A stretch of 57,396 nucleotides of DNA, from IMG/VR virus record IMGVR_UViG_3300042391_000568, positions 1 to 57,396 of that record; one strand, given 5' to 3'. Position numbers and translations under genes: made by a program. Origin of the DNA: a virus. Positions 1 to 57,396 of this stretch are shown here, in pieces; position 1 is the first letter of the stretch, and each line of letters opens with the position of its first letter. The notes under the pieces are model-generated. The model saw only the letters and a program-made list of their open reading frames with translations, ran no database searches and had not been told where the DNA came from.

Positions 1-1404
1 CGGAGATATAGTTGCTTTGTATGATGTGGGTGCTGATACGAATTGGTAACTTAATCCCCATCCACCATAACCTGATGTTGATACTCCATTACGAGTTGAA
101 CCAACATATTCACTTAACCCCTGTACTACTTTAATATAAACCTCTTTTGTTTGTCCGTCTGCTATAACCCCAGCATGCACCGCTGCACCGGCAATATATG
201 AGTCACTTGTGTAGATATCAGTTCCCCAAATCCCACCACCAGTTGTTCCTGTTATTGTCATTCTATATATCTTACCAACATCTGCAGAACCGAATTGTTG
301 CATATCACTTACACCACTTAAAAGAATACCCGTTGAGAATACCTTTGCCGTATCTATTTGATTTGAAAGATATACCTTACCCAATCCACTTAATGATTTG
401 TATCCATCAGCTGCTGTCCAATTTGAATACCCATCATCTCTTTTGAATACCTGTGCTGAGAATTTGCTTTTATCTATTGAACTATTAAACTTAAATCCAA
501 ATAGAGCTTTTATAGTTTGTCCGTTTGAGTGGGTTACACTATTGGTATAAAATTCAGTAAATGTTGCATCGTCAGGATTAGACCAAGTTCCATATTCAAT
601 TACATACGGGTTACTCCAATTGTTTGATAAATCATTCCATTGGTTACCATTCCATTTTGTTACTGCATAATCCTCACTATGATTATATCCGTTTGGTTCA
701 CCATTTGCCCAGTTATTATATACACCTGCTATATTACCTGCAGTTGGGCCGTTTTGGGTTTTCATTACTGTCCCCTTTTCAGGTCCTGCATCAATTACCC
801 ATTTACCATCAGTAACTTCATCCGTTGCGGCAAACCATATATTACTTTGTGGTACATTTGCTTGAATAAACACATCTTCCGATGCCGATGTTAGTGTTAA
901 TAAATAACCCGTTTGACCTTTGAATGTTGATAGTAATGATGCTGCTCTTGCTGCAGTATATGTTGCTCCAGTTGTTACGGGTTTATAAAAGTGTCCATTT
1001 ACACCATTGAAATAAAATCCCGTTGGGTTGATTGTTGCTGCTACTGAAATATTAATATCTCCCGTTATTGTTCCTGTGTTTATCTTTAATGATGTCAATG
1101 CCGTATTGATACTAGCCATTGTACCCGTTACCACCAAACGAGTTTTATTACCACTTAAAGTAAATCCACTTGCAGCAGTTAAACCCGTTGTTGTGTTAAG
1201 ATAAAATGTTGTACCCGATGGAGGATTGACTAAACTGATTGAAGTTAATAAAGTAGATGTTGCACTAAATCCGGTTAATTCAAATCCACTAGCATCTTGT
1301 CCCGTTGTATTGATGGTAAATGATTTAGGGTCTGGTGCCGTTACTGACTGACCAAACCCTATAAATGATATTAATAAGAATAAAAGTGTAACGATTTTCT
1401 TCAT
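1..1404 (-). CDS. Secreted C-type-lectin/LCCL domain protein (3' end outside window)
   Basis: The reading frame is open from an ATG at 1404 to base 1, about 468 residues, so the C-terminus is missing. It starts with a Sec signal peptide (basic MKK, hydrophobic LLFLLISFIGFG) with likely cleavage before Q-S, as is common in Bacteroidetes. Residues of about 140-272 read as a C-type lectin fold, with GEPNGYNHSEDYAV, WNGNQWNDL and YVIEYG in the usual order. Around 390-415 WGTDIYTSDSYIAGAAVHAG matches the LCCL signature, though the usual Cys is absent. The gene starts 1 nt after the stop of the gene at 1406, so the two are probably co-translated. A role as a sugar-binding, host-surface or virion-decorating protein is inference. 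Confidence 0.75.
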   Translation of the reverse strand, partial: MKKIVTLLFLLISFIGFGQSVTAPDPKSFTINTTGQDASGFELTGFSATSTLLTSISLVNPPSGTTFYLNTTTGLTAASGFTLSGNKTRLVVTGTMASINTALTSLKINTGTITGDINISVAATINPTGFYFNGVNGHFYKPVTTGATYTAARAASLLSTFKGQTGYLLTLTSASEDVFIQANVPQSNIWFAATDEVTDGKWVIDAGPEKGTVMKTQNGPTAGNIAGVYNNWANGEPNGYNHSEDYAVTKWNGNQWNDLSNNWSNPYVIEYGTWSNPDDATFTEFYTNSVTHSNGQTIKALFGFKFNSSIDKSKFSAQVFKRDDGYSNWTAADGYKSLSGLGKVYLSNQIDTAKVFSTGILLSGVSDMQQFGSADVGKIYRMTITGTTGGGIWGTDIYTSDSYIAGAAVHAGVIADGQTKEVYIKVVQGLSEYVGSTRNGVSTSGYGGWGLSYQFVSAPTSYKATISP

Positions 1405-1405
1405 A

Positions 1406-3064
1406 CTATTCAACTATTAAGTTAATCTTATTTCCGGCTCCATCAACTGCGTCAGCTAAAACTGTATAGAATAAACCTGCAGTATTTGTTATAGTTTCTT
1501 TTGGAATAAATGTTAATTTGTATGGTGTACCTGTTTTAATTCTACCTGATTTAATCTGGTCCATTGAACCAAATGTTAATCTACCATCTCCGTTTGTTGA
1601 AAAGTTGGTCACGTTTGCACCTGCGTCAAATGAAATATTGTCAAAAGTTAATTTAGTATTATCGTATTGTAAGATTACTTCTAAACCTGCTAATCCTTCT
1701 TTTGTCAATGTACCCGTTAATACCACTTTACCATTAGTGATTGTGGAATTCAATCCCAATATTGCCTTTTCAATTAATTGAGTGTATGCCATTGATTGAA
1801 CTGAAAATGATTTGATTGTTGCCGTACCATCTTTTATTGAATTGGAATAATTTCCAGTAGAAACTCTACTTGCAATTGTGTCAGGATGAGATGAATGAGA
1901 CCAATCCAAATCGCCACCCCATGCATACACCATATCTATTGATTGATTTGAATTGGTTACTTTTGTTTTATAAGTAGGAACACCATCTAACCAACTTTGA
2001 TTTAATAAACCACTAAACCATTTATATAATCCACTATTTGTACTCAATGGAATCCATGCACTATCTTTTACATTAGCAATACCCATTACATATGCAAATG
2101 CGTAATATGAATCACTTTCACTAAATACACTTTTATTCTTTGTAATTTGTCCTATATTTTTTTCTAATACAGGTCTTGTAAAATATGTAGCAGTACCATT
2201 GATATTGGTTTGTGAGATACCTAAAAATGATTTATATGCGTCCGATACTGTAATGATGTTATTCATAAAAGTTTTTCCAGTAGCACCATACATCCAAACT
2301 GCCAAACTATCACCCACTTTAACTTCCGTTGTAAATGTTGCTTCTCCACTTGCGTCTAATACTTTTGTTGCAATTGGAGTTCCTGTAAAATTAATAGTAC
2401 CATTTGATTGTATTGGAAATAATGCAACACTATGTGCAGTAATATCGTATCCTGATGGGTATAAAACTCTTACTTTGAATTGAGATGTGTTACCCGTTAC
2501 ATTTGTTAATGACATTGTACCTGGGTCGGTTGTAATTGGAGTAATGTATGCACTTGCTGCATCTATTGAATATGATAAGTCTAATTTGTGAATATCGGTA
2601 TATACACCCAAATCTTTGATTGTATATTTTTGAGTAGCAATGTCTCCGTTGATTGATGCATCGGTTCTTTGTACAGTCAATTGTCCAACATTCCAATCTG
2701 CGTTAGTTGCGTAACCCCATGGATTTATTAAATATTGTGCATATAAATCTTTAGCTGTAATACTATTTGCCGTACTTGCTGTAAATTTATACGATGTCCA
2801 ACTTGTATAATATGTTTGTACCGATGTTCCTTGTGAGAATGTGGTTGAAACATATGCCAATGCTTTATTGTTGAATTGATATCTCAACCAAAAATATCTT
2901 GGTGTAGTTGTACCTCTTGCAACTGTATATTTTACTGAAATTGTGTCACCAACCTTTAAACCTGTTGTAGGTGTTACTGATTGGTTGATTGTTAATTGTG
3001 CGTTTACTGTCAATGTTAATAGGGATAGTATAATTATCCCTAACATCATAAAGAATTTCTTCAT
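1406..3064 (-). CDS. Secreted adhesin-like protein, cohesin-like C-terminus
   Basis: About 552 residues. I place the start at 3064 (MKKFFMM) because GAGGA lies 8 nt upstream; an in-frame ATG at 3079 would overlap that site and the previous gene. A signal peptide (MKKFFMMLGIIILSLLTLTVNA) is followed by QL. The last ~95 residues (GLAGLEVILQYDNTKLTFDN, later NGDGRLTFGSM) resemble a cohesin-type beta sandwich, and the N-terminal 90 residues look like another beta-rich domain. It sits between a membrane protein (stop at 3066) and the lectin gene (start at 1404), so all three look like one transcription unit. Function is unknown; surface binding is inference. Confidence 0.65.
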   Translation of the reverse strand: MKKFFMMLGIIILSLLTLTVNAQLTINQSVTPTTGLKVGDTISVKYTVARGTTTPRYFWLRYQFNNKALAYVSTTFSQGTSVQTYYTSWTSYKFTASTANSITAKDLYAQYLINPWGYATNADWNVGQLTVQRTDASINGDIATQKYTIKDLGVYTDIHKLDLSYSIDAASAYITPITTDPGTMSLTNVTGNTSQFKVRVLYPSGYDITAHSVALFPIQSNGTINFTGTPIATKVLDASGEATFTTEVKVGDSLAVWMYGATGKTFMNNIITVSDAYKSFLGISQTNINGTATYFTRPVLEKNIGQITKNKSVFSESDSYYAFAYVMGIANVKDSAWIPLSTNSGLYKWFSGLLNQSWLDGVPTYKTKVTNSNQSIDMVYAWGGDLDWSHSSHPDTIASRVSTGNYSNSIKDGTATIKSFSVQSMAYTQLIEKAILGLNSTITNGKVVLTGTLTKEGLAGLEVILQYDNTKLTFDNISFDAGANVTNFSTNGDGRLTFGSMDQIKSGRIKTGTPYKLTFIPKETITNTAGLFYTVLADAVDGAGNKINLIVE

Positions 3065-3065
3065 T

Positions 3066-3719
3066 TTATTTTTCCTCAAATAGTTTGGTGATTAGTTTGT
3101 CACAACCTTTTTTAAGTGCATTACTTAAACTTGTTTGATTAAAACCACCACCTTCACCGATAATCAATGTACTCATTGATATTTCTGAGGAGGACTCTTC
3201 TACTATAACTACTTTGTCTTTCTTTCCTTCGGATTTAAGAATGCCACGTAAACGAATTACAACTTCTTCTTCTCCACTATGAAAAACCGATATGTTCTTT
3301 TTTGTTGTAAGAACATCTAAAAATATAATTTGAACTGATACTTTGTTTGGTGCTACCGAAGATAGATTATATCCTTTATCTTGTAGATATTCTTCTAAAA
3401 TATTCTTAACACCAAATTCTAATTTACGATTTCCTGCTAACTTACCGATTTTTACTTCGTTTGTTACTGATTCAATTGTTACTTGCTTATCGGCATCATA
3501 CCAAATGTTTTCAGGTGAATTTTTGAATGTACCGTCAATTCTCCATTCAATCCAATTTGCAACATCTCTTGTTATTTCAGTTTTACCTGCTAATTCCAAG
3601 TAGGTCATAGTAGCTGTGAATAACAACGCACATACAACCCATACAAGCGCTAGACATAGAAATCCTAGTGCAATTTTTTCGCCAATAGTTTGACGTAAGT
3701 TTAATAACTTCGTTTTCAT
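3066..3719 (-). CDS. Membrane-anchored protein of unknown function
   Basis: This is a 217-residue protein with one strong transmembrane segment near residues 15-40 (ALGFLCLALVWVVCALLFTA). A basic N-terminus precedes it and a long soluble domain follows. The soluble part contains NRKLEFGVKNILEEYLQDKG and ends with a cluster of Ser and Lys residues. I do not recognise a family. A late-type TATATTTATT motif lies about 20 nt before the start, and the gene leads into two signal-peptide proteins, so it may help display or assemble them at the cell envelope. That link is inference. Confidence 0.6.
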   Translation of the reverse strand: MKTKLLNLRQTIGEKIALGFLCLALVWVVCALLFTATMTYLELAGKTEITRDVANWIEWRIDGTFKNSPENIWYDADKQVTIESVTNEVKIGKLAGNRKLEFGVKNILEEYLQDKGYNLSSVAPNKVSVQIIFLDVLTTKKNISVFHSGEEEVVIRLRGILKSEGKKDKVVIVEESSSEISMSTLIIGEGGGFNQTSLSNALKKGCDKLITKLFEEK

Positions 3720-3738
3720 ATATTTACCCCTTTATGCT

Positions 3739-3748
3739 AATAAATATA
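3739..3748 (-). promoter_or_regulatory. Late-type promoter motif TATATTTATT
   Basis: The minus strand reads TATATTTATT about 20 nt before the ATG at 3719. It resembles the TATATTTATA motif found before sheath, tube and other tail genes in this window, and it lacks a TTTGG box at the -33 position. Confidence 0.4.
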
Positions 3749-3765
3749 TAAAACTATGGTCTAAA

Positions 3766-4254
3766 CTAAATTTTTAATTTCAATGAGGTTATTAATTTTT
3801 TATCAATACCATATTTTTCACACATACCTTTAATTTGTTCTTTACCTTCTTTGGTTGTGTATAGAATATCTAAGTATTCATTTGCGTGCTTTGTAGAACA
3901 AGTATATTCTTTAACTACTAATTCAACTACCCAATCTTCATAATCATTTGCTCTCTTACCTTTGATATATTTTAGATAATATTTCTTTGGTGGAATCATA
4001 TCACTAAAAAATCTATAAAAATATTCGTTAGGTAATGATTGTACATATGGTTGCACTTCTGCTATCCACTCTATCCAATCAGGATTCATAGATATATACC
4101 TTTGAATAATAAAATTACCAAAGGTTTTCTTATCATCATCGGAAATTTTGTCCCAATAGTGTGGGTCTTGATACTCAGTCACAGCAGAGATATGGTCAAA
4201 TAAACCTAATCTCTTTGCTGCGGCTTCGTTTGTATCTTTTTTAATTTTGGCCAT
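3766..4254 (-). CDS. 62: Clamp-loader small subunit, T4 gp62-like
   Basis: The 162-residue protein has the tone and length of T4-type gp62, the subunit that joins gp44 to load the sliding clamp. The recognisable part is residues 45-120, with NPDWIEWIAEVQPYVQSLP, the FSDMIPPKKYYLKYIKG block and YLDILYTTKEGKEQIKGM. T4 gp62 is about 187 residues, so this one is slightly short. It overlaps the zinc-ribbon gene upstream by 14 nt and lies two genes from the gp44 homologue, the expected context. The assignment rests on this similarity plus synteny; no catalytic motif is expected in this subunit. Confidence 0.7.
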   Translation of the reverse strand: MAKIKKDTNEAAAKRLGLFDHISAVTEYQDPHYWDKISDDDKKTFGNFIIQRYISMNPDWIEWIAEVQPYVQSLPNEYFYRFFSDMIPPKKYYLKYIKGKRANDYEDWVVELVVKEYTCSTKHANEYLDILYTTKEGKEQIKGMCEKYGIDKKLITSLKLKI

Positions 4255-4495
4255 CGTCCGTTCTTAGTTCTTTTGGTAATAGGTCCTCAAATACATCACC
4301 ACATTCAATACATAAATAAATTTCAACAGGAGTAATTTCTTCTTTACCGGTTGAACTTGCTAATGCACTTGATTTTCTAAAATGTAATCCAGGTGAGAAA
4401 AATTGCCCACCACATTTACATTCCATTGCCGTTGTTTTAGTTAAGTCAGGTCCTGTTGAACCCTGTCCTAATTTACTTAAATCCATTGGTTGCAT
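4241..4495 (-). CDS. Small zinc-ribbon protein
   Basis: An 84-residue protein with two metal-binding knuckles, CKCGG near residue 27 and CIECGD near residue 67, separated by about 38 residues. This pattern suggests one zinc ribbon. It lies between the GroES gene and the gp62 homologue and overlaps the latter by 14 nt, so translation is probably coupled. Phage T4 encodes similar small zinc proteins with regulatory roles, but I cannot name a family. Function unknown. Confidence 0.55.
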   Translation of the reverse strand: MQPMDLSKLGQGSTGPDLTKTTAMECKCGGQFFSPGLHFRKSSALASSTGKEEITPVEIYLCIECGDVFEDLLPKELRTDDGQN

Positions 4496-4506
4496 ACTAT
4501 TCTATT

Positions 4507-4815
4507 TTATCTAATTACCATTAATAAATCCATCTCTCTACATAGGAAATAATCTTTTTCTCCTAATTTAATTTTTTGTACTGCCATATCACCACTCGGT
4601 AACAATACTTTATCACCTGGTTTTACTGTCATTGGAATTTTAGTTCCACTATGTGTATAAACACCTGGTCCTGTTGAAACAACAACTGCGATTTTATTAT
4701 CACCCGTCTTAACTGAATCTGGAATGATTATACCACCAATTGTTTTTTCTTTTGATTCTATCTCTACTAATACTCTGTCGCCTAACGGCTTTGCTAATTC
4801 AAAATTCTCTGTCAT
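4507..4815 (-). CDS. groES: GroES-type co-chaperonin (Cpn10)
   Basis: The 102-residue protein matches Cpn10 over its full length. It has PLGDRVLVE near the start, GGIIIPDSVK at the mobile-loop region, a GPG turn (STGPGVYT), VKPGDKVLLP and a C-terminal LLMVI strand. Cpn10 forms the heptameric lid of GroEL. No GroEL gene is present in the window, so the protein probably partners the host GroEL, as gp31 does in T4 for capsid protein folding. The gene lies 5 nt from the gp44 homologue upstream, within the replication operon. Confidence 0.88.
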   Translation of the reverse strand: MTENFELAKPLGDRVLVEIESKEKTIGGIIIPDSVKTGDNKIAVVVSTGPGVYTHSGTKIPMTVKPGDKVLLPSGDMAVQKIKLGEKDYFLCREMDLLMVIR

Positions 4816-4820
4816 AATTT

Positions 4821-5768
4821 TTATTTTATAATGTTAATAATTGCGATGATTGTTGCCATAAAACAGATTTCTTTATCTATTACTAAAGCATCTCTAAATT
4901 GTCCTTGTGCTAATTCTAAGATTACATTTGCCGTATTACCCGCTGCATAATCATCCAATCTTTCATATAGTGCCGAATAAAGTTCTGCAAAATCATTTAC
5001 TTTATTATCACCCACTATTTGTCTAATCTGCATATATGCGTTTCTTTTCTCCTCACCACTTGCTAATAAATCTACAATCTTATTTTTGAAATCGGCTTGT
5101 AAGATTGTTTGTTTATCTACCTTTAACTCACCCTTAGATGATTGCAATTGGCAGGTATTCATAACTCTGCGGATATCAGGATAGAAACTACTAATGATAT
5201 CTGCTACATCTTTAATATCAAATCTAATACCTTCTTTGTTTAAGATTTCAGTAACATGAACTGCTACTTCTTTCTTTGATGGTGGATTTACTGCAAAAGT
5301 TTGACAACGCGATAAAATTGGTTCAATAATTTTTTCATGATAGTTACAGGTTAAGATAAAACGAGTGTGCCTACTGAATGTTTCCATTAAGTTACGAAGG
5401 ATTGCCTGTGCGTTTGGAGTCATATAATCAAACTCATCTAATATGATAATTTTGAATCCTTTAAAACCTGCACCACTTGCAAAGTTCTTTACTTTATTTC
5501 TTACCGTCTCTACGTTGTTCTCATCCGATGCATTGATTACCATCATATCACATTCAATTGTTTGTGCTATGATTTTAGCTAATGTTGTTTTGCCTGTCCC
5601 AGCCTTACCATATAAAAGTAAATGGGGAACATCGTTATTATCTAAGTAGGATTGTACTTTCTCTTTAAGAAGGTCATTACCTATATAATCTTTTAGTGTT
5701 TGTGGTCTATATTTTTCTACCCACAATGTGTTTTCCGTTTTTACGGATTCTTTTTCAAAAAAGCTCAT
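4821..5768 (-). CDS. 44: Clamp-loader ATPase, T4 gp44-like
   Basis: A 315-residue AAA+ protein of the RFC/clamp-loader type. Walker A is YGKAGTGKTTLAK near residue 53, Walker B is IIILDEFDYMT near 107, and the SRC arginine-finger motif is LSRCQTF near 153. Length matches T4 gp44 (about 319). It would drive ATP-dependent loading of the gp45-type clamp together with the gp62 homologue two genes on. Its ATG shares one base with the stop of the preceding gene, which suggests translational coupling. Confidence 0.9.
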   Translation of the reverse strand: MSFFEKESVKTENTLWVEKYRPQTLKDYIGNDLLKEKVQSYLDNNDVPHLLLYGKAGTGKTTLAKIIAQTIECDMMVINASDENNVETVRNKVKNFASGAGFKGFKIIILDEFDYMTPNAQAILRNLMETFSRHTRFILTCNYHEKIIEPILSRCQTFAVNPPSKKEVAVHVTEILNKEGIRFDIKDVADIISSFYPDIRRVMNTCQLQSSKGELKVDKQTILQADFKNKIVDLLASGEEKRNAYMQIRQIVGDNKVNDFAELYSALYERLDDYAAGNTANVILELAQGQFRDALVIDKEICFMATIIAIINIIK

Positions 5769-6991
5769 TATTTAAAATTTATTTTGTAATCGTTTATTAT
5801 ATTGTCTAAGATACTATTTTCTTCGATATAATCCAAACATTTTTGTCTATTTGTTTCGGCTGCTATTGAACATTCATCTAACATTACATCATATTCATCT
5901 TGTTTCATTTCTGAAATACGGATTATATCCTTTGTTAAATTTCTAACTATAAAATCATGGTTTTCCCAAATCTCATCATAATTTATACCTAATTCGGTTT
6001 CATATGTTTCAAATCCAAAGTGTATTAAAAAATCATATGCCACCTTACTACAAATTATAAATGGTTTACCTATCAATAAATTATCAATTGTTTTTTCAGT
6101 AATATTACACCATTCTTTTTCACTCAATCTATATAATCCATTTTGATTAGATTCAAACATAATTTGTATATCGGATGAAAATGTTACATCTATTAGTTTC
6201 ATTGCCCCAATATGTTCCTGTTGACCGGCAACTAATGTAGTAGTTGGTGCTAAACTTTGCTTTAATCTATCTAATAACTTAAATTCATTTTTGTATTGGT
6301 CTAACTTATCTGCGTTATTATATTTTGTTGCAAATTCATATAACTGCTCCATTCTATTTACATAGTAATCGTTTACTCTAAGATTAATATTATCCTTTTG
6401 GTAATTTTGTAACACTTTTAACAACTCTACCCTTTCGTCTTTTTGAGGAAAGTTTCTAACTGATAAATCTAATCTATATTCTTTTTTAGTATTCCTAAAA
6501 ATATCATTACATTGATAGTGTTGTAATACAATTCTATTTGCTATGAATTTTCTTAATATAAAGCCAAAATCAAAAAGTTTATTAGGTTCAACAATTCTTA
6601 ATGTAGTGTAAAAAATACAATTAGGATTACTTCTAACATAATCTATATTATCAAAAATATTATATGGTTCTAAATTTGCGGTATCGAATATATAGTATTT
6701 ATTATTTGGATTATTTTTAATTGCTTCCGCAATAGTAGATTGTAATCCCATTAAATTTGTAGGAATGATATGATACCCAGGTTCTGATACTAATTCAAAC
6801 TCTCTATCATGAATGAAAGCACTATCTATGAAAAACTCACGTTGTTCACTATGTAAGTTTTTTCTTAGTTCATCTCCAATTTCATGTGATGGTTCTAATA
6901 CTAAAAATCTATAATATAAATCCCACCATTTTGTATTATAAAATAATGCTCTATTAGTTGCACTATCAAATGGACCATGTAAATAAATCAT
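5768..6991 (-). CDS. Unknown protein, possible glycosyltransferase
   Basis: About 407 residues from the ATG at 6991, preferred because AGGAAAA lies just upstream and the dUTPase stop is 1 nt away; an in-frame start at 7024 would overlap dUTPase. I do not recognise the N-terminal two thirds. The segment near residue 305 (TEKTIDNLLIGKPFIICS, then LIHFGFETYE) resembles the 'EKT...GKPFI...LGF.T' signature in GT10-like and many phage glycosyltransferase-like proteins, where it forms part of a nucleotide-sugar site. Donor and target are unknown. It is embedded in the replication operon between dUTPase and gp44, an odd place for such an enzyme. Confidence 0.55.
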   Translation of the reverse strand: MIYLHGPFDSATNRALFYNTKWWDLYYRFLVLEPSHEIGDELRKNLHSEQREFFIDSAFIHDREFELVSEPGYHIIPTNLMGLQSTIAEAIKNNPNNKYYIFDTANLEPYNIFDNIDYVRSNPNCIFYTTLRIVEPNKLFDFGFILRKFIANRIVLQHYQCNDIFRNTKKEYRLDLSVRNFPQKDERVELLKVLQNYQKDNINLRVNDYYVNRMEQLYEFATKYNNADKLDQYKNEFKLLDRLKQSLAPTTTLVAGQQEHIGAMKLIDVTFSSDIQIMFESNQNGLYRLSEKEWCNITEKTIDNLLIGKPFIICSKVAYDFLIHFGFETYETELGINYDEIWENHDFIVRNLTKDIIRISEMKQDEYDVMLDECSIAAETNRQKCLDYIEENSILDNIINDYKINFK

Positions 6992-6992
6992 A

Positions 6993-7427
6993 TTATTTTC
7001 CTGTTGAACCGAATCCACCTTCACCTCTTAGTGTATCGGATAATTCTTTTACTTCTAAAAATTGTACTGGTGGATGTGGTATAATCATAAGTTGACAAAC
7101 TCTATCACCAACTTTATAATCATTTTTTTGATTTTCAATTGTTGTTATAATTTTGTTGAATGTGGCTTGCAACTCACCTCTATATCCACTATCAATTACC
7201 CCAACTGAATTACTTAATTGCAATCTAGTTTTTCTAATTGATGAACGAGGAAATACTAATCCTACAAATCCTTCGGGTATTTCCAATGCAACGCCCAATC
7301 CATATGTTATTTGAGTATATGTTTCTGATATAACCGATGTTGCTACTAAATCCATTCCAGCATCACCTTCTTTTGCATAGGTTGGTATTACTGCGTTTTC
7401 ATTTAATTTTTTAATTCGTACTTTCAT
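6993..7427 (-). CDS. dut: dUTP diphosphatase (dUTPase)
   Basis: A 144-residue trimeric-type dUTPase converting dUTP to dUMP and pyrophosphate. All five motifs are visible in order: DAGMDLVA (1), PRSSIRK (2), GVIDSGYRGEL with the catalytic Asp (3), GDRVCQLMI (4) and RGEGGFGSTGK (5). Length is normal. It keeps uracil out of phage DNA and provides dUMP for dTMP synthesis, which suits its position between a methyltransferase and the clamp loader. The stop lies 1 nt before the next start. Confidence 0.95.
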   Translation of the reverse strand: MKVRIKKLNENAVIPTYAKEGDAGMDLVATSVISETYTQITYGLGVALEIPEGFVGLVFPRSSIRKTRLQLSNSVGVIDSGYRGELQATFNKIITTIENQKNDYKVGDRVCQLMIIPHPPVQFLEVKELSDTLRGEGGFGSTGK

Positions 7428-7429
7428 TA

Positions 7430-8995
7430 CTATGGTTTATAAAATATAAAAATTGGTTCGTATTTATATGATGTTCCTTCTAATTTCATAGAGTTCTTTA
7501 CACCACTTAAATCTACACCAGTCATTGGACTCATTGTCATTCTAAGTTTACCTTTGTACTCCATACCTAAACTTGTAAGTACATCAATACTATCTTGTTC
7601 TAATGTAAACCATTTATCTTTACCCACTTTGATATCTGCAATATTCCAGCAAATATATCTATCATTTTTAAGATATTCAAATGCAGTTGTTAGTGTTGGC
7701 TTTAAGAAACCATCTCTCCAACTTTCATATGAATTAAACTTTTTAAACGATTGTGAATCATCATCTGAATATCTCTCTCTATCAAAGTATGGTGGTGATG
7801 TAAATATAAAATCTAATTCACCTTTATACTTTTGAAATTTTGGGTCTTCGGATATAACCTCTGAACCTGTTGTAAATATTTCATATGTATTTTGATGTCC
7901 CCAAAATGGATTAGCTACACCCGGTACTTGTGTATTAAAGAACTCTGCTAAGTATTCATAACGAGTCTTTCCTATCTCTGGTATTTGGTTTTCAGTATTA
8001 GGGTCATTTCCAATGTAGTGAATATTTCTATCACCCACACTCAATGCTCCTAATATCCTACCACCCCATCCAGCCGAAGGGTCATAGATATTAATCTTAT
8101 CTTGTCCTTTAATATGTTGAGTAAACCTTTCATATAAATACTTTGCAGTTAATGGTGGAAAGTTTACTGCCGGCTGAGAACCCATACCAATTCTAAATGC
8201 GGCTGTTGCTTCAGGAAATATTCTCTGACCCAATGGGTACACCCTGATTTGAATTGGTTGTTTAGGTAAATCAACTAAGTTATCTATATTCTCACCCCAA
8301 TCGGCAGTTTTCAAAGATGCGATATGTTTATATTCTAACACACCACTTTTGTATAACTCTTTTACTTCCTCTGCTGAAATGGGTAATGATGGTATTCTAC
8401 TATCTGCTTGCGATAAGGCGAATCCTAATCCCACACCACTATCACCACTTTGCCATTTCTCAATCCATTCCTTACCTGTTGCTAAGTGTGAATTGTGAAA
8501 CTCTATATTATCTTTATGAAGGGTTTTGGAGAAACGATACATACCATCTTGTCTTGTCAATCTTCGCATTTGCTTTGTGAATAACTCTAAATAGTCATCC
8601 GATGAAAAGATTTCATAGATTGATGGTTTTGGTTTATCGTATGTACTACCACCTATTGCAGTTTTGTACATAGCCGGAAAGAATTGATTTACGGGAGTAG
8701 CGAACTTATTAAAGTTAAAGATAACTTCATTTCCATCATCATCCTTTTCCTCAAACTTAGTTATCTTATAACCTTGTAGTTTAGAAAAGTTCTCAATGAT
8801 TTCTGCTTCATTAACCCCAATCTTAGGTGGTGCACCAGTCTCATCCCACTGCTTTAATGCAGTTTTCTTAAAGTTGGCTACCCACTTTTCGAAGTCAGGG
8901 AATGACATCTCAAGTACTTGCTCATACTTGAGATTCATTTCCGGGTCATAGAACCAATCACTTCTCTCGTAAAAATATTTCTTTTCGTAATTCAT
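7430..8995 (-). CDS. TSPPY-type DNA methyltransferase-like protein (copy 1)
   Basis: A 521-residue protein with a SAM-binding motif YDPSAGWGGRILGALS near residue 302, a second-strand motif YIGNDPN, and the catalytic TSPPYFDRERYSDDDSQSF motif near 390. A TSPPY box after the SAM site is typical of N4-cytosine or N6-adenine amino-methyltransferases. The N-terminal ~280 residues are not recognised and may recognise the target. A paralogue sharing the AGWG...TSPPYF.ERYS.DD core lies at 21958-23190. The gene lies 3 nt from dUTPase and abuts the clamp gene. Base specificity cannot be read from the sequence, and no partner nuclease is seen. Confidence 0.75.
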   Translation of the reverse strand: MNYEKKYFYERSDWFYDPEMNLKYEQVLEMSFPDFEKWVANFKKTALKQWDETGAPPKIGVNEAEIIENFSKLQGYKITKFEEKDDDGNEVIFNFNKFATPVNQFFPAMYKTAIGGSTYDKPKPSIYEIFSSDDYLELFTKQMRRLTRQDGMYRFSKTLHKDNIEFHNSHLATGKEWIEKWQSGDSGVGLGFALSQADSRIPSLPISAEEVKELYKSGVLEYKHIASLKTADWGENIDNLVDLPKQPIQIRVYPLGQRIFPEATAAFRIGMGSQPAVNFPPLTAKYLYERFTQHIKGQDKINIYDPSAGWGGRILGALSVGDRNIHYIGNDPNTENQIPEIGKTRYEYLAEFFNTQVPGVANPFWGHQNTYEIFTTGSEVISEDPKFQKYKGELDFIFTSPPYFDRERYSDDDSQSFKKFNSYESWRDGFLKPTLTTAFEYLKNDRYICWNIADIKVGKDKWFTLEQDSIDVLTSLGMEYKGKLRMTMSPMTGVDLSGVKNSMKLEGTSYKYEPIFIFYKP

Positions 8996-9714
8996 TATGC
9001 CGATAATTGTACCTCTACTAAATAATATTTACATACAAAATCATCAATGATGAAACTGATATGTGCTAATCCTTTAGAAGATACTAATAATTTAGCCGAT
9101 GTTGCTTCTTTGTTTGCAGTTAAAATCTCTTTCAAATACTTTGCAGAGAATGAAATTGCTTTAACATCACTTGCATAGTTTTCTACTGCTTTGAATGTAA
9201 TTCTGTTTGAGTTTACATTTGAGTAACCCATAACAATGTTCAAATTACCTTTCTCAGTTAATACTGTAAATGTATCAACATCACTCAATGCGTTTTTAGC
9301 TTTGATGAATTTGTCGATAAACTTACCATCTAAATCGATTTCAATATCAAATGGTGGTAATGATTTTAGTTCAGGTACATTTGGGATAACACTTAAATCT
9401 GCTAATTGATAAGCTGCTTTAATATCATCACTACCTAAACCTAATGCGATTGATTTATCCTCAATCTTTTGAACTTCTAAATTAACATCATCACCTAACA
9501 CCGATAACATTTTGTTTAGATTAGAAGTCGTATAGATACCTAACTCTGCATTTTCAAAGTTAAAGTTATCTAATGTGATTTCACCTAATACTGTTTTGTC
9601 ATCTGCGATAAACTTTGTTGATAATTTTTGACCATCGGTAGTCCATGTAACCGATTCAACTAATCCAGCTAAATTGTATTTGCTGATAAAGCGTGTAATT
9701 CTTGTTTTGTTCAT
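8995..9714 (-). CDS. 45: DNA sliding clamp, T4 gp45-like
   Basis: A 239-residue protein close in length to T4 gp45 (228). The fold signature is weak in sequence but clear in context: alternating strands with NFENAELGIYTTSNLNKML, an acidic inter-domain region and a C-terminal FVCKYYLVEV strand. It would form the trimeric ring that tethers polymerase to DNA. It lies next to the polymerase gene, as in T4-like phages, and has its own promoter at 9737-9768. Confidence 0.8.
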   Translation of the reverse strand: MNKTRITRFISKYNLAGLVESVTWTTDGQKLSTKFIADDKTVLGEITLDNFNFENAELGIYTTSNLNKMLSVLGDDVNLEVQKIEDKSIALGLGSDDIKAAYQLADLSVIPNVPELKSLPPFDIEIDLDGKFIDKFIKAKNALSDVDTFTVLTEKGNLNIVMGYSNVNSNRITFKAVENYASDVKAISFSAKYLKEILTANKEATSAKLLVSSKGLAHISFIIDDFVCKYYLVEVQLSA

Positions 9715-9736
9715 TTTTTTATGTTTTATTATATAA

Positions 9737-9768
9737 TAAAGATACGATTTTTATTCCATTCTACCAAA
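9737..9768 (-). promoter_or_regulatory. Early-type promoter for the sliding clamp
   Basis: The minus strand reads TTTGGTAG, 16 nt, then TATCTTTA. The distance between TTTG and TA is 20 nt, within the 19-21 nt known for Bacteroidetes -33/-7 promoters. The -7 box ends 22 nt before the clamp ATG. Confidence 0.75.
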
Positions 9769-9771
9769 TTT

Positions 9772-12297
9772 TTAGAAGGAAAAGAATTCCTCTAATTTCT
9801 TTGAACTGAATGATGATTTTTCCCATCCTAATGCCTTATAGAAATCATCCATTTTATTCTCTAATTCTGCCTCAAATATCTTATCCACATCAATATACTT
9901 TTGGATAAATTCTAATATCTCTGGTGGGTCTTGATAACCTTTGAATGCGGTTGTTTCCAAACTTAATGGATTTTGTTTTAGATATACCCACTTAATCTTA
10001 TCACCATCTTTCATTGGTTCAAACTTAAAAGGACAATTAAAGTGTTTAAGTAATCTATTGTAAGTAATTCCAGCCTTAATGTGTGCAGGTGTTCCTTTCT
10101 CAAAATCACCTAATTGTTTATTCTTACCACGTTTATCATATCTACTAATTTCCTTAACTGCACCACCCTTTGCAATAAGTGCCACATCTAAACCGGCTAA
10201 TGATAATTTGAAATCTCTTAATTCATTATCTACACTTTCGTTTGATTTACCTTGTAGAATATCTCGTAACATTCTCGCCATAAAATCTTGGAATGCTTTT
10301 GGAAATGATGAACGAACTACATCCAAACCTTTCACATCTAACTTATCCATCGGTAAACCATTTGCTGCAACTATCCATTGTGCATATCGTTTTTTTGCAA
10401 TCCATATACCTGCTTTACTGATATATTCCTTTTTAATTTCAAATCTATGTTTGTTGATATTAAAGAACTTAACTGCCATCATATCATAAAACTTATTTAA
10501 GAAATCCTGTACTTCACCTGCTATATCATCAATCTTTTCTGTCATTGCCACATCATCAAACTCTGTCCAATTAGGGAATCTATGTTTAACTAATGGTAAT
10601 GCTGAAAAGAATACTGAATCCGTATCGATGTATATGTTGTAATCATCATTCGTTCCCAACTCTTTGTTATACTTAATATTCACCATCTTAGCAGTATTCT
10701 TAATCACCGTCTGACCTGTTGTAGTTACCGCTGCTGCATTATCCACATCATAAAAGCGAAACGCTGGTAATCCCAATACTCCATATAAAGAGTTAAGTAA
10801 AATCTTTTGAACCAATTGTCTTTTAGCATAGAATTCATGTTGTTGTTTATTACCTTCCTTACCAAATTTCTTTTCTAATTTACGGAACTCCACACGTTGC
10901 GAGAACCACTCATCTAATATATCTGCAATAAGACCTGGTTTATCTTGTGTGTATAATACGCCATTAGATGATATAGATAAATTTTCCTCACTCAATTCTT
11001 TTCTCAATTCTTCGGTAGTATAATTAAGTGCCGTATGTTCTATGTTCCATACTCTATAATCACCTTTAACGAATGCTTCTGCATCAAAGTTTGCAATCTT
11101 ACCCACCTTTGTTTCAGGACTGATATTCAGGCTCATAATGATTGATGGATATAGTGATGTTAAATCCAAATCATATAACCAATCATACTTACCTGGTATC
11201 GGGTCTTTTACATATGCTCCAATGAAACCCTGCTCACCACTCTCTTTTAGAGCCTCCATTTGTTCTCTCCTATCGGCAGGTTTGTTTGGTGCTACTAAAT
11301 TTCTTTTCTTTAAATAGTTCAAACAAGCTCCCTCTAAGTATTTAGATGAGAACATATAATCCTCATATGGAACGTGGCCGGCGTGACAAATACCTCGACA
11401 CAAGTCAATATATTGTAATTTTTTATCAAACTCTACTACTAATTCCACATCGACAATGTTATACTCAATGAACTTCTCTAAATCTTCTTTGAATAAATCA
11501 TCTAAACTTCCTTCGTATGCAATTTTCTCTCTACCTAATTCTTTTTTTGCAATATAATTCAATGCGTAAGATGGCATTAGTGAATATGTAAACTTCTTAT
11601 ATAGAGTAATGTAATCTAAAATAGATACCCCAGCTAAACTCCACTTCTTTCTATAAGGTGAATAGAATCCATCTCTAATTGGTGATAATCTATACGCGTT
11701 TTGCTTACCCAATACATTAACTAAACGATTGAATAAATATGGAATATCAAATGCATCAATGTTCCATCCGGTTAAGATTGAAGGATTGATATGCTCGTAG
11801 ACTGTTAGGAATGCATTAAGTAATTCTCTCTCACTCTTAAATGATTTAATAATACGATTATCTTTTTTGATTGTATTTTGTAACTTACCTTCTTTATCTA
11901 AAACTAATGCGTAGTAGGTATCGGTAGGTCCATCATGTAATGCGATTGCTGTAATTTCATTCTCAGCTTTCTCTACATCCGGCAATCCACTTTCCATTTC
12001 TACCTCAATATCAAACGTAAGCACCACGTGACCTTCCGATGGTAAATCACTTTCTGAATATAAATCTACTAAGATACGGGTTGTTTCGGGTACATCTGTT
12101 TCGTAATACGCCGGGTCATCCTTTTGGAACTCATAGATTTTAGTAACCTTTGTTCCATCTAATGCCGTTGATTGTCCTCGCTCTGCCGGTGCGTAAGCGT
12201 AGTTAAATGTTTTATATGGGAATGTTTGATACCCTAATTTATCATCCCAAAGATGGACTAAATCTTTTCCTTTTTGTAAGTAGACGTTTTGATACAT
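9772..12297 (-). CDS. 43: Replicative DNA polymerase, family B (T4 gp43-like)
   Basis: An 841-residue family B polymerase with both activities. Proofreading exonuclease motifs are FDIEVE near 95-100 (Exo I), GWNIDAFDIPYLFN near 177-190 (Exo II) and YNIVDVELV near 280 (Exo III). Polymerase motifs are DLTSLYPSII near 378 (A), KILLNSLYG (B), YIDTDSVFF (C) and the KKRY box. No intein or truncation is seen; it is a little shorter than T4 gp43 (898). A promoter with its -7 box only 6 nt from the ATG lies upstream, implying a nearly leaderless message. Confidence 0.96.
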   Translation of the reverse strand: MYQNVYLQKGKDLVHLWDDKLGYQTFPYKTFNYAYAPAERGQSTALDGTKVTKIYEFQKDDPAYYETDVPETTRILVDLYSESDLPSEGHVVLTFDIEVEMESGLPDVEKAENEITAIALHDGPTDTYYALVLDKEGKLQNTIKKDNRIIKSFKSERELLNAFLTVYEHINPSILTGWNIDAFDIPYLFNRLVNVLGKQNAYRLSPIRDGFYSPYRKKWSLAGVSILDYITLYKKFTYSLMPSYALNYIAKKELGREKIAYEGSLDDLFKEDLEKFIEYNIVDVELVVEFDKKLQYIDLCRGICHAGHVPYEDYMFSSKYLEGACLNYLKKRNLVAPNKPADRREQMEALKESGEQGFIGAYVKDPIPGKYDWLYDLDLTSLYPSIIMSLNISPETKVGKIANFDAEAFVKGDYRVWNIEHTALNYTTEELRKELSEENLSISSNGVLYTQDKPGLIADILDEWFSQRVEFRKLEKKFGKEGNKQQHEFYAKRQLVQKILLNSLYGVLGLPAFRFYDVDNAAAVTTTGQTVIKNTAKMVNIKYNKELGTNDDYNIYIDTDSVFFSALPLVKHRFPNWTEFDDVAMTEKIDDIAGEVQDFLNKFYDMMAVKFFNINKHRFEIKKEYISKAGIWIAKKRYAQWIVAANGLPMDKLDVKGLDVVRSSFPKAFQDFMARMLRDILQGKSNESVDNELRDFKLSLAGLDVALIAKGGAVKEISRYDKRGKNKQLGDFEKGTPAHIKAGITYNRLLKHFNCPFKFEPMKDGDKIKWVYLKQNPLSLETTAFKGYQDPPEILEFIQKYIDVDKIFEAELENKMDDFYKALGWEKSSFSSKKLEEFFSF

Positions 12298-12303
12298 ATG
12301 TTA

Positions 12304-12335
12304 TAAAAATACAACAAATTATCCTAATAACCAAA
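12304..12335 (-). promoter_or_regulatory. Early-type promoter for DNA polymerase
   Basis: TTTGGTTA, 16 nt, TATTTTTA on the minus strand. The -33 box begins directly after the stop codon of the upstream gene (12336), and the -7 box ends 6 nt from the gp43 ATG. This leaves only a few bases for a 5' leader. Confidence 0.7.
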
Positions 12336-12866
12336 TTATTTAATCTTTAATTTGAATTTCTTACCCGATGGGATTGAGTATATTGCAAAGATAGGAGTTA
12401 CTTGAAATTGTATATCTCGCATTCTATTAGTGTATGATTGCCACATTTCTTTTTCTAAATAAGCAATAGTCATATGTGGTCTATATTCTGTAAATTCGTT
12501 TGAGTTTGGTAATTTGCTCAATAGTTGATGTGCTTTTTCTAAACCATCACCCACTGCATCCATTTTTAATACATCATAATTATCACTTTCAAAGACTGAT
12601 ACATTACTTAGTTGTATATCTGCGAAATGAACTCTATCTAACAATTGTTGAACTATTTGTGGAGTTACATTAGAATGCAATCCATAAAGTAAAGTGACGT
12701 GTGGTTCTGTTTCTTTACCATACTTACCACTGCCATCATCATACACATCTTTGTCATCTATAATACCAGTCAGTTGACTTTCATTAAAATCAAAGTATAA
12801 CATTACACATCCATATTCGTAAGGACCGTTTTTAATTTCTTTAAGTATTTTTCTTAACTTAATCAT
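12336..12866 (-). CDS. 2H phosphoesterase (2'-5' RNA ligase-like)
   Basis: A 176-residue protein with the two HxT/S-type catalytic motifs of the 2H superfamily: EPHVTLLYGL near residue 55 and YRPHMTIAYLEKE near 135. Members hydrolyse 2',3'-cyclic phosphates or 2'-5' linkages. Known phage members include Acb1, which degrades cyclic oligonucleotide signals of CBASS defence, and others act on tRNA ends. Which applies here cannot be decided from sequence. The start overlaps the upstream gene stop by 4 nt, so it is co-translated with the 2OG-oxygenase-like protein. Confidence 0.82.
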   Translation of the reverse strand: MIKLRKILKEIKNGPYEYGCVMLYFDFNESQLTGIIDDKDVYDDGSGKYGKETEPHVTLLYGLHSNVTPQIVQQLLDRVHFADIQLSNVSVFESDNYDVLKMDAVGDGLEKAHQLLSKLPNSNEFTEYRPHMTIAYLEKEMWQSYTNRMRDIQFQVTPIFAIYSIPSGKKFKLKIK

Positions 12867-13360
12867 ATTACCTTTTCGAACATATCGTTTATTATTTTTT
12901 TATTTTCCATTGTATTTTCAATATCAAATATTAATGCAATTCTATTTTTAGTTCCCAAATTATTTACTTTATGTTTGTTTTGTATACTAAAATGATAAAT
13001 GTATCCAGGAAACATTACAAATTCATATACTGCACTCATTTCTTCAACATAACTTAATACCAATTCATTGGTTATGATTGGCATTATAAATCGTAATTTA
13101 TCAGTATCGTTGTCGTCTACATGCCAATCTATATTTTTATTAGATGATTGAAAATGTAGTTTAAAATTTAATAAAGGGAATATTGAATTAAAGTATTCAA
13201 ATGTAGTTTTGTAAACCGGATGTGATTCTAAAAAATTAGAGTCATTTATATAATCATTAACTCCATTGTGATTAGAATGTGATTGTATATAATTACTATT
13301 TAAAGATTCATTTAATAAATTGTTAAATGTGATATTATCGTATTTTAATTTAACTAGCAT
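12863..13360 (-). CDS. Putative 2OG-Fe(II) oxygenase, Asp/Asn hydroxylase-like
   Basis: A 165-residue protein. Residues around 80 read IDWHVDDNDTDKLRFIMPI, an HxD iron site followed by the arginine typical of aspartyl/asparaginyl hydroxylase-like folds. Around 130 it has a second His, then NNLGTKNRIALIFD, giving the distal His and the 2-oxoglutarate-binding Arg. This order suggests an Fe(II)/2OG dioxygenase with a small cupin core. Substrate unknown. It shares a base with the nucleosidase gene upstream and overlaps the 2H gene downstream, forming a tight three-gene set. Confidence 0.6.
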   Translation of the reverse strand: MLVKLKYDNITFNNLLNESLNSNYIQSHSNHNGVNDYINDSNFLESHPVYKTTFEYFNSIFPLLNFKLHFQSSNKNIDWHVDDNDTDKLRFIMPIITNELVLSYVEEMSAVYEFVMFPGYIYHFSIQNKHKVNNLGTKNRIALIFDIENTMENKKIINDMFEKVI

Positions 13361-13917
13361 TAGCTTACTTTAAAATCTTCTTTTAATTTTTCTAAGAATT
13401 TTGCTATTCCTTTATTGTGATTTTTTTTCCAATCATTTGCATCACCATTATCCGAAATAAATTTATATGAAACAAAATCAAAACCATATATTTTACATAC
13501 TTTTGCAATTGAATATGCTTCCATATCACATATGGAACGTTTTGTATTACTTTGAAACGTATCAGTTGTAAAACATACATCACTATTACCAAATGTTAAA
13601 ATTCCTGCTTCTAATTTAGGGTGAATTATATCATCAAATGGAGTAACATATTTTTTTGCAAATTGCTTAGTATCTATATCACCTTGTTGAAATTGTAAAC
13701 ATTTAATAAGTTCACCAATTTTATAATCAGATGAACCAGCTGAACCAAAGTTTATTACTATTGTTTCGGTTGGTGATAAATCTTTTAATATTTCAGTTGC
13801 TTTAATTGCTGCATTTACTTTACCAACCCCAGTGTATATAACATCCACTCCCATTGGTTCTAATCCTTTTGGAAACTCACTTGGTAATGCAACAAACAAT
13901 TTTATTCTCATACTCAT
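13360..13917 (-). CDS. Nucleoside phosphorylase/nucleosidase-family protein
   Basis: A 185-residue member of the PNP/MTAN fold. Visible are the N-terminal LFVALPSEF strand, YTGVGKVNAAIKAT (phosphate/ribose loop), INFGSAGSS, and CDMEAYSIAKVCKIYG followed by KFISDNGD with the catalytic Asp. This pattern matches MTA/SAH nucleosidases better than phosphorylases, although it is shorter than the usual 230 residues. It could salvage purines, remove SAH made by the phage methyltransferases, or deplete a nucleotide signal. The start is taken as MSMRIK at 13917; MRIK at 13911 is equally possible. Confidence 0.75.
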   Translation of the reverse strand: MSMRIKLFVALPSEFPKGLEPMGVDVIYTGVGKVNAAIKATEILKDLSPTETIVINFGSAGSSDYKIGELIKCLQFQQGDIDTKQFAKKYVTPFDDIIHPKLEAGILTFGNSDVCFTTDTFQSNTKRSICDMEAYSIAKVCKIYGFDFVSYKFISDNGDANDWKKNHNKGIAKFLEKLKEDFKVS

Positions 13918-13926
13918 AAATATACA

Positions 13927-14952
13927 CTATTTTTGAAACATATCCCATTTTAAGATAACATCTTCTGTGAACTTTTTGTAATTACAACTACTAACATGTC
14001 CCGTATGTCCTATTTCTCCAGTTAATAATGCGTTTTCTAATTTAGTTTGACTACCATATTTTTGATATTCCATCCATAGTGGATTAAAATCGATATCCGT
14101 ACTTTTTATTTGATTTCTGATTGTCCATTCAAATACTCCACCATATTTATGTAATCCTTCCTCTTCAAAAAACCAGCAATATTTATCCCAATCAATTGAA
14201 TCATATAAATATTTTGCATATGGATAATCATCTACTCTAAGTTTGGTATCATCCCAAGTATTTATAATATCTTTATCTTCAAAAATACCTTTAATCATTT
14301 TTTGTTTAGTAGGATATCCACCTGGCATTAAACCATAATCATATTTTAATGAAAATGAATTATGCATAAAGAAACATTTTAATTCAATACCATTTGCTTT
14401 ACAAAATTGAATTAAATAATCAAAATATTCCAACCATTCTATATATCTACTTTCATCATTATACAATGTTTCTAAGTAGGATTGATTGTATTGAAATACT
14501 CTTGGACTTTCCCTTTCAATTGAAGAATATTTCATATCGGGTATAGCTAAGTTTAACCAATATCCATTTTGACCTGAAAATTCTTTTTCTTTTAAATAAT
14601 CGTTTACAAAATCGGCATGCTTTTCAAATTCAATATAAGGAGTAAGTTCCTTTGAAATAAAATGGGTACGTCTGAAATAAGATGACCATTGTATAATCAT
14701 ACTGATTTCTTTTGGGTCAACTCCGTTTTTTATTAGTTCTTTAGCTTTGTATAATGCAGAACGAACAATCATTGAATTATTATTACCCGGACTACCCATG
14801 TTGTATATTTTGAGCTCCGGTAAAATTCTTTGTAACCAATGTGGATAGTACCACATTTGTTTATCATCTCTTAAAAATGTATCATCACTACGATGGTAAT
14901 TAACCCTTGCCGATGATGTAAATGAACAACCCGATGTAATTAAATATTTCAT
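13927..14952 (-). CDS. SGNH-hydrolase-like protein (copy 1)
   Basis: About 341 residues from MKYLITSGCSFT at 14952; a longer frame from 14991 would run into the tRNA-like element, so I reject it. GCSFT near residue 8 is the SGNH block I nucleophile region, NMGSPGNNNS near 53 looks like blocks II/III, and HKYGG near 265 may be the late His block. Many phages carry such proteins; some modify surface glycans, but the substrate is unknown. A second, shorter SGNH protein lies at 21221. Confidence 0.6.
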   Translation of the reverse strand: MKYLITSGCSFTSSARVNYHRSDDTFLRDDKQMWYYPHWLQRILPELKIYNMGSPGNNNSMIVRSALYKAKELIKNGVDPKEISMIIQWSSYFRRTHFISKELTPYIEFEKHADFVNDYLKEKEFSGQNGYWLNLAIPDMKYSSIERESPRVFQYNQSYLETLYNDESRYIEWLEYFDYLIQFCKANGIELKCFFMHNSFSLKYDYGLMPGGYPTKQKMIKGIFEDKDIINTWDDTKLRVDDYPYAKYLYDSIDWDKYCWFFEEEGLHKYGGVFEWTIRNQIKSTDIDFNPLWMEYQKYGSQTKLENALLTGEIGHTGHVSSCNYKKFTEDVILKWDMFQK

Positions 14953-14964
14953 ACTTTTAATTTG

Positions 14965-15114
14965 CTGTAAGGGATGGATTCGAACCACCACAGGGAGATT
15001 CGGAAAGTAACATTGATGCTTGCAAGCTGGTGGTCAACCCCATATTACTTTTCTATTTCTATGTCCCTATCCTCGAGACGAGAGGACATGTCTGCCAAAT
15101 TTCAACACCTTACA
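14965..15114 (-). other. tRNA-like element with a large internal insertion
   Basis: The ends read as a tRNA: 5' TGTAAGG pairs with 3' CCTTACA, and a canonical T-arm GGTGG-TTCGAAT-CCATC precedes the 3' strand. The 5' part continues as a Leu/Ser-like D-arm (TTGAAATTTGGCAGACA). The span is 150 nt, about 65 nt longer than a class II tRNA. The interior folds on its own: TCCTC-TCGTCTC-GAGGA, and AAAGTAA/TTACTTT enclosing TTGA/TCAA. I cannot assign an anticodon safely. It could be an interrupted tRNA-Leu, a fusion of two tRNA remnants, or a tRNA-like regulatory RNA. Confidence 0.5.
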
Positions 15115-15319
15115 ATTTTTTATATACATTACTATTAACCGGTAAGGCTAATGAGTTATTGTGATATAATATTTTTCCGTCATCCGAAAAACCGGTGATT
15201 GTTATTATCTCATCTTTATCTACATTGGCTAACATTTTATTACCCAACTTATCCGATATGATTAATAATTTATCACCAATTACTAAATCTACATTAAATT
15301 TATTTGTTACCTTTTCCAT
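15110..15319 (-). CDS. Small protein of unknown function
   Basis: A 69-residue acidic/basic mixed protein without Cys or membrane segment. A segment VIGDKLLIISDKLGNKMLA near residue 13 suggests a small beta barrel (KOW/SH3-like), but this is only an impression. It overlaps the 71-residue gene upstream by 20 nt, and its stop overlaps the 5' end of the tRNA-like element by 5 nt. Function unknown. Confidence 0.5.
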   Translation of the reverse strand: MEKVTNKFNVDLVIGDKLLIISDKLGNKMLANVDKDEIITITGFSDDGKILYHNNSLALPVNSNVYKKL

Positions 15320-15515
15320 TATCTTTTGTTAGGTCTAAAGTAGCGTTATGATGCATTCTAATTTGGTCGCTTCGGTAATGTCTAACAATACCACCATCAC
15401 ATATAACTATACACCAAATATCGTTTTCAAATGGTCCTCCATTCGTAACATAAATTGCGTAACCTTCTTTATCACCTTCCACTATAACTGGAATTGGATT
15501 TTTAAATTCTAACAT
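15300..15515 (-). CDS. Small protein of unknown function
   Basis: A 71-residue protein, beta-rich by eye (PIPVIVEGDKEGYAIYV, WCIVICDGGIVRHYRSDQI). The phrase ending in HYRSDQI resembles small phage proteins that bind nucleic acid, but no family is recognised. It lies between tRNA-Ser and the 69-residue gene, with 20 nt overlap to the latter. Confidence 0.5.
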   Translation of the reverse strand: MLEFKNPIPVIVEGDKEGYAIYVTNGGPFENDIWCIVICDGGIVRHYRSDQIRMHHNATLDLTKDNGKGNK

Positions 15516-15526
15516 AATCTAATTTG

Positions 15527-15611
15527 CGGAAGCTCAGGGATTCGAACCCCAGATACCTTTCAGTATGACGGTTTTCAAGACCGTTCCATTCAACCACTCT
15601 GGCAAGCTTCC
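15527..15611 (-). tRNA. tRNA-Ser(UGA)
   Basis: Acceptor GGAAGCT/AGCTTCC, anticodon stem ACGGT/ACCGT with loop CTTGAAA, a long class II variable arm, T-arm GGTTCGAATCC. Only a partial CA follows the discriminator base. Confidence 0.93.
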
Positions 15612-15616
15612 TATTA

Positions 15617-15886
15617 TTAATAGATATGTGTTTCTTCGTTTCTGAAATCACTCGTATCTAATTCAAATCTATTTTGTCTTATTCTAGCTTCCTCTGCTGC
15701 TTTATACCATCTAATCCAGGTCAAAGATGCATCAATAGGTGCCAATACCCATGCCATCATCAATACCATAATAGTATCCAATTCAGGAGAACCACCGGTA
15801 GGGTCATTTGAATATCGTTTGTCTAAGTTTTTAAATAACTGATAGAAACAATAAATAACACAAATTACATAATAACTAACTAACAT
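15617..15886 (-). CDS. Small membrane protein
   Basis: An 89-residue protein with two hydrophobic segments, at residues 2-18 (LVSYYVICVIYCFYQLF) and about 38-58 (IMVLMMAWVLAPIDASLTWI), and a charged C-terminus. This suggests a two-pass inner-membrane protein. Function unknown. It sits between tRNA-Ser and a 56-residue gene, which overlaps its start region by 11 nt. Confidence 0.5.
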   Translation of the reverse strand: MLVSYYVICVIYCFYQLFKNLDKRYSNDPTGGSPELDTIMVLMMAWVLAPIDASLTWIRWYKAAEEARIRQNRFELDTSDFRNEETHIY

Positions 15887-16046
15887 AACTTTCTTTTTTA
15901 GGTTTTATTGAAATTTTTATACTTTCTTCTTTTATATGAGGATTTACTTTTATAGTTGTTGCACCATTTTTTTTATCGTGCATAAACACATAACTATGTA
16001 CTTCTTTACCTATTAATTTTGCAATATTTTCTTTTGTAATCTCCAT
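15876..16046 (-). CDS. Small protein, 56 residues, unknown
   Basis: The frame MEITKENIAKLIGKEV... ends ...KPKKESYVS and is lysine-rich. A strong early-type promoter lies at 16054-16085, with its -7 box ending about 8 nt before the start codon, which supports the gene despite its size. It overlaps the downstream membrane-protein gene by 11 nt. No family recognised. Confidence 0.5.
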   Translation of the reverse strand: MEITKENIAKLIGKEVHSYVFMHDKKNGATTIKVNPHIKEESIKISIKPKKESYVS

Positions 16047-16053
16047 TGTTCAT

Positions 16054-16085
16054 TAAATATACAAAAAATAAATTATACTACCAAA
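16054..16085 (-). promoter_or_regulatory. Early-type promoter for the 56-residue gene
   Basis: TTTGGTAG, 16 nt, TATATTTA on the minus strand, just downstream of tRNA-Met. Same spacing as the gp43, gp45 and gp32 promoters. Confidence 0.7.
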
Positions 16086-16101
16086 TTTAGTAAAGTATTT
16101 G

Positions 16102-16175
16102 TGGGAAAGAATGGATTTGAACCAATGACCTTCGCATTATGAGTGCGCTGCTCTAACCATCTGAGCTACATTCCC
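16102..16175 (-). tRNA. tRNA-Met(CAU), elongator type
   Basis: Acceptor GGGAATG with 3' CTTTCCC (one U-U mismatch), D-arm GCTCAGATGGTTAGAGC, anticodon loop CTCATAA. It has a G1-C72 pair, so it is not an initiator. An Ile-type (modified CAU) identity cannot be excluded. Confidence 0.9.
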
Positions 16176-16176
16176 A

Positions 16177-16225
16177 TTATCGTTTAATCTAACGATAAAA
16201 TCTGATATCGTTTCTTTCAACGATA
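16177..16225 (-). repeat. Two tandem hairpins with the same stem
   Basis: Two hairpins, 16177-16198 (TTATCGTT-N6-AACGATAA) and 16206-16225 (TATCGTT-N6-AACGATA), share the same stem and differ in the loop. They lie between the terminator at 16222-16255 and the 5' end of tRNA-Met. They could be RNA-processing signals or a protein-binding site. Confidence 0.6.
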
Positions 16226-16255
16226 AAAAATAAGCAGGTGTGGAATCACCTACTT
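16222..16255 (-). terminator. Rho-independent terminator
   Basis: Minus strand AAGTAGGTG-ATTCCA-CACCTGCTT followed by ATTTTTTATC. One U.G pair is compatible only with the minus strand, fixing its direction. It ends the RNA block running from about 17025. Confidence 0.75.
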
Positions 16256-16405
16256 ATATAGTGAATGAGAAACATATGAATCTCTTGCGGCTATATCACC
16301 AAAGCCCATAAGTTTTGTAACGGCTGTGCGGTTTGTGTCCGGGCTAACCCAAGTTTCCATTTCATACTTAGCGTCTGTTCCGCCATTCTTACGAATCGTT
16401 ACAAT
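16250..16405 (-). other. Structured RNA or non-AUG small gene
   Basis: Between tRNA-Leu(UAA) and the terminator lies a GC-richer stretch. Read as RNA it has ATTC-GTAA-GAAT (GNRA loop), GGG-TTAG-CCC, and GTAACG pairing with CGTTAC about 80 nt on. Read as protein it gives about 50 open codons ending ...RDSYVSHSLYK then TAG, but there is no ATG until codon 15 (16360) and no ribosome site. I lean to structured RNA, weakly. Confidence 0.35.
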
Positions 16406-16406
16406 G

Positions 16407-16492
16407 TACCCCAGAACAGAATCGAACTGTCACTATCATTACTGATAACAAGATTTTAAGTCTTGCGCGTCTACCAATTTCGCCACCAGGGT
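16407..16492 (-). tRNA. tRNA-Leu(UAA)
   Basis: Acceptor ACCCTGG/CTGGGGT with wobbles, D-arm TGGCGAAATTGGTAGACG, anticodon CAAGA-CTTAAAA-TCTTG, long variable arm, 3' ACA. Confidence 0.93.
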
Positions 16493-16498
16493 ATTTCG

Positions 16499-16570
16499 TA
16501 GTCCGTCGTGGAATCGAACCACGAATATCTCATTAGAAGTGAGAAGTTATATCCATTTAACTAACAGACC
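16499..16570 (-). tRNA. tRNA-Arg(UCU)
   Basis: Acceptor GGTCTGT/ACGGACT, anticodon TCTCA-CTTCTAA-TGAGA, T-arm CGTGG-TTCGATT-CCACG. Confidence 0.92.
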
Positions 16571-16579
16571 TCTTTTATG

Positions 16580-16653
16580 CGGAATAGACGAGACTCGAAC
16601 TCGCGACCTCCGCCGTGACAGGGCGGCGTTCTAACCAACTGAACTACCATTCC
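16580..16653 (-). tRNA. tRNA-Asp(GUC)
   Basis: Acceptor GGAATGG/CTATTCC, anticodon CCGCC-CTGTCAC-GGCGG, discriminator G. Confidence 0.93.
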
Positions 16654-16656
16654 AAT

Positions 16657-16756
16657 AAGATGAGAGATTAACTACGTCTAATTAATCAATGTATTTACTA
16701 GCTGCATCTCGAGTGAACCGGTATTACGGATGCTCACTTTCATCTACTCTCATCTT
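16657..16756 (-). ncRNA. Structured spacer RNA between tRNA-Asp and tRNA-Thr
   Basis: A perfect 10-bp inverted repeat (16657-16666 and 16747-16756) closes a 100-nt domain. Inside, AGTGA...TCACT encloses CCG-TAATAC-CGG. The outer arms abut both tRNAs within 4 nt. No convincing ORF is present. It may be a processing structure or a small RNA. Confidence 0.5.
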
Positions 16757-16758
16757 TG

Positions 16759-16831
16759 AGCCCAGAGTCAGATTCGAACTGACGACCTACTCATTACAAA
16801 TGAGTTGCTCTACCAACTGAGCTATCCAGGC
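16759..16831 (-). tRNA. tRNA-Thr(UGU)
   Basis: Acceptor GCCTGGA/TCTGGGC, D-arm GCTCAGTTGGTAGAGC, anticodon ACTCA-TTTGTAA-TGAGT. Confidence 0.94.
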
Positions 16832-16839
16832 TTATATTG

Positions 16840-16911
16840 TACTCAGTACGGGATTCGAACCCGTATTACATCCGTGAAAGGGATGTGACCTAACCCTTAG
16901 TCGAACTGAGC
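16840..16911 (-). tRNA. tRNA-Glu(UUC)
   Basis: Acceptor GCTCAGT/ACTGAGT, anticodon CATCC-CTTTCAC-GGATG, T-arm ACGGG-TTCGAAT-CCCGT. Confidence 0.92.
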
Positions 16912-17003
16912 GTTAAAGGAAAGTAAAAGATGGGTGCGTGGACGATTACTTTTATGATTGGCTTTACTTTGGCTTTTAACCCCCTCACTCTACGATTTCT
17001 CAT
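16890..17003 (-). CDS. Possible 37-residue basic peptide
   Basis: In the 208-nt spacer before tRNA-Glu an ATG at 17003 opens MRNRRVRGLKAKVKPIIKV and so on to a TAG inside tRNA-Glu. It is very basic and follows the promoter at 17030-17061 by about 27 nt. Overlap with a tRNA makes it doubtful. Apart from this and the promoter, I see nothing in the spacer. Confidence 0.25.
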   Translation of the reverse strand: MRNRRVRGLKAKVKPIIKVIVHAPIFYFPLTLSSTKG

Positions 17004-17029
17004 TTTGTTTCCCAATCAACCTTATATGT

Positions 17030-17061
17030 TAAATATACAATAATTTTCCCTATATACCAAA
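17030..17061 (-). promoter_or_regulatory. Early-type promoter for the downstream tRNA block
   Basis: TTTGGTAT, 16 nt, TATATTTA on the minus strand, between tRNA-Leu(UAG) and tRNA-Glu. It would transcribe Glu, Thr, Asp, Arg, Leu(UAA) and the element that ends at the 16222 terminator. Confidence 0.65.
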
Positions 17062-17119
17062 AAATTACCCTCAAAAAAATTTTCGGACTTTTGGTAAAAA
17101 GTGAAAAAAGTACATTTTG

Positions 17120-17194
17120 TACCGGTAATAGGATTCGAACCTATAATTGTATGGCTTCTAAGACCACTGCGTATGCCAATTCCGCCATACCGGT
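17120..17194 (-). tRNA. tRNA-Leu(UAG) with a short variable loop
   Basis: Acceptor ACCGGTA/TACCGGT and a Leu-like D-arm (TGGCGGAATTGGCATACG). The anticodon loop is CTTAGAA on a weak stem with G.U pairs. The variable loop is only about 6 nt, unusual because tRNA-Leu normally has a long arm. Confidence 0.82.
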
Positions 17195-17201
17195 ATTTAT
17201 G

Positions 17202-17286
17202 CGGAAAGTGTGAGATTCGAACTCACGGACCTTTAACAGTCGGCAGTTTAGTAAACTGCTGGTTTCAACCACTCACCCAACTTTCC
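17202..17286 (-). tRNA. tRNA-Ser(ACU), unusual anticodon
   Basis: Acceptor GGAAAGT/ACTTTCC, anticodon arm GCAGT-TTACTAA-ACTGC, class II variable arm GAC...GTC, 3' GCA. The anticodon reads ACU; bacteria normally use GCU for AGU/AGC codons. Confidence 0.85.
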
Positions 17287-17290
17287 TTTG

Positions 17291-17362
17291 GGTGTAAGGA
17301 CGGTATCGAACCGTCTTATCTAGCTCCACAAACTAGCGCTTCACCTTAAAGCTTCAAACACC
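17291..17362 (-). tRNA. tRNA-His(GUG)
   Basis: The anticodon loop is TTGTGGA on CTAGT/GCTAG. An extra 5' G pairs with C73, the tRNA-His hallmark. The acceptor has two apparent U-U mismatches. Confidence 0.85.
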
Positions 17363-17367
17363 ATTTG

Positions 17368-17437
17368 AGGTTAGTGTTAGAATCGAACTAACTCCGTAAG
17401 ATTTGCAGTCCCACCGGCCTCCACGACCTAACTAACC
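17368..17437 (-). tRNA. tRNA-Cys(GCA)
   Basis: Acceptor GGTTAGT/ACTAACC, anticodon loop CTGCAAA on a wobble-rich stem, discriminator U as expected for Cys. Confidence 0.88.
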
Positions 17438-17442
17438 ATTTG

Positions 17443-17515
17443 TAGTTTCAGTAGGATTCGAACCTACACTCTAACATCCGTAGTGTTATGTGATAATCCA
17501 TTTCACTATGAAACT
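17443..17515 (-). tRNA. tRNA-Arg(ACG)
   Basis: Acceptor AGTTTCA/TGAAACT, anticodon TAACA-CTACGGA-TGTTA. A34 would need deamination to inosine by host TadA. Confidence 0.92.
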
Positions 17516-17520
17516 ATTTG

Positions 17521-17589
17521 CACGCAGTGAAGGAATTGAACCCTCTCCTTTGGTTTTGGAGACCAATTGGCTGCCATAGCCTACCACGT
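17521..17589 (-). tRNA. tRNA-Trp(CCA)
   Basis: Acceptor ACGTGGT/ACTGCGT, anticodon TTGGT-CTCCAAA-ACCAA, discriminator G. Confidence 0.92.
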
Positions 17590-17594
17590 GTTTG

Positions 17595-17667
17595 TAGGAA
17601 TAACAAGATTCGAACTTGTGACATCTAACGTATCAGATTAGCACTCTACCAGCTGAGTTATATTCCT
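17595..17667 (-). tRNA. tRNA-Ile(GAU)
   Basis: Acceptor AGGAATA/TATTCCT, anticodon CTAAT-CTGATAC-GTTAG, D-arm ACTCAGCTGGTAGAGT. Confidence 0.93.
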
Positions 17668-17672
17668 ATATG

Positions 17673-17746
17673 TTGGGAATGCAGGATTCGAACCTACGGC
17701 CTCTAGCTCCCAAAGCTAGCGCGATACCGGACTACGCTAATTCCCA
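17673..17746 (-). tRNA. tRNA-Pro(UGG)
   Basis: Acceptor TGGGAAT/ATTCCCA, anticodon CTAGC-TTTGGGA-GCTAG, T-arm with TTCGAAT loop. Confidence 0.93.
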
Positions 17747-17751
17747 TTTTG

Positions 17752-17823
17752 TTATCGGACCTGGACTTGAACCAAAACTAATAGAATCAAAATCTATTGT
17801 GCTGCCAATTACACCATCCGACA
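17752..17823 (-). tRNA. tRNA-Gln(UUG)
   Basis: Acceptor TGTCGGA/TCCGATA, anticodon ATAGA-TTTTGAT-TCTAT, T-loop TTCAAGT. Confidence 0.92.
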
Positions 17824-17903
17824 ATTTCCAATTTTGTTATCACCATTTCCTGGTGTGCTAATACACTAAACTTCCAGGCGTGTTCCGGATTGGTAACCGT
17901 TTG
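17824..17903 (-). other. Structured spacer between tRNA-Gln and tRNA-Gly
   Basis: 80 nt without ORF. It can form CCTGG...CCAGG enclosing GTG-TATTAG-CAC, or the competing hairpin CACCA-GGAAA-TGGTG. No anticodon or T-arm, so not a tRNA. Confidence 0.35.
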
Positions 17904-17976
17904 AGCAGATGAGAGGAATCGAACCTCCGTCTCCTACTTGGAAGGAAGGAGTAATGAACCATTATACGACATCTGC
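17904..17976 (-). tRNA. tRNA-Gly(UCC)
   Basis: Acceptor GCAGATG/CATCTGC, D-arm GTATAATGGTTCATTAC, anticodon loop CTTCCAA with one mismatch in the stem. Confidence 0.9.
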
Positions 17977-17994
17977 ATATCAAATAAACAATTG

Positions 17995-18066
17995 AGGGAA
18001 GGGAGAATTACGATATCTCGACCTGATGATTAACAGTCATCTGCTCTGCCGCTGAGCTACCATCCC
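17995..18066 (-). tRNA. tRNA-Asn(GUU)
   Basis: Acceptor GGGATGG/CCTTCCC, anticodon GATGA-CTGTTAA-TCATC. The T-loop reads ATCGTAA rather than TTCRANY, a small anomaly. Confidence 0.88.
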
Positions 18067-18104
18067 AAAAACAAAAAACCCCAACTAATTAAAGTCAGGG
18101 TTTT
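18067..18104 (-). terminator. Rho-independent terminator after the large RNA
   Basis: A 12-bp stem, minus strand AAAACCCTGACT...AGTTGGGGTTTT, followed by TTGTTTTTG. Two G.U pairs exist only in the minus-strand RNA. It ends transcripts from the 18105-19304 region just before tRNA-Asn. Confidence 0.78.
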
Positions 18105-18135
18105 CTAAAATTCTTAATATAAATCTAGCCTAACT

Positions 18136-18204
18136 TTACATATCTCTGCTACCCCAAATCTGATTCGGTGTGCTACAAAGTGTATGTAATGTTAATGCTT
18201 TCAT
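18136..18204 (-). CDS. Possible 22-residue peptide
   Basis: ATG at 18204 opens MKALTLHTLCSTPNQIWGS and ends with TAA at 18136. A TATATTTA box (18211-18218) lies 6 nt upstream without a good -33 box, and the terminator at 18067-18104 follows. Arrangement is gene-like, but size gives little support. Confidence 0.2.
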   Translation of the reverse strand: MKALTLHTLCSTPNQIWGSRDM

Positions 18205-18300
18205 TTGTTATAAATATAATCGAATTAAAAAAGTAATCAATCTTCAAAATACGCCACGTCAAGTCATGCTCCGGTTAATACTAGCCTCGATGAATTACTC

Positions 18301-18343
18301 TGTTATCATTATTGGAATCGAACCAACATTAACCATTATGATA
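18301..18343 (-). other. Minimal tRNA-like hairpin lacking an anticodon arm
   Basis: Minus strand TATCATA ... GTTGG-TTCGATT-CCAAT-AATGATA-ACA. It has an acceptor-like stem, a D-loop-like AATGGTTAAT, and a canonical T-arm with 3' ACA, but no anticodon arm. It lies in the 3' part of the large RNA, so it may be a tRNA remnant or a tRNA-like processing domain. Confidence 0.45.
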
Positions 18344-19272
18344 AAATAAAATAGGGATGAGAATACTCCATATTGTGAACCAGCTTTAGAAAGATTATTA
18401 GTTCCTTCCGTTTCCACTACCTTTTGAGTAGTACCAATTCAATGTGGATGATTTAAGACTATCAGTCTTTAAGTTGCCGATTACTCTCTACTTAATTATT
18501 TTCTTTAAGCCTCGCAGCCTAATTAATTCTTGCGGAATTAGAAACCTTTCGGTAGAATCACAGACTTCTTGCGGAAGTATCGTGGCTAAGAACAGCTCTT
18601 AACTATGTACACACCTTTCACCTGCAACTGGTAAACACTTAAGCTTAATTTTTAATTTGTAGTTTTTACACCGAAGTAAAAATTGAGTTTTAGTTTATAG
18701 AATTATTCAGGTAGTGGTTTACCACTAGCTCCCCCAATTTTTGGTCGAGAGAATACTAAACTACCCGATGCAATATCCCTACTGCGTTATTTTGAGTCAT
18801 CTTCATTGAGTAGTTTTGGTAAACTAGTTCAAAGGATAGTAACAGCACCACCTGTACACAGTCTTATCTTACGTCCTTTCGGATGGTTTGATGTTAAGAC
18901 CACTCTGATAATGAATACCGCAATGATATAGAGGGATTAAGTCTACATTTCTTACTGATATTCTATGGGTTATTCTTATTGGTGTTCCCACCTCAGTCGG
19001 AGTATCTATAATACCCAAACTATTCTGACTGTTCCGATATAGTGTTACCCTTTCGTACAAAGCCTAAATAATATCCCACTTGCATACTTGAGTTAGTCTC
19101 TCCTTACGGGGAAAGTAACCGCAGATGTATCACTTAATACACCCACTTTATCCTTGTTTCCAAGTTTATTTACCGACCATATGCGGCCGTTATTCACTAT
19201 GTAAGATAAACTTACTATGTGAAATTATTTCAATAATGTAAAGAACTTTTTAGGTGTTACCCTATTGTTTTA

Positions 19273-19304
19273 TAAATATACGATAATTTTTTTAAACTAC
19301 CAAA
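19273..19304 (-). promoter_or_regulatory. Early-type promoter for the large RNA
   Basis: TTTGGTAG, 16 nt, TATATTTA on the minus strand. Transcription should begin near 19265-19270, at the 5' edge of the structured region. Confidence 0.75.
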
Positions 19305-19326
19305 TATTTTAAACTTTTTTTTTCTA

Positions 19327-19371
19327 AGATTGAATACCGAGTATCTTTCATCACCTATAAGTTTCAATCTT
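19327..19371 (-). ncRNA. Hairpin RNA directly after a promoter
   Basis: Minus strand AAGATTGAA pairs with TTCAATCTT across about 28 nt, starting where the promoter at 19378-19409 should initiate. An A-rich stretch follows, not a U-tract, so it is a 5' structure rather than a terminator. It ends just before the next promoter. Confidence 0.4.
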
Positions 19372-19377
19372 ATATAT

Positions 19378-19409
19378 TAAAGATACACTAAAGTTTTCAA
19401 TCTACCAAA
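19378..19409 (-). promoter_or_regulatory. Early-type promoter
   Basis: TTTGGTAG, 16 nt, TATCTTTA on the minus strand, about 105 nt upstream of the promoter at 19273. The two are in tandem and would give long and short forms of the large RNA. Confidence 0.72.
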
Positions 19410-19429
19410 TTTCTTTGGGTTTTTTATTT

Positions 19430-19507
19430 TGTTAGGATATCCGGCTTTCTTCAGCACTGCGTGCCTCACTCAATCGGTTTTATTAGTTGATGGCTTCAAC
19501 CCTAACA
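19430..19507 (-). ncRNA. Small structured RNA downstream of tRNA-fMet
   Basis: TGTTAGG pairs with CCTAACA to close a 78-nt domain containing GTTGA-AGCCA-TCAAC and GCAC-GCA-GTGC. It starts 5 nt after tRNA-fMet, so it shares the tmRNA transcript. No U-tract follows. Function unknown. Confidence 0.45.
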
Positions 19508-19511
19508 TTTG

Positions 19512-19584
19512 TTGCGATGGGAAGATTCGAACTTCCGACCTCTAGGTTATGAGCCTAGCGAGCTACCTCTGCTACTACATCGCG
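19512..19584 (-). tRNA. Initiator tRNA-fMet(CAU)
   Basis: Anticodon CTAGG-CTCATAA-CCTAG. The acceptor is CGCGATG/CATCGCA, giving the C1xA72 mismatch that marks bacterial initiator tRNAs. The run of three G-C pairs in the anticodon stem is incomplete. It lies 4 nt after the tmRNA. Confidence 0.85.
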
Positions 19585-19588
19585 ATAT

Positions 19589-19989
19589 TGGTGGAGATGA
19601 AGGGAGTCGAACCCTTGTCTTACAAAGTAATCATAATACCAGCATGTCACACGTTTAGTTCGTAATTCTCACACCGCTACGAACTGACGGTGGTAGTGGT
19701 TCGATTTGGCCACTACGCCATTGAGGCTGTATGGTTAGTACAACGGTCCACCACTTTGTTTTGAAATAACAAAGAAAACGATTTCACATTCTATTTAATT
19801 GTCCCATGATGTGTACGGGAGTAATTATGCTGCTACAGCGTAATCGGCACCGATGAAATCCATTAAGGAATCAAAGGTCATAGTTGACATTTCGTCAGTT
19901 ATTGTTTTGTGCAGTTTTAAAGAGTTTCTAGCACTTACCTCTACGTGTGATACTACAATTCTCATTGCAATCAATTCCAAAGCATCCCC
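19589..19989 (-). ncRNA. ssrA: tmRNA (phage-encoded ssrA)
   Basis: 401 nt with both tRNA-like ends: GGGGATG pairs with CATCTCC, the T-arm is AAGGG-TTCGACT-CCCTT, and CCA is encoded. P2 is TCACACGT (19943-19950) with ACGTGTGA (19647-19654). The tag frame (19825-19851) reads GADYAVAA then TAA, paralleling Bacteroidetes tags such as GENNYALAA. Downstream hairpins at 19802-19820, 19754-19774, 19693-19716 and 19658-19684 fit the pseudoknot domain. A promoter at 20010-20041 starts the transcript, and tRNA-fMet follows. It would rescue stalled ribosomes and tag their products. A 46-codon ATG frame runs into the tag in the same frame. Confidence 0.9.
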
Positions 19990-20009
19990 ATTATTTCAAT
20001 GAACTTAAT

Positions 20010-20041
20010 TAAAGATACAACAATTATTTCAATCTACCAAA
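20010..20041 (-). promoter_or_regulatory. Early-type promoter for tmRNA
   Basis: TTTGGTAG, 16 nt, TATCTTTA on the minus strand. Its -7 box ends about 20 nt before the mature tmRNA 5' end, which RNase P would generate. Confidence 0.75.
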
Positions 20042-20091
20042 TATTTTAGGAAGTTTGTTATAACTTGCTGATAATCAATCAGTTATATATA

Positions 20092-21216
20092 TTAATATCT
20101 TGTAAAACCAATCGTTACCCTTTCATCTTTGGTCTTATCTTGTTGATTATCAATGTTATAAATCTCCGCTAATGTCATTCCCTCTTTAGCTTCGGTTTGT
20201 TTATTCAACTTCTTTAACAAAGTTTTAGTATCTTCAAAAGATAACTTACCAAATTTGTGTTCAGCGATTAATCTACCCTTTCTTAATAATGCACTATCAA
20301 TCTTTTCTTTATCCATATTGAAAGTTGCTATTATATAGATGTTTAGGATATCACCTAATATACCATCACTTAAATTCAATAGATTAGATACACCAACTGA
20401 ACTACCACTATTTTGTCTATCACCGATTACTTTCTCAGCATCTTCAATAATCAAAACACAATCTTTGTTCTCCATTAAGAAAGGAACGAAGTCTGGATTA
20501 ACAATACTTTCTGCCATAACAGGTGGTAAAAATAAAACCTTCTTACCTAATTCATGTGCTAAGTATTTTAGATAAGTTGTTTTGCCTGTCCCCGCTAGTC
20601 CATGCAATAGAACTAACTTTGCATTATTATCATTCTTACCTTGTATAGTATCAACAATATTATTATGCATATCACTAAAACCTGTTCCATAATTCAAATC
20701 TAAATCAATTGTAGGTTTACCCAAATCAAATGCTTCGGTTTCAAATCCGTATGATGTAGATTTCAATAAATGAATCTTACCTTTCATATCCTTCTTAGCA
20801 AACTTGTTTAACTCAGGAAATATTTCAAACACTAATGCTAATTCACAGGTTGATTGAATCCATAATTTTAAAGGTGCTTGTTTTGCTTTTAGAACTGCTT
20901 CATCATCATCAACATCTTCACCCGGATATGAATCGTTCCTATTTGAAAATCCTATTACTATTAAATCATCATTATACACATATTCATATACTGCTGTAAT
21001 ACTATAATCAGTTGGTTCATAGTATGTCCTCTTTTCATGTATACAAGTTAATCCTTTCTCTTTCAAATATGGAATAACACTATCATCAAATATTACATTG
21101 TTTGAAAAATATGCTACATTAATAGATTTACCGGTCTTTTCTGAAATGTATTTCTCCGAAGGAAACTCACTGCCATGTGCCGGTGAATATAGTTTGTATT
21201 GTTCTTTATGTAACAT
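20092..21216 (-). CDS. AAA+ ATPase, BCS1/FtsH-like core
   Basis: A 374-residue protein with LLHGLAGTGKTTYLKYLA (Walker A, near residue 208), CVLIIEDAEKVIG (Walker B, near 252), an IATFNMDKEKID sensor-1 and LLRKGRLIAEHKFG with arginine-finger residues. The last part (LSFEDTKTLLKKLN) resembles the AAA lid. The N-terminal 200 residues are not recognised. Such phage ATPases may unfold or remodel proteins. It is the first gene after the RNA island and lies 5 nt from the SGNH gene upstream. Confidence 0.75.
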   Translation of the reverse strand: MLHKEQYKLYSPAHGSEFPSEKYISEKTGKSINVAYFSNNVIFDDSVIPYLKEKGLTCIHEKRTYYEPTDYSITAVYEYVYNDDLIVIGFSNRNDSYPGEDVDDDEAVLKAKQAPLKLWIQSTCELALVFEIFPELNKFAKKDMKGKIHLLKSTSYGFETEAFDLGKPTIDLDLNYGTGFSDMHNNIVDTIQGKNDNNAKLVLLHGLAGTGKTTYLKYLAHELGKKVLFLPPVMAESIVNPDFVPFLMENKDCVLIIEDAEKVIGDRQNSGSSVGVSNLLNLSDGILGDILNIYIIATFNMDKEKIDSALLRKGRLIAEHKFGKLSFEDTKTLLKKLNKQTEAKEGMTLAEIYNIDNQQDKTKDERVTIGFTRY

Positions 21217-21220
21217 TTAT

Positions 21221-21973
21221 TTAAATTTTATTTTTTAATAATTCTACTATTTCTTTATGTCCTTTTGGTGATGGATGTCCTCTTTCCTCAAACATACTAT
21301 CATCCTTAAATCCTTTGAGATATTTTGTTAAGTTTATATCTTTAAAACTTTGTGGAATTTGTTTCCATAAATCTACTAACCCAAAGTAATCGTTAGTATC
21401 ATCAAATTGTTTAGCAACTTTTTCAGTATGAATATCTTTGTTTAAAGTAAAAATTTCATCTTCATCGTAATCAAAGAATGCATTTATATAAAGATAAGGT
21501 ATTTTATTCGCTTCACAAAATGATTTAAGGGAAATTATTTGATGAAAAACCCTTAGTAATGAAGGAGTTAGGTGTGTTTGATGAATTACATATTTACTAT
21601 CCGTCAAATGTTGTTCATCAATTTTACCCCACTTATCCTTATGTGTCCACAATCTCTCGTTTACAAATACATCACCATCAAAATAATCAAATCTAGTAGG
21701 TGCAGTAAAAGAAATCAATACAAACATCTCATCTACTTTAACATATCCCAATTCCTCATTGTAAATTGGCTCAGCATTAACAAACTTACATAAATCTCTT
21801 AAAGTATTTCTATAAATTCTATCATTGGATATACCACTACTAGCTACATTGAAATCTACCAAACCTTTTTCTTTGGCCAACAATGAAGAGAAACGATTAG
21901 TTCTATCCTTTAATTCAGAACCCCAACTAACCGAATCACCATTTGTATATAGTATTTTTAATTTTTTCTCCAT
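21221..21973 (-). CDS. SGNH-hydrolase-like protein (copy 2)
   Basis: About 250 residues from the ATG at 21973; a GTG two codons earlier is possible. TNGDSVSWGSEL near residue 9 is block I with the Ser nucleophile, ASSGISNDRIYRN near 46 fits blocks II/III, and RGHPSPKGHKEIV near the C-terminus carries the catalytic His. It looks more canonical than the copy at 13927. It overlaps the methyltransferase upstream by about 16 nt. A role in removing acyl groups from surface or DNA-linked sugars is possible but unproven. Confidence 0.7.
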   Translation of the reverse strand: MEKKLKILYTNGDSVSWGSELKDRTNRFSSLLAKEKGLVDFNVASSGISNDRIYRNTLRDLCKFVNAEPIYNEELGYVKVDEMFVLISFTAPTRFDYFDGDVFVNERLWTHKDKWGKIDEQHLTDSKYVIHQTHLTPSLLRVFHQIISLKSFCEANKIPYLYINAFFDYDEDEIFTLNKDIHTEKVAKQFDDTNDYFGLVDLWKQIPQSFKDINLTKYLKGFKDDSMFEERGHPSPKGHKEIVELLKNKI

Positions 21974-23190
21974 ACCCACATTGGTTCACAAAACGTTTTA
22001 TCAGCTGCTTCTCTTGCTTTTTCTAATGCTTCTTCGGTATATCTACCTTCATCACCCTCTATAATTGCCCCAGCACCTGCACTACCAGGTCTTTTTGCCA
22101 TTTCCATACCCATACACCCTAAGTATTCTGCACCCTCTTGTTTCTCAAGGTATTCGTTCATAGGAGTAGTGATTGCTCTATAACCTTTATCCGTTCCTTT
22201 TGATGAAGCGTACACATCCGCAATGTTTACAATTAGAACACCACCTTTTTTAAGTGTTTTCCAAATCTTTCCTAATGCTTTGTGTAAGAATTGTTCGTTC
22301 CACTCATCAATTGTTTTATATCTAACCCAACTTTGTGTATCATCATACGAATACCGTTCCACACTAAAATAAGGAGGACTTGTAAAAGCAATATCAAAAT
22401 AGTTATCATATCCAGCATAGTCAAAATCTTCAGCTGGACTCTCCACAAAATCAGCTTTCTTTTCCAATTCAAAGAAGCCATTATTTTTTTCATAGAACTC
22501 CGCCTGTTGTCTATAAATAGGATGGTTTTCTTTACGCGGGTCAATACCTACATAATGTTTTCCGTATTCACTCGCATAGAAACCACACATTCTATCTCCC
22601 CAACCTGCTGCAAAATCTAATACGGTTTCTGCTTTAAAGTAATCGTATAATGCTTTTGCTACATTTGGTTTGAACTGAGAACAAATATATTTTCGTAAAG
22701 ATAAAGCTACTCTTAAACTACCTCTATCAATTTCATCAAACTTTAATGTGTACATTGCACCCATTAGCGTAACCATAAATTCATATGTTCTCCAAGTTCT
22801 ATCAGGACCCGGTGATACCGTTCCATCTACACCCCATCTATTCGCTTGTTGAAAATAGTTTGATGCTTGGTTTCCGGTATTAACTCGTCTAAAATACAAT
22901 TGTTTACCTTCGAATCCTAATCCGAATTTACTATCACCTGCTTTACGAATGAACCACTCATCATCTTTCAATAATTCGTTCCATCTCGTCTTTTTTAATG
23001 CTAAGTATTCTTTACGGGCATCATCCTCACTAATTTCTTGATAAGGTAAGGGATATTCCATAGCTAATCTTGCTAAGGATTCACACACATCTGCTTTCTC
23101 AAATGTGGTTTGAATATGTTTCCATTGTTCTGCATTGATATACAGGTATGGTGACATATTTTTGAATTGGTCAAAGTAATCTAAATACAT
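21958..23190 (-). CDS. TSPPY-type DNA methyltransferase-like protein (copy 2)
   Basis: A 410-residue paralogue of the protein at 7430. Shared features are VLDFAAGWGDRMCGFYAS (SAM site), YVGIDPRKENHPIY, and FTSPPYFSVERYSYDDTQSW (catalytic box), then a strand LKKGGVLIVNIADVYAS. It is about 110 residues shorter at the N-terminus. Having two enzymes with one catalytic core but different flanks suggests two target specificities. Overlap with the SGNH gene implies coupling. It is probably an amino-methyltransferase, but the modified base is unknown. Confidence 0.75.
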   Translation of the reverse strand: MYLDYFDQFKNMSPYLYINAEQWKHIQTTFEKADVCESLARLAMEYPLPYQEISEDDARKEYLALKKTRWNELLKDDEWFIRKAGDSKFGLGFEGKQLYFRRVNTGNQASNYFQQANRWGVDGTVSPGPDRTWRTYEFMVTLMGAMYTLKFDEIDRGSLRVALSLRKYICSQFKPNVAKALYDYFKAETVLDFAAGWGDRMCGFYASEYGKHYVGIDPRKENHPIYRQQAEFYEKNNGFFELEKKADFVESPAEDFDYAGYDNYFDIAFTSPPYFSVERYSYDDTQSWVRYKTIDEWNEQFLHKALGKIWKTLKKGGVLIVNIADVYASSKGTDKGYRAITTPMNEYLEKQEGAEYLGCMGMEMAKRPGSAGAGAIIEGDEGRYTEEALEKAREAADKTFCEPMWVWRKN

Positions 23191-23226
23191 ATAACTAAAT
23201 TTACGAAAATTATTTGATAAAACCTA

Positions 23227-23490
23227 TTATTTTATAGCTTCATTTATAGCATTTACATATGCTAATTTAGAACTCAATCCTGTAAACCTTTCAACAATTT
23301 CACCATTTTTTTCTATGATGATTGTTGGAACTGATGTTACATTGTATTTTGTAACTTCTTCGTTGTAATCATCTACATCATAATCTTCAAACTTTACATT
23401 TGAAAATTGTCCTTTAATCTCTGTCATAACCGGTGCTAATGCTCTGCATGGTCCACACCACACTGCACTAAATTTTTTAACTGTTACCAT
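23227..23490 (-). CDS. trxA: Thioredoxin
   Basis: About 87 residues from MVTVKKFSAVWCGPC. The WCGPC redox site, the YDVDDYNEEVTKYNVTSVPT stretch with its cis-Pro, and IIIEKNGEIVERFTG are all typical. A longer start at 23514 has GGAAG upstream, so the N-terminus is uncertain. It would supply reducing power to the ribonucleotide reductase three genes upstream, or act with the polymerase as in T7. It overlaps the PhoH gene by 14 nt or more. Confidence 0.88.
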   Translation of the reverse strand: MVTVKKFSAVWCGPCRALAPVMTEIKGQFSNVKFEDYDVDDYNEEVTKYNVTSVPTIIIEKNGEIVERFTGLSSKLAYVNAINEAIK

Positions 23491-24199
23491 TTTTTTTGTT
23501 TTTAAAATCTTCATATTCTTCCAATAGGGCATCAACTACTGAATGTCTATGATTTACTAATAATGTCTGCGATGCCATCTCTTTTACTTTCTTAGCTACC
23601 CTAAGTAAAAATCCAAATCCACTTTCACCCCTTTGTTTTAAATCTACCTGAGCAGTATCACCACATACTACCATCTTACTTCTAATACCCAGTCTACTTA
23701 CAATCATTTCCATTTGTTCATGAGTGCAGTTCTGAGCTTCATCTACAATTACAAATGAGTCTAAGAAAGTTCTACCTCTCATAAATGCTACCGGCACAAT
23801 TTCAACTTGTCCGTTTGCTAATATCTCATCTATTTTTTCTCTATTATAAAGTAGATAGAAGTTTGAATAAATTGGTTGCATCCAGGGTTCCATCTTTTCT
23901 CTAAGGTCTCCTGGTAGAAATCCAATTTCTTCTTTACTTACTGTCGGTCTTGTAATGATAATTTTACTAACCGTTTTCTTAAATAACATATCCAATGCAA
24001 TTTGACAAGCTAATAGTGTTTTACCACTACCCGCTTTACCACTTAGAATTGTAATTGCGTTATTTAAAATTTTATCTTTTGCCTCTTTTTGTTCCTCATT
24101 CAATTGAATTTGAAACTTAATAGGTCCTTTTTCTTTTTGCTTTTCTTCTCTAATTTTCTCTGTCAATTCTTTGTTTTTTGTTGATTGATTTTCTCCCAT
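23477..24199 (-). CDS. phoH: PhoH-like ATPase
   Basis: A 240-residue PhoH family protein. LSGKAGSGKTLLACQIALD near residue 53 is Walker A, IIITRPTV near 80 and FVIVDEAQNCTHEQM near 150 (Walker B) are family signatures, and VVCGDTAQVDL near 183 follows. The N-terminal 35 residues are highly charged. PhoH proteins are common in large phages and are linked to RNA metabolism, though their role is unclear. The gene overlaps neighbours on both sides. Confidence 0.9.
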   Translation of the reverse strand: MGENQSTKNKELTEKIREEKQKEKGPIKFQIQLNEEQKEAKDKILNNAITILSGKAGSGKTLLACQIALDMLFKKTVSKIIITRPTVSKEEIGFLPGDLREKMEPWMQPIYSNFYLLYNREKIDEILANGQVEIVPVAFMRGRTFLDSFVIVDEAQNCTHEQMEMIVSRLGIRSKMVVCGDTAQVDLKQRGESGFGFLLRVAKKVKEMASQTLLVNHRHSVVDALLEEYEDFKNKKNGNS

Positions 24200-24363
24200 A
24201 ACGAATCTAATTTAGTATTACCTTTTATGTTGGTTGGAATATAAGGACAATGGCGGCACTTATTACCACAGCAATAACCTCTTGCCATATGATACTCTGG
24301 AGTAAAAACCACCTTACCTTGTTCCAAATAGTATAACTTTTCATTTTCTTTATTTAATTTCAT
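24163..24363 (-). CDS. Small Cys-rich protein, DUF5522-like
   Basis: A 66-residue protein with EYHMARGYCCGNKCRHCPYI near residue 25. The CCGxxCRHCPY core matches the DUF5522 family of short bacterial proteins and probably binds a metal. Function unknown. It overlaps the PhoH gene by 37 nt. Confidence 0.65.
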   Translation of the reverse strand: MKLNKENEKLYYLEQGKVVFTPEYHMARGYCCGNKCRHCPYIPTNIKGNTKLDSLWEKINQQKTKN

Positions 24364-24428
24364 CTGTTTGTCCTAATAGGATGATATATCCCATTAATAA
24401 TATTTTGAACTACACTATCATGTACCAT

Positions 24429-26285
24429 TTACTTAACCTCACACGCTCCACCGGCACATGCTAACTCACCACTTAGGTCTGTCATATCTTCGGTTTCAAT
24501 AACTTTAGATAAGTCAACATCACTTAATGTTTTTAATAGTTCTTCATATCTTTCTTTTGTACAATCTTCAAATGGTGCTTGAATATAAGTTCCACCATCG
24601 TAAGGTAATACCGAAAGTCCATTATAGAACTCTTTGTTTTCCCACATCCATTCACCAACTGCTTTCCACTCATGCTCTCTAATAGATATTGTTGCAGATA
24701 CATTATGAGAATTATTTCCACTTCTATGTCCAGGTTTAATCCACTCACCATGTACTTTTTTAACTCTTTCTAATAATTGAATTGGAGATTCAGTTCTAAA
24801 AATTGCAGTATCAGGTGCCTTTTGTGGAATACCTATTACTGCAGTATCATGTGGTCTGAAATATTCATCTTCAATTAATTCAGGATGATTGATTAATAAG
24901 TGTGAATACATTGATTCATTCTTACCAACTCTTACTCTACGAATGTAATAATCATTATGCCATGCGTGAATACCACTACTTGTTCCTAATGTTAATGATG
25001 TTGTTCCGGCAGGTTTAACAGTTGTAGTTCTTGCTGAAACATTTATTTTTAATATTTCTGCTACCCTTCTATTTTCTGTCTTAACCACTTTTGCAGATTC
25101 TTTCATATCCAATTTCAAAACTGCACCACTACCAATACCAGTCATAGATACACCAATCAATGCATCCTTTTCGGTTGTTCTCTGCCAAATTGGGCGAAGG
25201 TAATGGAAATCAGTATACCCTGCTTGCAATGTTCCAATGAATGATGCTGCCTTTACTCTTGCATTTAAATCATCCTGGTCAACTACATCACTTACATTCA
25301 CTTCACATAAGTTACAGAATTGGAAAGGTCTTAATGCAATCTCACAACATGGATTAGTTCCCCAATCTTTGTCATTTGATAAGTAGATACCAGGCTCACC
25401 TGCTCCACTTGCTTCAATTCTTTTCCACAAATCCATAAAGTAATCCTTTGTGATTTTGTGTCTCATTAATACCGCTGAGTTATTTGCTCTACCTCTTTGT
25501 GGATTTGTTTCCCACCATGCTCCACTCTTACAACTAATCATTTGCTCATCACTCGCTGAGAATAAACAAATTAATGCTGCTCTACGGATACCACCTGCTA
25601 ATACTGCATCTGCAATATGGCAAACAATATCATGTACTTCAATTGGTTTTAATTTCTCACCATCTTTTTTAGCATCAAAGATACCTTCAATTTTAATCAA
25701 ACATTCTTTTAGGGGTTGAGGTCCTGGTGCTTTACCACCACTTGTAATTAATCGTGCACCCTTAGCTCTAATATCTCTAAAATCAAATACTGGCTTTGAA
25801 CCACCGAAGAAATATGATTTTACTAATACTGAAATTGAATCTGCCCATCCTTCAATAGAATCTCCAATAAGGAATCTTCGTGTCTTATCTGCATTTGGTT
25901 TTCTAATTTCAGGTAATGCATCAACATGATGTGATTGTACTGAATATCCTACACCGGTTCCACCTAAAAGTAAGAACATAATTTCAGAAAATACTCTCCA
26001 ATCATCAATCGGCGCGAATGCACAATTGTAAATTCTATTTGGACTAATTTCAATTGGTTTACCTGCGAATTGCATTGAACGCATTGAAGGTAAAACTTTC
26101 TTATCATAAACGAACTTATAGTTCTCTCTGATTTCTTCTTCTAATTGTGGATATGTTTTTATATGCATATCCATATTTCTTGTAACCAACTCTTGCCACG
26201 TCTCTCTTCTTTTTAATTCTGGCTTATATTTTGCGTACTTCATGTACACCGTAATTTCTGATAGGATTCTTGTCGAAATGTCCAT
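24429..26285 (-). CDS. nrdJ: Ribonucleotide reductase, B12-dependent class II (NrdJ-like)
   Basis: A 618-residue protein related to monomeric adenosylcobalamin-dependent ribonucleoside-triphosphate reductase. Evidence: IYNCAFAPIDDWRVFSEIMF near 82 (first active-site Cys), LLGGTGVGYSV, GDSIEGWADSI, RAKGARLITSGGKAPGPQPL, AGGIRRAALICLF, NPCCEIALRPFQFCNLCEVN near 310 (radical Cys, Asn and Glu), and a C-terminal CAGGACEVK Cys pair for re-reduction. About 120 residues shorter than the Lactobacillus enzyme. It makes dNTPs independently of oxygen but needs host cobalamin. Thioredoxin lies nearby. Confidence 0.9.
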   Translation of the reverse strand: MDISTRILSEITVYMKYAKYKPELKRRETWQELVTRNMDMHIKTYPQLEEEIRENYKFVYDKKVLPSMRSMQFAGKPIEISPNRIYNCAFAPIDDWRVFSEIMFLLLGGTGVGYSVQSHHVDALPEIRKPNADKTRRFLIGDSIEGWADSISVLVKSYFFGGSKPVFDFRDIRAKGARLITSGGKAPGPQPLKECLIKIEGIFDAKKDGEKLKPIEVHDIVCHIADAVLAGGIRRAALICLFSASDEQMISCKSGAWWETNPQRGRANNSAVLMRHKITKDYFMDLWKRIEASGAGEPGIYLSNDKDWGTNPCCEIALRPFQFCNLCEVNVSDVVDQDDLNARVKAASFIGTLQAGYTDFHYLRPIWQRTTEKDALIGVSMTGIGSGAVLKLDMKESAKVVKTENRRVAEILKINVSARTTTVKPAGTTSLTLGTSSGIHAWHNDYYIRRVRVGKNESMYSHLLINHPELIEDEYFRPHDTAVIGIPQKAPDTAIFRTESPIQLLERVKKVHGEWIKPGHRSGNNSHNVSATISIREHEWKAVGEWMWENKEFYNGLSVLPYDGGTYIQAPFEDCTKERYEELLKTLSDVDLSKVIETEDMTDLSGELACAGGACEVK

Positions 26286-26443
26286 TGTTTTTTTGTATTT
26301 TTTGTAAGATTAATAAATAAAACTTTTTTCAATAAAAGTATAAAATGTACCAATAACTATTAGTATATTTGTATATAGATACGACTTTTGAAAGAAAAAA
26401 ACCCACTTTTTTTAAGTTTTTTTTTCCACAAGTTATATACTTA

Positions 26444-27802
26444 TTAACCCATATTTTCTATATATTTTTTGTGTAAAAGTTTCTTTTCTAAGTTACCACC
26501 ATTACTAGATTCTTTTTGTGTCATTACTCCATCTGCTGATAATGGTTCAAACACATCTATTTGCCCAATCATAGTATCCATTTTAGCCGGGAAAGTTAAA
26601 CCATCTGCTCCAAATCTATTTTTCATAACATGGAATCGTGCTGTATTACTTAACTTATCTTTTGCTTTTCTACTTACACTCATAATGAAATCTGATGTCA
26701 TTACTTTTGCATAAGAATCTGCGATTGAATCAGCTTGGATAACTTCAAAATCAATAGCTGAACGATTGGTTTGTGATGCTGTCCAAATTGGCACACCTAA
26801 CTCACCACTCAATCCTCTGATTTCTTCATATACACCACCCAATTCTGCATAGGTACTATCTCGTTTGTTTACAGGTTTTAACAAATCAGCATAATCAATA
26901 ATAATTAAATCCGGTTTGAAGCCGAATCCTTTGTACTTATCTAAATGTGCTTTAATTGTTTTTGTACTTGCCCCTCTCGGTGGATAATACTTAACCATCA
27001 AATTTGCTTTGTGGTTTTTAAGTTTAGCTACTACTTCATCTTTCCTATCTTTCAATTCGTTAGATGGAATACCAGTCATAATAGTATCATATCTTGTACC
27101 TGCATAGATTTCTGATAATTCTAGTGTATAATGCATTACATTGTAACCTTGCCTTACGGCATCGGCTGCTATCTTACATAATACCCAAGTCTTACCAACT
27201 CCACTCGGTGCTACAATTACTCCCAATTCACCTGGTCCTAATCCACCATCCATTAAATCATTGATAGGTTTCCATCCGGTAGGTACTGAACTTCTTTTAG
27301 TTTCTTCCATCCTCATTGCAATATCCTTATAGTAATCATGTCCTAAATTGTTTTCCATTCCCGCTTTTAATGCGTTCTGAACTACAACTCCTATCTCGTC
27401 CCAACTCTTTTCGGATTTGATTAGGTCTACTGATTGAAATATTGCGGCTTTTAACTTCTGAAACTTTGAGAATTTAATATATTCGGTTTTTACAAACTCC
27501 ATATCTTCACTACCGAATACATCATAGATTTGTTTTATCCTTTCTATGATTTGTTTCTTTTGAGAATCAGTTCCTAATGATGCCAACTTAACTTTAAATA
27601 CGTCTAATGTTGGTGCGGCGAATTGTTTACTTTGATAATCTAATATCGCTTCTACAATCCACTTATCTTGCTCACTCTCAAAATAATCTTTGTTTGTAAT
27701 TTCAGAAACTTGATTAAGAAAAGGTAAATCCGATAATAATGCAGCTATGACTTTAGATTGGTATGATTCACCAAATTTTTCTAATGTATCTACTGCGTTC
27801 AT
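26444..27802 (-). CDS. 41: Replicative DNA helicase, DnaB/gp41-like
   Basis: A 452-residue RecA-fold helicase. GELGVIVAPSGVGKTWVLCK near residue 190 is Walker A, YTLELSEIYAGTRYD follows, DLIIIDYADLLKP near 293 is Walker B, and WTASQTNRSAID near 335 fits motif H3. The N-terminal 130 residues resemble the helical DnaB domain. Length equals T4 gp41 (about 475). No gp61-type primase was seen in the window. Its ATG overlaps the stop of the 51-residue gene in a TAATG arrangement. The spacer after it (26286-26443) holds no clear signal. Confidence 0.9.
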   Translation of the reverse strand: MNAVDTLEKFGESYQSKVIAALLSDLPFLNQVSEITNKDYFESEQDKWIVEAILDYQSKQFAAPTLDVFKVKLASLGTDSQKKQIIERIKQIYDVFGSEDMEFVKTEYIKFSKFQKLKAAIFQSVDLIKSEKSWDEIGVVVQNALKAGMENNLGHDYYKDIAMRMEETKRSSVPTGWKPINDLMDGGLGPGELGVIVAPSGVGKTWVLCKIAADAVRQGYNVMHYTLELSEIYAGTRYDTIMTGIPSNELKDRKDEVVAKLKNHKANLMVKYYPPRGASTKTIKAHLDKYKGFGFKPDLIIIDYADLLKPVNKRDSTYAELGGVYEEIRGLSGELGVPIWTASQTNRSAIDFEVIQADSIADSYAKVMTSDFIMSVSRKAKDKLSNTARFHVMKNRFGADGLTFPAKMDTMIGQIDVFEPLSADGVMTQKESSNGGNLEKKLLHKKYIENMG

Positions 27803-27957
27803 TATTTACTTTCTTTTTCTTTTGTTTCTTTCTTAGGATTCTTATATTCTTTCCACTCTGATTTAGGAATAAATTTCCATTCACTCGTTGCGTTGTAAGC
27901 ATCTTTATCACTTACTCTAATAATGTTTGCTGTTTTGTTGCTTTTAAGACACTTCAT
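27802..27957 (-). CDS. Small basic protein, 51 residues
   Basis: ATG at 27957 is preceded by a strong GGAGG site. The product MKCLKSNKTANIIRVSDKDA... ends with a Lys/Glu-rich tail. Its stop overlaps the helicase start (TAATG), so it is translationally coupled to gp41. Position between RNase H and helicase suggests a replication accessory, but no family is recognised. Confidence 0.6.
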   Translation of the reverse strand: MKCLKSNKTANIIRVSDKDAYNATSEWKFIPKSEWKEYKNPKKETKEKESK

Positions 27958-27988
27958 AGGTTGTTTCCTCCATGTTTGTTTTTAATTG

Positions 27989-29017
27989 TTATTTATGTAA
28001 TTTTGCGAAAGTAGTTTGAATCCAGCTATTAACATCACCAAATGAATTAATAACTTTCATTCCCATTGCTTTCTTTATGAATCCTAATTTATCCAATTTT
28101 GCTGAATTATCCAAATATTTTTGGTTAATTGTTAGTTTTTTATTGGTTGGTATTTCCGGATCTGATAATTGCATAAGTTTATAGTTCCTTTCAATTATCT
28201 TTTTACCATCTAAAATCTTATCATAGAATTTATTTTCACTCTTGCGATTTTCACATAGAATAAACATATCATCTATTGTAATTTCTTTTTCTTCCACCAC
28301 CTCAGGGAATCTCTTAATAATAGTTTTAAGACCACACCCAGCAATACCATCAATGTTATCGGACTTATCACCATCAAGAGTACGATAAACCATAAAGTTT
28401 GCAGGATGAACACCATACTCTGATACAACAAGGTTGGTATCGTATAATTTTTTCTTTGTAGGCGAATAAACTTTAACTCTTTCATTTACTAATTGTAGGA
28501 AATCTTTATCAGCACTCATAATAACTGCTGATTCATCCTCTTTTAAAAGTTGTGATGCAATATAGCCCATAACATCATCTGCTTCAATACTATCATATAG
28601 CATAATTTCCACAGGTAGATACTCTAGGAGTTCGATTAACCCAATCATTTGTCGTTTCATAGATACACCTTCTTCTTCTTTGTTCATCAAATCTGAGTAT
28701 GCTCTATTCACTCTAAAACGATTGTTACCTCGATTCTCTTTATAACCACTATATAAATCCTTTCTACTTTTAGAACCACCCTTACCATCGAATACAATTA
28801 TACAACGAGTTGCATTATATTCTCTGATAGCATAACCGATACCTTTTAATGTACCTACTATACCGCCAATGTGGTCACCATTATCATCCATTGTAGGATT
28901 TACCGTCCAGCTTCGTATAAAAGTATTAAGACCATCAACAATTAATACTTTTTCTTTTCCTAATTGCTGATAGTCTTTTTCTACTTCGTTTAGTAACTTT
29001 TTATATGTTTCGTTCAT
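27989..29017 (-). CDS. rnh: 5'-3' exonuclease/RNase H (T4 Rnh-like, FEN family)
   Basis: A 342-residue FEN-type nuclease. Metal-binding acidic motifs are visible: LIVDGLNTFIRSW near residue 25, IIVFDGKGGSKSRK near 72, SIEADDVMGYIASQL near 142 and IMSADKDFLQLV near 162, then DGDKSDNIDGIAGCG (helix-hairpin-helix region) near 210. T4 RNase H (305 residues) removes RNA primers from Okazaki fragments. The context with gp41, UvsX and gp32 homologues supports that role. Confidence 0.88.
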   Translation of the reverse strand: MNETYKKLLNEVEKDYQQLGKEKVLIVDGLNTFIRSWTVNPTMDDNGDHIGGIVGTLKGIGYAIREYNATRCIIVFDGKGGSKSRKDLYSGYKENRGNNRFRVNRAYSDLMNKEEEGVSMKRQMIGLIELLEYLPVEIMLYDSIEADDVMGYIASQLLKEDESAVIMSADKDFLQLVNERVKVYSPTKKKLYDTNLVVSEYGVHPANFMVYRTLDGDKSDNIDGIAGCGLKTIIKRFPEVVEEKEITIDDMFILCENRKSENKFYDKILDGKKIIERNYKLMQLSDPEIPTNKKLTINQKYLDNSAKLDKLGFIKKAMGMKVINSFGDVNSWIQTTFAKLHK

Positions 29018-29039
29018 AAACCTTTATTTGTTTGTAACC

Positions 29040-30161
29040 TTATTCGGTATCTATATCCGGTTCAGGCTCTTGCCCTCCGTTATCATATGTAATTTCATCC
29101 GGATCGATTCCTTCTTTTTTATATTGTAAGATTGTTGATTCACAAATCTTTCTATAAATTTGGTCTCTTAATTCATCCCTAACTCCCATCATCTGAATAA
29201 AATCTTTGGATTGGAATTTGATAACTTCACCAGTATCAGTATCAATGTATTCGTACCATGCCCCACCTTGCTTAACTAATTTATTATCTTTCATCACCTT
29301 TAACCATCCACCAAAATTATCAATACCTCTATCAAAGAATATATCGAAATCTGCTGAACGTAATGGTGGTCCTAATCTATTCTTAATAACCTGTGCTCTT
29401 ACTTTGATACCAACGATTCTCTCACCTGCTTTAATCTGTCCCATATTCTTTAAACGAATACGAACCGAAGCGTGGAATGCTAATGCTTTACCACCCGATG
29501 TAGTCCAAGGGTCACCAAACATCACACCTAATTTTTGCCTAAGTTGATTAGTAAATACAACGGAGATTCTTTGTCTACCAATTACATTTGTAATCTTTCT
29601 CATTGCTTTTGAAATGATAATTGCCTTATCAGTTGCGTAACCATCTTTATCATAATCAGCATCCATCTCCTTTTTAGTTGATGCTGCTGCTACTGAATCG
29701 ACTACGATTGTAACTAATCTATCCTTATCACCTTTACGAACTTGTTCAATGATTGTATCAATTGTTTCAAATATATCTTCAACTGTGTCTACTGAAACGT
29801 ATAATAGTTTAGAAACATCTACTCCAATTGCATCAAAGAACTCTCTACTTACCGCAGTTTCAGTATCAATCAATACTGCTACCCCACCTTGTCTTTGTGT
29901 TTCAGCCAACACGTGTGCTGATAAAAGTGATTTACCACTTTGTTCTAAACCGGTGATTTCGGTAATTCTTCCTACGGGTAATCCCCCATAAGGTCTGTTC
30001 GAAATTGCTACGTCTAACATTGCTGTTCCAGTGGAAACCCAACCTGGTACATTGGTTGGGGCTCCATCGGAATCATCATCCAAGAAGAAAGCTACCTTTT
30101 GGTCTTTCCACTTTTTGTTAAGACTATCAGCAATTTGATTTGCTAAGTCTACTTTTGCCAT
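29040..30161 (-). CDS. uvsX: Recombinase, UvsX/RecA family
   Basis: A 373-residue protein with GRITEITGLEQSGKSLLSAH (Walker A, near residue 68), TIVVDSVAAASTKKEMD (Walker B, near 150), VFTNQLRQKLGVMFGDPWTT (L2 region) and an acidic tail ending PEPDIDTE. It catalyses strand exchange for recombination-dependent replication in T4-like phages. Length is close to T4 UvsX (391). It lies 5 nt from the gp32 homologue, its usual partner. Confidence 0.92.
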   Translation of the reverse strand: MAKVDLANQIADSLNKKWKDQKVAFFLDDDSDGAPTNVPGWVSTGTAMLDVAISNRPYGGLPVGRITEITGLEQSGKSLLSAHVLAETQRQGGVAVLIDTETAVSREFFDAIGVDVSKLLYVSVDTVEDIFETIDTIIEQVRKGDKDRLVTIVVDSVAAASTKKEMDADYDKDGYATDKAIIISKAMRKITNVIGRQRISVVFTNQLRQKLGVMFGDPWTTSGGKALAFHASVRIRLKNMGQIKAGERIVGIKVRAQVIKNRLGPPLRSADFDIFFDRGIDNFGGWLKVMKDNKLVKQGGAWYEYIDTDTGEVIKFQSKDFIQMMGVRDELRDQIYRKICESTILQYKKEGIDPDEITYDNGGQEPEPDIDTE

Positions 30162-30166
30162 AAAAA

Positions 30167-31027
30167 TTATGAATTAAATAAGTCATCAAATGCTGCTGCC
30201 ACATCCACTTTTGGTGCCGGGGCTGCTGTCTCGTCATCATCCCAAGGTAAATCATTAACTAATCCACTTCCACCGATTTCAGGTGCAGCATCTTTAGTTA
30301 CTAATTGTTCTTCAACTTTTTTTGGTTGAGGTGCTAATGTTTGTTGAGAAACAGAAGGAGTTGGATTTTCTTCTTCAAGCACTGCCGTTGGGTTTAACCA
30401 ATTCTCTAATACCGTCTTTAATTCTGCATAAGATAATTCTGAATAGATATCAGTAATATCAGTTTGCTCATCTAACAATTTAGTTGCGATTGTAGAATTG
30501 TCATGTAATAAAGATACATTTGGTTTTACTCTGATTCTGGTTTCAGGATATGTTTTACCTGCTTCCTCTACAATTTCAATAACAATATCTCTACCATTTG
30601 TTTCATCGGTAATATCACCGTAATCAGGATCAGCTACGATAGCTAAAATCTCTTGATACACAGTCTTACCAAATCCCCAAAATTTAACACCTTCGTTTTC
30701 TTGACCTCTGATTACCACAGGTGCGAAAGTTCTTAATTTAGGCTCCATTTTCTTACCCGCTTTCCAATTCTCAGTATCACCTAATTTCTTAAGTTTTTCT
30801 GCGAACTCTAAAATTGGGTCAGGTCTTCCAAAGGAAGCTGGACTCAAATAAGTTTTGTTGTTAATGTTGTAGTGAAATAATAATTCAATGAAAGGATTTT
30901 CCTTATTGAATTTGTAAGGTACGATACGAACTTGGTATTTACCAGGTTTGGTTTTCCACAATGAGTCCGTTTTCTTCGAAGTGTTTTGCAACGAATTAAG
31001 ACGTTGCTTGATTGCATTAATGTTCAT
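30167..31027 (-). CDS. 32: Single-stranded DNA-binding protein, gp32-like, zinc-less
   Basis: A 286-residue gp32-type protein. The N-terminal AIKQRLNSLQNTSKK is a basic cooperativity region, then KPGKYQVRIVPYKFNKENPF and an OB-fold core to about residue 195. A Gln/Pro-rich linker follows, and an acidic tail (LPWDDDE, AFDDLFNS) would bind partner proteins. There is no Cys at all, so the zinc ribbon of T4 gp32 is absent, as in some T4-like relatives. It has its own promoter and a structured leader suggestive of autoregulation. Confidence 0.85.
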   Translation of the reverse strand: MNINAIKQRLNSLQNTSKKTDSLWKTKPGKYQVRIVPYKFNKENPFIELLFHYNINNKTYLSPASFGRPDPILEFAEKLKKLGDTENWKAGKKMEPKLRTFAPVVIRGQENEGVKFWGFGKTVYQEILAIVADPDYGDITDETNGRDIVIEIVEEAGKTYPETRIRVKPNVSLLHDNSTIATKLLDEQTDITDIYSELSYAELKTVLENWLNPTAVLEEENPTPSVSQQTLAPQPKKVEEQLVTKDAAPEIGGSGLVNDLPWDDDETAAPAPKVDVAAAFDDLFNS

Positions 31028-31123
31028 GCTGTTTTGTTTTTAAGTTTTAAAAATTTGTTTTTAAGTTTTAAGATTATCGCGATTTAATCTCACGTATAAA
31101 TATCGATTTTCTTAATTCCTATA
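31028..31123 (-). promoter_or_regulatory. gp32 mRNA leader, candidate autoregulatory operator
   Basis: The ~96-nt leader has a hairpin AGATTA/TAATCT (31071-31090) followed by two direct copies of an AT-rich TTAAAACTTAAAAACAAA unit (within 31032-31071) up to the start codon. T4 gp32 represses its own translation by binding a pseudoknot and then an unstructured A/U repeat leader, so the layout is similar. Confidence 0.45.
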
Positions 31124-31126
31124 CAA

Positions 31127-31158
31127 TAAAGATACGATAATTTTTTGAAACTACCAAA
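31127..31158 (-). promoter_or_regulatory. Early-type promoter for the gp32 operon
   Basis: TTTGGTAG, 16 nt, TATCTTTA on the minus strand. The -33 box begins right after the stop codon at 31159. Confidence 0.75.
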
Positions 31159-31389
31159 TTATTTAGAGAGTAATTTTATCCTTCTTTCGAGGTAAAAAAC
31201 TGCTTTCTTCAAATCCTCTAGTTCCTTTGCTGGGTCCTTCTTTCCGGCCCTTGCTATGTATTTTGCTACATTGAATAGGTATGCATCTTTGTCTAATCCC
31301 CATGCTTCACATACTTTAATTACTTCATATGGGTTATCGATACCACCATAATATGCTGGTCCGTTTACTGCTTCTTTTATATCCGACAT
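31159..31389 (-). CDS. DUF3310-family protein
   Basis: A 76-residue protein matching the DUF3310 pattern common in phages: YYGGIDNPYEVIKVCEAWGL, then NVAKYIARAGKKDPAKELED and KKAVFYLERRIKLL. The family is small and helical. Some members lie next to nucleotide-metabolism genes; the biochemical role is not established. It lies 5 nt downstream of the DUF2061 gene. Confidence 0.78.
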   Translation of the reverse strand: MSDIKEAVNGPAYYGGIDNPYEVIKVCEAWGLDKDAYLFNVAKYIARAGKKDPAKELEDLKKAVFYLERRIKLLSK

Positions 31390-31394
31390 ATAAC

Positions 31395-31604
31395 TTATTT
31401 TTTTAAACCGTACTTAATCCATTTATACCAAACTCTTTCATGTAGATAATACTGAATAGGTTTGTAAATCAATTCTGCTACCCCAAATGCGGCACCTACT
31501 TTAATTGAACCACTTATCAACCACATTAATAAGAAACCAATTAACGTACTTACAATTCGATATGAGATAGTTTTTGCAATGTGTCTCTTTCTTTCTACTA
31601 CCAT
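31395..31604 (-). CDS. DUF2061-family small membrane protein
   Basis: A 69-residue protein with HIAKTISYRIVSTLIGFLLM, a hydrophobic core (LMWLISGSIKVGAAFGVAEL) and KPIQYYLHERVWYKW. This order matches DUF2061, a two-helix membrane family with a conserved HERxW end, known next to sulfate-assimilation genes in bacteria. That is notable because an APS-kinase-like gene lies two genes upstream. Function unknown. Confidence 0.75.
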   Translation of the reverse strand: MVVERKRHIAKTISYRIVSTLIGFLLMWLISGSIKVGAAFGVAELIYKPIQYYLHERVWYKWIKYGLKK

Positions 31605-31987
31605 TACTTATCTGCTTCTATGTTGTATACAATTTCATCACCATTTGTATCTATGTATTTATTTCTAATTGCAGTACCACTTATTTCTTCAATTTCTTTT
31701 GGTGGTTCATGATAGATAACGTTATACCCAACTGCTCTACCATAGTTTACACTTTCAATATCTGGTATGATTGATAATAAAATCTTATCAAAATTATTTG
31801 TAAAGAATGGTTCGGTTGATAATTCTTTTAAAACCTGTTGTGCGGTTTTAGGATTATTCTCATCTAATGGAACATCTCTAATTGCCACCCAAACATTTTT
31901 ACCTTTTTCTAACTGCTGATTAATTAACCACTCATGTCCTTTGTGCCACGTTTGCCATCTTCCGATGAATAATGCGTATTTTTTCAT
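31604..31987 (-). CDS. Nucleotidyltransferase, NMNAT-like (HxGH family)
   Basis: A 127-residue cytidylyltransferase-fold protein. FIGRWQTWHKGHEWLINQ carries the HxGH nucleotide site near residue 16, and EISGTAIRNKYIDTNG near 107 matches the ISxTxxR signature. It adenylylates or cytidylylates a small phosphate compound; NMN to NAD is one possibility, phosphopantetheine another. It shares one base with the DUF2061 gene. The promoter at 31993 would place it at the head of a transcript with almost no leader. Confidence 0.75.
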   Translation of the reverse strand: MKKYALFIGRWQTWHKGHEWLINQQLEKGKNVWVAIRDVPLDENNPKTAQQVLKELSTEPFFTNNFDKILLSIIPDIESVNYGRAVGYNVIYHEPPKEIEEISGTAIRNKYIDTNGDEIVYNIEADK

Positions 31988-31992
31988 ATACT

Positions 31993-32024
31993 CTAATATA
32001 CAATTTATTTATTAAATTCCCAAA
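31993..32024 (-). promoter_or_regulatory. Probable early-type promoter
   Basis: TTTGGGAA, 16 nt, TATATTAG on the minus strand, with the -7 box ending 5 nt before the NMNAT-like ATG. Weaker match than others. Confidence 0.5.
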
Positions 32025-32449
32025 TAATTACGAAGTTTTTTAAAAGTATCTAATTCTCTTTCATTTGTAGTATCTAAATCAATATAAAATTCAGTAGGTG
32101 CTTCGTAGTTAGAAACATGGAAACTTTCTCTACCTCTTTCATTTGTAGTATGAACATAAATTTCTATTAGGTTCTCACCCATTTCTAATTTGAATTTATC
32201 TCTTTGGTCTTTGTATGGTGAAACCAATGATACCACTACGTTGTAGCCTTTGTGTTGTAAGAACTTAGCCAATGTTTGTGCATTAGTTATATTCTTTTTG
32301 CGACCTTCTTCTGAGTAATCTTTGTTTTGAAATACATCTCTAATATCATCACCATCAATAGTGATAACTTTATGTATTAAATGAGCTTCCATCCAATTAG
32401 CCATAGTAGTTTTTCCACTACCAGGTTGTCCTGTAAACCAATATATCAT
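32012..32449 (-). CDS. APS-kinase-like protein (CysC family)
   Basis: A 145-residue P-loop kinase. WFTGQPGSGKTTMANWMEAH is the Walker A of CysC-type kinases, ITIDGDDIRDVFQNKDYSEE holds the DGDxxR motif, and NVVVSLVSPYKDQRDKFK fits the VSxISPYxxxR motif that binds APS. Length is about 50 residues below bacterial CysC. It may phosphorylate adenosine phosphosulfate or a similar nucleotide. It lies next to the NMNAT-like gene and a DUF2061 gene. Confidence 0.72.
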   Translation of the reverse strand: MIYWFTGQPGSGKTTMANWMEAHLIHKVITIDGDDIRDVFQNKDYSEEGRKKNITNAQTLAKFLQHKGYNVVVSLVSPYKDQRDKFKLEMGENLIEIYVHTTNERGRESFHVSNYEAPTEFYIDLDTTNERELDTFKKLRNYLGI

Positions 32450-32455
32450 AACTAT

Positions 32456-32854
32456 TTATTTTGTCAAATCTATCACATCAAATACTCTAGTGTATATTTT
32501 TTTAACACCTTCTGTATTTGTAACCAATATACAATTTCTATATTTTTCCCAATCCACTTCAAACTTATTATCTAATTGTCCACCAGTAGCTTCCATAATA
32601 ACATTGTTCAATGCATTGATTGTGTATAATGTATTACTTTGTTTTTTTCTATGAACCAAAATAGTTTTTATTTCTAAATTTGGTTGTGTATTTTCTACCA
32701 CTACATTGTAAGTTATAAACAATTCATTTGGAATGTTTTTGTTTTGAAGAACATAGATGTAATTATAAGCCAATGTATAATTACTTTTAATTAATTCTAA
32801 GTGATTCTCTACATCTGGTTTTGTACTAAATGTGCAAAGTAATTGTGTCTTCAT
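32456..32854 (-). CDS. Protein of unknown function
   Basis: A 132-residue protein with no signal peptide or membrane helix. The middle reads NELFITYNVVVENTQPNLEI and ILVHRKKQSNTLYTINALNN, giving an alternating strand and helix pattern. T4-like marine phages carry similar-sized proteins in this position, but I cannot name a family. It abuts the start of the 787-residue gene stop at 32854. Confidence 0.55.
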   Translation of the reverse strand: MKTQLLCTFSTKPDVENHLELIKSNYTLAYNYIYVLQNKNIPNELFITYNVVVENTQPNLEIKTILVHRKKQSNTLYTINALNNVIMEATGGQLDNKFEVDWEKYRNCILVTNTEGVKKIYTRVFDVIDLTK

Positions 32855-35217
32855 TATTGTCTCTTAGGTGCATTATGAAATCTACCTGCGCCAGGGTTTT
32901 TACTTTTACCATCTAATGTAAATCCAATATTAAATTCTGATTGTGGATATGCTAATACATCAATTCCGTTTGAACTATCTATTGCAATTTCACCTGCTTT
33001 AACTAATTTTCCACCACCTCTATCTTCTTTTTGCGATAAAACCGAATCATTTGCAAAATCTTGTACATCTACATTTTCATTATATGCTTCATGTGCTAAG
33101 TTAGTATAGATATAATATGATTCTAAACGCATTTTAATTTTAGCCAATGTATCTTTATCAATTGGTAAACCAGCTCTATTTCTTTCTAATACAATACCAC
33201 CTAATGCAGATGCTATTTTTTTAGCGGCTCTTCCACCTGGTTTCATTTCTGATTCCATTTGTTTAATAAATGCAGGTTTTACATTTAATTCTAATGCTTT
33301 CTTTTTAATTTCAGATTGATATGCATCGTTTAATTTTTTGTGGTCTGCTGCTGATTTATCCATACCCAATCCATATGGTACATTGTGTGATTCTGATAAT
33401 GCTATTACACCTTTTTTAATCAATCCTTTCGGGTCATTTTTATATGTAGATTTTCTTGTTTTTGAAGTCAATGCACTTGCACCACCTACTCCTTTCTTAA
33501 CACTTCTACCATCTAATGTTACAATTCTATTTGTCCCCATACCATCACTAATCGTAATAACATCTACGGTTTCTAATGTTTGTGATTGTGGTAATAATGC
33601 ACACTTACCATGTTCTGTTCCGTTACCATTATCTTGCATTTCTTTGATTGCTACAAATATTTCTGCGTAGTTTGCCCATCCTTCTCTTAACGATGGTTCA
33701 CCTTCATGATTAGCTACCTTAGATAAAATATGTTCAAAATCTTTCAACCATTCTTTTGGATTTTTATTAGGGTCTCTTTTACTAAAATTATCTAATACCG
33801 TAATTAATGCTAATGTTTCTTTATCAGCAATCATTGCCTTATCTGCTAATACTTTAAAACGATTTGCCATACCACTAATAGCATTTTGAATTACTATTAC
33901 TCTATTTTTAGGAGAATCAGGAACTACACCTTTATCCATATCAATAAAGTCCATATCATTCGCTTCAATCTTAGCAGAATATTCTTCTAAATTTCTATTA
34001 TTTCTTTCTCTTAATTTCTTTTCGTTTGGTTTAATTCCTTTCTCATTCGGGTCTAATCGTATGATATTTAATCCCCCAATCTTAACTGATTGCACTACAC
34101 CATTTTTATCTTTATTTACTTTTGCTGCACCTTTTAATAATCTAGTATTTCCTTTATCATCTGTAAATGTTTGATTAGCTGTTGTTTTCTTTCCACCAAA
34201 TGTCGATGTTGATAATTCAGGAATACCATTTTTAGTTGCCCATTGTCTAAATGCTCCGATTATTGGAGTTGATTTATCTTTTGCACCAACATATACTCTA
34301 CTTCTTTTATCTTGTCCAGCTGTTTTGAATACACCCGGTTGACGTGCAATATATACTTTACATGCGTTTGGATTTGCATCAGTTGGTTCTGCTACTCTAA
34401 CATATTGTGCTAATAATTTTTTCTCACTTGCACTTAATGGAGTACCAGTAAACATTTTTTGTAATGATGCTTTTACTGCTATATGTGCTTTTTGATTAGG
34501 ATTATTTTTATCTTTAATAAATTTATCCACTTCCTTATAAACACTCTTAATTGCAGTTACTACATTATCTTTACTTGTCTTAGTATTTTTATTATCTTCA
34601 AATCTACCAAATACATCCTTCAATGAACCACTTAAATTAACATTAACAGGTTGTTGAACCGGTGCTGTTTTTTTAGTTGGTGCTGCCGTTGGAGTTTGTG
34701 GTTGTGGTTTTTGTTGTGGTTGTGGTTTTGGTGCTACTTTAGATTGTGGAGTAACTTGTGGTTTTGGTTTAGCGTAGTATTGTGGTTCTTCCGGGTTAGG
34801 GTCATCAATCATATCCACATTCTTTTCACTATAACCTGCTCCTTTTAACATTGCAGCTGCTGCGTGATATGCTGACCTTGCACCACTACCCTTTTGGTCT
34901 TTATAATTCAATGCTGATGCTACCGTTACATCTCTACCTGTATCTGCATTTCTTACTTTCTTTTTTAAGATTGCCGCTAACTTAGGGTCAGTACCATCTT
35001 TCTTAGGTGCTTCTAATGTAAATTTCTTTGGTGCTAAACTAATAGCTTCCATCAATTCTATATCGGTAAATGCTTCCGCACCGAATTGTTCTAATACTGA
35101 ACGTAAATGTTCTAGTTGTTCTTTGTTATCAAAGTTTGGAATTGGATATGTAACACAAAATTCTGTTAAAACCTCATCAATAATTTCACTAAGATTGTCT
35201 AAGTTAAAGTTCATCAT
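32854..35217 (-). CDS. Large protein of unknown function with Pro/Gln linker
   Basis: A 787-residue protein. Residues 1-70 are helical and acidic. A KKDGTDPKLAAIL...KVRNADTGRDVTVASALNY segment follows, then a low-complexity Pro/Gln/Lys linker (about 145-200), then a large region with VYVGAKDKSTPIIGAFRQWA, TISDGMGTNRIVTLDGRSVK and ESHNVPYGLGMDKSAA. Presence of a disordered linker and size suggest a modular virion or DNA-associated protein. No enzyme motif is convincing. It overlaps the family A polymerase gene by 14 nt. Confidence 0.55.
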   Translation of the reverse strand: MMNFNLDNLSEIIDEVLTEFCVTYPIPNFDNKEQLEHLRSVLEQFGAEAFTDIELMEAISLAPKKFTLEAPKKDGTDPKLAAILKKKVRNADTGRDVTVASALNYKDQKGSGARSAYHAAAAMLKGAGYSEKNVDMIDDPNPEEPQYYAKPKPQVTPQSKVAPKPQPQQKPQPQTPTAAPTKKTAPVQQPVNVNLSGSLKDVFGRFEDNKNTKTSKDNVVTAIKSVYKEVDKFIKDKNNPNQKAHIAVKASLQKMFTGTPLSASEKKLLAQYVRVAEPTDANPNACKVYIARQPGVFKTAGQDKRSRVYVGAKDKSTPIIGAFRQWATKNGIPELSTSTFGGKKTTANQTFTDDKGNTRLLKGAAKVNKDKNGVVQSVKIGGLNIIRLDPNEKGIKPNEKKLRERNNRNLEEYSAKIEANDMDFIDMDKGVVPDSPKNRVIVIQNAISGMANRFKVLADKAMIADKETLALITVLDNFSKRDPNKNPKEWLKDFEHILSKVANHEGEPSLREGWANYAEIFVAIKEMQDNGNGTEHGKCALLPQSQTLETVDVITISDGMGTNRIVTLDGRSVKKGVGGASALTSKTRKSTYKNDPKGLIKKGVIALSESHNVPYGLGMDKSAADHKKLNDAYQSEIKKKALELNVKPAFIKQMESEMKPGGRAAKKIASALGGIVLERNRAGLPIDKDTLAKIKMRLESYYIYTNLAHEAYNENVDVQDFANDSVLSQKEDRGGGKLVKAGEIAIDSSNGIDVLAYPQSEFNIGFTLDGKSKNPGAGRFHNAPKRQ

Positions 35218-36550
35218 AATTTTTACCGGTCGTTGTTTTTACTTGATACCTACCATAACCACCTTTTAATATAGGTATGATATCAGTATATAAATATTGT
35301 TTTTCTGACGGATACACATCAAATACAAACGCATCGTATGTATATAATATCAATTTTGTGTGTTTTCCTTCTAATTTCTCTTTTATTTTTAGTATTTTTC
35401 TTATATTTCTTTCAGTTTCGTATGCTTGGATATAATAATTAAGAACTTTTGCGGGAGTTATAGGTTCTAATCTTTCAATACCAAACTGAATATGATATGA
35501 ATGCGTAAAGATTGCTTTGTTTTTTACCATTGTTTCTGATAATAAGTCAGTAAGATGTTGTATCTCTTTAAAATATTGAATATCTAATAACTCACTTCTA
35601 ATCCCACCATATAAATTTTGGAATATTAAAGTTTTTACTTCGTTTCTATCATCAATACCAATTTGATTTCCAATCCATGTATAAAAATCTAACCCACTAC
35701 CATAGAAATCTTTCATCCATTGCATTTCTTTTACATTTGCAGTTGAATTAAGTTTCATTTGGTAAATAATATCCATCAATAATCTTGGGTGATACGCTTC
35801 AAAATCACAACTAATCAATTCACCACCATCAAATCTACTTATAAATGCCTTTCTTTCACCGGTATCTTTTTTAAGTGCAGCATAGTTTACACCACCATAT
35901 CGGTTCGATGGTCGGAGTGTAGATGTCATTAGGTTATATTGAGTATAAACCATATTATCCTTCGTTAAATGAACTGGATTGTAGGTTAAAACGTAATCCC
36001 CATCTACCTTTAATCCACTACTTTCAATATAACTAAATGCCTTTGTTGCATCATCTATGTATTTAATTGAATTTTTGTTTACATTAAGTGAAAACTTAGA
36101 AACATATTGTTGTATAAGTTCTATTTGTTTAACCATTGGAATACTATCATTCAAATATGGTTCACCTTTAAACTTTGATTTGTAAAATTGGTTTAACTGA
36201 TTATCTCCTAATTCAATATCATGATAACCATACTCAATAAATTTAGCTAAATCTACATCAAATCCTTTTGTAAAATTTAATATTTGTGAGATTGCTTTGT
36301 AATTAAAAATTAACTGAGGATGTATTGTGTCTAATAATTGTGATAATGCTTCTACTTTAATTCCTAGCCCATCCCCATTGTTTACATTTATAACCCACTC
36401 ATTCTTTTTTGATTTGACATAAATAAAAGATATACGATTGTTCATCACATGCTTTTCTTCATCTGATAATCTAACGTATATTAAATTAGTATGTTTTCTA
36501 TATTCTATTAAGAAACTTTGGAATTCAAATTTATCTTCTACAAATATCAT
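35204..36550 (-). CDS. Divergent family A DNA polymerase-like protein
   Basis: A 448-residue protein with all three pol A motifs in degenerate form. TSTLRPSNRYGGVNYAALKK near 218 is the template-strand motif, ELISCDFEAYHPRLLMDI near 245 is motif A with the catalytic Asp, NEVKTLIFQNLYGG near 303 is motif B, and LILYTYDAFVFDVYP near 408 is motif C. In motif C the usual HDE has become YDA. No 3'-5' exonuclease motif was seen. The phage already has a family B replicase, so this may be a repair, primer-extension or repurposed enzyme. The promoter at 36556 gives a 5-nt leader. Confidence 0.7.
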   Translation of the reverse strand: MIFVEDKFEFQSFLIEYRKHTNLIYVRLSDEEKHVMNNRISFIYVKSKKNEWVINVNNGDGLGIKVEALSQLLDTIHPQLIFNYKAISQILNFTKGFDVDLAKFIEYGYHDIELGDNQLNQFYKSKFKGEPYLNDSIPMVKQIELIQQYVSKFSLNVNKNSIKYIDDATKAFSYIESSGLKVDGDYVLTYNPVHLTKDNMVYTQYNLMTSTLRPSNRYGGVNYAALKKDTGERKAFISRFDGGELISCDFEAYHPRLLMDIIYQMKLNSTANVKEMQWMKDFYGSGLDFYTWIGNQIGIDDRNEVKTLIFQNLYGGIRSELLDIQYFKEIQHLTDLLSETMVKNKAIFTHSYHIQFGIERLEPITPAKVLNYYIQAYETERNIRKILKIKEKLEGKHTKLILYTYDAFVFDVYPSEKQYLYTDIIPILKGGYGRYQVKTTTGKNYDEL

Positions 36551-36555
36551 ATATC

Positions 36556-36587
36556 CAAAGATAATACATTTTGGTTATAATACAAAA
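36556..36587 (-). promoter_or_regulatory. Probable early-type promoter for the family A polymerase
   Basis: TTTTGTAT, 16 nt, TATCTTTG on the minus strand. The -7 box matches Bacteroidetes TAnnTTTG exactly and ends 5 nt before the ATG. Confidence 0.55.
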
Positions 36588-36616
36588 TAAAAAGGAGAGT
36601 AATTAAACTCTCCTTT
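36580..36616 (-). terminator. Rho-independent terminator after the PhyH-like gene
   Basis: Perfect 10-bp stem AAAGGAGAGT...ACTCTCCTTT on the minus strand followed by a TTTATTTTG tract. It overlaps the promoter of the next gene. Confidence 0.85.
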
Positions 36617-36625
36617 CGTTTGTGA

Positions 36626-37435
36626 TTAAAAACCACCAAAATTCTTTTCATCTGATTCTGTCCAATGTTTTGCTTTTAAAGCGTGCAAATCAATTGGTTC
36701 TCTTTTCATATGTCCACCTTTATTAAAGATTGCTCCTTTTTTAAGATATCCACCTAATAAGTTTCTACGGAATCTATTTGAGTTATTTGCCTCAGAACCA
36801 TGTACACAATGTGAGTGTAACAATACTACTTGTCCTTTTCTTAAATAACCTTCTACTTTACGAAAATCATGTCCTTCAGGCATTACACACGGTTTACCTC
36901 TTTCGTTTCTCCAAAATGTAGGATTAGTTTTTGTTCTATCTTCATCTACTTCGATTGGTAAAGTTTGTAATCTATGTGAACCTTCGTAGTTCCATACTGC
37001 ACCATTTTCAGGATCGTGATTATCTAATGCTAATGCAGTGTTGATAATTTCATTGTGTCCACATCCTGTATAAAATGCGTTTTGATGTTGGTCACGTCCT
37101 AATTGTCCCGGTGGTTTAAAGTAACACCATGTCTGCATTCCTTGTACTTCACCTTCCATTAAAAACTCACATGCTTCCAAAATCTTTGGATGGCAAAACA
37201 TTTTTTCTAATTTAGGTGATAGTTTGTGTGGATATGCAAAAGGGTCCCACTCTCCCCATTCTTTACCATCTTCGGTAGTTGTACCAATTCTTTCTTGTCT
37301 TAATTTTTCTAATTCAGCGTTTACTTCATCAACCTCTTCTTCGGTTAATAATTCTAATACGGTGAATCCTCTGTATCTCCAATCGAAAGTAATTTGTTGT
37401 ACTTCTAAATCGGTTAGATGTTTGAAATTGCTCAT
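36626..37435 (-). CDS. Phytanoyl-CoA dioxygenase (PhyH)-like protein
   Basis: A 269-residue protein with the PhyH pattern. GRDQHQNAFYTGCG near 115 is where the HxD iron site should be but reads HQN. PENGAVWNYEGSHRLQTLP near 143, GQVVLLHSHCVHGSEANNS near 205 (distal His) and RFRRNLLGGYL (2OG-binding Arg) follow. The Asp-to-Asn change would weaken iron binding, so activity is uncertain. It stands alone with its own promoter and terminator. Confidence 0.75.
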   Translation of the reverse strand: MSNFKHLTDLEVQQITFDWRYRGFTVLELLTEEEVDEVNAELEKLRQERIGTTTEDGKEWGEWDPFAYPHKLSPKLEKMFCHPKILEACEFLMEGEVQGMQTWCYFKPPGQLGRDQHQNAFYTGCGHNEIINTALALDNHDPENGAVWNYEGSHRLQTLPIEVDEDRTKTNPTFWRNERGKPCVMPEGHDFRKVEGYLRKGQVVLLHSHCVHGSEANNSNRFRRNLLGGYLKKGAIFNKGGHMKREPIDLHALKAKHWTESDEKNFGGF

Positions 37436-37457
37436 ATAACTTATTGTTTATTTATTA

Positions 37458-37489
37458 TAAATATAATCTATTATTTTTTATTAACCAAA
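37458..37489 (-). promoter_or_regulatory. Early-type promoter for the PhyH-like gene
   Basis: TTTGGTTA, 16 nt, TATATTTA on the minus strand, 23 nt before the ATG at 37435. The -33 box is the same variant as the polymerase promoter. Confidence 0.72.
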
Positions 37490-37506
37490 TAAAAATATGA
37501 CTTTTA

Positions 37507-37875
37507 TCAGTTTTTCCAAAATTTAAGATAATTGTTAATATAGGTATCTAAATTTGAAATGGTTTTCATTACATATTCAACTGATTTTTTATTTGCTATT
37601 TCGGTTTCAGTTCTATCACCATATATTTTCCATTTAAGTTTAGCGCTAATATATAATGAATTGTTTTTAAACTCATCAAATTTAAATTTACTTATCTCAT
37701 ATATTAATCCATTTTCTTCGTTTCTTTTTCTTACAAAATAACGATAGATATATTGATTAAGATAATCTTGTACATTAGGATTTGCTTCAAACGCCTGTAT
37801 TTGTGTTTCTTTTGGTGCGTTCTTTTTTAAATTACTTGTATAATGTTTTACTATATTATCCATATTATTTTCCAA
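37507..37875 (-). CDS. Protein of unknown function
   Basis: A 122-residue protein with DNIVKHYTSNLKKNAPKETQ at the N-terminus and NQYIYRYFVRKRNEENGLIY near 40. It overlaps the baseplate-type gene upstream by 11 nt and is the last gene of the tail operon. This position, and its size, suggest a small tail-completion or assembly protein, but no family is recognised. Confidence 0.5.
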   Translation of the reverse strand: MENNMDNIVKHYTSNLKKNAPKETQIQAFEANPNVQDYLNQYIYRYFVRKRNEENGLIYEISKFKFDEFKNNSLYISAKLKWKIYGDRTETEIANKKSVEYVMKTISNLDTYINNYLKFWKN

Positions 37876-39826
37876 TTACATCGTTAGCAACTCTATATTT
37901 ACATTCTACCATAGTTGTCCATTGTGCATCATCTACTTTATGTTCTACCGATGTTACTTGCCAATATCCTCTATCCTTAAGCCATGGAACTGGACTCGGT
38001 TTAAACATAATAGCAGAACCAAGTGATATACCTGACATACCCAGTAATGTAAATGATACTGTTACCGGAACTAATGCATTATTTCTTTTAAAATCTTTTC
38101 CAAAAACATAATGTTTTACACAACTTACATCTTTAAATACACCAAACATAGGGTCTGCTCCGGCGTCACCGAATTTAGCGCTTTTTGCGAATTTTATTCT
38201 ATTTTCACCTGGCATATTGAATACATTTGAAAAGAAACTAGGTATAATTGCAAACATAATTCCAATTGATGCCCAAAATCCAGCGGTGTCATCATCTGCA
38301 ATTGCACCCCCCTTTGCGGGTGGTGGTTTTGGTACAAGTTGCATAACTGGATCTGGTTTTTGCATTGCAAACATTCTTATACCAGGATTATCATCATGTT
38401 GTGCAGGGTCCTTGCTATCCATTACCATCATTGAAACTATTTCTTTTGGCATATCACAATTCATAGAAATATCAATTACTCTACTACTATTTCCAAATAG
38501 ATTTACACTAGGTATAGCCGTTACCGTATGAAATAAATTTAAATCTACTATTGAATATATTAATTTAGAATTTTTATCAGTTGTTTCTCTTCTTACTAAA
38601 TTATATAATCCCGCACCTGCAACATTTAATTCTGATATTATTTTGTCTAAAAAATCATTAACACTTTCACATCCTTTTGCAGACTCTTTGAGAAAGTCAG
38701 TTTTCATGTATATGTTTTCAATATAGCCTGCCGTTTTACCGGTAATATTAACATTTGCATCACCAATTGTTGTATTAACAGTATCTATTGGAAATTCATG
38801 TGTACCATTAAATGGACCAAATTTTTGTGTAGCACTTAATGTAGGTGTTAATACTCTTGCATTTTTTTCTGAGTACCCACCGATAAATCCCATCGTTGTA
38901 GAATTTGGAAATAATACATTTTCAGATACACTAATCATATTTGGATGACCCATTGCAATTGCATTACTCAAATCAATTCCTAATTCAAGTTTATTTTTAT
39001 CAGTTTCTTTTGGTCTAAATTTATTAAGTATTGCTGTTAATGCAAATCCTAATTGAACGTATGTATCACTACTTTCTGCAAACGTACTTGCTTTATCTAT
39101 TCTATCTTCTCTAAAATTAATTGTATGTGCTTTAATTTCCGCTTCGGTTGTACCTGTTAATTTTCCATCTAAATCTAATCCTTGACATACTACTACAATA
39201 TCATCACCTTCCGATTTTGCATCTGTCGATGATTCTTTATCTTTTTTACTTAATGCTAAGAATCCTGGTATTTCCGATGGTGAACCTAATTCTAATTCTG
39301 CATCAATAGTTGCATCTGAATTTATTTTAAAATTAAAATTCACCAATGGTCCTGCCATATAATCTATTTCATAATCGGCTAATGCAACTTCGTTTTGCCA
39401 ATTAGCAATATTAAGTACAATGCTGGCTGCTGTTGCAATATTAGTAGATGGTGTTCCTGTTGATGATTTAACCCATCCCCAAGATACCATTTGTGTATTA
39501 CCAATTAACAAAAAATCTTTATATGTTTGCAATTGTTCAATATCTGAAAATTTAACATTAATCTTTGCTTTTCTAATTGCACCCAATGTACCACTATTTG
39601 ATACATCTAATCCCGTTATAAGTGGTGGAAATCTTTCATTTTGACTTTGTACTTGACTTAAATCAAACGCCGTATAACTAGCGTAATTAATTGATTGTTT
39701 GGCTCCACCTACATATTTTGTGAGTTGTATAAATGGTTTATTACCACCAAATGTTTCTCTGTTAGTTTTGTTTATTTTACTTACTATTCCACCCTTCATA
39801 GGTGATATCGCTGGGAATGAAGACAT
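37865..39826 (-). CDS. Putative baseplate/tail hub protein
   Basis: A 653-residue protein. ITGLDVSNSGTLGAIRKAKI and MVSWGWVKSSTG in the first 140 residues and the C-terminal PVTVSFTLLGMSGISLGSAI and WQVTSVEHKVDDAQWTT look like hub-type tail proteins, which carry a repeated beta-barrel. A hydrophobic stretch near 505 (FWASIGIMFAIIPSFF) could be a helix in the hub. It is followed (upstream in transcription) by a LysM-type wedge gene. The gp27-like role is inference. Confidence 0.6.
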   Translation of the reverse strand: MSSFPAISPMKGGIVSKINKTNRETFGGNKPFIQLTKYVGGAKQSINYASYTAFDLSQVQSQNERFPPLITGLDVSNSGTLGAIRKAKINVKFSDIEQLQTYKDFLLIGNTQMVSWGWVKSSTGTPSTNIATAASIVLNIANWQNEVALADYEIDYMAGPLVNFNFKINSDATIDAELELGSPSEIPGFLALSKKDKESSTDAKSEGDDIVVVCQGLDLDGKLTGTTEAEIKAHTINFREDRIDKASTFAESSDTYVQLGFALTAILNKFRPKETDKNKLELGIDLSNAIAMGHPNMISVSENVLFPNSTTMGFIGGYSEKNARVLTPTLSATQKFGPFNGTHEFPIDTVNTTIGDANVNITGKTAGYIENIYMKTDFLKESAKGCESVNDFLDKIISELNVAGAGLYNLVRRETTDKNSKLIYSIVDLNLFHTVTAIPSVNLFGNSSRVIDISMNCDMPKEIVSMMVMDSKDPAQHDDNPGIRMFAMQKPDPVMQLVPKPPPAKGGAIADDDTAGFWASIGIMFAIIPSFFSNVFNMPGENRIKFAKSAKFGDAGADPMFGVFKDVSCVKHYVFGKDFKRNNALVPVTVSFTLLGMSGISLGSAIMFKPSPVPWLKDRGYWQVTSVEHKVDDAQWTTMVECKYRVANDVIGK

Positions 39827-39832
39827 ATTGTA

Positions 39833-40114
39833 TTATATTAAATCGGTAACTCTATTAGTATTAGTTGGTATTCTTAATTGAGTACCAGGTTTACATTTTA
39901 AATCAATATCCGTTAAATTATTTGTCATTGCGATTAACCACCATTTAGTTGCATCACCAAAATAATGATTAGCCAATAAATCTAATCTATCACCATCTAC
40001 GGTCATAATTAATATATCACTATCATCGGCGGTAATGTTTGGTATTAAATTAGATGTATATACCTTTCCTTTACCGGATTTAAGTTCTGTTTTTGTATTA
40101 TCGTATCTATTCAT
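39833..40114 (-). CDS. LysM-type baseplate wedge protein (gp53-like)
   Basis: A 93-residue protein. MTVDGDRLDLLANHYFGDAT near residue 35 followed by KWWLIAMTNNL and GTQLRIP fits a LysM-like fold, as in T4 gp53 and phage GpX proteins that join tail tube and baseplate. It lies in the tail operon between two large baseplate-type genes, 14 nt from the next one. Assignment by pattern and context. Confidence 0.72.
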   Translation of the reverse strand: MNRYDNTKTELKSGKGKVYTSNLIPNITADDSDILIMTVDGDRLDLLANHYFGDATKWWLIAMTNNLTDIDLKCKPGTQLRIPTNTNRVTDLI

Positions 40115-40128
40115 TATTATTAAGTATA

Positions 40129-42090
40129 TTAAGAATAAAAAGTGTATGAGGTATTATCAGTATTAGATGTTACTTTATATGTAATATCCATTTCAAATAT
40201 AAATGGTTTTTGTTTTCCTTTTGTTATTTCCCAAGGTGAATCATCTGTAACCGTTAAATTACATGCTGTTAAAAATCCATATGGAGTGTTTATAATATTA
40301 CCAATTTTTAATGGTATCAATTGACCAAATACACCTATGTTTCCTTTGGGTGTAGGTAGGGTTAATTTTTTAATCCTTTCTGCTTTGCTCCAAATTAAAT
40401 CTAATTCTGAATTATTATCAGCATACATTTGAAATTTAAAACTAATCTCTCTTTCCCAACTATCATATAGATAAAATTTAAAACCACTACCAACCGATTT
40501 TGTATCTGTCCAACTCGGTGTAGCATTATCACTTAAACCAGTTATAGTTCCTAATAATGTAACTTTATCAATAGACAATGCAACAATATCAAATACTTTA
40601 CCATCTGTATTTTGTAATACTTCTTTTTTTATTTTAGGATATGGTACATATTTTTCTTTTCCAGAATGATATTCAGTATCTCTGGTATTAATATCTGTAT
40701 AAAATCCTTTACCATACCATGCATCCTGTTCAAACGTATTTTTATTATTAAATCTTTGTCTAGCTATTATATTTCCGTTATACTTTATTGTTTTTGATGT
40801 AGAAAGTTTACCAGCTCCTTCTAATAAATTATCGCCTGCTCCAAAATTTAGACTTGTATAATATAAATCGTTATCTACATCAAAAGAACCACTTTTATAT
40901 CCATATGTACTAAATACACTTGAATTAATATCGTTTAATGATTTATCGTATACTTTTGTGTTATCGAATGAATGACTAGCAATTATATTATTATTGTATC
41001 TAATTGTACCATCTTTGGTTTCCCATCTATTTTTCAATAAATTATCGCCAGTTCCATAATTTTGAGAAACTATTGAAGAATCGAATGTATAATAGGTAGT
41101 ATCATTTCCAAGATATGCACTATAATCTATTCCAGCTTGAGTTTGATAGGTAAATGGATTTGCACTCTTATCATCATTTGCATCGTGTAAATTAATTACT
41201 GGTACATATCCATTTAAATTATTTTCTAATCTTTTAAAAGTTACTTTATAAAAATCATCTAATCTATTTGATGTTCCTTTTGCTAATCCATCTTGTGTTG
41301 GAGTATTAGATAATTTTATAACTTTTATTTTACTTTCTTCTTTTCCTAATTCCATTCCTGCGGCAAATAATCCACGAAAAAATCCTGGTCTATTGGAAAA
41401 TTGTGTTTGGTTTACTGCAATATTTTCAGTTACACCAGATTGAAATGCAAAAGTTGATGGAAAATTATCAGGATATAGTGTACCAAACGGAAGTTTAACT
41501 GCTGGTAACTTTTTCTTTTTTAATGTTAATTTCTTTTTGTTTATTAATGCATCTAATCCAGCAGATACTAATTTTGTTGCACCACCGATTGCTGCACTAA
41601 CTAATGCATTTTTTAAATTTGCTCCTAAGTTTTTTAAACTAGCATTATCTTTTAAAAAATTTCCTAATGCTCCTTTATCGTTTCTTATTCTACCATATAG
41701 TAAATCGGTATATAAACTATTTACCATTTGGTCTGGCTCAGATTCACTTAACCCAGTATATAAATCTCCTGGTAATTTTGGATTAGTTAATTGAGAAATT
41801 GCACCACCCGCAACACCACCCACAATAGGAATTTTTGATACTACTTTTGATGCTACTTTTACAGCTGCTTTTTTTATTTTTTTAGTATCAACTTGCCCTT
41901 GACTCATTATACGGATAATATCTGCACCATATAATTTAGGAGTTGCCTTTAACCAGTCTTTAGATTGTTCTATATTAATTGCAAACCTATCACTTGGTTC
42001 AGGCTTAATCATATCATCCGTTTGTTTATTCGGATTAAATCTAGGGTCAAACTGATATGTATCTAATAATTCTAATAATGTTTTACCCAT
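40129..42090 (-). CDS. Large tail/baseplate protein
   Basis: A 653-residue protein. Residues 55-180 include hydrophobic, glycine-rich stretches (KIPIVGGVAGGAISQL, KNALVSAAIGGATKLV) that may insert or pack in a hub. The last 130 residues carry WEREISFKFQMYADNNSELD, IGNIINTPYGFLTACNLTVT and DDSPWEI. Similar endings occur in contractile-tail baseplate proteins. It lies next to the tape measure gene, separated by 2 nt. Exact role unknown. Confidence 0.6.
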   Translation of the reverse strand: MGKTLLELLDTYQFDPRFNPNKQTDDMIKPEPSDRFAINIEQSKDWLKATPKLYGADIIRIMSQGQVDTKKIKKAAVKVASKVVSKIPIVGGVAGGAISQLTNPKLPGDLYTGLSESEPDQMVNSLYTDLLYGRIRNDKGALGNFLKDNASLKNLGANLKNALVSAAIGGATKLVSAGLDALINKKKLTLKKKKLPAVKLPFGTLYPDNFPSTFAFQSGVTENIAVNQTQFSNRPGFFRGLFAAGMELGKEESKIKVIKLSNTPTQDGLAKGTSNRLDDFYKVTFKRLENNLNGYVPVINLHDANDDKSANPFTYQTQAGIDYSAYLGNDTTYYTFDSSIVSQNYGTGDNLLKNRWETKDGTIRYNNNIIASHSFDNTKVYDKSLNDINSSVFSTYGYKSGSFDVDNDLYYTSLNFGAGDNLLEGAGKLSTSKTIKYNGNIIARQRFNNKNTFEQDAWYGKGFYTDINTRDTEYHSGKEKYVPYPKIKKEVLQNTDGKVFDIVALSIDKVTLLGTITGLSDNATPSWTDTKSVGSGFKFYLYDSWEREISFKFQMYADNNSELDLIWSKAERIKKLTLPTPKGNIGVFGQLIPLKIGNIINTPYGFLTACNLTVTDDSPWEITKGKQKPFIFEMDITYKVTSNTDNTSYTFYS

Positions 42091-42092
42091 AA

Positions 42093-45047
42093 TTAAGTAG
42101 GTTGTCTTTTGTTACTAATTGCTAATCCTGTGTTCATTTTCTTACCATCTATATACACCGCAATCTTACCATCGCTCATATCTTTTCTTAATCCCATAAT
42201 TTCTTCTAATAATTTAGTAGAGGTATCTTCTTTACTAGCTCCACCACTAGAACCACCACCCATCAATGCCATTAAAATACCACCACCGATTGCTAATCCT
42301 GCTAATACAGGAAGTGCAGCGATACCCATTTGTCCAATCATTGCTAATGAAAGTGCCAATGCACTAAATGCTAATGCTAATCCTAATATTTGAGGAACTA
42401 TTGCTATTAATCCCGTTACATATGTTTGTATTCCCCCTAACGTTGCACCCATTGCTCCTGCTCCTGCTGCTAATATACCCAATGCAGTTCCAAAGACTAA
42501 CAATGCTAATGCACCCATCATAATTGGTCCGGCAAATGTTCCAAATATTGCAAGTCCAATTCCTAATGGTATTAATGCTAATCCAAATAATGCCAATTTA
42601 CCAACATCTAATGCTGCAAAACTTGCTGTGAAACTTTCCATTGGTCCCGCAACATAACTTAATCCAACACCTAATACCATCATTGCAAGTCCTAATCCAG
42701 CTAATGCCAATAACCCAGCACCAAATACAATAGCACCCGGTCCCATCATTAAGGCACCTAAAGCAAATGCGGCTCCGGCGAATATTACCAAACCAGCTGC
42801 AGCTGCTAATACTGAATCAATTTTTACGTTTGCTATTAAACTCATAGCAAATGCAAATGGAATCAATGCTACTCCCAATACTGCTAATGCAATAGCTCCT
42901 TTAATGATTTGCTTTTCCGCCTTTGCCATGGCAGCAGCTATTCCAGCTAAAATAATTAATGCACCCAATCCCATTACAACATCTGGCCATTTTACGGTAG
43001 CAAACTCTTGAAATGCTTTTGCTGCTACAAATAACGCTGCTGATAATATTAATAATGCAACCGCTCCTTTTATTAAATCACCACTTTTTATTTTACCAAA
43101 CTTACTTGCTTGTCCTGACTGGTCTCCACCCGCTGCTGCCGGAGGTGGTGTTGCTGCTGCGGCTGGTGTTTTATTTGCTTTAAATCTTTTATCCGGTAAT
43201 CCTGCTTTTGTTAATGGTCCTGCCATTGAACCGGCTGCATCTAATCCGGATTGTGCTGCTTTTAAACCTAACATTTTAGCAATTGCTTTACCAATCCAAC
43301 TCACCATACTTCCAAGTCCACTAAGTATTCCGTTAATTGGTTTCATCATAAAACTCATTGCCTTTGTTAAAGCAGGTATTTTTATTCCCATTTGACTAAG
43401 ATGTGCTCCGAATTGTGCACCCGATAAAACCAATCCACCCATTCCTTTTAATGCCTTTCCTGCTATTGAATCACCAATAACATGCATTAATGTTGAAATT
43501 CTTTCGTATTGTTGTGCCGCCACACCATGCATACCTTTTAATGTTTCTTCATGTGCTACCATCTTCTGCATTTCTGCATTTGAAACACCTAATGCTTTTG
43601 CTACCGCTTGTCTTTGGTAGTAATCCATTTTATTATATTCACTTATACCACCAATTGCTTCCAATCCCGCTTCCATACTCTCTGCGATTTTACCATTGTA
43701 TGCTAACTCTCTCGCCTTTCCTAAGTTTAAATCTCTACCTAATAATACAGATGCTTCCATTTCATCAGCTACCGATGTTTGGTAATCTAATAAATGGTCT
43801 GCCATTTTTTCGGCTGTTCCTAATCCTATACCTAATTTAGCTGCTGCTACCGCTGCTTCTGCAATATTTTTTCCACCCTCTTGAGTAAATTTAGCCATAA
43901 ATTCACTATTATTAGCAATATCTTTCATTGCTTCACCTGGCATTACACCATTTGCTGCTGATAATGCTGAAACATATTTAAGTGTATTTTGTCCAGTCAT
44001 CCAACTTTGTCCTTGTAGTTCACCGAATGCCGTTGATAAATATGCTGCTTGCTCACCACTTAATTTATAATGGTATGCTAACATCGCTGCATCGGCTGCC
44101 ATACCATTTGATATATGACTAGTATCTCCTAACTCTTTACCTAATTCTTTTACTGCCTCTGCACTTTCTTGACTTAATATTCCAGCAAGTAAGATTTGAG
44201 ATTTAAATCCCATAGCTTGTGTTAAGCTATATCCCATCTCTCTACCAACTTCGTGAAATTTATGTGCTAATTCACCTGCTCCAAACAAAGCCATTCCAAT
44301 CATATTTCTAGTAGAACTAAAAAATACTTCTGTAGCGGTTGTTATTTTTTTAAAAGTTTTATTTATACCTTCTAAATCTTCACCCAATTCTTCGTATAAT
44401 TCTTTTGTTTCTTTTGATAGATTTGCAAATTTGCCGGCATCTTCTTTCATAGTTGATAATGCATCAATTTGTTGATACATACTACTAATTATTGCTCTAT
44501 CTATATCTGCTTTATCACTGGTTTCATCAAATAATCCTTCCGAAATTGTAAGTTGAGATTTCATTGCAGCAATTTGATTATCAATTTCTTGACTTTTTGT
44601 TGCAATTGCTGCCGAATCTTCTTTATTTAATCCCGCTAATTCTGCAATTGATTGTAAAGTAGTTGCATATGATTTTGATGCTTCCTCAAATCCATCTTTT
44701 TGATTATTAGATGCTAATCCAATACTATCCGCTAAATTAACTCCAAATTTAACAGAACTTTTTAAATGATGTTTTAATTTTTCCTGCAGTTCAGACATAC
44801 TATTAATCGTCTCTTCCGCTGCTTCGTAGTTTTGTTTTAATTCTTTAAGAGCTGTATTTTCTGCATTTACTAACTCAACTACTTTTTTTAATTGTTTAAC
44901 TTTGCTAGCTAATAATGACGCATCTGCTTTAGCTATAGCATTACCTTCTTCTAATGTTTTGCGTTCTTTTTCACGTAACTCCAAAACTTCAGCAACTAAT
45001 GCTTTTCTAGCTTTCTCTAATCCAGTATCATTTGGGTTATTAGCCAT
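42093..45047 (-). CDS. Tape measure protein
   Basis: A 984-residue protein and the longest tail gene. The N-terminal 240 residues are charged coiled coil. Hydrophobic blocks follow, with a membrane-like region from about 660 to 930 made of Gly/Ala/Leu-rich helices (LILSAALFVAAKAF, FAFAMSLIANVK, LALAGLGLAMMVLGVGL). This layout is typical for tape measure proteins. At about 0.15 nm per residue the tail would be near 150 nm. It follows the tape-measure chaperone genes, the standard order. Confidence 0.85.
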   Translation of the reverse strand: MANNPNDTGLEKARKALVAEVLELREKERKTLEEGNAIAKADASLLASKVKQLKKVVELVNAENTALKELKQNYEAAEETINSMSELQEKLKHHLKSSVKFGVNLADSIGLASNNQKDGFEEASKSYATTLQSIAELAGLNKEDSAAIATKSQEIDNQIAAMKSQLTISEGLFDETSDKADIDRAIISSMYQQIDALSTMKEDAGKFANLSKETKELYEELGEDLEGINKTFKKITTATEVFFSSTRNMIGMALFGAGELAHKFHEVGREMGYSLTQAMGFKSQILLAGILSQESAEAVKELGKELGDTSHISNGMAADAAMLAYHYKLSGEQAAYLSTAFGELQGQSWMTGQNTLKYVSALSAANGVMPGEAMKDIANNSEFMAKFTQEGGKNIAEAAVAAAKLGIGLGTAEKMADHLLDYQTSVADEMEASVLLGRDLNLGKARELAYNGKIAESMEAGLEAIGGISEYNKMDYYQRQAVAKALGVSNAEMQKMVAHEETLKGMHGVAAQQYERISTLMHVIGDSIAGKALKGMGGLVLSGAQFGAHLSQMGIKIPALTKAMSFMMKPINGILSGLGSMVSWIGKAIAKMLGLKAAQSGLDAAGSMAGPLTKAGLPDKRFKANKTPAAAATPPPAAAGGDQSGQASKFGKIKSGDLIKGAVALLILSAALFVAAKAFQEFATVKWPDVVMGLGALIILAGIAAAMAKAEKQIIKGAIALAVLGVALIPFAFAMSLIANVKIDSVLAAAAGLVIFAGAAFALGALMMGPGAIVFGAGLLALAGLGLAMMVLGVGLSYVAGPMESFTASFAALDVGKLALFGLALIPLGIGLAIFGTFAGPIMMGALALLVFGTALGILAAGAGAMGATLGGIQTYVTGLIAIVPQILGLALAFSALALSLAMIGQMGIAALPVLAGLAIGGGILMALMGGGSSGGASKEDTSTKLLEEIMGLRKDMSDGKIAVYIDGKKMNTGLAISNKRQPT

Positions 45048-45050
45048 TTA

Positions 45051-45260
45051 TTATTGTCCGTGATATTTTTTCATGTATTTATCAAAATCACTCCAATCAT
45101 TTTTCATTTTTTCCATTTTCTTAGCCACTTCTGGATGCACACCTGCCTTTTCAGCTGCTTTGATATATCTATCTGCTACACCCCTTTGTAATGATTTAAA
45201 AAAATTATCTACAATTGAAGTTAATAATCCTTCAGAAATTTGTTCTTTATTATTTTCCAT
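45051..45260 (-). CDS. Small helical protein next to the tape measure gene
   Basis: A 69-residue helical, charged protein (SIVDNFFKSLQRGVADRYIK, then EVAKKMEKMKNDWSDFDKYM). It begins after a TATATTTATA-type motif (45278) and ends 4 nt before the tape measure start. Perhaps a tail-assembly factor, function unknown. Confidence 0.5.
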   Translation of the reverse strand: MENNKEQISEGLLTSIVDNFFKSLQRGVADRYIKAAEKAGVHPEVAKKMEKMKNDWSDFDKYMKKYHGQ

Positions 45261-45277
45261 ATCTTTGCATGATTTTA

Positions 45278-45287
45278 TATAAATATC
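45278..45287 (-). promoter_or_regulatory. Late-type promoter motif GATATTTATA
   Basis: Lies 18 nt before the start of the 69-residue gene, immediately after the terminator at 45291-45328. No -33 TTTGG box. Confidence 0.5.
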
Positions 45288-45290
45288 ATA

Positions 45291-45328
45291 TAAAACAAAA
45301 AGTTAGGAGTTTATCTTCTCCTAACTTT
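45291..45328 (-). terminator. Rho-independent terminator
   Basis: Perfect 11-bp stem AAAGTTAGGAG/CTCCTAACTTT on the minus strand followed by TTGTTTTA. The stop codon of the frameshift extension (45311) lies inside it. Confidence 0.85.
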
Positions 45329-45580
45329 ACTATTTGTTTTTTGTATTTGTTCGTTTTCTTTCTTTTTTATTTCTACTAATTGATGCACATACATTTTTCG
45401 TATATGTAGTGGTAAATTATACACATCAGAGAATGTAAATCCTCCTCCACCTTGAAAAACCAAAAAGAATAGTTCTTCATAAAGTGATTTTGTATAATTA
45501 GGCGGTAGGGTAAAAAAAGCTAATCCCAAAGGGGATATCAAGTGCCTCCGACTCACCCGTAACTTCTGATACAAAATCAT
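45311..45580 (-). CDS. Frameshift extension of the tape-measure chaperone
   Basis: An 89-codon frame with no good ribosome site, overlapping the 275-residue gene by 83 nt. Its coding portion after the overlap reads FTLPPNYTKSLYEELFFLVF...DVYNLPLHIRKMYVHQLVE, the pattern seen in T-type chaperone extensions. The upstream frame passes TTTTTTT at 45512-45518, after which a +1 or -2 shift enters this frame in phase. This mirrors the lambda G/GT arrangement before the tape measure gene. I infer it is made as a fusion, not alone. Confidence 0.6.
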   Translation of the reverse strand: MILYQKLRVSRRHLISPLGLAFFTLPPNYTKSLYEELFFLVFQGGGGFTFSDVYNLPLHIRKMYVHQLVEIKKKENEQIQKTNSKVRRR

Positions 45581-46325
45581 ATTTCATATTTAAATCGGGA
45601 GAAAGTTCTTTAAAGAAATTTCTCAATGCCTTTGTATCACCTGCTAACATATTTGGTACAAACTTATTAATAAATCCTCTATCGCTATTACCATCTACTT
45701 CTACAATCATATATTTAAATCTTGTAGTAACATCAGTACCTACACTCTTGCCTTTTGTTAATCTTTCCATCGCTTGAGTTTCTTGTGTGATATCTTTTTC
45801 ATCTTTATGTGTAAGTAATCTAACTATTAATTTCTTTTTAGAAACCGGTAGAGTTAACTCATATCTATTTTGTGGATTTAATCTACTATAATCAATATCT
45901 TTGGTTTGGATTGCAGATAAATCAATTGTTACTTTTTGTTTTTCACCACTAAAAGGGTCAGTTATTTCTACATCATAATCAGGACCATATCCTAACATAC
46001 GAGTTGCTAAATAAACTGCATTGATATCACCGATTACCAAATCATCTACACTTACACCAGGTTGAACTACTACTGATTCTAATAATTTTTGTAGAACAAT
46101 ACCTTTGTTAATTAAGTTTCTATCAGCTAAGATATCTTCTTCTCTCGCTGTCATATACTTAATTTCTAATGTTCCTTTACTCAATGGATTTGATTCTGCG
46201 TATACTTTACCTTCTGATGGTAATGATATAACTTGCGTTGGAAAATCAAATGTTGGAGCTGCTTGCTGTGTTTGTTGAGGTTGTACTATTGTTGCACCTC
46301 TTTGAATGTTTATGTTTTCTTCCAT
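45498..46325 (-). CDS. Tape-measure chaperone/baseplate protein (G-like)
   Basis: A 275-residue protein. The N-terminus is Gln-rich; then TQVISLPSEGKVYAESNPLS and MTAREEDILADRNLINKGIV near 55, RMLGYGPDYDVEITDPFSGE near 110 and RFKYMIVEVDGNSDRGFINK near 203. The block order resembles T4-like gp26 and other proteins placed just before the tape measure. The gene ends in a T7 tract that may let ribosomes shift into the 45311-45580 frame. It also resembles coat-proximal tail assembly proteins in marine phages. Confidence 0.7.
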   Translation of the reverse strand: MEENINIQRGATIVQPQQTQQAAPTFDFPTQVISLPSEGKVYAESNPLSKGTLEIKYMTAREEDILADRNLINKGIVLQKLLESVVVQPGVSVDDLVIGDINAVYLATRMLGYGPDYDVEITDPFSGEKQKVTIDLSAIQTKDIDYSRLNPQNRYELTLPVSKKKLIVRLLTHKDEKDITQETQAMERLTKGKSVGTDVTTRFKYMIVEVDGNSDRGFINKFVPNMLAGDTKALRNFFKELSPDLNMKYDFVSEVTGESEALDIPFGISFFYPTA

Positions 46326-46370
46326 AATAACTTTTTGTTTGTTTTATATAACTATTTGTTTTTTAAATTT

Positions 46371-46856
46371 TTATTCTTCACCGCCTAAATCATAAGTATC
46401 TTCCCATTCTTTTACCGATTTTGCTTTTCTTTTTTTGAATTTATTTAGTTTAGTTGGTTTTAACGAATCATCATCTTGTGTAGAAAATGGTTGATTTGAT
46501 GTTGTATAACTCCATGCCGAACCACTCGGATACCCATATGTAGTTGATGTACTTCCAAATCCAAATGGTGGATTAGCTATTGTAATAGAACCACTTCCAG
46601 GTGTTGTTGTAATCGTTGTACCATTAGTATCGCCACAATTTATTTGAAATGGGTTATATGGATTGTATGGTTGGATAAATGGTAATGTTTGTATTGGTGC
46701 AGTATTTGGTGTTCCAAACGGAAATCCTATTGGTGTTTCATCTTTAACCTCTGCTAATTTTTCTTTTAATAAATCCCATTGTTTTGGAGTAATATTATAT
46801 TCATGTACTCCGTCCGTAAATCCTTTTAACCAAAGTGTAAATTCTTTTGATGTCAT
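46371..46856 (-). CDS. Protein of unknown function, Gly/Ser/Thr-rich
   Basis: A 161-residue protein. The N-terminal 40 residues (KEFTLWLKGFTDGVHEYNIT, then WDLLKEKL) form a small helical unit seen in many phage hypothetical proteins. The middle is low-complexity Pro/Gly/Thr/Ser and the C-terminus is Lys-rich. It lies between tail tube and chaperone, with its own late-type motif and a terminator in front. Function unknown. Confidence 0.55.
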   Translation of the reverse strand: MTSKEFTLWLKGFTDGVHEYNITPKQWDLLKEKLAEVKDETPIGFPFGTPNTAPIQTLPFIQPYNPYNPFQINCGDTNGTTITTTPGSGSITIANPPFGFGSTSTTYGYPSGSAWSYTTSNQPFSTQDDDSLKPTKLNKFKKRKAKSVKEWEDTYDLGGEE

Positions 46857-46873
46857 AACTATATATTTGTATA

Positions 46874-46883
46874 TATAAATATA
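46874..46883 (-). promoter_or_regulatory. Late-type promoter motif TATATTTATA
   Basis: Lies 18 nt before the start at 46856, beside the terminator at 46885-46922. Confidence 0.5.
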
Positions 46884-46884
46884 A

Positions 46885-46922
46885 CGAAAATAAAAAAGGG
46901 AAACAAATAATGTCTCCCTTTT
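46885..46922 (-). terminator. Rho-independent terminator after the tail tube gene
   Basis: Minus strand AAAAGGGAGACA-TTATT-TGTTTCCCTTTT, a 12-bp stem with one U.G pair, then TTATTTT. Confidence 0.85.
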
Positions 46923-46942
46923 CTTTTATATTTTTCTTTAGA

Positions 46943-47431
46943 TTAGAATTCTAAGATTGCGTAATCGTAAGTAATTGTTAATGATATCATAACTGGATCG
47001 TTTGAACTCCAATCTACATCACCAAACTCTGCCGAAGAAATCCAAGCACCAACAATTTTCCATTGCTCTACTTTATCACCCACAGGTCCTAACATATAGA
47101 AATCGATATTCTTTTTGTAGAAATCTGCATATCCATCTCTACCAGTGATAGATTCATGTGATGTTCTAATCCACTCCATTACTGCTTGTGCACCACTTGG
47201 AACGATTGGGTCATATAGAGTGATAGTGATATCAGTCCAATTTGATTTACCCTTAATTTTTCTCTTTAAATTGATATGGTCTAATTCTACAACTTCACTT
47301 TCTAACTTAGGTCTGTTTGCTGTTTTAATCATGAAAGATGGAATACCATCAATTTCCATAATGAAACGATTCGCTAACTTTGGTTCAAAGTTTGTATAAA
47401 ATATCTTATCAAATGATAATACGTCAGCCAT
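46943..47431 (-). CDS. 19: Tail tube protein (gp19-like)
   Basis: A 162-residue protein that fits the T4 gp19 family in length and pattern: LANRFIMEIDGIPSFMIKTA, ELDHINLKRKIKGKSNWTDI, MEWIRTSHESITGRDGYAD, and the C-terminal ISLTITYDYAILEF. It polymerises into the tube inside the sheath. It has GGAGA before the ATG and a late-type motif at 47454. It lies 43 nt from the sheath gene, as in T4. Confidence 0.9.
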   Translation of the reverse strand: MADVLSFDKIFYTNFEPKLANRFIMEIDGIPSFMIKTANRPKLESEVVELDHINLKRKIKGKSNWTDITITLYDPIVPSGAQAVMEWIRTSHESITGRDGYADFYKKNIDFYMLGPVGDKVEQWKIVGAWISSAEFGDVDWSSNDPVMISLTITYDYAILEF

Positions 47432-47453
47432 TGTTTATTTCTCCTTTACTTAT

Positions 47454-47463
47454 TATAAGTATA
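47454..47463 (-). promoter_or_regulatory. Late-type promoter motif TATACTTATA
   Basis: Lies 23 nt before the tail-tube ATG. One base differs from TATATTTATA. Confidence 0.4.
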
Positions 47464-47474
47464 TCTTTTTTTAA

Positions 47475-49793
47475 TTATGCGTTAAAAGTTGCCCCAGTTG
47501 GTAAAACATTGAAATCAATTTGAATGAATTCAGCAGTTTTAGTTGGTTGTAAGAATATTGCACCTTTTAAGATGTTTCTATCGATTACGTCTGGAGTGTT
47601 GTTGGTTTCATCCATTACAACTTTGAATGCGTATAAACCTTGTCTTTGTTGAATGTTTTCTAAATAAGGGTTAACCGTATTTAAGAATTTGTTTCTAGTA
47701 TCAATTGTGTTTTGTTCGAACAATAAATATCTACTTGTTGAAGCAATATACTTCTTAACTGTGATAAGTAATCTTCTTACATTGATTCTATCTAATGCCG
47801 ATGGTCTACTTTGTAAAGTCTTTTGTCCGAATGCTACGATACCTTGTCCAGGGAATTGAGCGATTGGATTTACTTTTCCTTCATATAAAGTATCTCTATC
47901 AGAATGTGTTAATCTATCTAATACTGCTACTGCTCCAGTGATACCACCTCTATTCAAACCTGCTGGTGCGAACCATTCTGCTGATGTAGCATCGTTAGCT
48001 GCATAAACTCTAGGTAATAAAACTGATGGTGGAACTGTTATTAATTTGTTTGTGTTTGTATCGATTGTTTTAACCCAAGGATAGTAAACTGCTGCATAGT
48101 TAGTATCTAAACCTTCTGCTACACCTACTACCGTTTCAATACCAGCACCTTGTCCTGCTGCATCCATAATATAAAACGTATCAGCTCTGTTTTCGCAAAC
48201 ATCCATTGCAGCTTGAGTTACATTTCCGTGGTCGTTATGATTAACACCAGGTAATACTAATAAATTAATATCCCACTCATCTACATTTGATAATGCATTT
48301 AAACACTTTTTGTATGCTTCTGAACCTTTTGTTGCAGAAGTTGATAAATCAAATCCTTGAACGTTTGCAGAAATAATATCTAATCCTTTGTTGATTGGAG
48401 TTGTTGGATTTACACCATCAAATCCACCTTGGAAAGCTACTGTGAAAGTTCTATATGAAACTTCTAATGCAGTTGCATTTGAAGTTAAGGCTAAATTAGT
48501 TTGTGCATCTAAACCAAATGTTACATTAGAACCAGTTGTAGCTCCTTCTGGAATTGGTTTTAAATAAAATGCGTTATCAGTATTTCCTTCTAAATCAATA
48601 CCACTACATAAGATTGAAGAACCACTCGATGCTGTTGAATAAGTAACAACTGGAACTTTTGTATCTGATGAAGTTTTAATTGGTAATGTATATGCACCAT
48701 GTCCGTAAGGAACTGCTACCACAGGAGCTGAATCACTTACATCTACTCTAATATATTTAGATTTATTAGTCCAATCACCTAATGTAGTTACTTTACCATT
48801 TGCATCAATTGTACTTACTTCATCACCGATTACTCTAGCGATATAGTTAGTTGAATTTGGGTCTAAGTTTACATTATTAAATTGTTCTAAAATTACTTTT
48901 CTCTTATCAGTATCATCATATTTTCTAACAAATACTGAGAACGTACCGTAATCAGAACCATTGATATCACCTGCTGCTTTAATGTTACCAATTGTAACTT
49001 TAAATCTAGTGTTCTCAACGTTACCATCTGCTAATGTATAAAAAGTGAAAAGGTCATATCTACTACCACCGATTAATTGTGATTTAATCCAAGGAGTTTG
49101 TGCTCCCTGTACATCATATGAACTACCACTAAAATCTTGTTTAGGTAAATTACTTGCAGTTACACTTGCTGTCATATTATTTGCAGTTGCATAATCTAAT
49201 AACGCTTTTGCCTTATTAGTAAAATTTGTATATGCATATGCTCTTTTAGCACCTTTTACTGATGTACCAAATACATTTTCAATAGAAGCTACACTATTTG
49301 GATTTACCGATGCTTCAATAGATGCATCAGCTGGATCTAATAAAGTTGCTGCTAATAAAAATGAACCATTTGTATAGCTACTTACTACTTCTGCATCTAA
49401 AAATCCATTATTAGTGAATCCTTCTCCGAGTATTGTTGGATTTAAAGTACTTACATATGATGAAGTTATACCCAATGCTGAACTACTAATTCGTAATTCT
49501 ACTACAATTGGATTTTCTTGTTCGTATCCACCTAATCCACCTACTCTACAAATAGTTACTAAACCAGTCTCTCTTAAATAGTTTTGAGCGGTTAATTCTG
49601 TGTAATACGTTCCATCAGCTGCACCAAAGATATCTTCTAACTCAGATGGTGATGTGATTATTGTTGGTTTAAACGCCGGTCCTTGTTTGAAAGGTCCTAC
49701 AATTGCTCCACCAATAGCTCCAACTCCTTGTGCTATGAATGATAAATCGTTTTCTCTTGTAAATACACCCGGCGATACTAATTTTTCAGCCAT
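47475..49793 (-). CDS. 18: Tail sheath protein (gp18-like)
   Basis: A 772-residue contractile sheath protein. The N-terminus EKLVSPGVFTRENDLSFIAQ, then GAIVGPFKQGPAFKPTIITS and AQNYLRETGLVTICRVGG, is the sheath signature. Near the C-terminus SRPSALDRINVRRLLITVKK and RYLLFEQNTIDTRNKFLNTV followed by FKVVMDETNNTPDVIDRN form the C-terminal arm. The 550 residues between hold the surface domains. T4 gp18 is 659 residues, so this has an extra ~110 residues in surface regions. Confidence 0.95.
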   Translation of the reverse strand: MAEKLVSPGVFTRENDLSFIAQGVGAIGGAIVGPFKQGPAFKPTIITSPSELEDIFGAADGTYYTELTAQNYLRETGLVTICRVGGLGGYEQENPIVVELRISSSALGITSSYVSTLNPTILGEGFTNNGFLDAEVVSSYTNGSFLLAATLLDPADASIEASVNPNSVASIENVFGTSVKGAKRAYAYTNFTNKAKALLDYATANNMTASVTASNLPKQDFSGSSYDVQGAQTPWIKSQLIGGSRYDLFTFYTLADGNVENTRFKVTIGNIKAAGDINGSDYGTFSVFVRKYDDTDKRKVILEQFNNVNLDPNSTNYIARVIGDEVSTIDANGKVTTLGDWTNKSKYIRVDVSDSAPVVAVPYGHGAYTLPIKTSSDTKVPVVTYSTASSGSSILCSGIDLEGNTDNAFYLKPIPEGATTGSNVTFGLDAQTNLALTSNATALEVSYRTFTVAFQGGFDGVNPTTPINKGLDIISANVQGFDLSTSATKGSEAYKKCLNALSNVDEWDINLLVLPGVNHNDHGNVTQAAMDVCENRADTFYIMDAAGQGAGIETVVGVAEGLDTNYAAVYYPWVKTIDTNTNKLITVPPSVLLPRVYAANDATSAEWFAPAGLNRGGITGAVAVLDRLTHSDRDTLYEGKVNPIAQFPGQGIVAFGQKTLQSRPSALDRINVRRLLITVKKYIASTSRYLLFEQNTIDTRNKFLNTVNPYLENIQQRQGLYAFKVVMDETNNTPDVIDRNILKGAIFLQPTKTAEFIQIDFNVLPTGATFNA

Positions 49794-49833
49794 TTTATTT
49801 GTTCTCCTTATAAATTATGTTATAATATTCTAA

Positions 49834-49843
49834 TATAAATATA
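49834..49843 (-). promoter_or_regulatory. Late-type promoter motif TATATTTATA
   Basis: Lies 41 nt before the sheath ATG, which also has AAGGAG as a ribosome site. Confidence 0.5.
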
Positions 49844-49865
49844 CAAACATTGTTGTAAAAATATA

Positions 49866-50117
49866 TTATTTTGTATTTGTTGGTGTAAATTCCCCAGTAT
49901 TAGTATCTAGATTTCCATCTCCATACTCTTTTTGGATTTCACCTAAGAAGTTTTGTTCTTCTAATCCGATTCTTTCAAGTTCTTCGAACATATTTTGTTC
50001 GTCTATTTTAAGTTGTCTTTGTTGAATTTGGTTTTGTCCTATAATGAATGTTAATTCATTAAATTTTAACTTAAATTCGTTTACTTGTTGTAACTGCTCT
50101 GGTTTGATTTGTGCCAT
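49866..50117 (-). CDS. Small coiled-coil protein
   Basis: An 83-residue protein with a Gln/Glu-rich coiled coil (KPEQLQQVNEFKLKFNELTF, then RQLKIDEQNMFEELERIGLE) and a flexible C-terminus. It lies between the adhesin gene and the sheath and has a late-type motif at 50143. Probably a structural or assembly protein. Confidence 0.6.
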   Translation of the reverse strand: MAQIKPEQLQQVNEFKLKFNELTFIIGQNQIQQRQLKIDEQNMFEELERIGLEEQNFLGEIQKEYGDGNLDTNTGEFTPTNTK

Positions 50118-50142
50118 AGTTTTTTATTTTATTTGTTCTATA

Positions 50143-50152
50143 TATAAATATA
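50143..50152 (-). promoter_or_regulatory. Late-type promoter motif TATATTTATA
   Basis: Lies 26 nt before the coiled-coil gene start. Confidence 0.5.
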
Positions 50153-50173
50153 TATTTTTTTACTCAAACGATA

Positions 50174-51835
50174 TTATAATCCGTATCTTCCTTTTAAATT
50201 ATTCCAAACATTTCCTATTTCAGTTGCAGTTAATGCTCTTTGATAGAAAAAGAATGAACCTAAATTACCAGTATTATTTTGCATTAAATAAATATCAGAT
50301 GTTCCAGTAGTTGCTGCTGCGGTTGTTGATGCAGATGCTACTTCTGAGTTGTTATTGTATATTTTTGTTGTACCAGCACCTGTTGTAACTGCAATCATTC
50401 TCCAACCTGTTAAAGTTTGACCTGTTGCTGATGTGTTACCATTCGGTGTTGATGTAAATGCGATAGTTGTTGAACTTGCATTTAATGTATAATCAGTTCC
50501 TCTACTTAATATATTACCACCACTTGCATTTACAAACGCTATAATAGTATATCCATTTCCAGATGTTGTATTAAAGTTTGCATTACCAGTACCACTACTA
50601 TATGCTTGTTCTTTGATACCATATTTACCACTTGCAAATGTTAATGATTTTGGAGATGTTCCGTTGAATGTTGGTGCTACTATTGCCGGATTAGAAGTTC
50701 CACCGGTTAAGTTAAAACCAGTTGAATATCCTGCTACATCATTAAAGTTTGTAGTTGAAACTGCTGTGTTATAAGATGCCGCAAATTGAGGTTCTAAATA
50801 ACATACTAAATTTGTCCAAGGAATTGGTGCAGTTGCTGCTCCTTTATTATGTGAAACAAATCCATTAGCTAAATAAGTATGTGCTGAATCTACTGTGATT
50901 GTTGCAATTTCTAATGTTTTATTTACAAATTGTACTAATTCTACTAATACATCTTCTACTAAACCAGTTACCGGATTGTATTTAACTAATTTATCACCTT
51001 CAACAACATCTTCTGCTCTTGTAAATTGATAAGTTTCAGTTAATGCATCCCATACAAAGAAAGGATGTGCGTGAGTTGATTTAATTGCACCATCATTAAT
51101 AGAAACATATGAATCTGCAAATGAAAAATAAATATTACTTACTTCTGCATTTACAATTTCACCATTTGAACCAGTTGTGTTATACCACCAATACCATTCA
51201 CCTTCATCGTTTGTTGGAAACCACTCTGGCATATCAGTTGGTACGAATGTTTTAATCATATCACCAGCATACAAATCACCTGCTTTTACAGTCGAACCAT
51301 CTGCTAATAAAATATCAGTATCAGTACTTACACATAACACATCTGAATTGATTGAGTTGTATGAATCTACTGAATAAATTGTTTTTGTACTTGCATTACC
51401 TGCTCCTCTATTTCCCGTTCCGTTTGTAGTATATCCATCATCATAATATGCAGTTAATGTTGTTGCATTACTACCACTTAATACTGAAGCTGCTAATGCT
51501 TTTGCACTAATAGAAGTTGTTGCACCATTTGTACCAATTGTAAAATATGTACTATCGTTTACAGTCACACTATAATTAGCTGCTTGTATCTTTACTCTAT
51601 TATCAAATGCTAAACCTTGTCCGGTAAATGCAAATGTTAAATTTTCTGATGTACTTTCTACTATATAAGTAAATGGTTGCGTTACTGCTACATTACCATA
51701 TATAAATGAACTCATTGATACCGGTGTTCCTGCCAATGCGTTTGCTGCATTTAATGAAGATGATACTAAACCACTTCTAGTTGTACCATTCCATGCTTTG
51801 TACAAATTTCCTAAACTTAAATTACTTGCTGCCAT
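50174..51835 (-). CDS. Tail adhesin with embedded Hint (intein-like) domain
   Basis: A 553-residue protein. An N-terminal structural part (about 1-165) leads into a Hint domain: DVLCVSTDTDILLADGSTVK (block A, Cys nucleophile), STHAHPFFVW (block B TxxH), and HTYLANGFVSHNKG near 325 (blocks F/G, His-Asn). The residue after Asn is Lys, not Cys/Ser/Thr, so normal splicing is unlikely and cleavage is more plausible. The C-terminal ~210 residues resemble a LamG/concanavalin-type binding domain. It lies between a glycosyltransferase and tail genes. A late-type motif is at 51859. Confidence 0.72.
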   Translation of the reverse strand: MAASNLSLGNLYKAWNGTTRSGLVSSSLNAANALAGTPVSMSSFIYGNVAVTQPFTYIVESTSENLTFAFTGQGLAFDNRVKIQAANYSVTVNDSTYFTIGTNGATTSISAKALAASVLSGSNATTLTAYYDDGYTTNGTGNRGAGNASTKTIYSVDSYNSINSDVLCVSTDTDILLADGSTVKAGDLYAGDMIKTFVPTDMPEWFPTNDEGEWYWWYNTTGSNGEIVNAEVSNIYFSFADSYVSINDGAIKSTHAHPFFVWDALTETYQFTRAEDVVEGDKLVKYNPVTGLVEDVLVELVQFVNKTLEIATITVDSAHTYLANGFVSHNKGAATAPIPWTNLVCYLEPQFAASYNTAVSTTNFNDVAGYSTGFNLTGGTSNPAIVAPTFNGTSPKSLTFASGKYGIKEQAYSSGTGNANFNTTSGNGYTIIAFVNASGGNILSRGTDYTLNASSTTIAFTSTPNGNTSATGQTLTGWRMIAVTTGAGTTKIYNNNSEVASASTTAAATTGTSDIYLMQNNTGNLGSFFFYQRALTATEIGNVWNNLKGRYGL

Positions 51836-51850
51836 ATTATTGTTTTCCTT

Positions 51851-52855
51851 TTAACTATTATAAATATCTAATAAACTATTAACCCATTTGTTTCTATCCG
51901 AATACTCCAACATATATTCTTTTATTTTGTTGAACCAATGTTTTTTGTATTCGTAATCACTATTTTTAATCCATTGTATTGTTCCTTCAAATTCAGTTTT
52001 AGTATCTGCTCTAAAAGGATATACCCAATCTTTCATCCATTCTTTACTTAATATAGGTAGTTTTCCATAATCAACCGCTTGAAATATTGAATATCCAAAT
52101 GGTTCATAATTAAAACAACTATGTGAAATTCCCCAATCTAAACGATAAAACCAATCTAACTTACTATAATCAAACATATATCGTTTAGCTTTTTTGAAAT
52201 TCACCCCATATCCCTTCTCCCACACATCATTTAGAACTTTTAGCGTTGTAAATAAATAACAATCTATATTTTCTAAATACCAAACTCTCTTCCTTGTTTC
52301 AGTTCTCGCTGCAAATCCTACTTTTGTACTATCACTACATTCTAAATTATGAGTAAAATCATAATAATTAGGAATATCAATGAACTCATACTCTGCATGC
52401 TTTGGAGTTTGAAATAATCCTATCCAAATTCGTTTCTTAGCTGATTTAATTATATTATTTTCCCACTCCGAGTCTGCTCCATAATGTTGCATACCTGGTG
52501 CTTCTGAAAATAATCCAGCTTTGAGAGACATATCAATTGAATTATGCATTACATAACTTTCAATCTTGTCCAAATTGTTTAGGATTGCTGAGTTAGGGTA
52601 GTAGTGTCCGTGTAGTATGTGTATTCGCCGAGCACTATTTATAAGTTCATCGAACTTATCTTTATCATCCACTTGCCAATAAATTTCGAGGGGGAATTTC
52701 ACCCCCTCAAAATCATCTGGTTTCTTTCTATGTATAAGTAGGATAGGTTTTACTTTTAAGTTAGGAACAACGTATTCTACAAAGTTATTCACCCAAACAT
52801 CACTACCAGCACCTACTTTATTTCCGAAACCTGTTGTATAATATACATCATACAT
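51851..52855 (-). CDS. Glycosyltransferase, GT-B fold (GT1/GT4-like)
   Basis: A 334-residue protein. FNYEPFGYSIFQAVDYGKLPILS near residue 250 matches the EPFGxxxxEAxxxGxPxI nucleotide-sugar site of GT4-type enzymes, although the second Glu is Gln. VGAGSDVWVNNFVEYVVP near 16 is the acceptor-side loop. Sugar and target are unknown. It lies between the Hint adhesin and the S74 fibre genes, suggesting that fibre proteins, or a surface ligand, may be glycosylated. Confidence 0.68.
   Translation of the reverse strand: MYDVYYTTGFGNKVGAGSDVWVNNFVEYVVPNLKVKPILLIHRKKPDDFEGVKFPLEIYWQVDDKDKFDELINSARRIHILHGHYYPNSAILNNLDKIESYVMHNSIDMSLKAGLFSEAPGMQHYGADSEWENNIIKSAKKRIWIGLFQTPKHAEYEFIDIPNYYDFTHNLECSDSTKVGFAARTETRKRVWYLENIDCYLFTTLKVLNDVWEKGYGVNFKKAKRYMFDYSKLDWFYRLDWGISHSCFNYEPFGYSIFQAVDYGKLPILSKEWMKDWVYPFRADTKTEFEGTIQWIKNSDYEYKKHWFNKIKEYMLEYSDRNKWVNSLLDIYNS
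51859..51868 (-). promoter_or_regulatory. Late-type promoter motif GATATTTATA
   Basis: Lies 24 nt before the Hint-adhesin start, inside the end of the glycosyltransferase gene. Confidence 0.4.
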
Positions 52856-52861
52856 TTTTTA

Positions 52862-55069
52862 TTATTTTTTTAGAGCTTCTACTTCTGCTTTTAATTCAGC
52901 TATTTGTGTTTGTTGCTCTTTAATTGCTTCTACTAATAAACCAACCATCTTAGAGTAATCGATACCTAAATATCCATCTTCTCTTTCTTTTACTACTTCT
53001 GGTAAAACTTCTTGCACTTCTTGTGCGATTAAACCAGTTGAAGGTGCGGTTTTAGTTACTTCATTTGCATCTTCATTCCATTCCCAAGTTACACCATTTA
53101 ATTGTTTAACTTTATTTAATGCATCTGAAATGTTTACGATGTTATTTTTTAATCTTCTATCTGAACCTGAGAACGCTACGATATCACCCGTTGCAGATAC
53201 ACTTGCGAATGCTACTGCTGAGTTTGTTGCTACCGCTTGTCCAATTGAAATTGTTGGAGTTGCACCTTCACCACTATTGTTTGTGATTGTAACACCAGTT
53301 CCTTGTACTAAACTTGCTACATAATCACCGGTTGTATCAGTTCCTAATGCTACCGAATTAGCAGCAATTGTTGTTGCAAATGAAACGTTAGCTAAATCTG
53401 TTATTGTACCAGTACCTGTTACATCACCTGTTAACGTAATTGAAATATCTTTTCCTTCCAATGTTGTTACTCTACCACTTAATGCATCTGTTACAGTTTT
53501 AACTGAACCACTTATTGTTGATATAGAAGTTGCAGTTGCACTTGCTACACTTGCAGAAGTTGCAAAAGTATCGGTTACTGCTTTAACTGAACTACTCAAT
53601 GAAGTTATAGAAGTTGCAGTTGCACTTGCTACACTTGCAGAAGTTGCAAACGTATCGGTTACTGCTTTAACACTTGAACTTAATGAAGTTATAGAAGTTG
53701 CCGTTGCACTTGCTACACTTGCAGAAGTTGCAAACGTATCGGTTACTGCTTTAACTGAACTACTTAATGCGGTTATTGATGTTGCTGTTGCTGATGCTAC
53801 TGAACTACTTACTGCGAATCCACTTGCTGCTACCGATGCACTTAATGCTACTCTTGCTGCATTTGAAGCACTAAATTCAGTTGCTGCACTTGCAGAGTAT
53901 GCCGATGCACTTTGGAATGCTCCCCATGCACTTGCACTATTTGCAGTTATATTTGTTGTTTGAGTATTATCAGTTGATGCATTTGATGCACTAAATGAAG
54001 TATACTCTGCTTTGCTTGCACTAATTGAAGTTGCTAATGAACTACTATATGATGATGCACTTTGGAATGCTCCCCATGCACTTGCACTTACAATCGTTAC
54101 ACTTGCATCTGTTGCGAATGTTGAATCCAATGAAGAACTAAATAATTCTGCTGCTGCTAATCTACTTGCTACCGATGAACTATATAAAGATACATTTCCA
54201 ATACCAGTTATAGTTGAAGCACTTAATGCACCAATTACTGATACTGAACCACTTACTCTTAATGAACCTGTTACTGAGGTTACTGCTGCTGATGAAGTAC
54301 CAAATGAACTATCACCTCTTGCCGTAACACCTTGATCTAATAAAAATCCGTTTCCGGTATTTGATAATGTAGAAACTACTACACCATTAGATACCATTTT
54401 GATTGAACCGGTTGAAATATATAAATCTCTGAAAAATTTATCTACTGAACCTAAATCGTATGTATTACTTACTCCAGGTATAATTGAACCTGTTAAATTT
54501 ATATCACCATTTATGAATTGAGAACCTGTAAAATAATTTGGATAAGTAACACCATCTCTTAGTGCAAACGCACCATTACTAAGCATCTGAGAAAATGTAA
54601 TTGCCGAACTAGTAATACTAAGCAAAGAAGCTGCAGTTAATGTTGTAACTACTGCACCACCTTCTACAAATTTAATTGAACCAGTTGAAATATATAAATC
54701 TTTCCAAACTTTTGAAGTAGAACCCAAATCAAACGTATTATCTACGGATGGGATTAATGAAGAACTTAAAGATGCTACAACATTAACAGTATCACTCACA
54801 TTATCACCAATTGTAATTGCTCCACCTAATGTTAAGTTACCATCAATTTGTGCATTTCCAGTTACTCTTAATGAAGATGCTGATACCCAACTTGATGCTG
54901 ATACCGATGAACCTACGAATACTGATGATGTTCCCGCTGCTGCTAATAATATATCACCAGTTGCTCCACCTACTTGTAATGTGTTTAAATCGGTGTTTAC
55001 ATATGGTTCACCAAATGCTAACGAACCTGATTTCTGTGCGGTCGTACCACGTCTAAATTTTAATCCCAT
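52862..55069 (-). CDS. Tail fibre with repeats and S74 chaperone end
   Basis: A 735-residue fibre. N-terminus KFRRGTTAQKSGSLAFGEPY is the KFRRGT attachment domain. The middle repeats SASAWGAFQSASSYSSSL-type segments and four 28-residue copies of VASATATSITSLSSSVKAV.... The C-terminal 115 residues are an intramolecular chaperone (S74): SDRRLKNNIVNISDALNKVK, GVTWEWNE, GLIAQEVQEVLPEVV, GIDYSKMVGLLVEAIKE then coiled coil. S74 domains trimerise the fibre and cut themselves off at the Ser before RRLK. Confidence 0.85.
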   Translation of the reverse strand: MGLKFRRGTTAQKSGSLAFGEPYVNTDLNTLQVGGATGDILLAAAGTSSVFVGSSVSASSWVSASSLRVTGNAQIDGNLTLGGAITIGDNVSDTVNVVASLSSSLIPSVDNTFDLGSTSKVWKDLYISTGSIKFVEGGAVVTTLTAASLLSITSSAITFSQMLSNGAFALRDGVTYPNYFTGSQFINGDINLTGSIIPGVSNTYDLGSVDKFFRDLYISTGSIKMVSNGVVVSTLSNTGNGFLLDQGVTARGDSSFGTSSAAVTSVTGSLRVSGSVSVIGALSASTITGIGNVSLYSSSVASRLAAAELFSSSLDSTFATDASVTIVSASAWGAFQSASSYSSSLATSISASKAEYTSFSASNASTDNTQTTNITANSASAWGAFQSASAYSASAATEFSASNAARVALSASVAASGFAVSSSVASATATSITALSSSVKAVTDTFATSASVASATATSITSLSSSVKAVTDTFATSASVASATATSITSLSSSVKAVTDTFATSASVASATATSISTISGSVKTVTDALSGRVTTLEGKDISITLTGDVTGTGTITDLANVSFATTIAANSVALGTDTTGDYVASLVQGTGVTITNNSGEGATPTISIGQAVATNSAVAFASVSATGDIVAFSGSDRRLKNNIVNISDALNKVKQLNGVTWEWNEDANEVTKTAPSTGLIAQEVQEVLPEVVKEREDGYLGIDYSKMVGLLVEAIKEQQTQIAELKAEVEALKK
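53474..53809 (-). repeat. Four tandem 84-bp repeats inside the fibre gene
   Basis: Four consecutive 28-codon units VASATATSITxLSSSVKAV... The three on the right are nearly identical at DNA level; the last (leftmost) has diverged. High identity suggests recent duplication or recombination. Confidence 0.7.
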
Positions 55070-55153
55070 TGTTTGTTTTTGTTTGTTTTGTATTTATCAT
55101 TAGAGACATTGATGTAAACTTTATTGTATATAGTAATAAATATTAAATTCCTA

Positions 55154-57396
55154 TTAAGAACCTACTTTATTTTCTAATTCTTTTATTCTTTTTTCTTGTT
55201 CTTTTACAACCTCAATTAATAAACCTACAATCTTATCGTAATCAACACCCAAATAACCAGTATGTGTTTCTTTTACCAATTCCGGCAATACTTTTTCAAC
55301 ATCTTGTGCTATCACACCATAATCATGTTTACCTGCTTTAAACATAGAGTTAACATTCCAATCAAATTCAACACCTCTTAATTGTTGTACTTTTTCAATA
55401 GGGTTAGAAATTAATTTAATATTATCTTTTAATCTTTCATCAGATGTTGAGTATGCTACTACATCACCGGTTACATATATACTACCACTAATAACTTGAT
55501 CTTCTTTAAATGTGTTTGAACCAGTTGTTGCAAAAATTGCTACTGCACTTGCACTATATGCCGATGCACTTTGGAATGCTCCCCACACACTTTGAGAATT
55601 TATAATTATTCTATTATCTACTGATGTTGAATATTCCGTTACATTACCTATACCATTTATACTACCACTAAATCCTAATGATGCGGTGATTGAACCTGTT
55701 ATTAATAATGCAGTTGCACTATATTGGTCTAAACCGTTTTGTGTTAATCCAGTAAATGTAATACTATCAACAACTTGAATACTTTTAGAAGTTGCACCTT
55801 TAATTAAGATATTTCCTAAAGTACCATTTGTTTCATATTCTAATACCGGTAAAGTTGCACCTACCAATGTTGTTGCTACTAATGTATCACACGTTATTGT
55901 TCCACTTGCACTAATATGTGTAGAGGATGTAATACTTGCAAATTTAACGGATGAACCAGTTGTTAATCCACTTGTAATTGCACTAACTTGTGTTCCTATA
56001 TGTGTAAAATCAATTCCTGTTTGTCCGTTAGTATCGTTGAATGTTAATGTACTTGCACTAATTCTTGTATCAAATGAAGCACTATCTACTTTATATGAAG
56101 AACTAAATACATTTATTGTTCCACTAATTGAAGAACTATAATATATTGAAGAACTTTGTAAACTTGCACTTACTAAACTTAATGAAGAACTGAATGAGCT
56201 ACTATACGAACTTGCACTTTGGAATGCTCCCCATGCTGATGCACTTGCTTCTGTTATGTTTGTATCTTGATTTGCATCTCTTGTATAAATTGATGCCGAA
56301 TATGAAGATGCACTTTGGAATGCTCCCCATGCACTTTGAGAATTAATTAATACACTTTGAGTTGTATTATTAATTGTTGTATAAAAACTACCACTATAAG
56401 ATGATGCACTTTGGAATGCTCCCCATGCACTTGCACTTACTATTGAATGCGATACACTTTGTGTAGTGTCTGTAAAATATATAGATGAACTTAAATTAGT
56501 AATATCAATTGTTGTACTTAATTGTGTTTCACTACCCTTTTTACCAGCTTTCCAAATATCATTTGTTACATCCCATATTAAAGAACCCGTTACGTTACTT
56601 GCGCCAATTTTATCAGTTACTTCAATACCACCATTTACTGCACCACCCGCATCTACTTGTATTACACTTGCAGATAAATTTACAGTTGTTGCATTAATCG
56701 TTGTAGTTGTACCTCTTACTAAAAAATCACCTTGAATTGTTACAGATGAACCGGTTAATTCTATTGCGGTTTTTAAAGAAGATGTATAATTTTCTATTGA
56801 ATCTATTCTTTGGTCAAACGAACTACTATCATTTTTATATTCACTACTACTAAATGTTTGTAATAATCCTACCGATGTCGAAACACTTGCACTAAATAAT
56901 ATTAATACACTTGCGGTTGATTCTACTAAATCTAATCTACTATCAAATGAACTACTATCATTTTTATATTGTGATGAACTAAACGTTAATAAAGATGCAC
57001 TTACATTATTTAAAGATTGGGAAGTTGCAATATACGAACTACTTACATTAAATAAAGATGAACTTACACTATTCAAAGATTCTGAAGTTGCATTATAAGA
57101 TGATGTAATAGATGCGGTAAATGAATTAACACTACCACTATGTTGTTCTAAATTATCTAATCTAGTATCATCTGATGTTGCTGCTATTTCTAAACTATCT
57201 AATCTACTATCTACTGATGTAGAGAATACTTTTATATCTATACCATTAACCGAACCACTTAAAGAACCTGTGATTGAAGTAATGTATGCTGTTTTCCAAT
57301 ATGTTGTAGTATTACCTAAGTCAAATGAATTGTTTGATTGTGGTATTAAAGATGAAGAAAGTGATGCTACTACTGTAACCGTATCAAGTGCATCAC
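55154..57396 (-). CDS. Second tail fibre with S74 chaperone end (5' truncated by window)
   Basis: The frame is open to the right edge, at least 747 residues; the true start lies outside, so the TTG at 57076 is only internal. The part to the right reads SLIPQSNNSFDLGNTTTYWK, like the paralogue's SLIPSVDNTFDLGS, and RLDSLEIAATSDDTRLDNLE. Four or more SASAWGAFQSASSYS repeats follow. The C-terminus is S74-type: SDERLKDNIKLISNPIEKVQ, GVIAQDVEKVLPELV, GVDYDKIVGLLIEVVKE. It is a paralogue of the neighbouring fibre and may form a heteromeric or alternative fibre. Confidence 0.85.
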   Translation of the reverse strand, partial: DALDTVTVVASLSSSLIPQSNNSFDLGNTTTYWKTAYITSITGSLSGSVNGIDIKVFSTSVDSRLDSLEIAATSDDTRLDNLEQHSGSVNSFTASITSSYNATSESLNSVSSSLFNVSSSYIATSQSLNNVSASLLTFSSSQYKNDSSSFDSRLDLVESTASVLILFSASVSTSVGLLQTFSSSEYKNDSSSFDQRIDSIENYTSSLKTAIELTGSSVTIQGDFLVRGTTTTINATTVNLSASVIQVDAGGAVNGGIEVTDKIGASNVTGSLIWDVTNDIWKAGKKGSETQLSTTIDITNLSSSIYFTDTTQSVSHSIVSASAWGAFQSASSYSGSFYTTINNTTQSVLINSQSAWGAFQSASSYSASIYTRDANQDTNITEASASAWGAFQSASSYSSSFSSSLSLVSASLQSSSIYYSSSISGTINVFSSSYKVDSASFDTRISASTLTFNDTNGQTGIDFTHIGTQVSAITSGLTTGSSVKFASITSSTHISASGTITCDTLVATTLVGATLPVLEYETNGTLGNILIKGATSKSIQVVDSITFTGLTQNGLDQYSATALLITGSITASLGFSGSINGIGNVTEYSTSVDNRIIINSQSVWGAFQSASAYSASAVAIFATTGSNTFKEDQVISGSIYVTGDVVAYSTSDERLKDNIKLISNPIEKVQQLRGVEFDWNVNSMFKAGKHDYGVIAQDVEKVLPELVKETHTGYLGVDYDKIVGLLIEVVKEQEKRIKELENKVGS

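Follow-up and report, generated by a model that had tools for sequence, protein, structure and literature searches.

In the cI message of phage lambda and in similar phage messages the mRNA starts at the AUG itself, and the genes concerned are single regulatory genes; in phage T4, a translational operator of gene 43 controls synthesis of the DNA polymerase at initiation. Bacteroidota ribosomes hide the anti-Shine-Dalgarno sequence and prefer upstream adenines. In the TA-led class of leaderless bacterial genes, a near-zero leader is implied by a -10-type box set a short, constant distance ahead of the start codon (Zheng et al. 2011, PMC3160421), and the same source puts leaderless genes at >20% in the Actinobacteria and Deinococcus-Thermus and names the Bacteroidetes among the clades rich in 'atypical' genes. 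The promoter consensus reported for the Bacteroidota is a -33 TTTG and a -7 TANNTTTG (PMC6847099, PMC7366714), and a minority of host genes combine this promoter type and Shine-Dalgarno (SD)-independent initiation with very short leaders (PMC9723704, PMC7366714, PMC6847099): 5.5% are reported as leaderless in F. psychrophilum (PMC9723704), ~3.7% of 5' UTRs in B. thetaiotaomicron are <10 nt (PMC7366714), and 87% of leaders in F. johnsoniae are >10 nt (PMC6847099). The genes described here differ from the TA-led genes as presented in PMC3160421 in that a phage carries them and their box belongs to the -33/-7 type of the Bacteroidota.

The stretch of DNA analysed, referred to as the window, comprises 57,396 nt of one virus record (IMGVR_UViG_3300042391_000568) with a G+C content of 33%. 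Its long genes, and all of the features located below, are on the minus strand, and the longest plus-strand ORF is at most 136 aa. The window encodes a gp43-like family B DNA polymerase (9772..12297) that matches the T4-type profile phrog_262 (E 1.1e-181) and is 50% identical to gp43 of Microcystis phage Mel-JY01, along with gp32-like, RecA/UvsX-type, clamp-loader-type and tail sheath matches, a combination of gp43-type polymerase and T4-like companions that by sequence places the virus among the T4-like phages. A family-A-polymerase-like gene (35204..36550; phrog_17) matches the 'DNA polymerase family A' of Flavobacterium phage immuto and has relatives in six of 50,697 phage records (four Flavobacterium phage records, Mel-JY01, with Microcystis as its stated host, and one uncultured phage). 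The window and immuto share the gene order family-A polymerase, ssDNA-binding protein, recombinase, 5'-3' exonuclease and helicase, with extra genes interspersed. This lake virus probably infects a member of the Bacteroidota, to judge from such relatives. Two further host clues gave no result: none of eight pattern-matched stretches in bacterial genome contigs encoded a gp43 relative, and DUF5522, present in none of 14 control genomes, was uninformative.

The genes of interest are preceded by a two-box motif of the Bacteroidota type, TTTG-N19/20-TANNTT[T/A][A/G]. A strict form of the motif (TTTGG-N17..20-TATNTTTA) has 10 sites in the window, all on the gene-bearing strand, where 0.07 would be expected by chance on the minus strand and 0.17 on both strands. 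The elements of sigma-ABfr housekeeping promoters (-33 TTTG, -7 TANNTTTG or TAHHTTTG) are found in the window, and because copies of the motif also precede the tmRNA (20010..20041), the tRNA group and the GOLLD region, it is read as a promoter, not as a signal for translation. A further copy (9737..9768) serves the gene at 8995-9714 with an ordinary leader, 22 nt before its ATG. The -7 box closes with A at all 10 strict window sites, as the pattern demands; the family-A gene has G in this position, as do most sites of a sister contig, G002. The final base of the host consensus is G, but the phage boxes frequently have A. The pattern could not be extended to immuto, the one cultured Flavobacterium relative examined, in which sites occur without strand bias (six forward, six reverse) and no clear box stands near the start of the family-A gene. 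A candidate late promoter, TATTTATA, was likewise set aside, with 17 copies in the window against 15.6 expected and only its position suggestive.

Four genes of the window carry the promoter almost in contact with the start codon. Upstream of gp43 the sequence reads TTTGG-N19-TATTTTTA-TAACAT-ATG (12335-12298), with the -33 element at 12331..12335, the -7 element TATTTTTA at 12304..12311 and the linker TAACAT at 12298..12303 leaving 6 nt to the ATG. The family-A gene has a -33 TTTTG (36583..36587) and a -7 TATCTTTG (36556..36563) 5 nt from its ATG; an NMNAT-like nucleotidyltransferase (31604..31987; weak profile matches to cytidylyltransferase families) has a -33 TTTGG (32020..32024) within the 3' end of the upstream gene and a -7 TATATTAG (31993..32000) at 5 nt; and a gene of 56 residues (15876..16046) has a -33 TTTGG (16081..16085) and a -7 TATATTTA (16054..16061) at 7 nt. 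An N6_N4_Mtase-type DNA methylase (21958..23190), with a -7-like TAAATTTA (23196..23203) at 5 nt and a degenerate -33, is a weak fifth candidate that failed the two-box test in all four rows compared. Two other sites lack a -33 element: the gene at 23477-24199, with a -7-like box at 7 nt, was not counted, and the gene at 13360-13917 (TATATTTATGAGTATG) is ambiguous.

A relaxed pattern has 21 sites in the window, and four of them fall 4-8 nt ahead of a gene start (51 starts considered), where circular shifting gives an expectation of 0.093 and reached four sites in one of 20,000 shifts; with the strict pattern the figure is two of 10 sites, equalled in 15 of 20,000 shifts. The relaxed pattern was drawn up once the sites were known, so more weight is given to the retention of the spacing in related contigs. 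The relatives compared were 28 gp43 loci and, by alignment, 80 retained from at least 541 (partly from the same contigs), the best 80 of 268 for NMNAT, and the best 80 of 84 for the family-A gene, 21 of them close and those at ~30% identity ending short of the start codon and uncounted; each row of a comparison is a locus, and several rows share one contig. Upstream sequence was available for 101 gp43 rows (71 haplotypes), and a promoter at 8 nt or less occurs in 27 of these, representing the window and 17 contigs (nine haplotypes), always with 6 nt and ATG. Seven of the eight -7 columns are invariant across the nine haplotypes (18 rows tabulated), the 17 tabulated relatives having TATCTTTA as the -7 element and TTTTG, one base further up, as the -33 element; across the 18 rows the boxes are nearly constant, while variation is found over much of the spacer and at linker positions -6 and -4. 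The family-A gene keeps a distance of 4 or 5 nt in all 24 rows (seven haplotypes), including G002, whose gp43 is 68% identical to that of the window, and the 56-residue gene has 7 nt in 10 of 10 rows (seven haplotypes), its start conserved in each.

A terminator-like hairpin (36590..36617) stands within the 75-nt gap upstream of the family-A gene, with 11 pairs followed by a T-rich tail that reaches the -33 element. The fold beats 200 of 200 shuffles both in the window and in a relative (L045) whose stem differs in sequence and still folds, and the hairpin is conserved in 21 relatives. Terminator-like patterns in the region (three found, 2.5 expected) are not rarer in the shuffles, so the arguments for a terminator are the fold, its conservation in the 21 relatives and its location. 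Transcripts from upstream should end at this hairpin, and the family-A gene's own mRNA should therefore be the leaderless one.

Of 434 candidate -7 elements in F. johnsoniae, the 241 separated from the transcription start by 4 or 5 nt were taken as probable promoters (PMC6847099), an offset that is thus itself a selection, and the -7 box of F. psychrophilum occupies -12 to -5 (PMC9723704). With this published Flavobacterium offset of 4 or 5 nt past the -7 box, leaders of 0-3 nt are predicted in the window: 1-2 nt for gp43, 0-1 nt for the family-A and NMNAT-like genes and 2-3 nt for the 56-residue gene. The preliminary description had placed the -7 boxes of these four genes 5-8 nt ahead of the ATG, which agrees with the measured 6, 5, 5 and 7 nt, and had proposed leaders of 0-5 nt, a range that contains the leaders predicted here; its premise that translation in the Bacteroidetes depends little on SD pairing is in line with the literature (PMC6847099, PMC9976891). 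The 20 nt upstream of the five window genes contain no match to AGGAG, GGAGG, AAGGA or GAGG, and at -3, a position at which F. johnsoniae prefers A, the bases are C, T, T, A and T. All short-spaced rows start with ATG (gp43, 27 of 27; family-A, 24 of 24; 56-residue gene, 10 of 10; NMNAT, 60 of 60). Taken with the published 4-5 nt offset, boxes at 4-7 nt in the gp43, family-A, NMNAT and 56-residue rows are what would be expected of leaderless mRNAs.

The favoured reading, given a probability of about 0.83, is that these Bacteroidota-type promoters near the start codon produce nearly leaderless mRNAs that are translated as leaderless messages. A housekeeping sigma factor of the Bacteroidota type would recognise the promoters and RNA polymerase would start 4-5 nt past the -7 box, so that the transcripts of the family-A gene, the NMNAT-like gene and, less surely, the methylase would have their 5' end at the A of the AUG or one base before it, and those of gp43 and the 56-residue gene would start 1-2 nt and 2-3 nt before it, respectively. 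A 70S ribosome, or a 30S subunit with fMet-tRNA, would then recognise the 5'-terminal AUG without SD pairing and also without the A-rich leader typical of ordinary Bacteroidota messages. The arrangement would suit a compact genome, the entire 38-nt gap upstream of gp43 consisting of the promoter plus 6 nt. Long-leader mRNAs produced by read-through may exist as well, since co-directional genes stand 24-38 nt upstream of gp43, the NMNAT-like gene and the methylase.

Using a pool of the window and the related loci, excluding the window's own copy (L029), Mel-JY01 and immuto, the distance from box to start was determined for promoters leading, within 60 nt, to an ATG that opens at least 45 codons. 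The 132 unique promoter-leader haplotypes fall into two classes, with none at 0-2 nt, 30 at 3-7 nt, one at 8 nt, none at 9-15 nt, 58 at 16-30 nt and 43 at 31-60 nt, for totals of 31 haplotypes at 3-8 nt and 101 at 16 nt or more; the reversed motif gave two haplotypes. The lone haplotype at 8 nt looks like chance. The empty interval implies avoidance of leaders between roughly 4 and 11 nt, and the floor of the distribution at 4 nt (with a single case at 3 nt) is where the published offset would set +1 on the A of the AUG. Among 33 protein clusters, the short class is represented by NMNAT, the 56-residue gene, gp43, the family-A gene, a gene of ~400 aa (seven rows, 3-4 nt) and a small cluster at 4 nt (two rows); in this cluster count the strict pattern matched gp43 only in the window and the family-A gene only in G002. 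The pool was gathered around the suspected genes, with gp43, NMNAT and the family-A gene over-sampled, so the leaderless share of a genome cannot be read from it. A fairer count comes from a 126-kb relative (G001), which has 19 sites of one fixed pattern, of which four precede RNA genes, two lie inside genes and 13 face a CDS at 5, 6, 7, 16, 19, 20, 22, 22, 23, 28, 32, 46 and 99 nt. Compared to the small leaderless minority of the hosts, three of the 13 CDS-facing sites in this phage contig are near-leaderless (5-7 nt), a count from a fixed pattern that misses the contig's NMNAT box.

The NMNAT-like gene occurs in both classes. Among 101 rows (38 haplotypes), the box is 5 nt from the ATG in 23, 4 nt in 37, 19 nt in 27 and 21 nt in one, and 13 have no matched promoter, such that 60 rows are short and 28 have a leader. 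The same promoter is followed by either AAATACGAAATTATAATTT-ATG or AAAT-ATG, the second being the first minus exactly 15 nt. On the gene tree (93 rows) the leaderless label needs six changes, at least five of them forced by well-supported branches. Recombination of the upstream region would be another possible source of the toggle.

A different pattern of variation is found at gp43. Rows that have their own promoter and a leader include six (three contigs, two haplotypes) that start with AUU behind AAGGAGG, three (three contigs) that start with UUG, and one (L172) with 56 nt and AUG, in which the promoter box is probably inside the upstream gene. No own promoter was matched in 64 of the 101 rows, mainly relatives at 62-65% identity, and these start with AUG in 63 cases and with an SD-preceded AUU in one; they are probably translated from polycistronic mRNA. 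It is conceivable, though at odds clearly below even, that gp43 synthesis from its own promoter is held down at initiation, leaderlessness being one of three means that can stand in for each other (a leaderless AUG at 6 nt, a leadered AUU with an extended SD, or a leadered UUG). Weak gp43 initiation is a hint only, drawn from few independent cases. A predicted leader of 1-2 nt would leave no room for an upstream RNA operator of the T4 gene 43 kind. Contig G002, whose gp43 has the AUU and extended SD, also encodes bS21, which is present in four of the eight contigs tested; its gp43 is the sole match to the extended-SD pattern in 120 kb, and no extended SD was found at its own bS21 gene. As F. 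johnsoniae ribosomes without bS21 are reported to favour extended SDs (PMC9976891), the G002 gp43 could be tuned by bS21 occupancy.

The principal competitor to this reading accepts leaderless transcripts and denies them regulatory meaning, viewing them as the product of neutral intergenic deletion. A gp43 gap that holds exactly the promoter and 6 nt, and NMNAT forms that differ by a simple 15-nt deletion with at least five changes of state on the gene tree, are what such compaction would leave behind, whereas the absence of distances of 9-15 nt indicates that the end state is constrained and the family-A gene remains leaderless despite a 75-nt gap; on balance neutral compaction is a live possibility, a little short of even odds. 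It is unlikely that the near-start promoters are minor and that longer read-through mRNAs supply most of the gp43, NMNAT and methylase protein, with leaderless translation of little weight. The co-directional upstream genes 24-38 nt away and the 64 gp43 rows without a matched promoter fit that account, but the family-A gene sits behind a terminator-like hairpin, the 56-residue gene comes after a tRNA, the gp43 boxes are preserved where the spacer drifts, and irrelevant promoters would not predict the gap at 9-15 nt.

The remaining explanations dispute either the promoters or the start codons, and both are very improbable. At 33% G+C, relaxed patterns find 3-9 chance matches per strand, and the boxes could in principle reflect chance or an AT-rich context of translation starts; that the same two boxes stand ahead of the tmRNA and tRNA genes, that the -33 element keeps a fixed spacing, and that the reversed motif yields two haplotypes against 132 all argue against this. 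Similarly, the start codons are predicted, and true starts further downstream would give normal leaders. However, the gp43 homologues (48-68% identity) align from residue 1, backing the annotated ATG, with the next Met at residue 101, and the start of the NMNAT-like gene is fixed by the motif GRWQTWHKGH beginning at residue 9 and by the lack of a second Met in the inspected part of the ORF.

The preliminary description had also raised a phage-encoded initiator tRNA as possibly related, and the tRNA is real: an initiator-type tRNA-Met (19511..19584) lies downstream of the tmRNA and has the C1xA72 mismatch in eight of eight rows. The full GGG/CCC anticodon stem, which along with C1xA72 we take to be a mark of initiator tRNAs, is present in three of the eight (L015, L016 and L024), and AGG/CCU is found in the other five, the window included. 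A link between this tRNA and leaderless initiation is speculation.

Leaderless mRNA as such is a known kind of message. Among the papers listed by a literature search limited to open-licence work, none deals with leaderless mRNAs in Bacteroidota phages; phage enzyme genes expressed in this way, in a phylum with few such messages, and the toggling between relatives look new. Whereas the lambda cI type concerns single regulatory genes, the genes here encode replication and nucleotide enzymes of a T4-like phage. Lake phages with predicted leaderless polymerase and nucleotide-enzyme genes, and with a 15-nt switch at the NMNAT-like gene, would represent a natural experiment on translation initiation in the Bacteroidota.

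Several relatives of the window begin the gene for gp43, the T4-type family B DNA polymerase (window 9772-12297, minus strand), with a codon other than ATG. An ATT start with an extended Shine-Dalgarno sequence (AAGGAGG) upstream is found at the related loci L020, L017, L018, L127, L129, L111 and L191; in the three of these that were checked (L017, L018 and L020), the upstream frame held no other start codon back to the stop, and the next methionine lies at residue 26 or 37. In L128, L193 and L194, the start codon of gp43 is TTG. A gene for ribosomal protein bS21 is present at 114241-114396 of G002, the 120-kb contig of L020 from a sister phage, and bS21 is also encoded by contigs G007, G008 and G009, while a search of G001, G003, G006 and the short G010 returned no match; these contigs are possibly fragments.

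Boxes close to the start codon also occur at other genes. Upstream of gp43 in L145, L152, L164, L175 and others lies a gene of ~400 aa (MKFWETGE...), which in some of the 62-65% relatives has a near-start promoter with 3-4 nt between the -7 box and the start codon (N3-N4). For the gene at window 13360-13917 (minus strand), TATATTTATGAGTATG or near variants are conserved among relatives, and its second ATG would sit 5 nt downstream of a TATATTTA box, for which a -33 element is absent.

Motifs resembling TATTTATA, which is the T4 late motif TATAAATA as read on the opposite strand, occur on the minus strand (window 36626-37435 and 45051-51835) upstream of seven genes, mostly structural or late, and end 17-40 nt before the start; their overall frequency is not above chance. 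In Flavobacterium phage immuto, the motif likewise lies upstream of several structural genes.

A GOLLD RNA (Rfam, 277.7 bits) is encoded at window 18354-18768 (minus strand), with the tmRNA and initiator tRNA on one side, the tRNA cluster on the other and a promoter upstream at 19273-19304; the RNA is also present in L005, L008, L015 and L020. A short conserved stretch at 19310-19377 (minus strand), with its own promoter at 19378-19409, comprises arms AAGATTGAA...TTCAATCTT and a core, GATGAAAGATACTCGGT, that recurs in L111 and L114; an Rfam search of this stretch gave nothing at gathering score.

Among phage records, the family-A-polymerase-like gene (window 35204-36550, minus strand) occurs in four from Flavobacterium phage, one from an uncultured phage and that of Microcystis phage Mel-JY01 (L030; PP395634). 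The Mel-JY01 genome has nine promoter-like sites in the forward and two in the reverse orientation (controls, 3 and 4), and its stated host, Microcystis, may merit checking.
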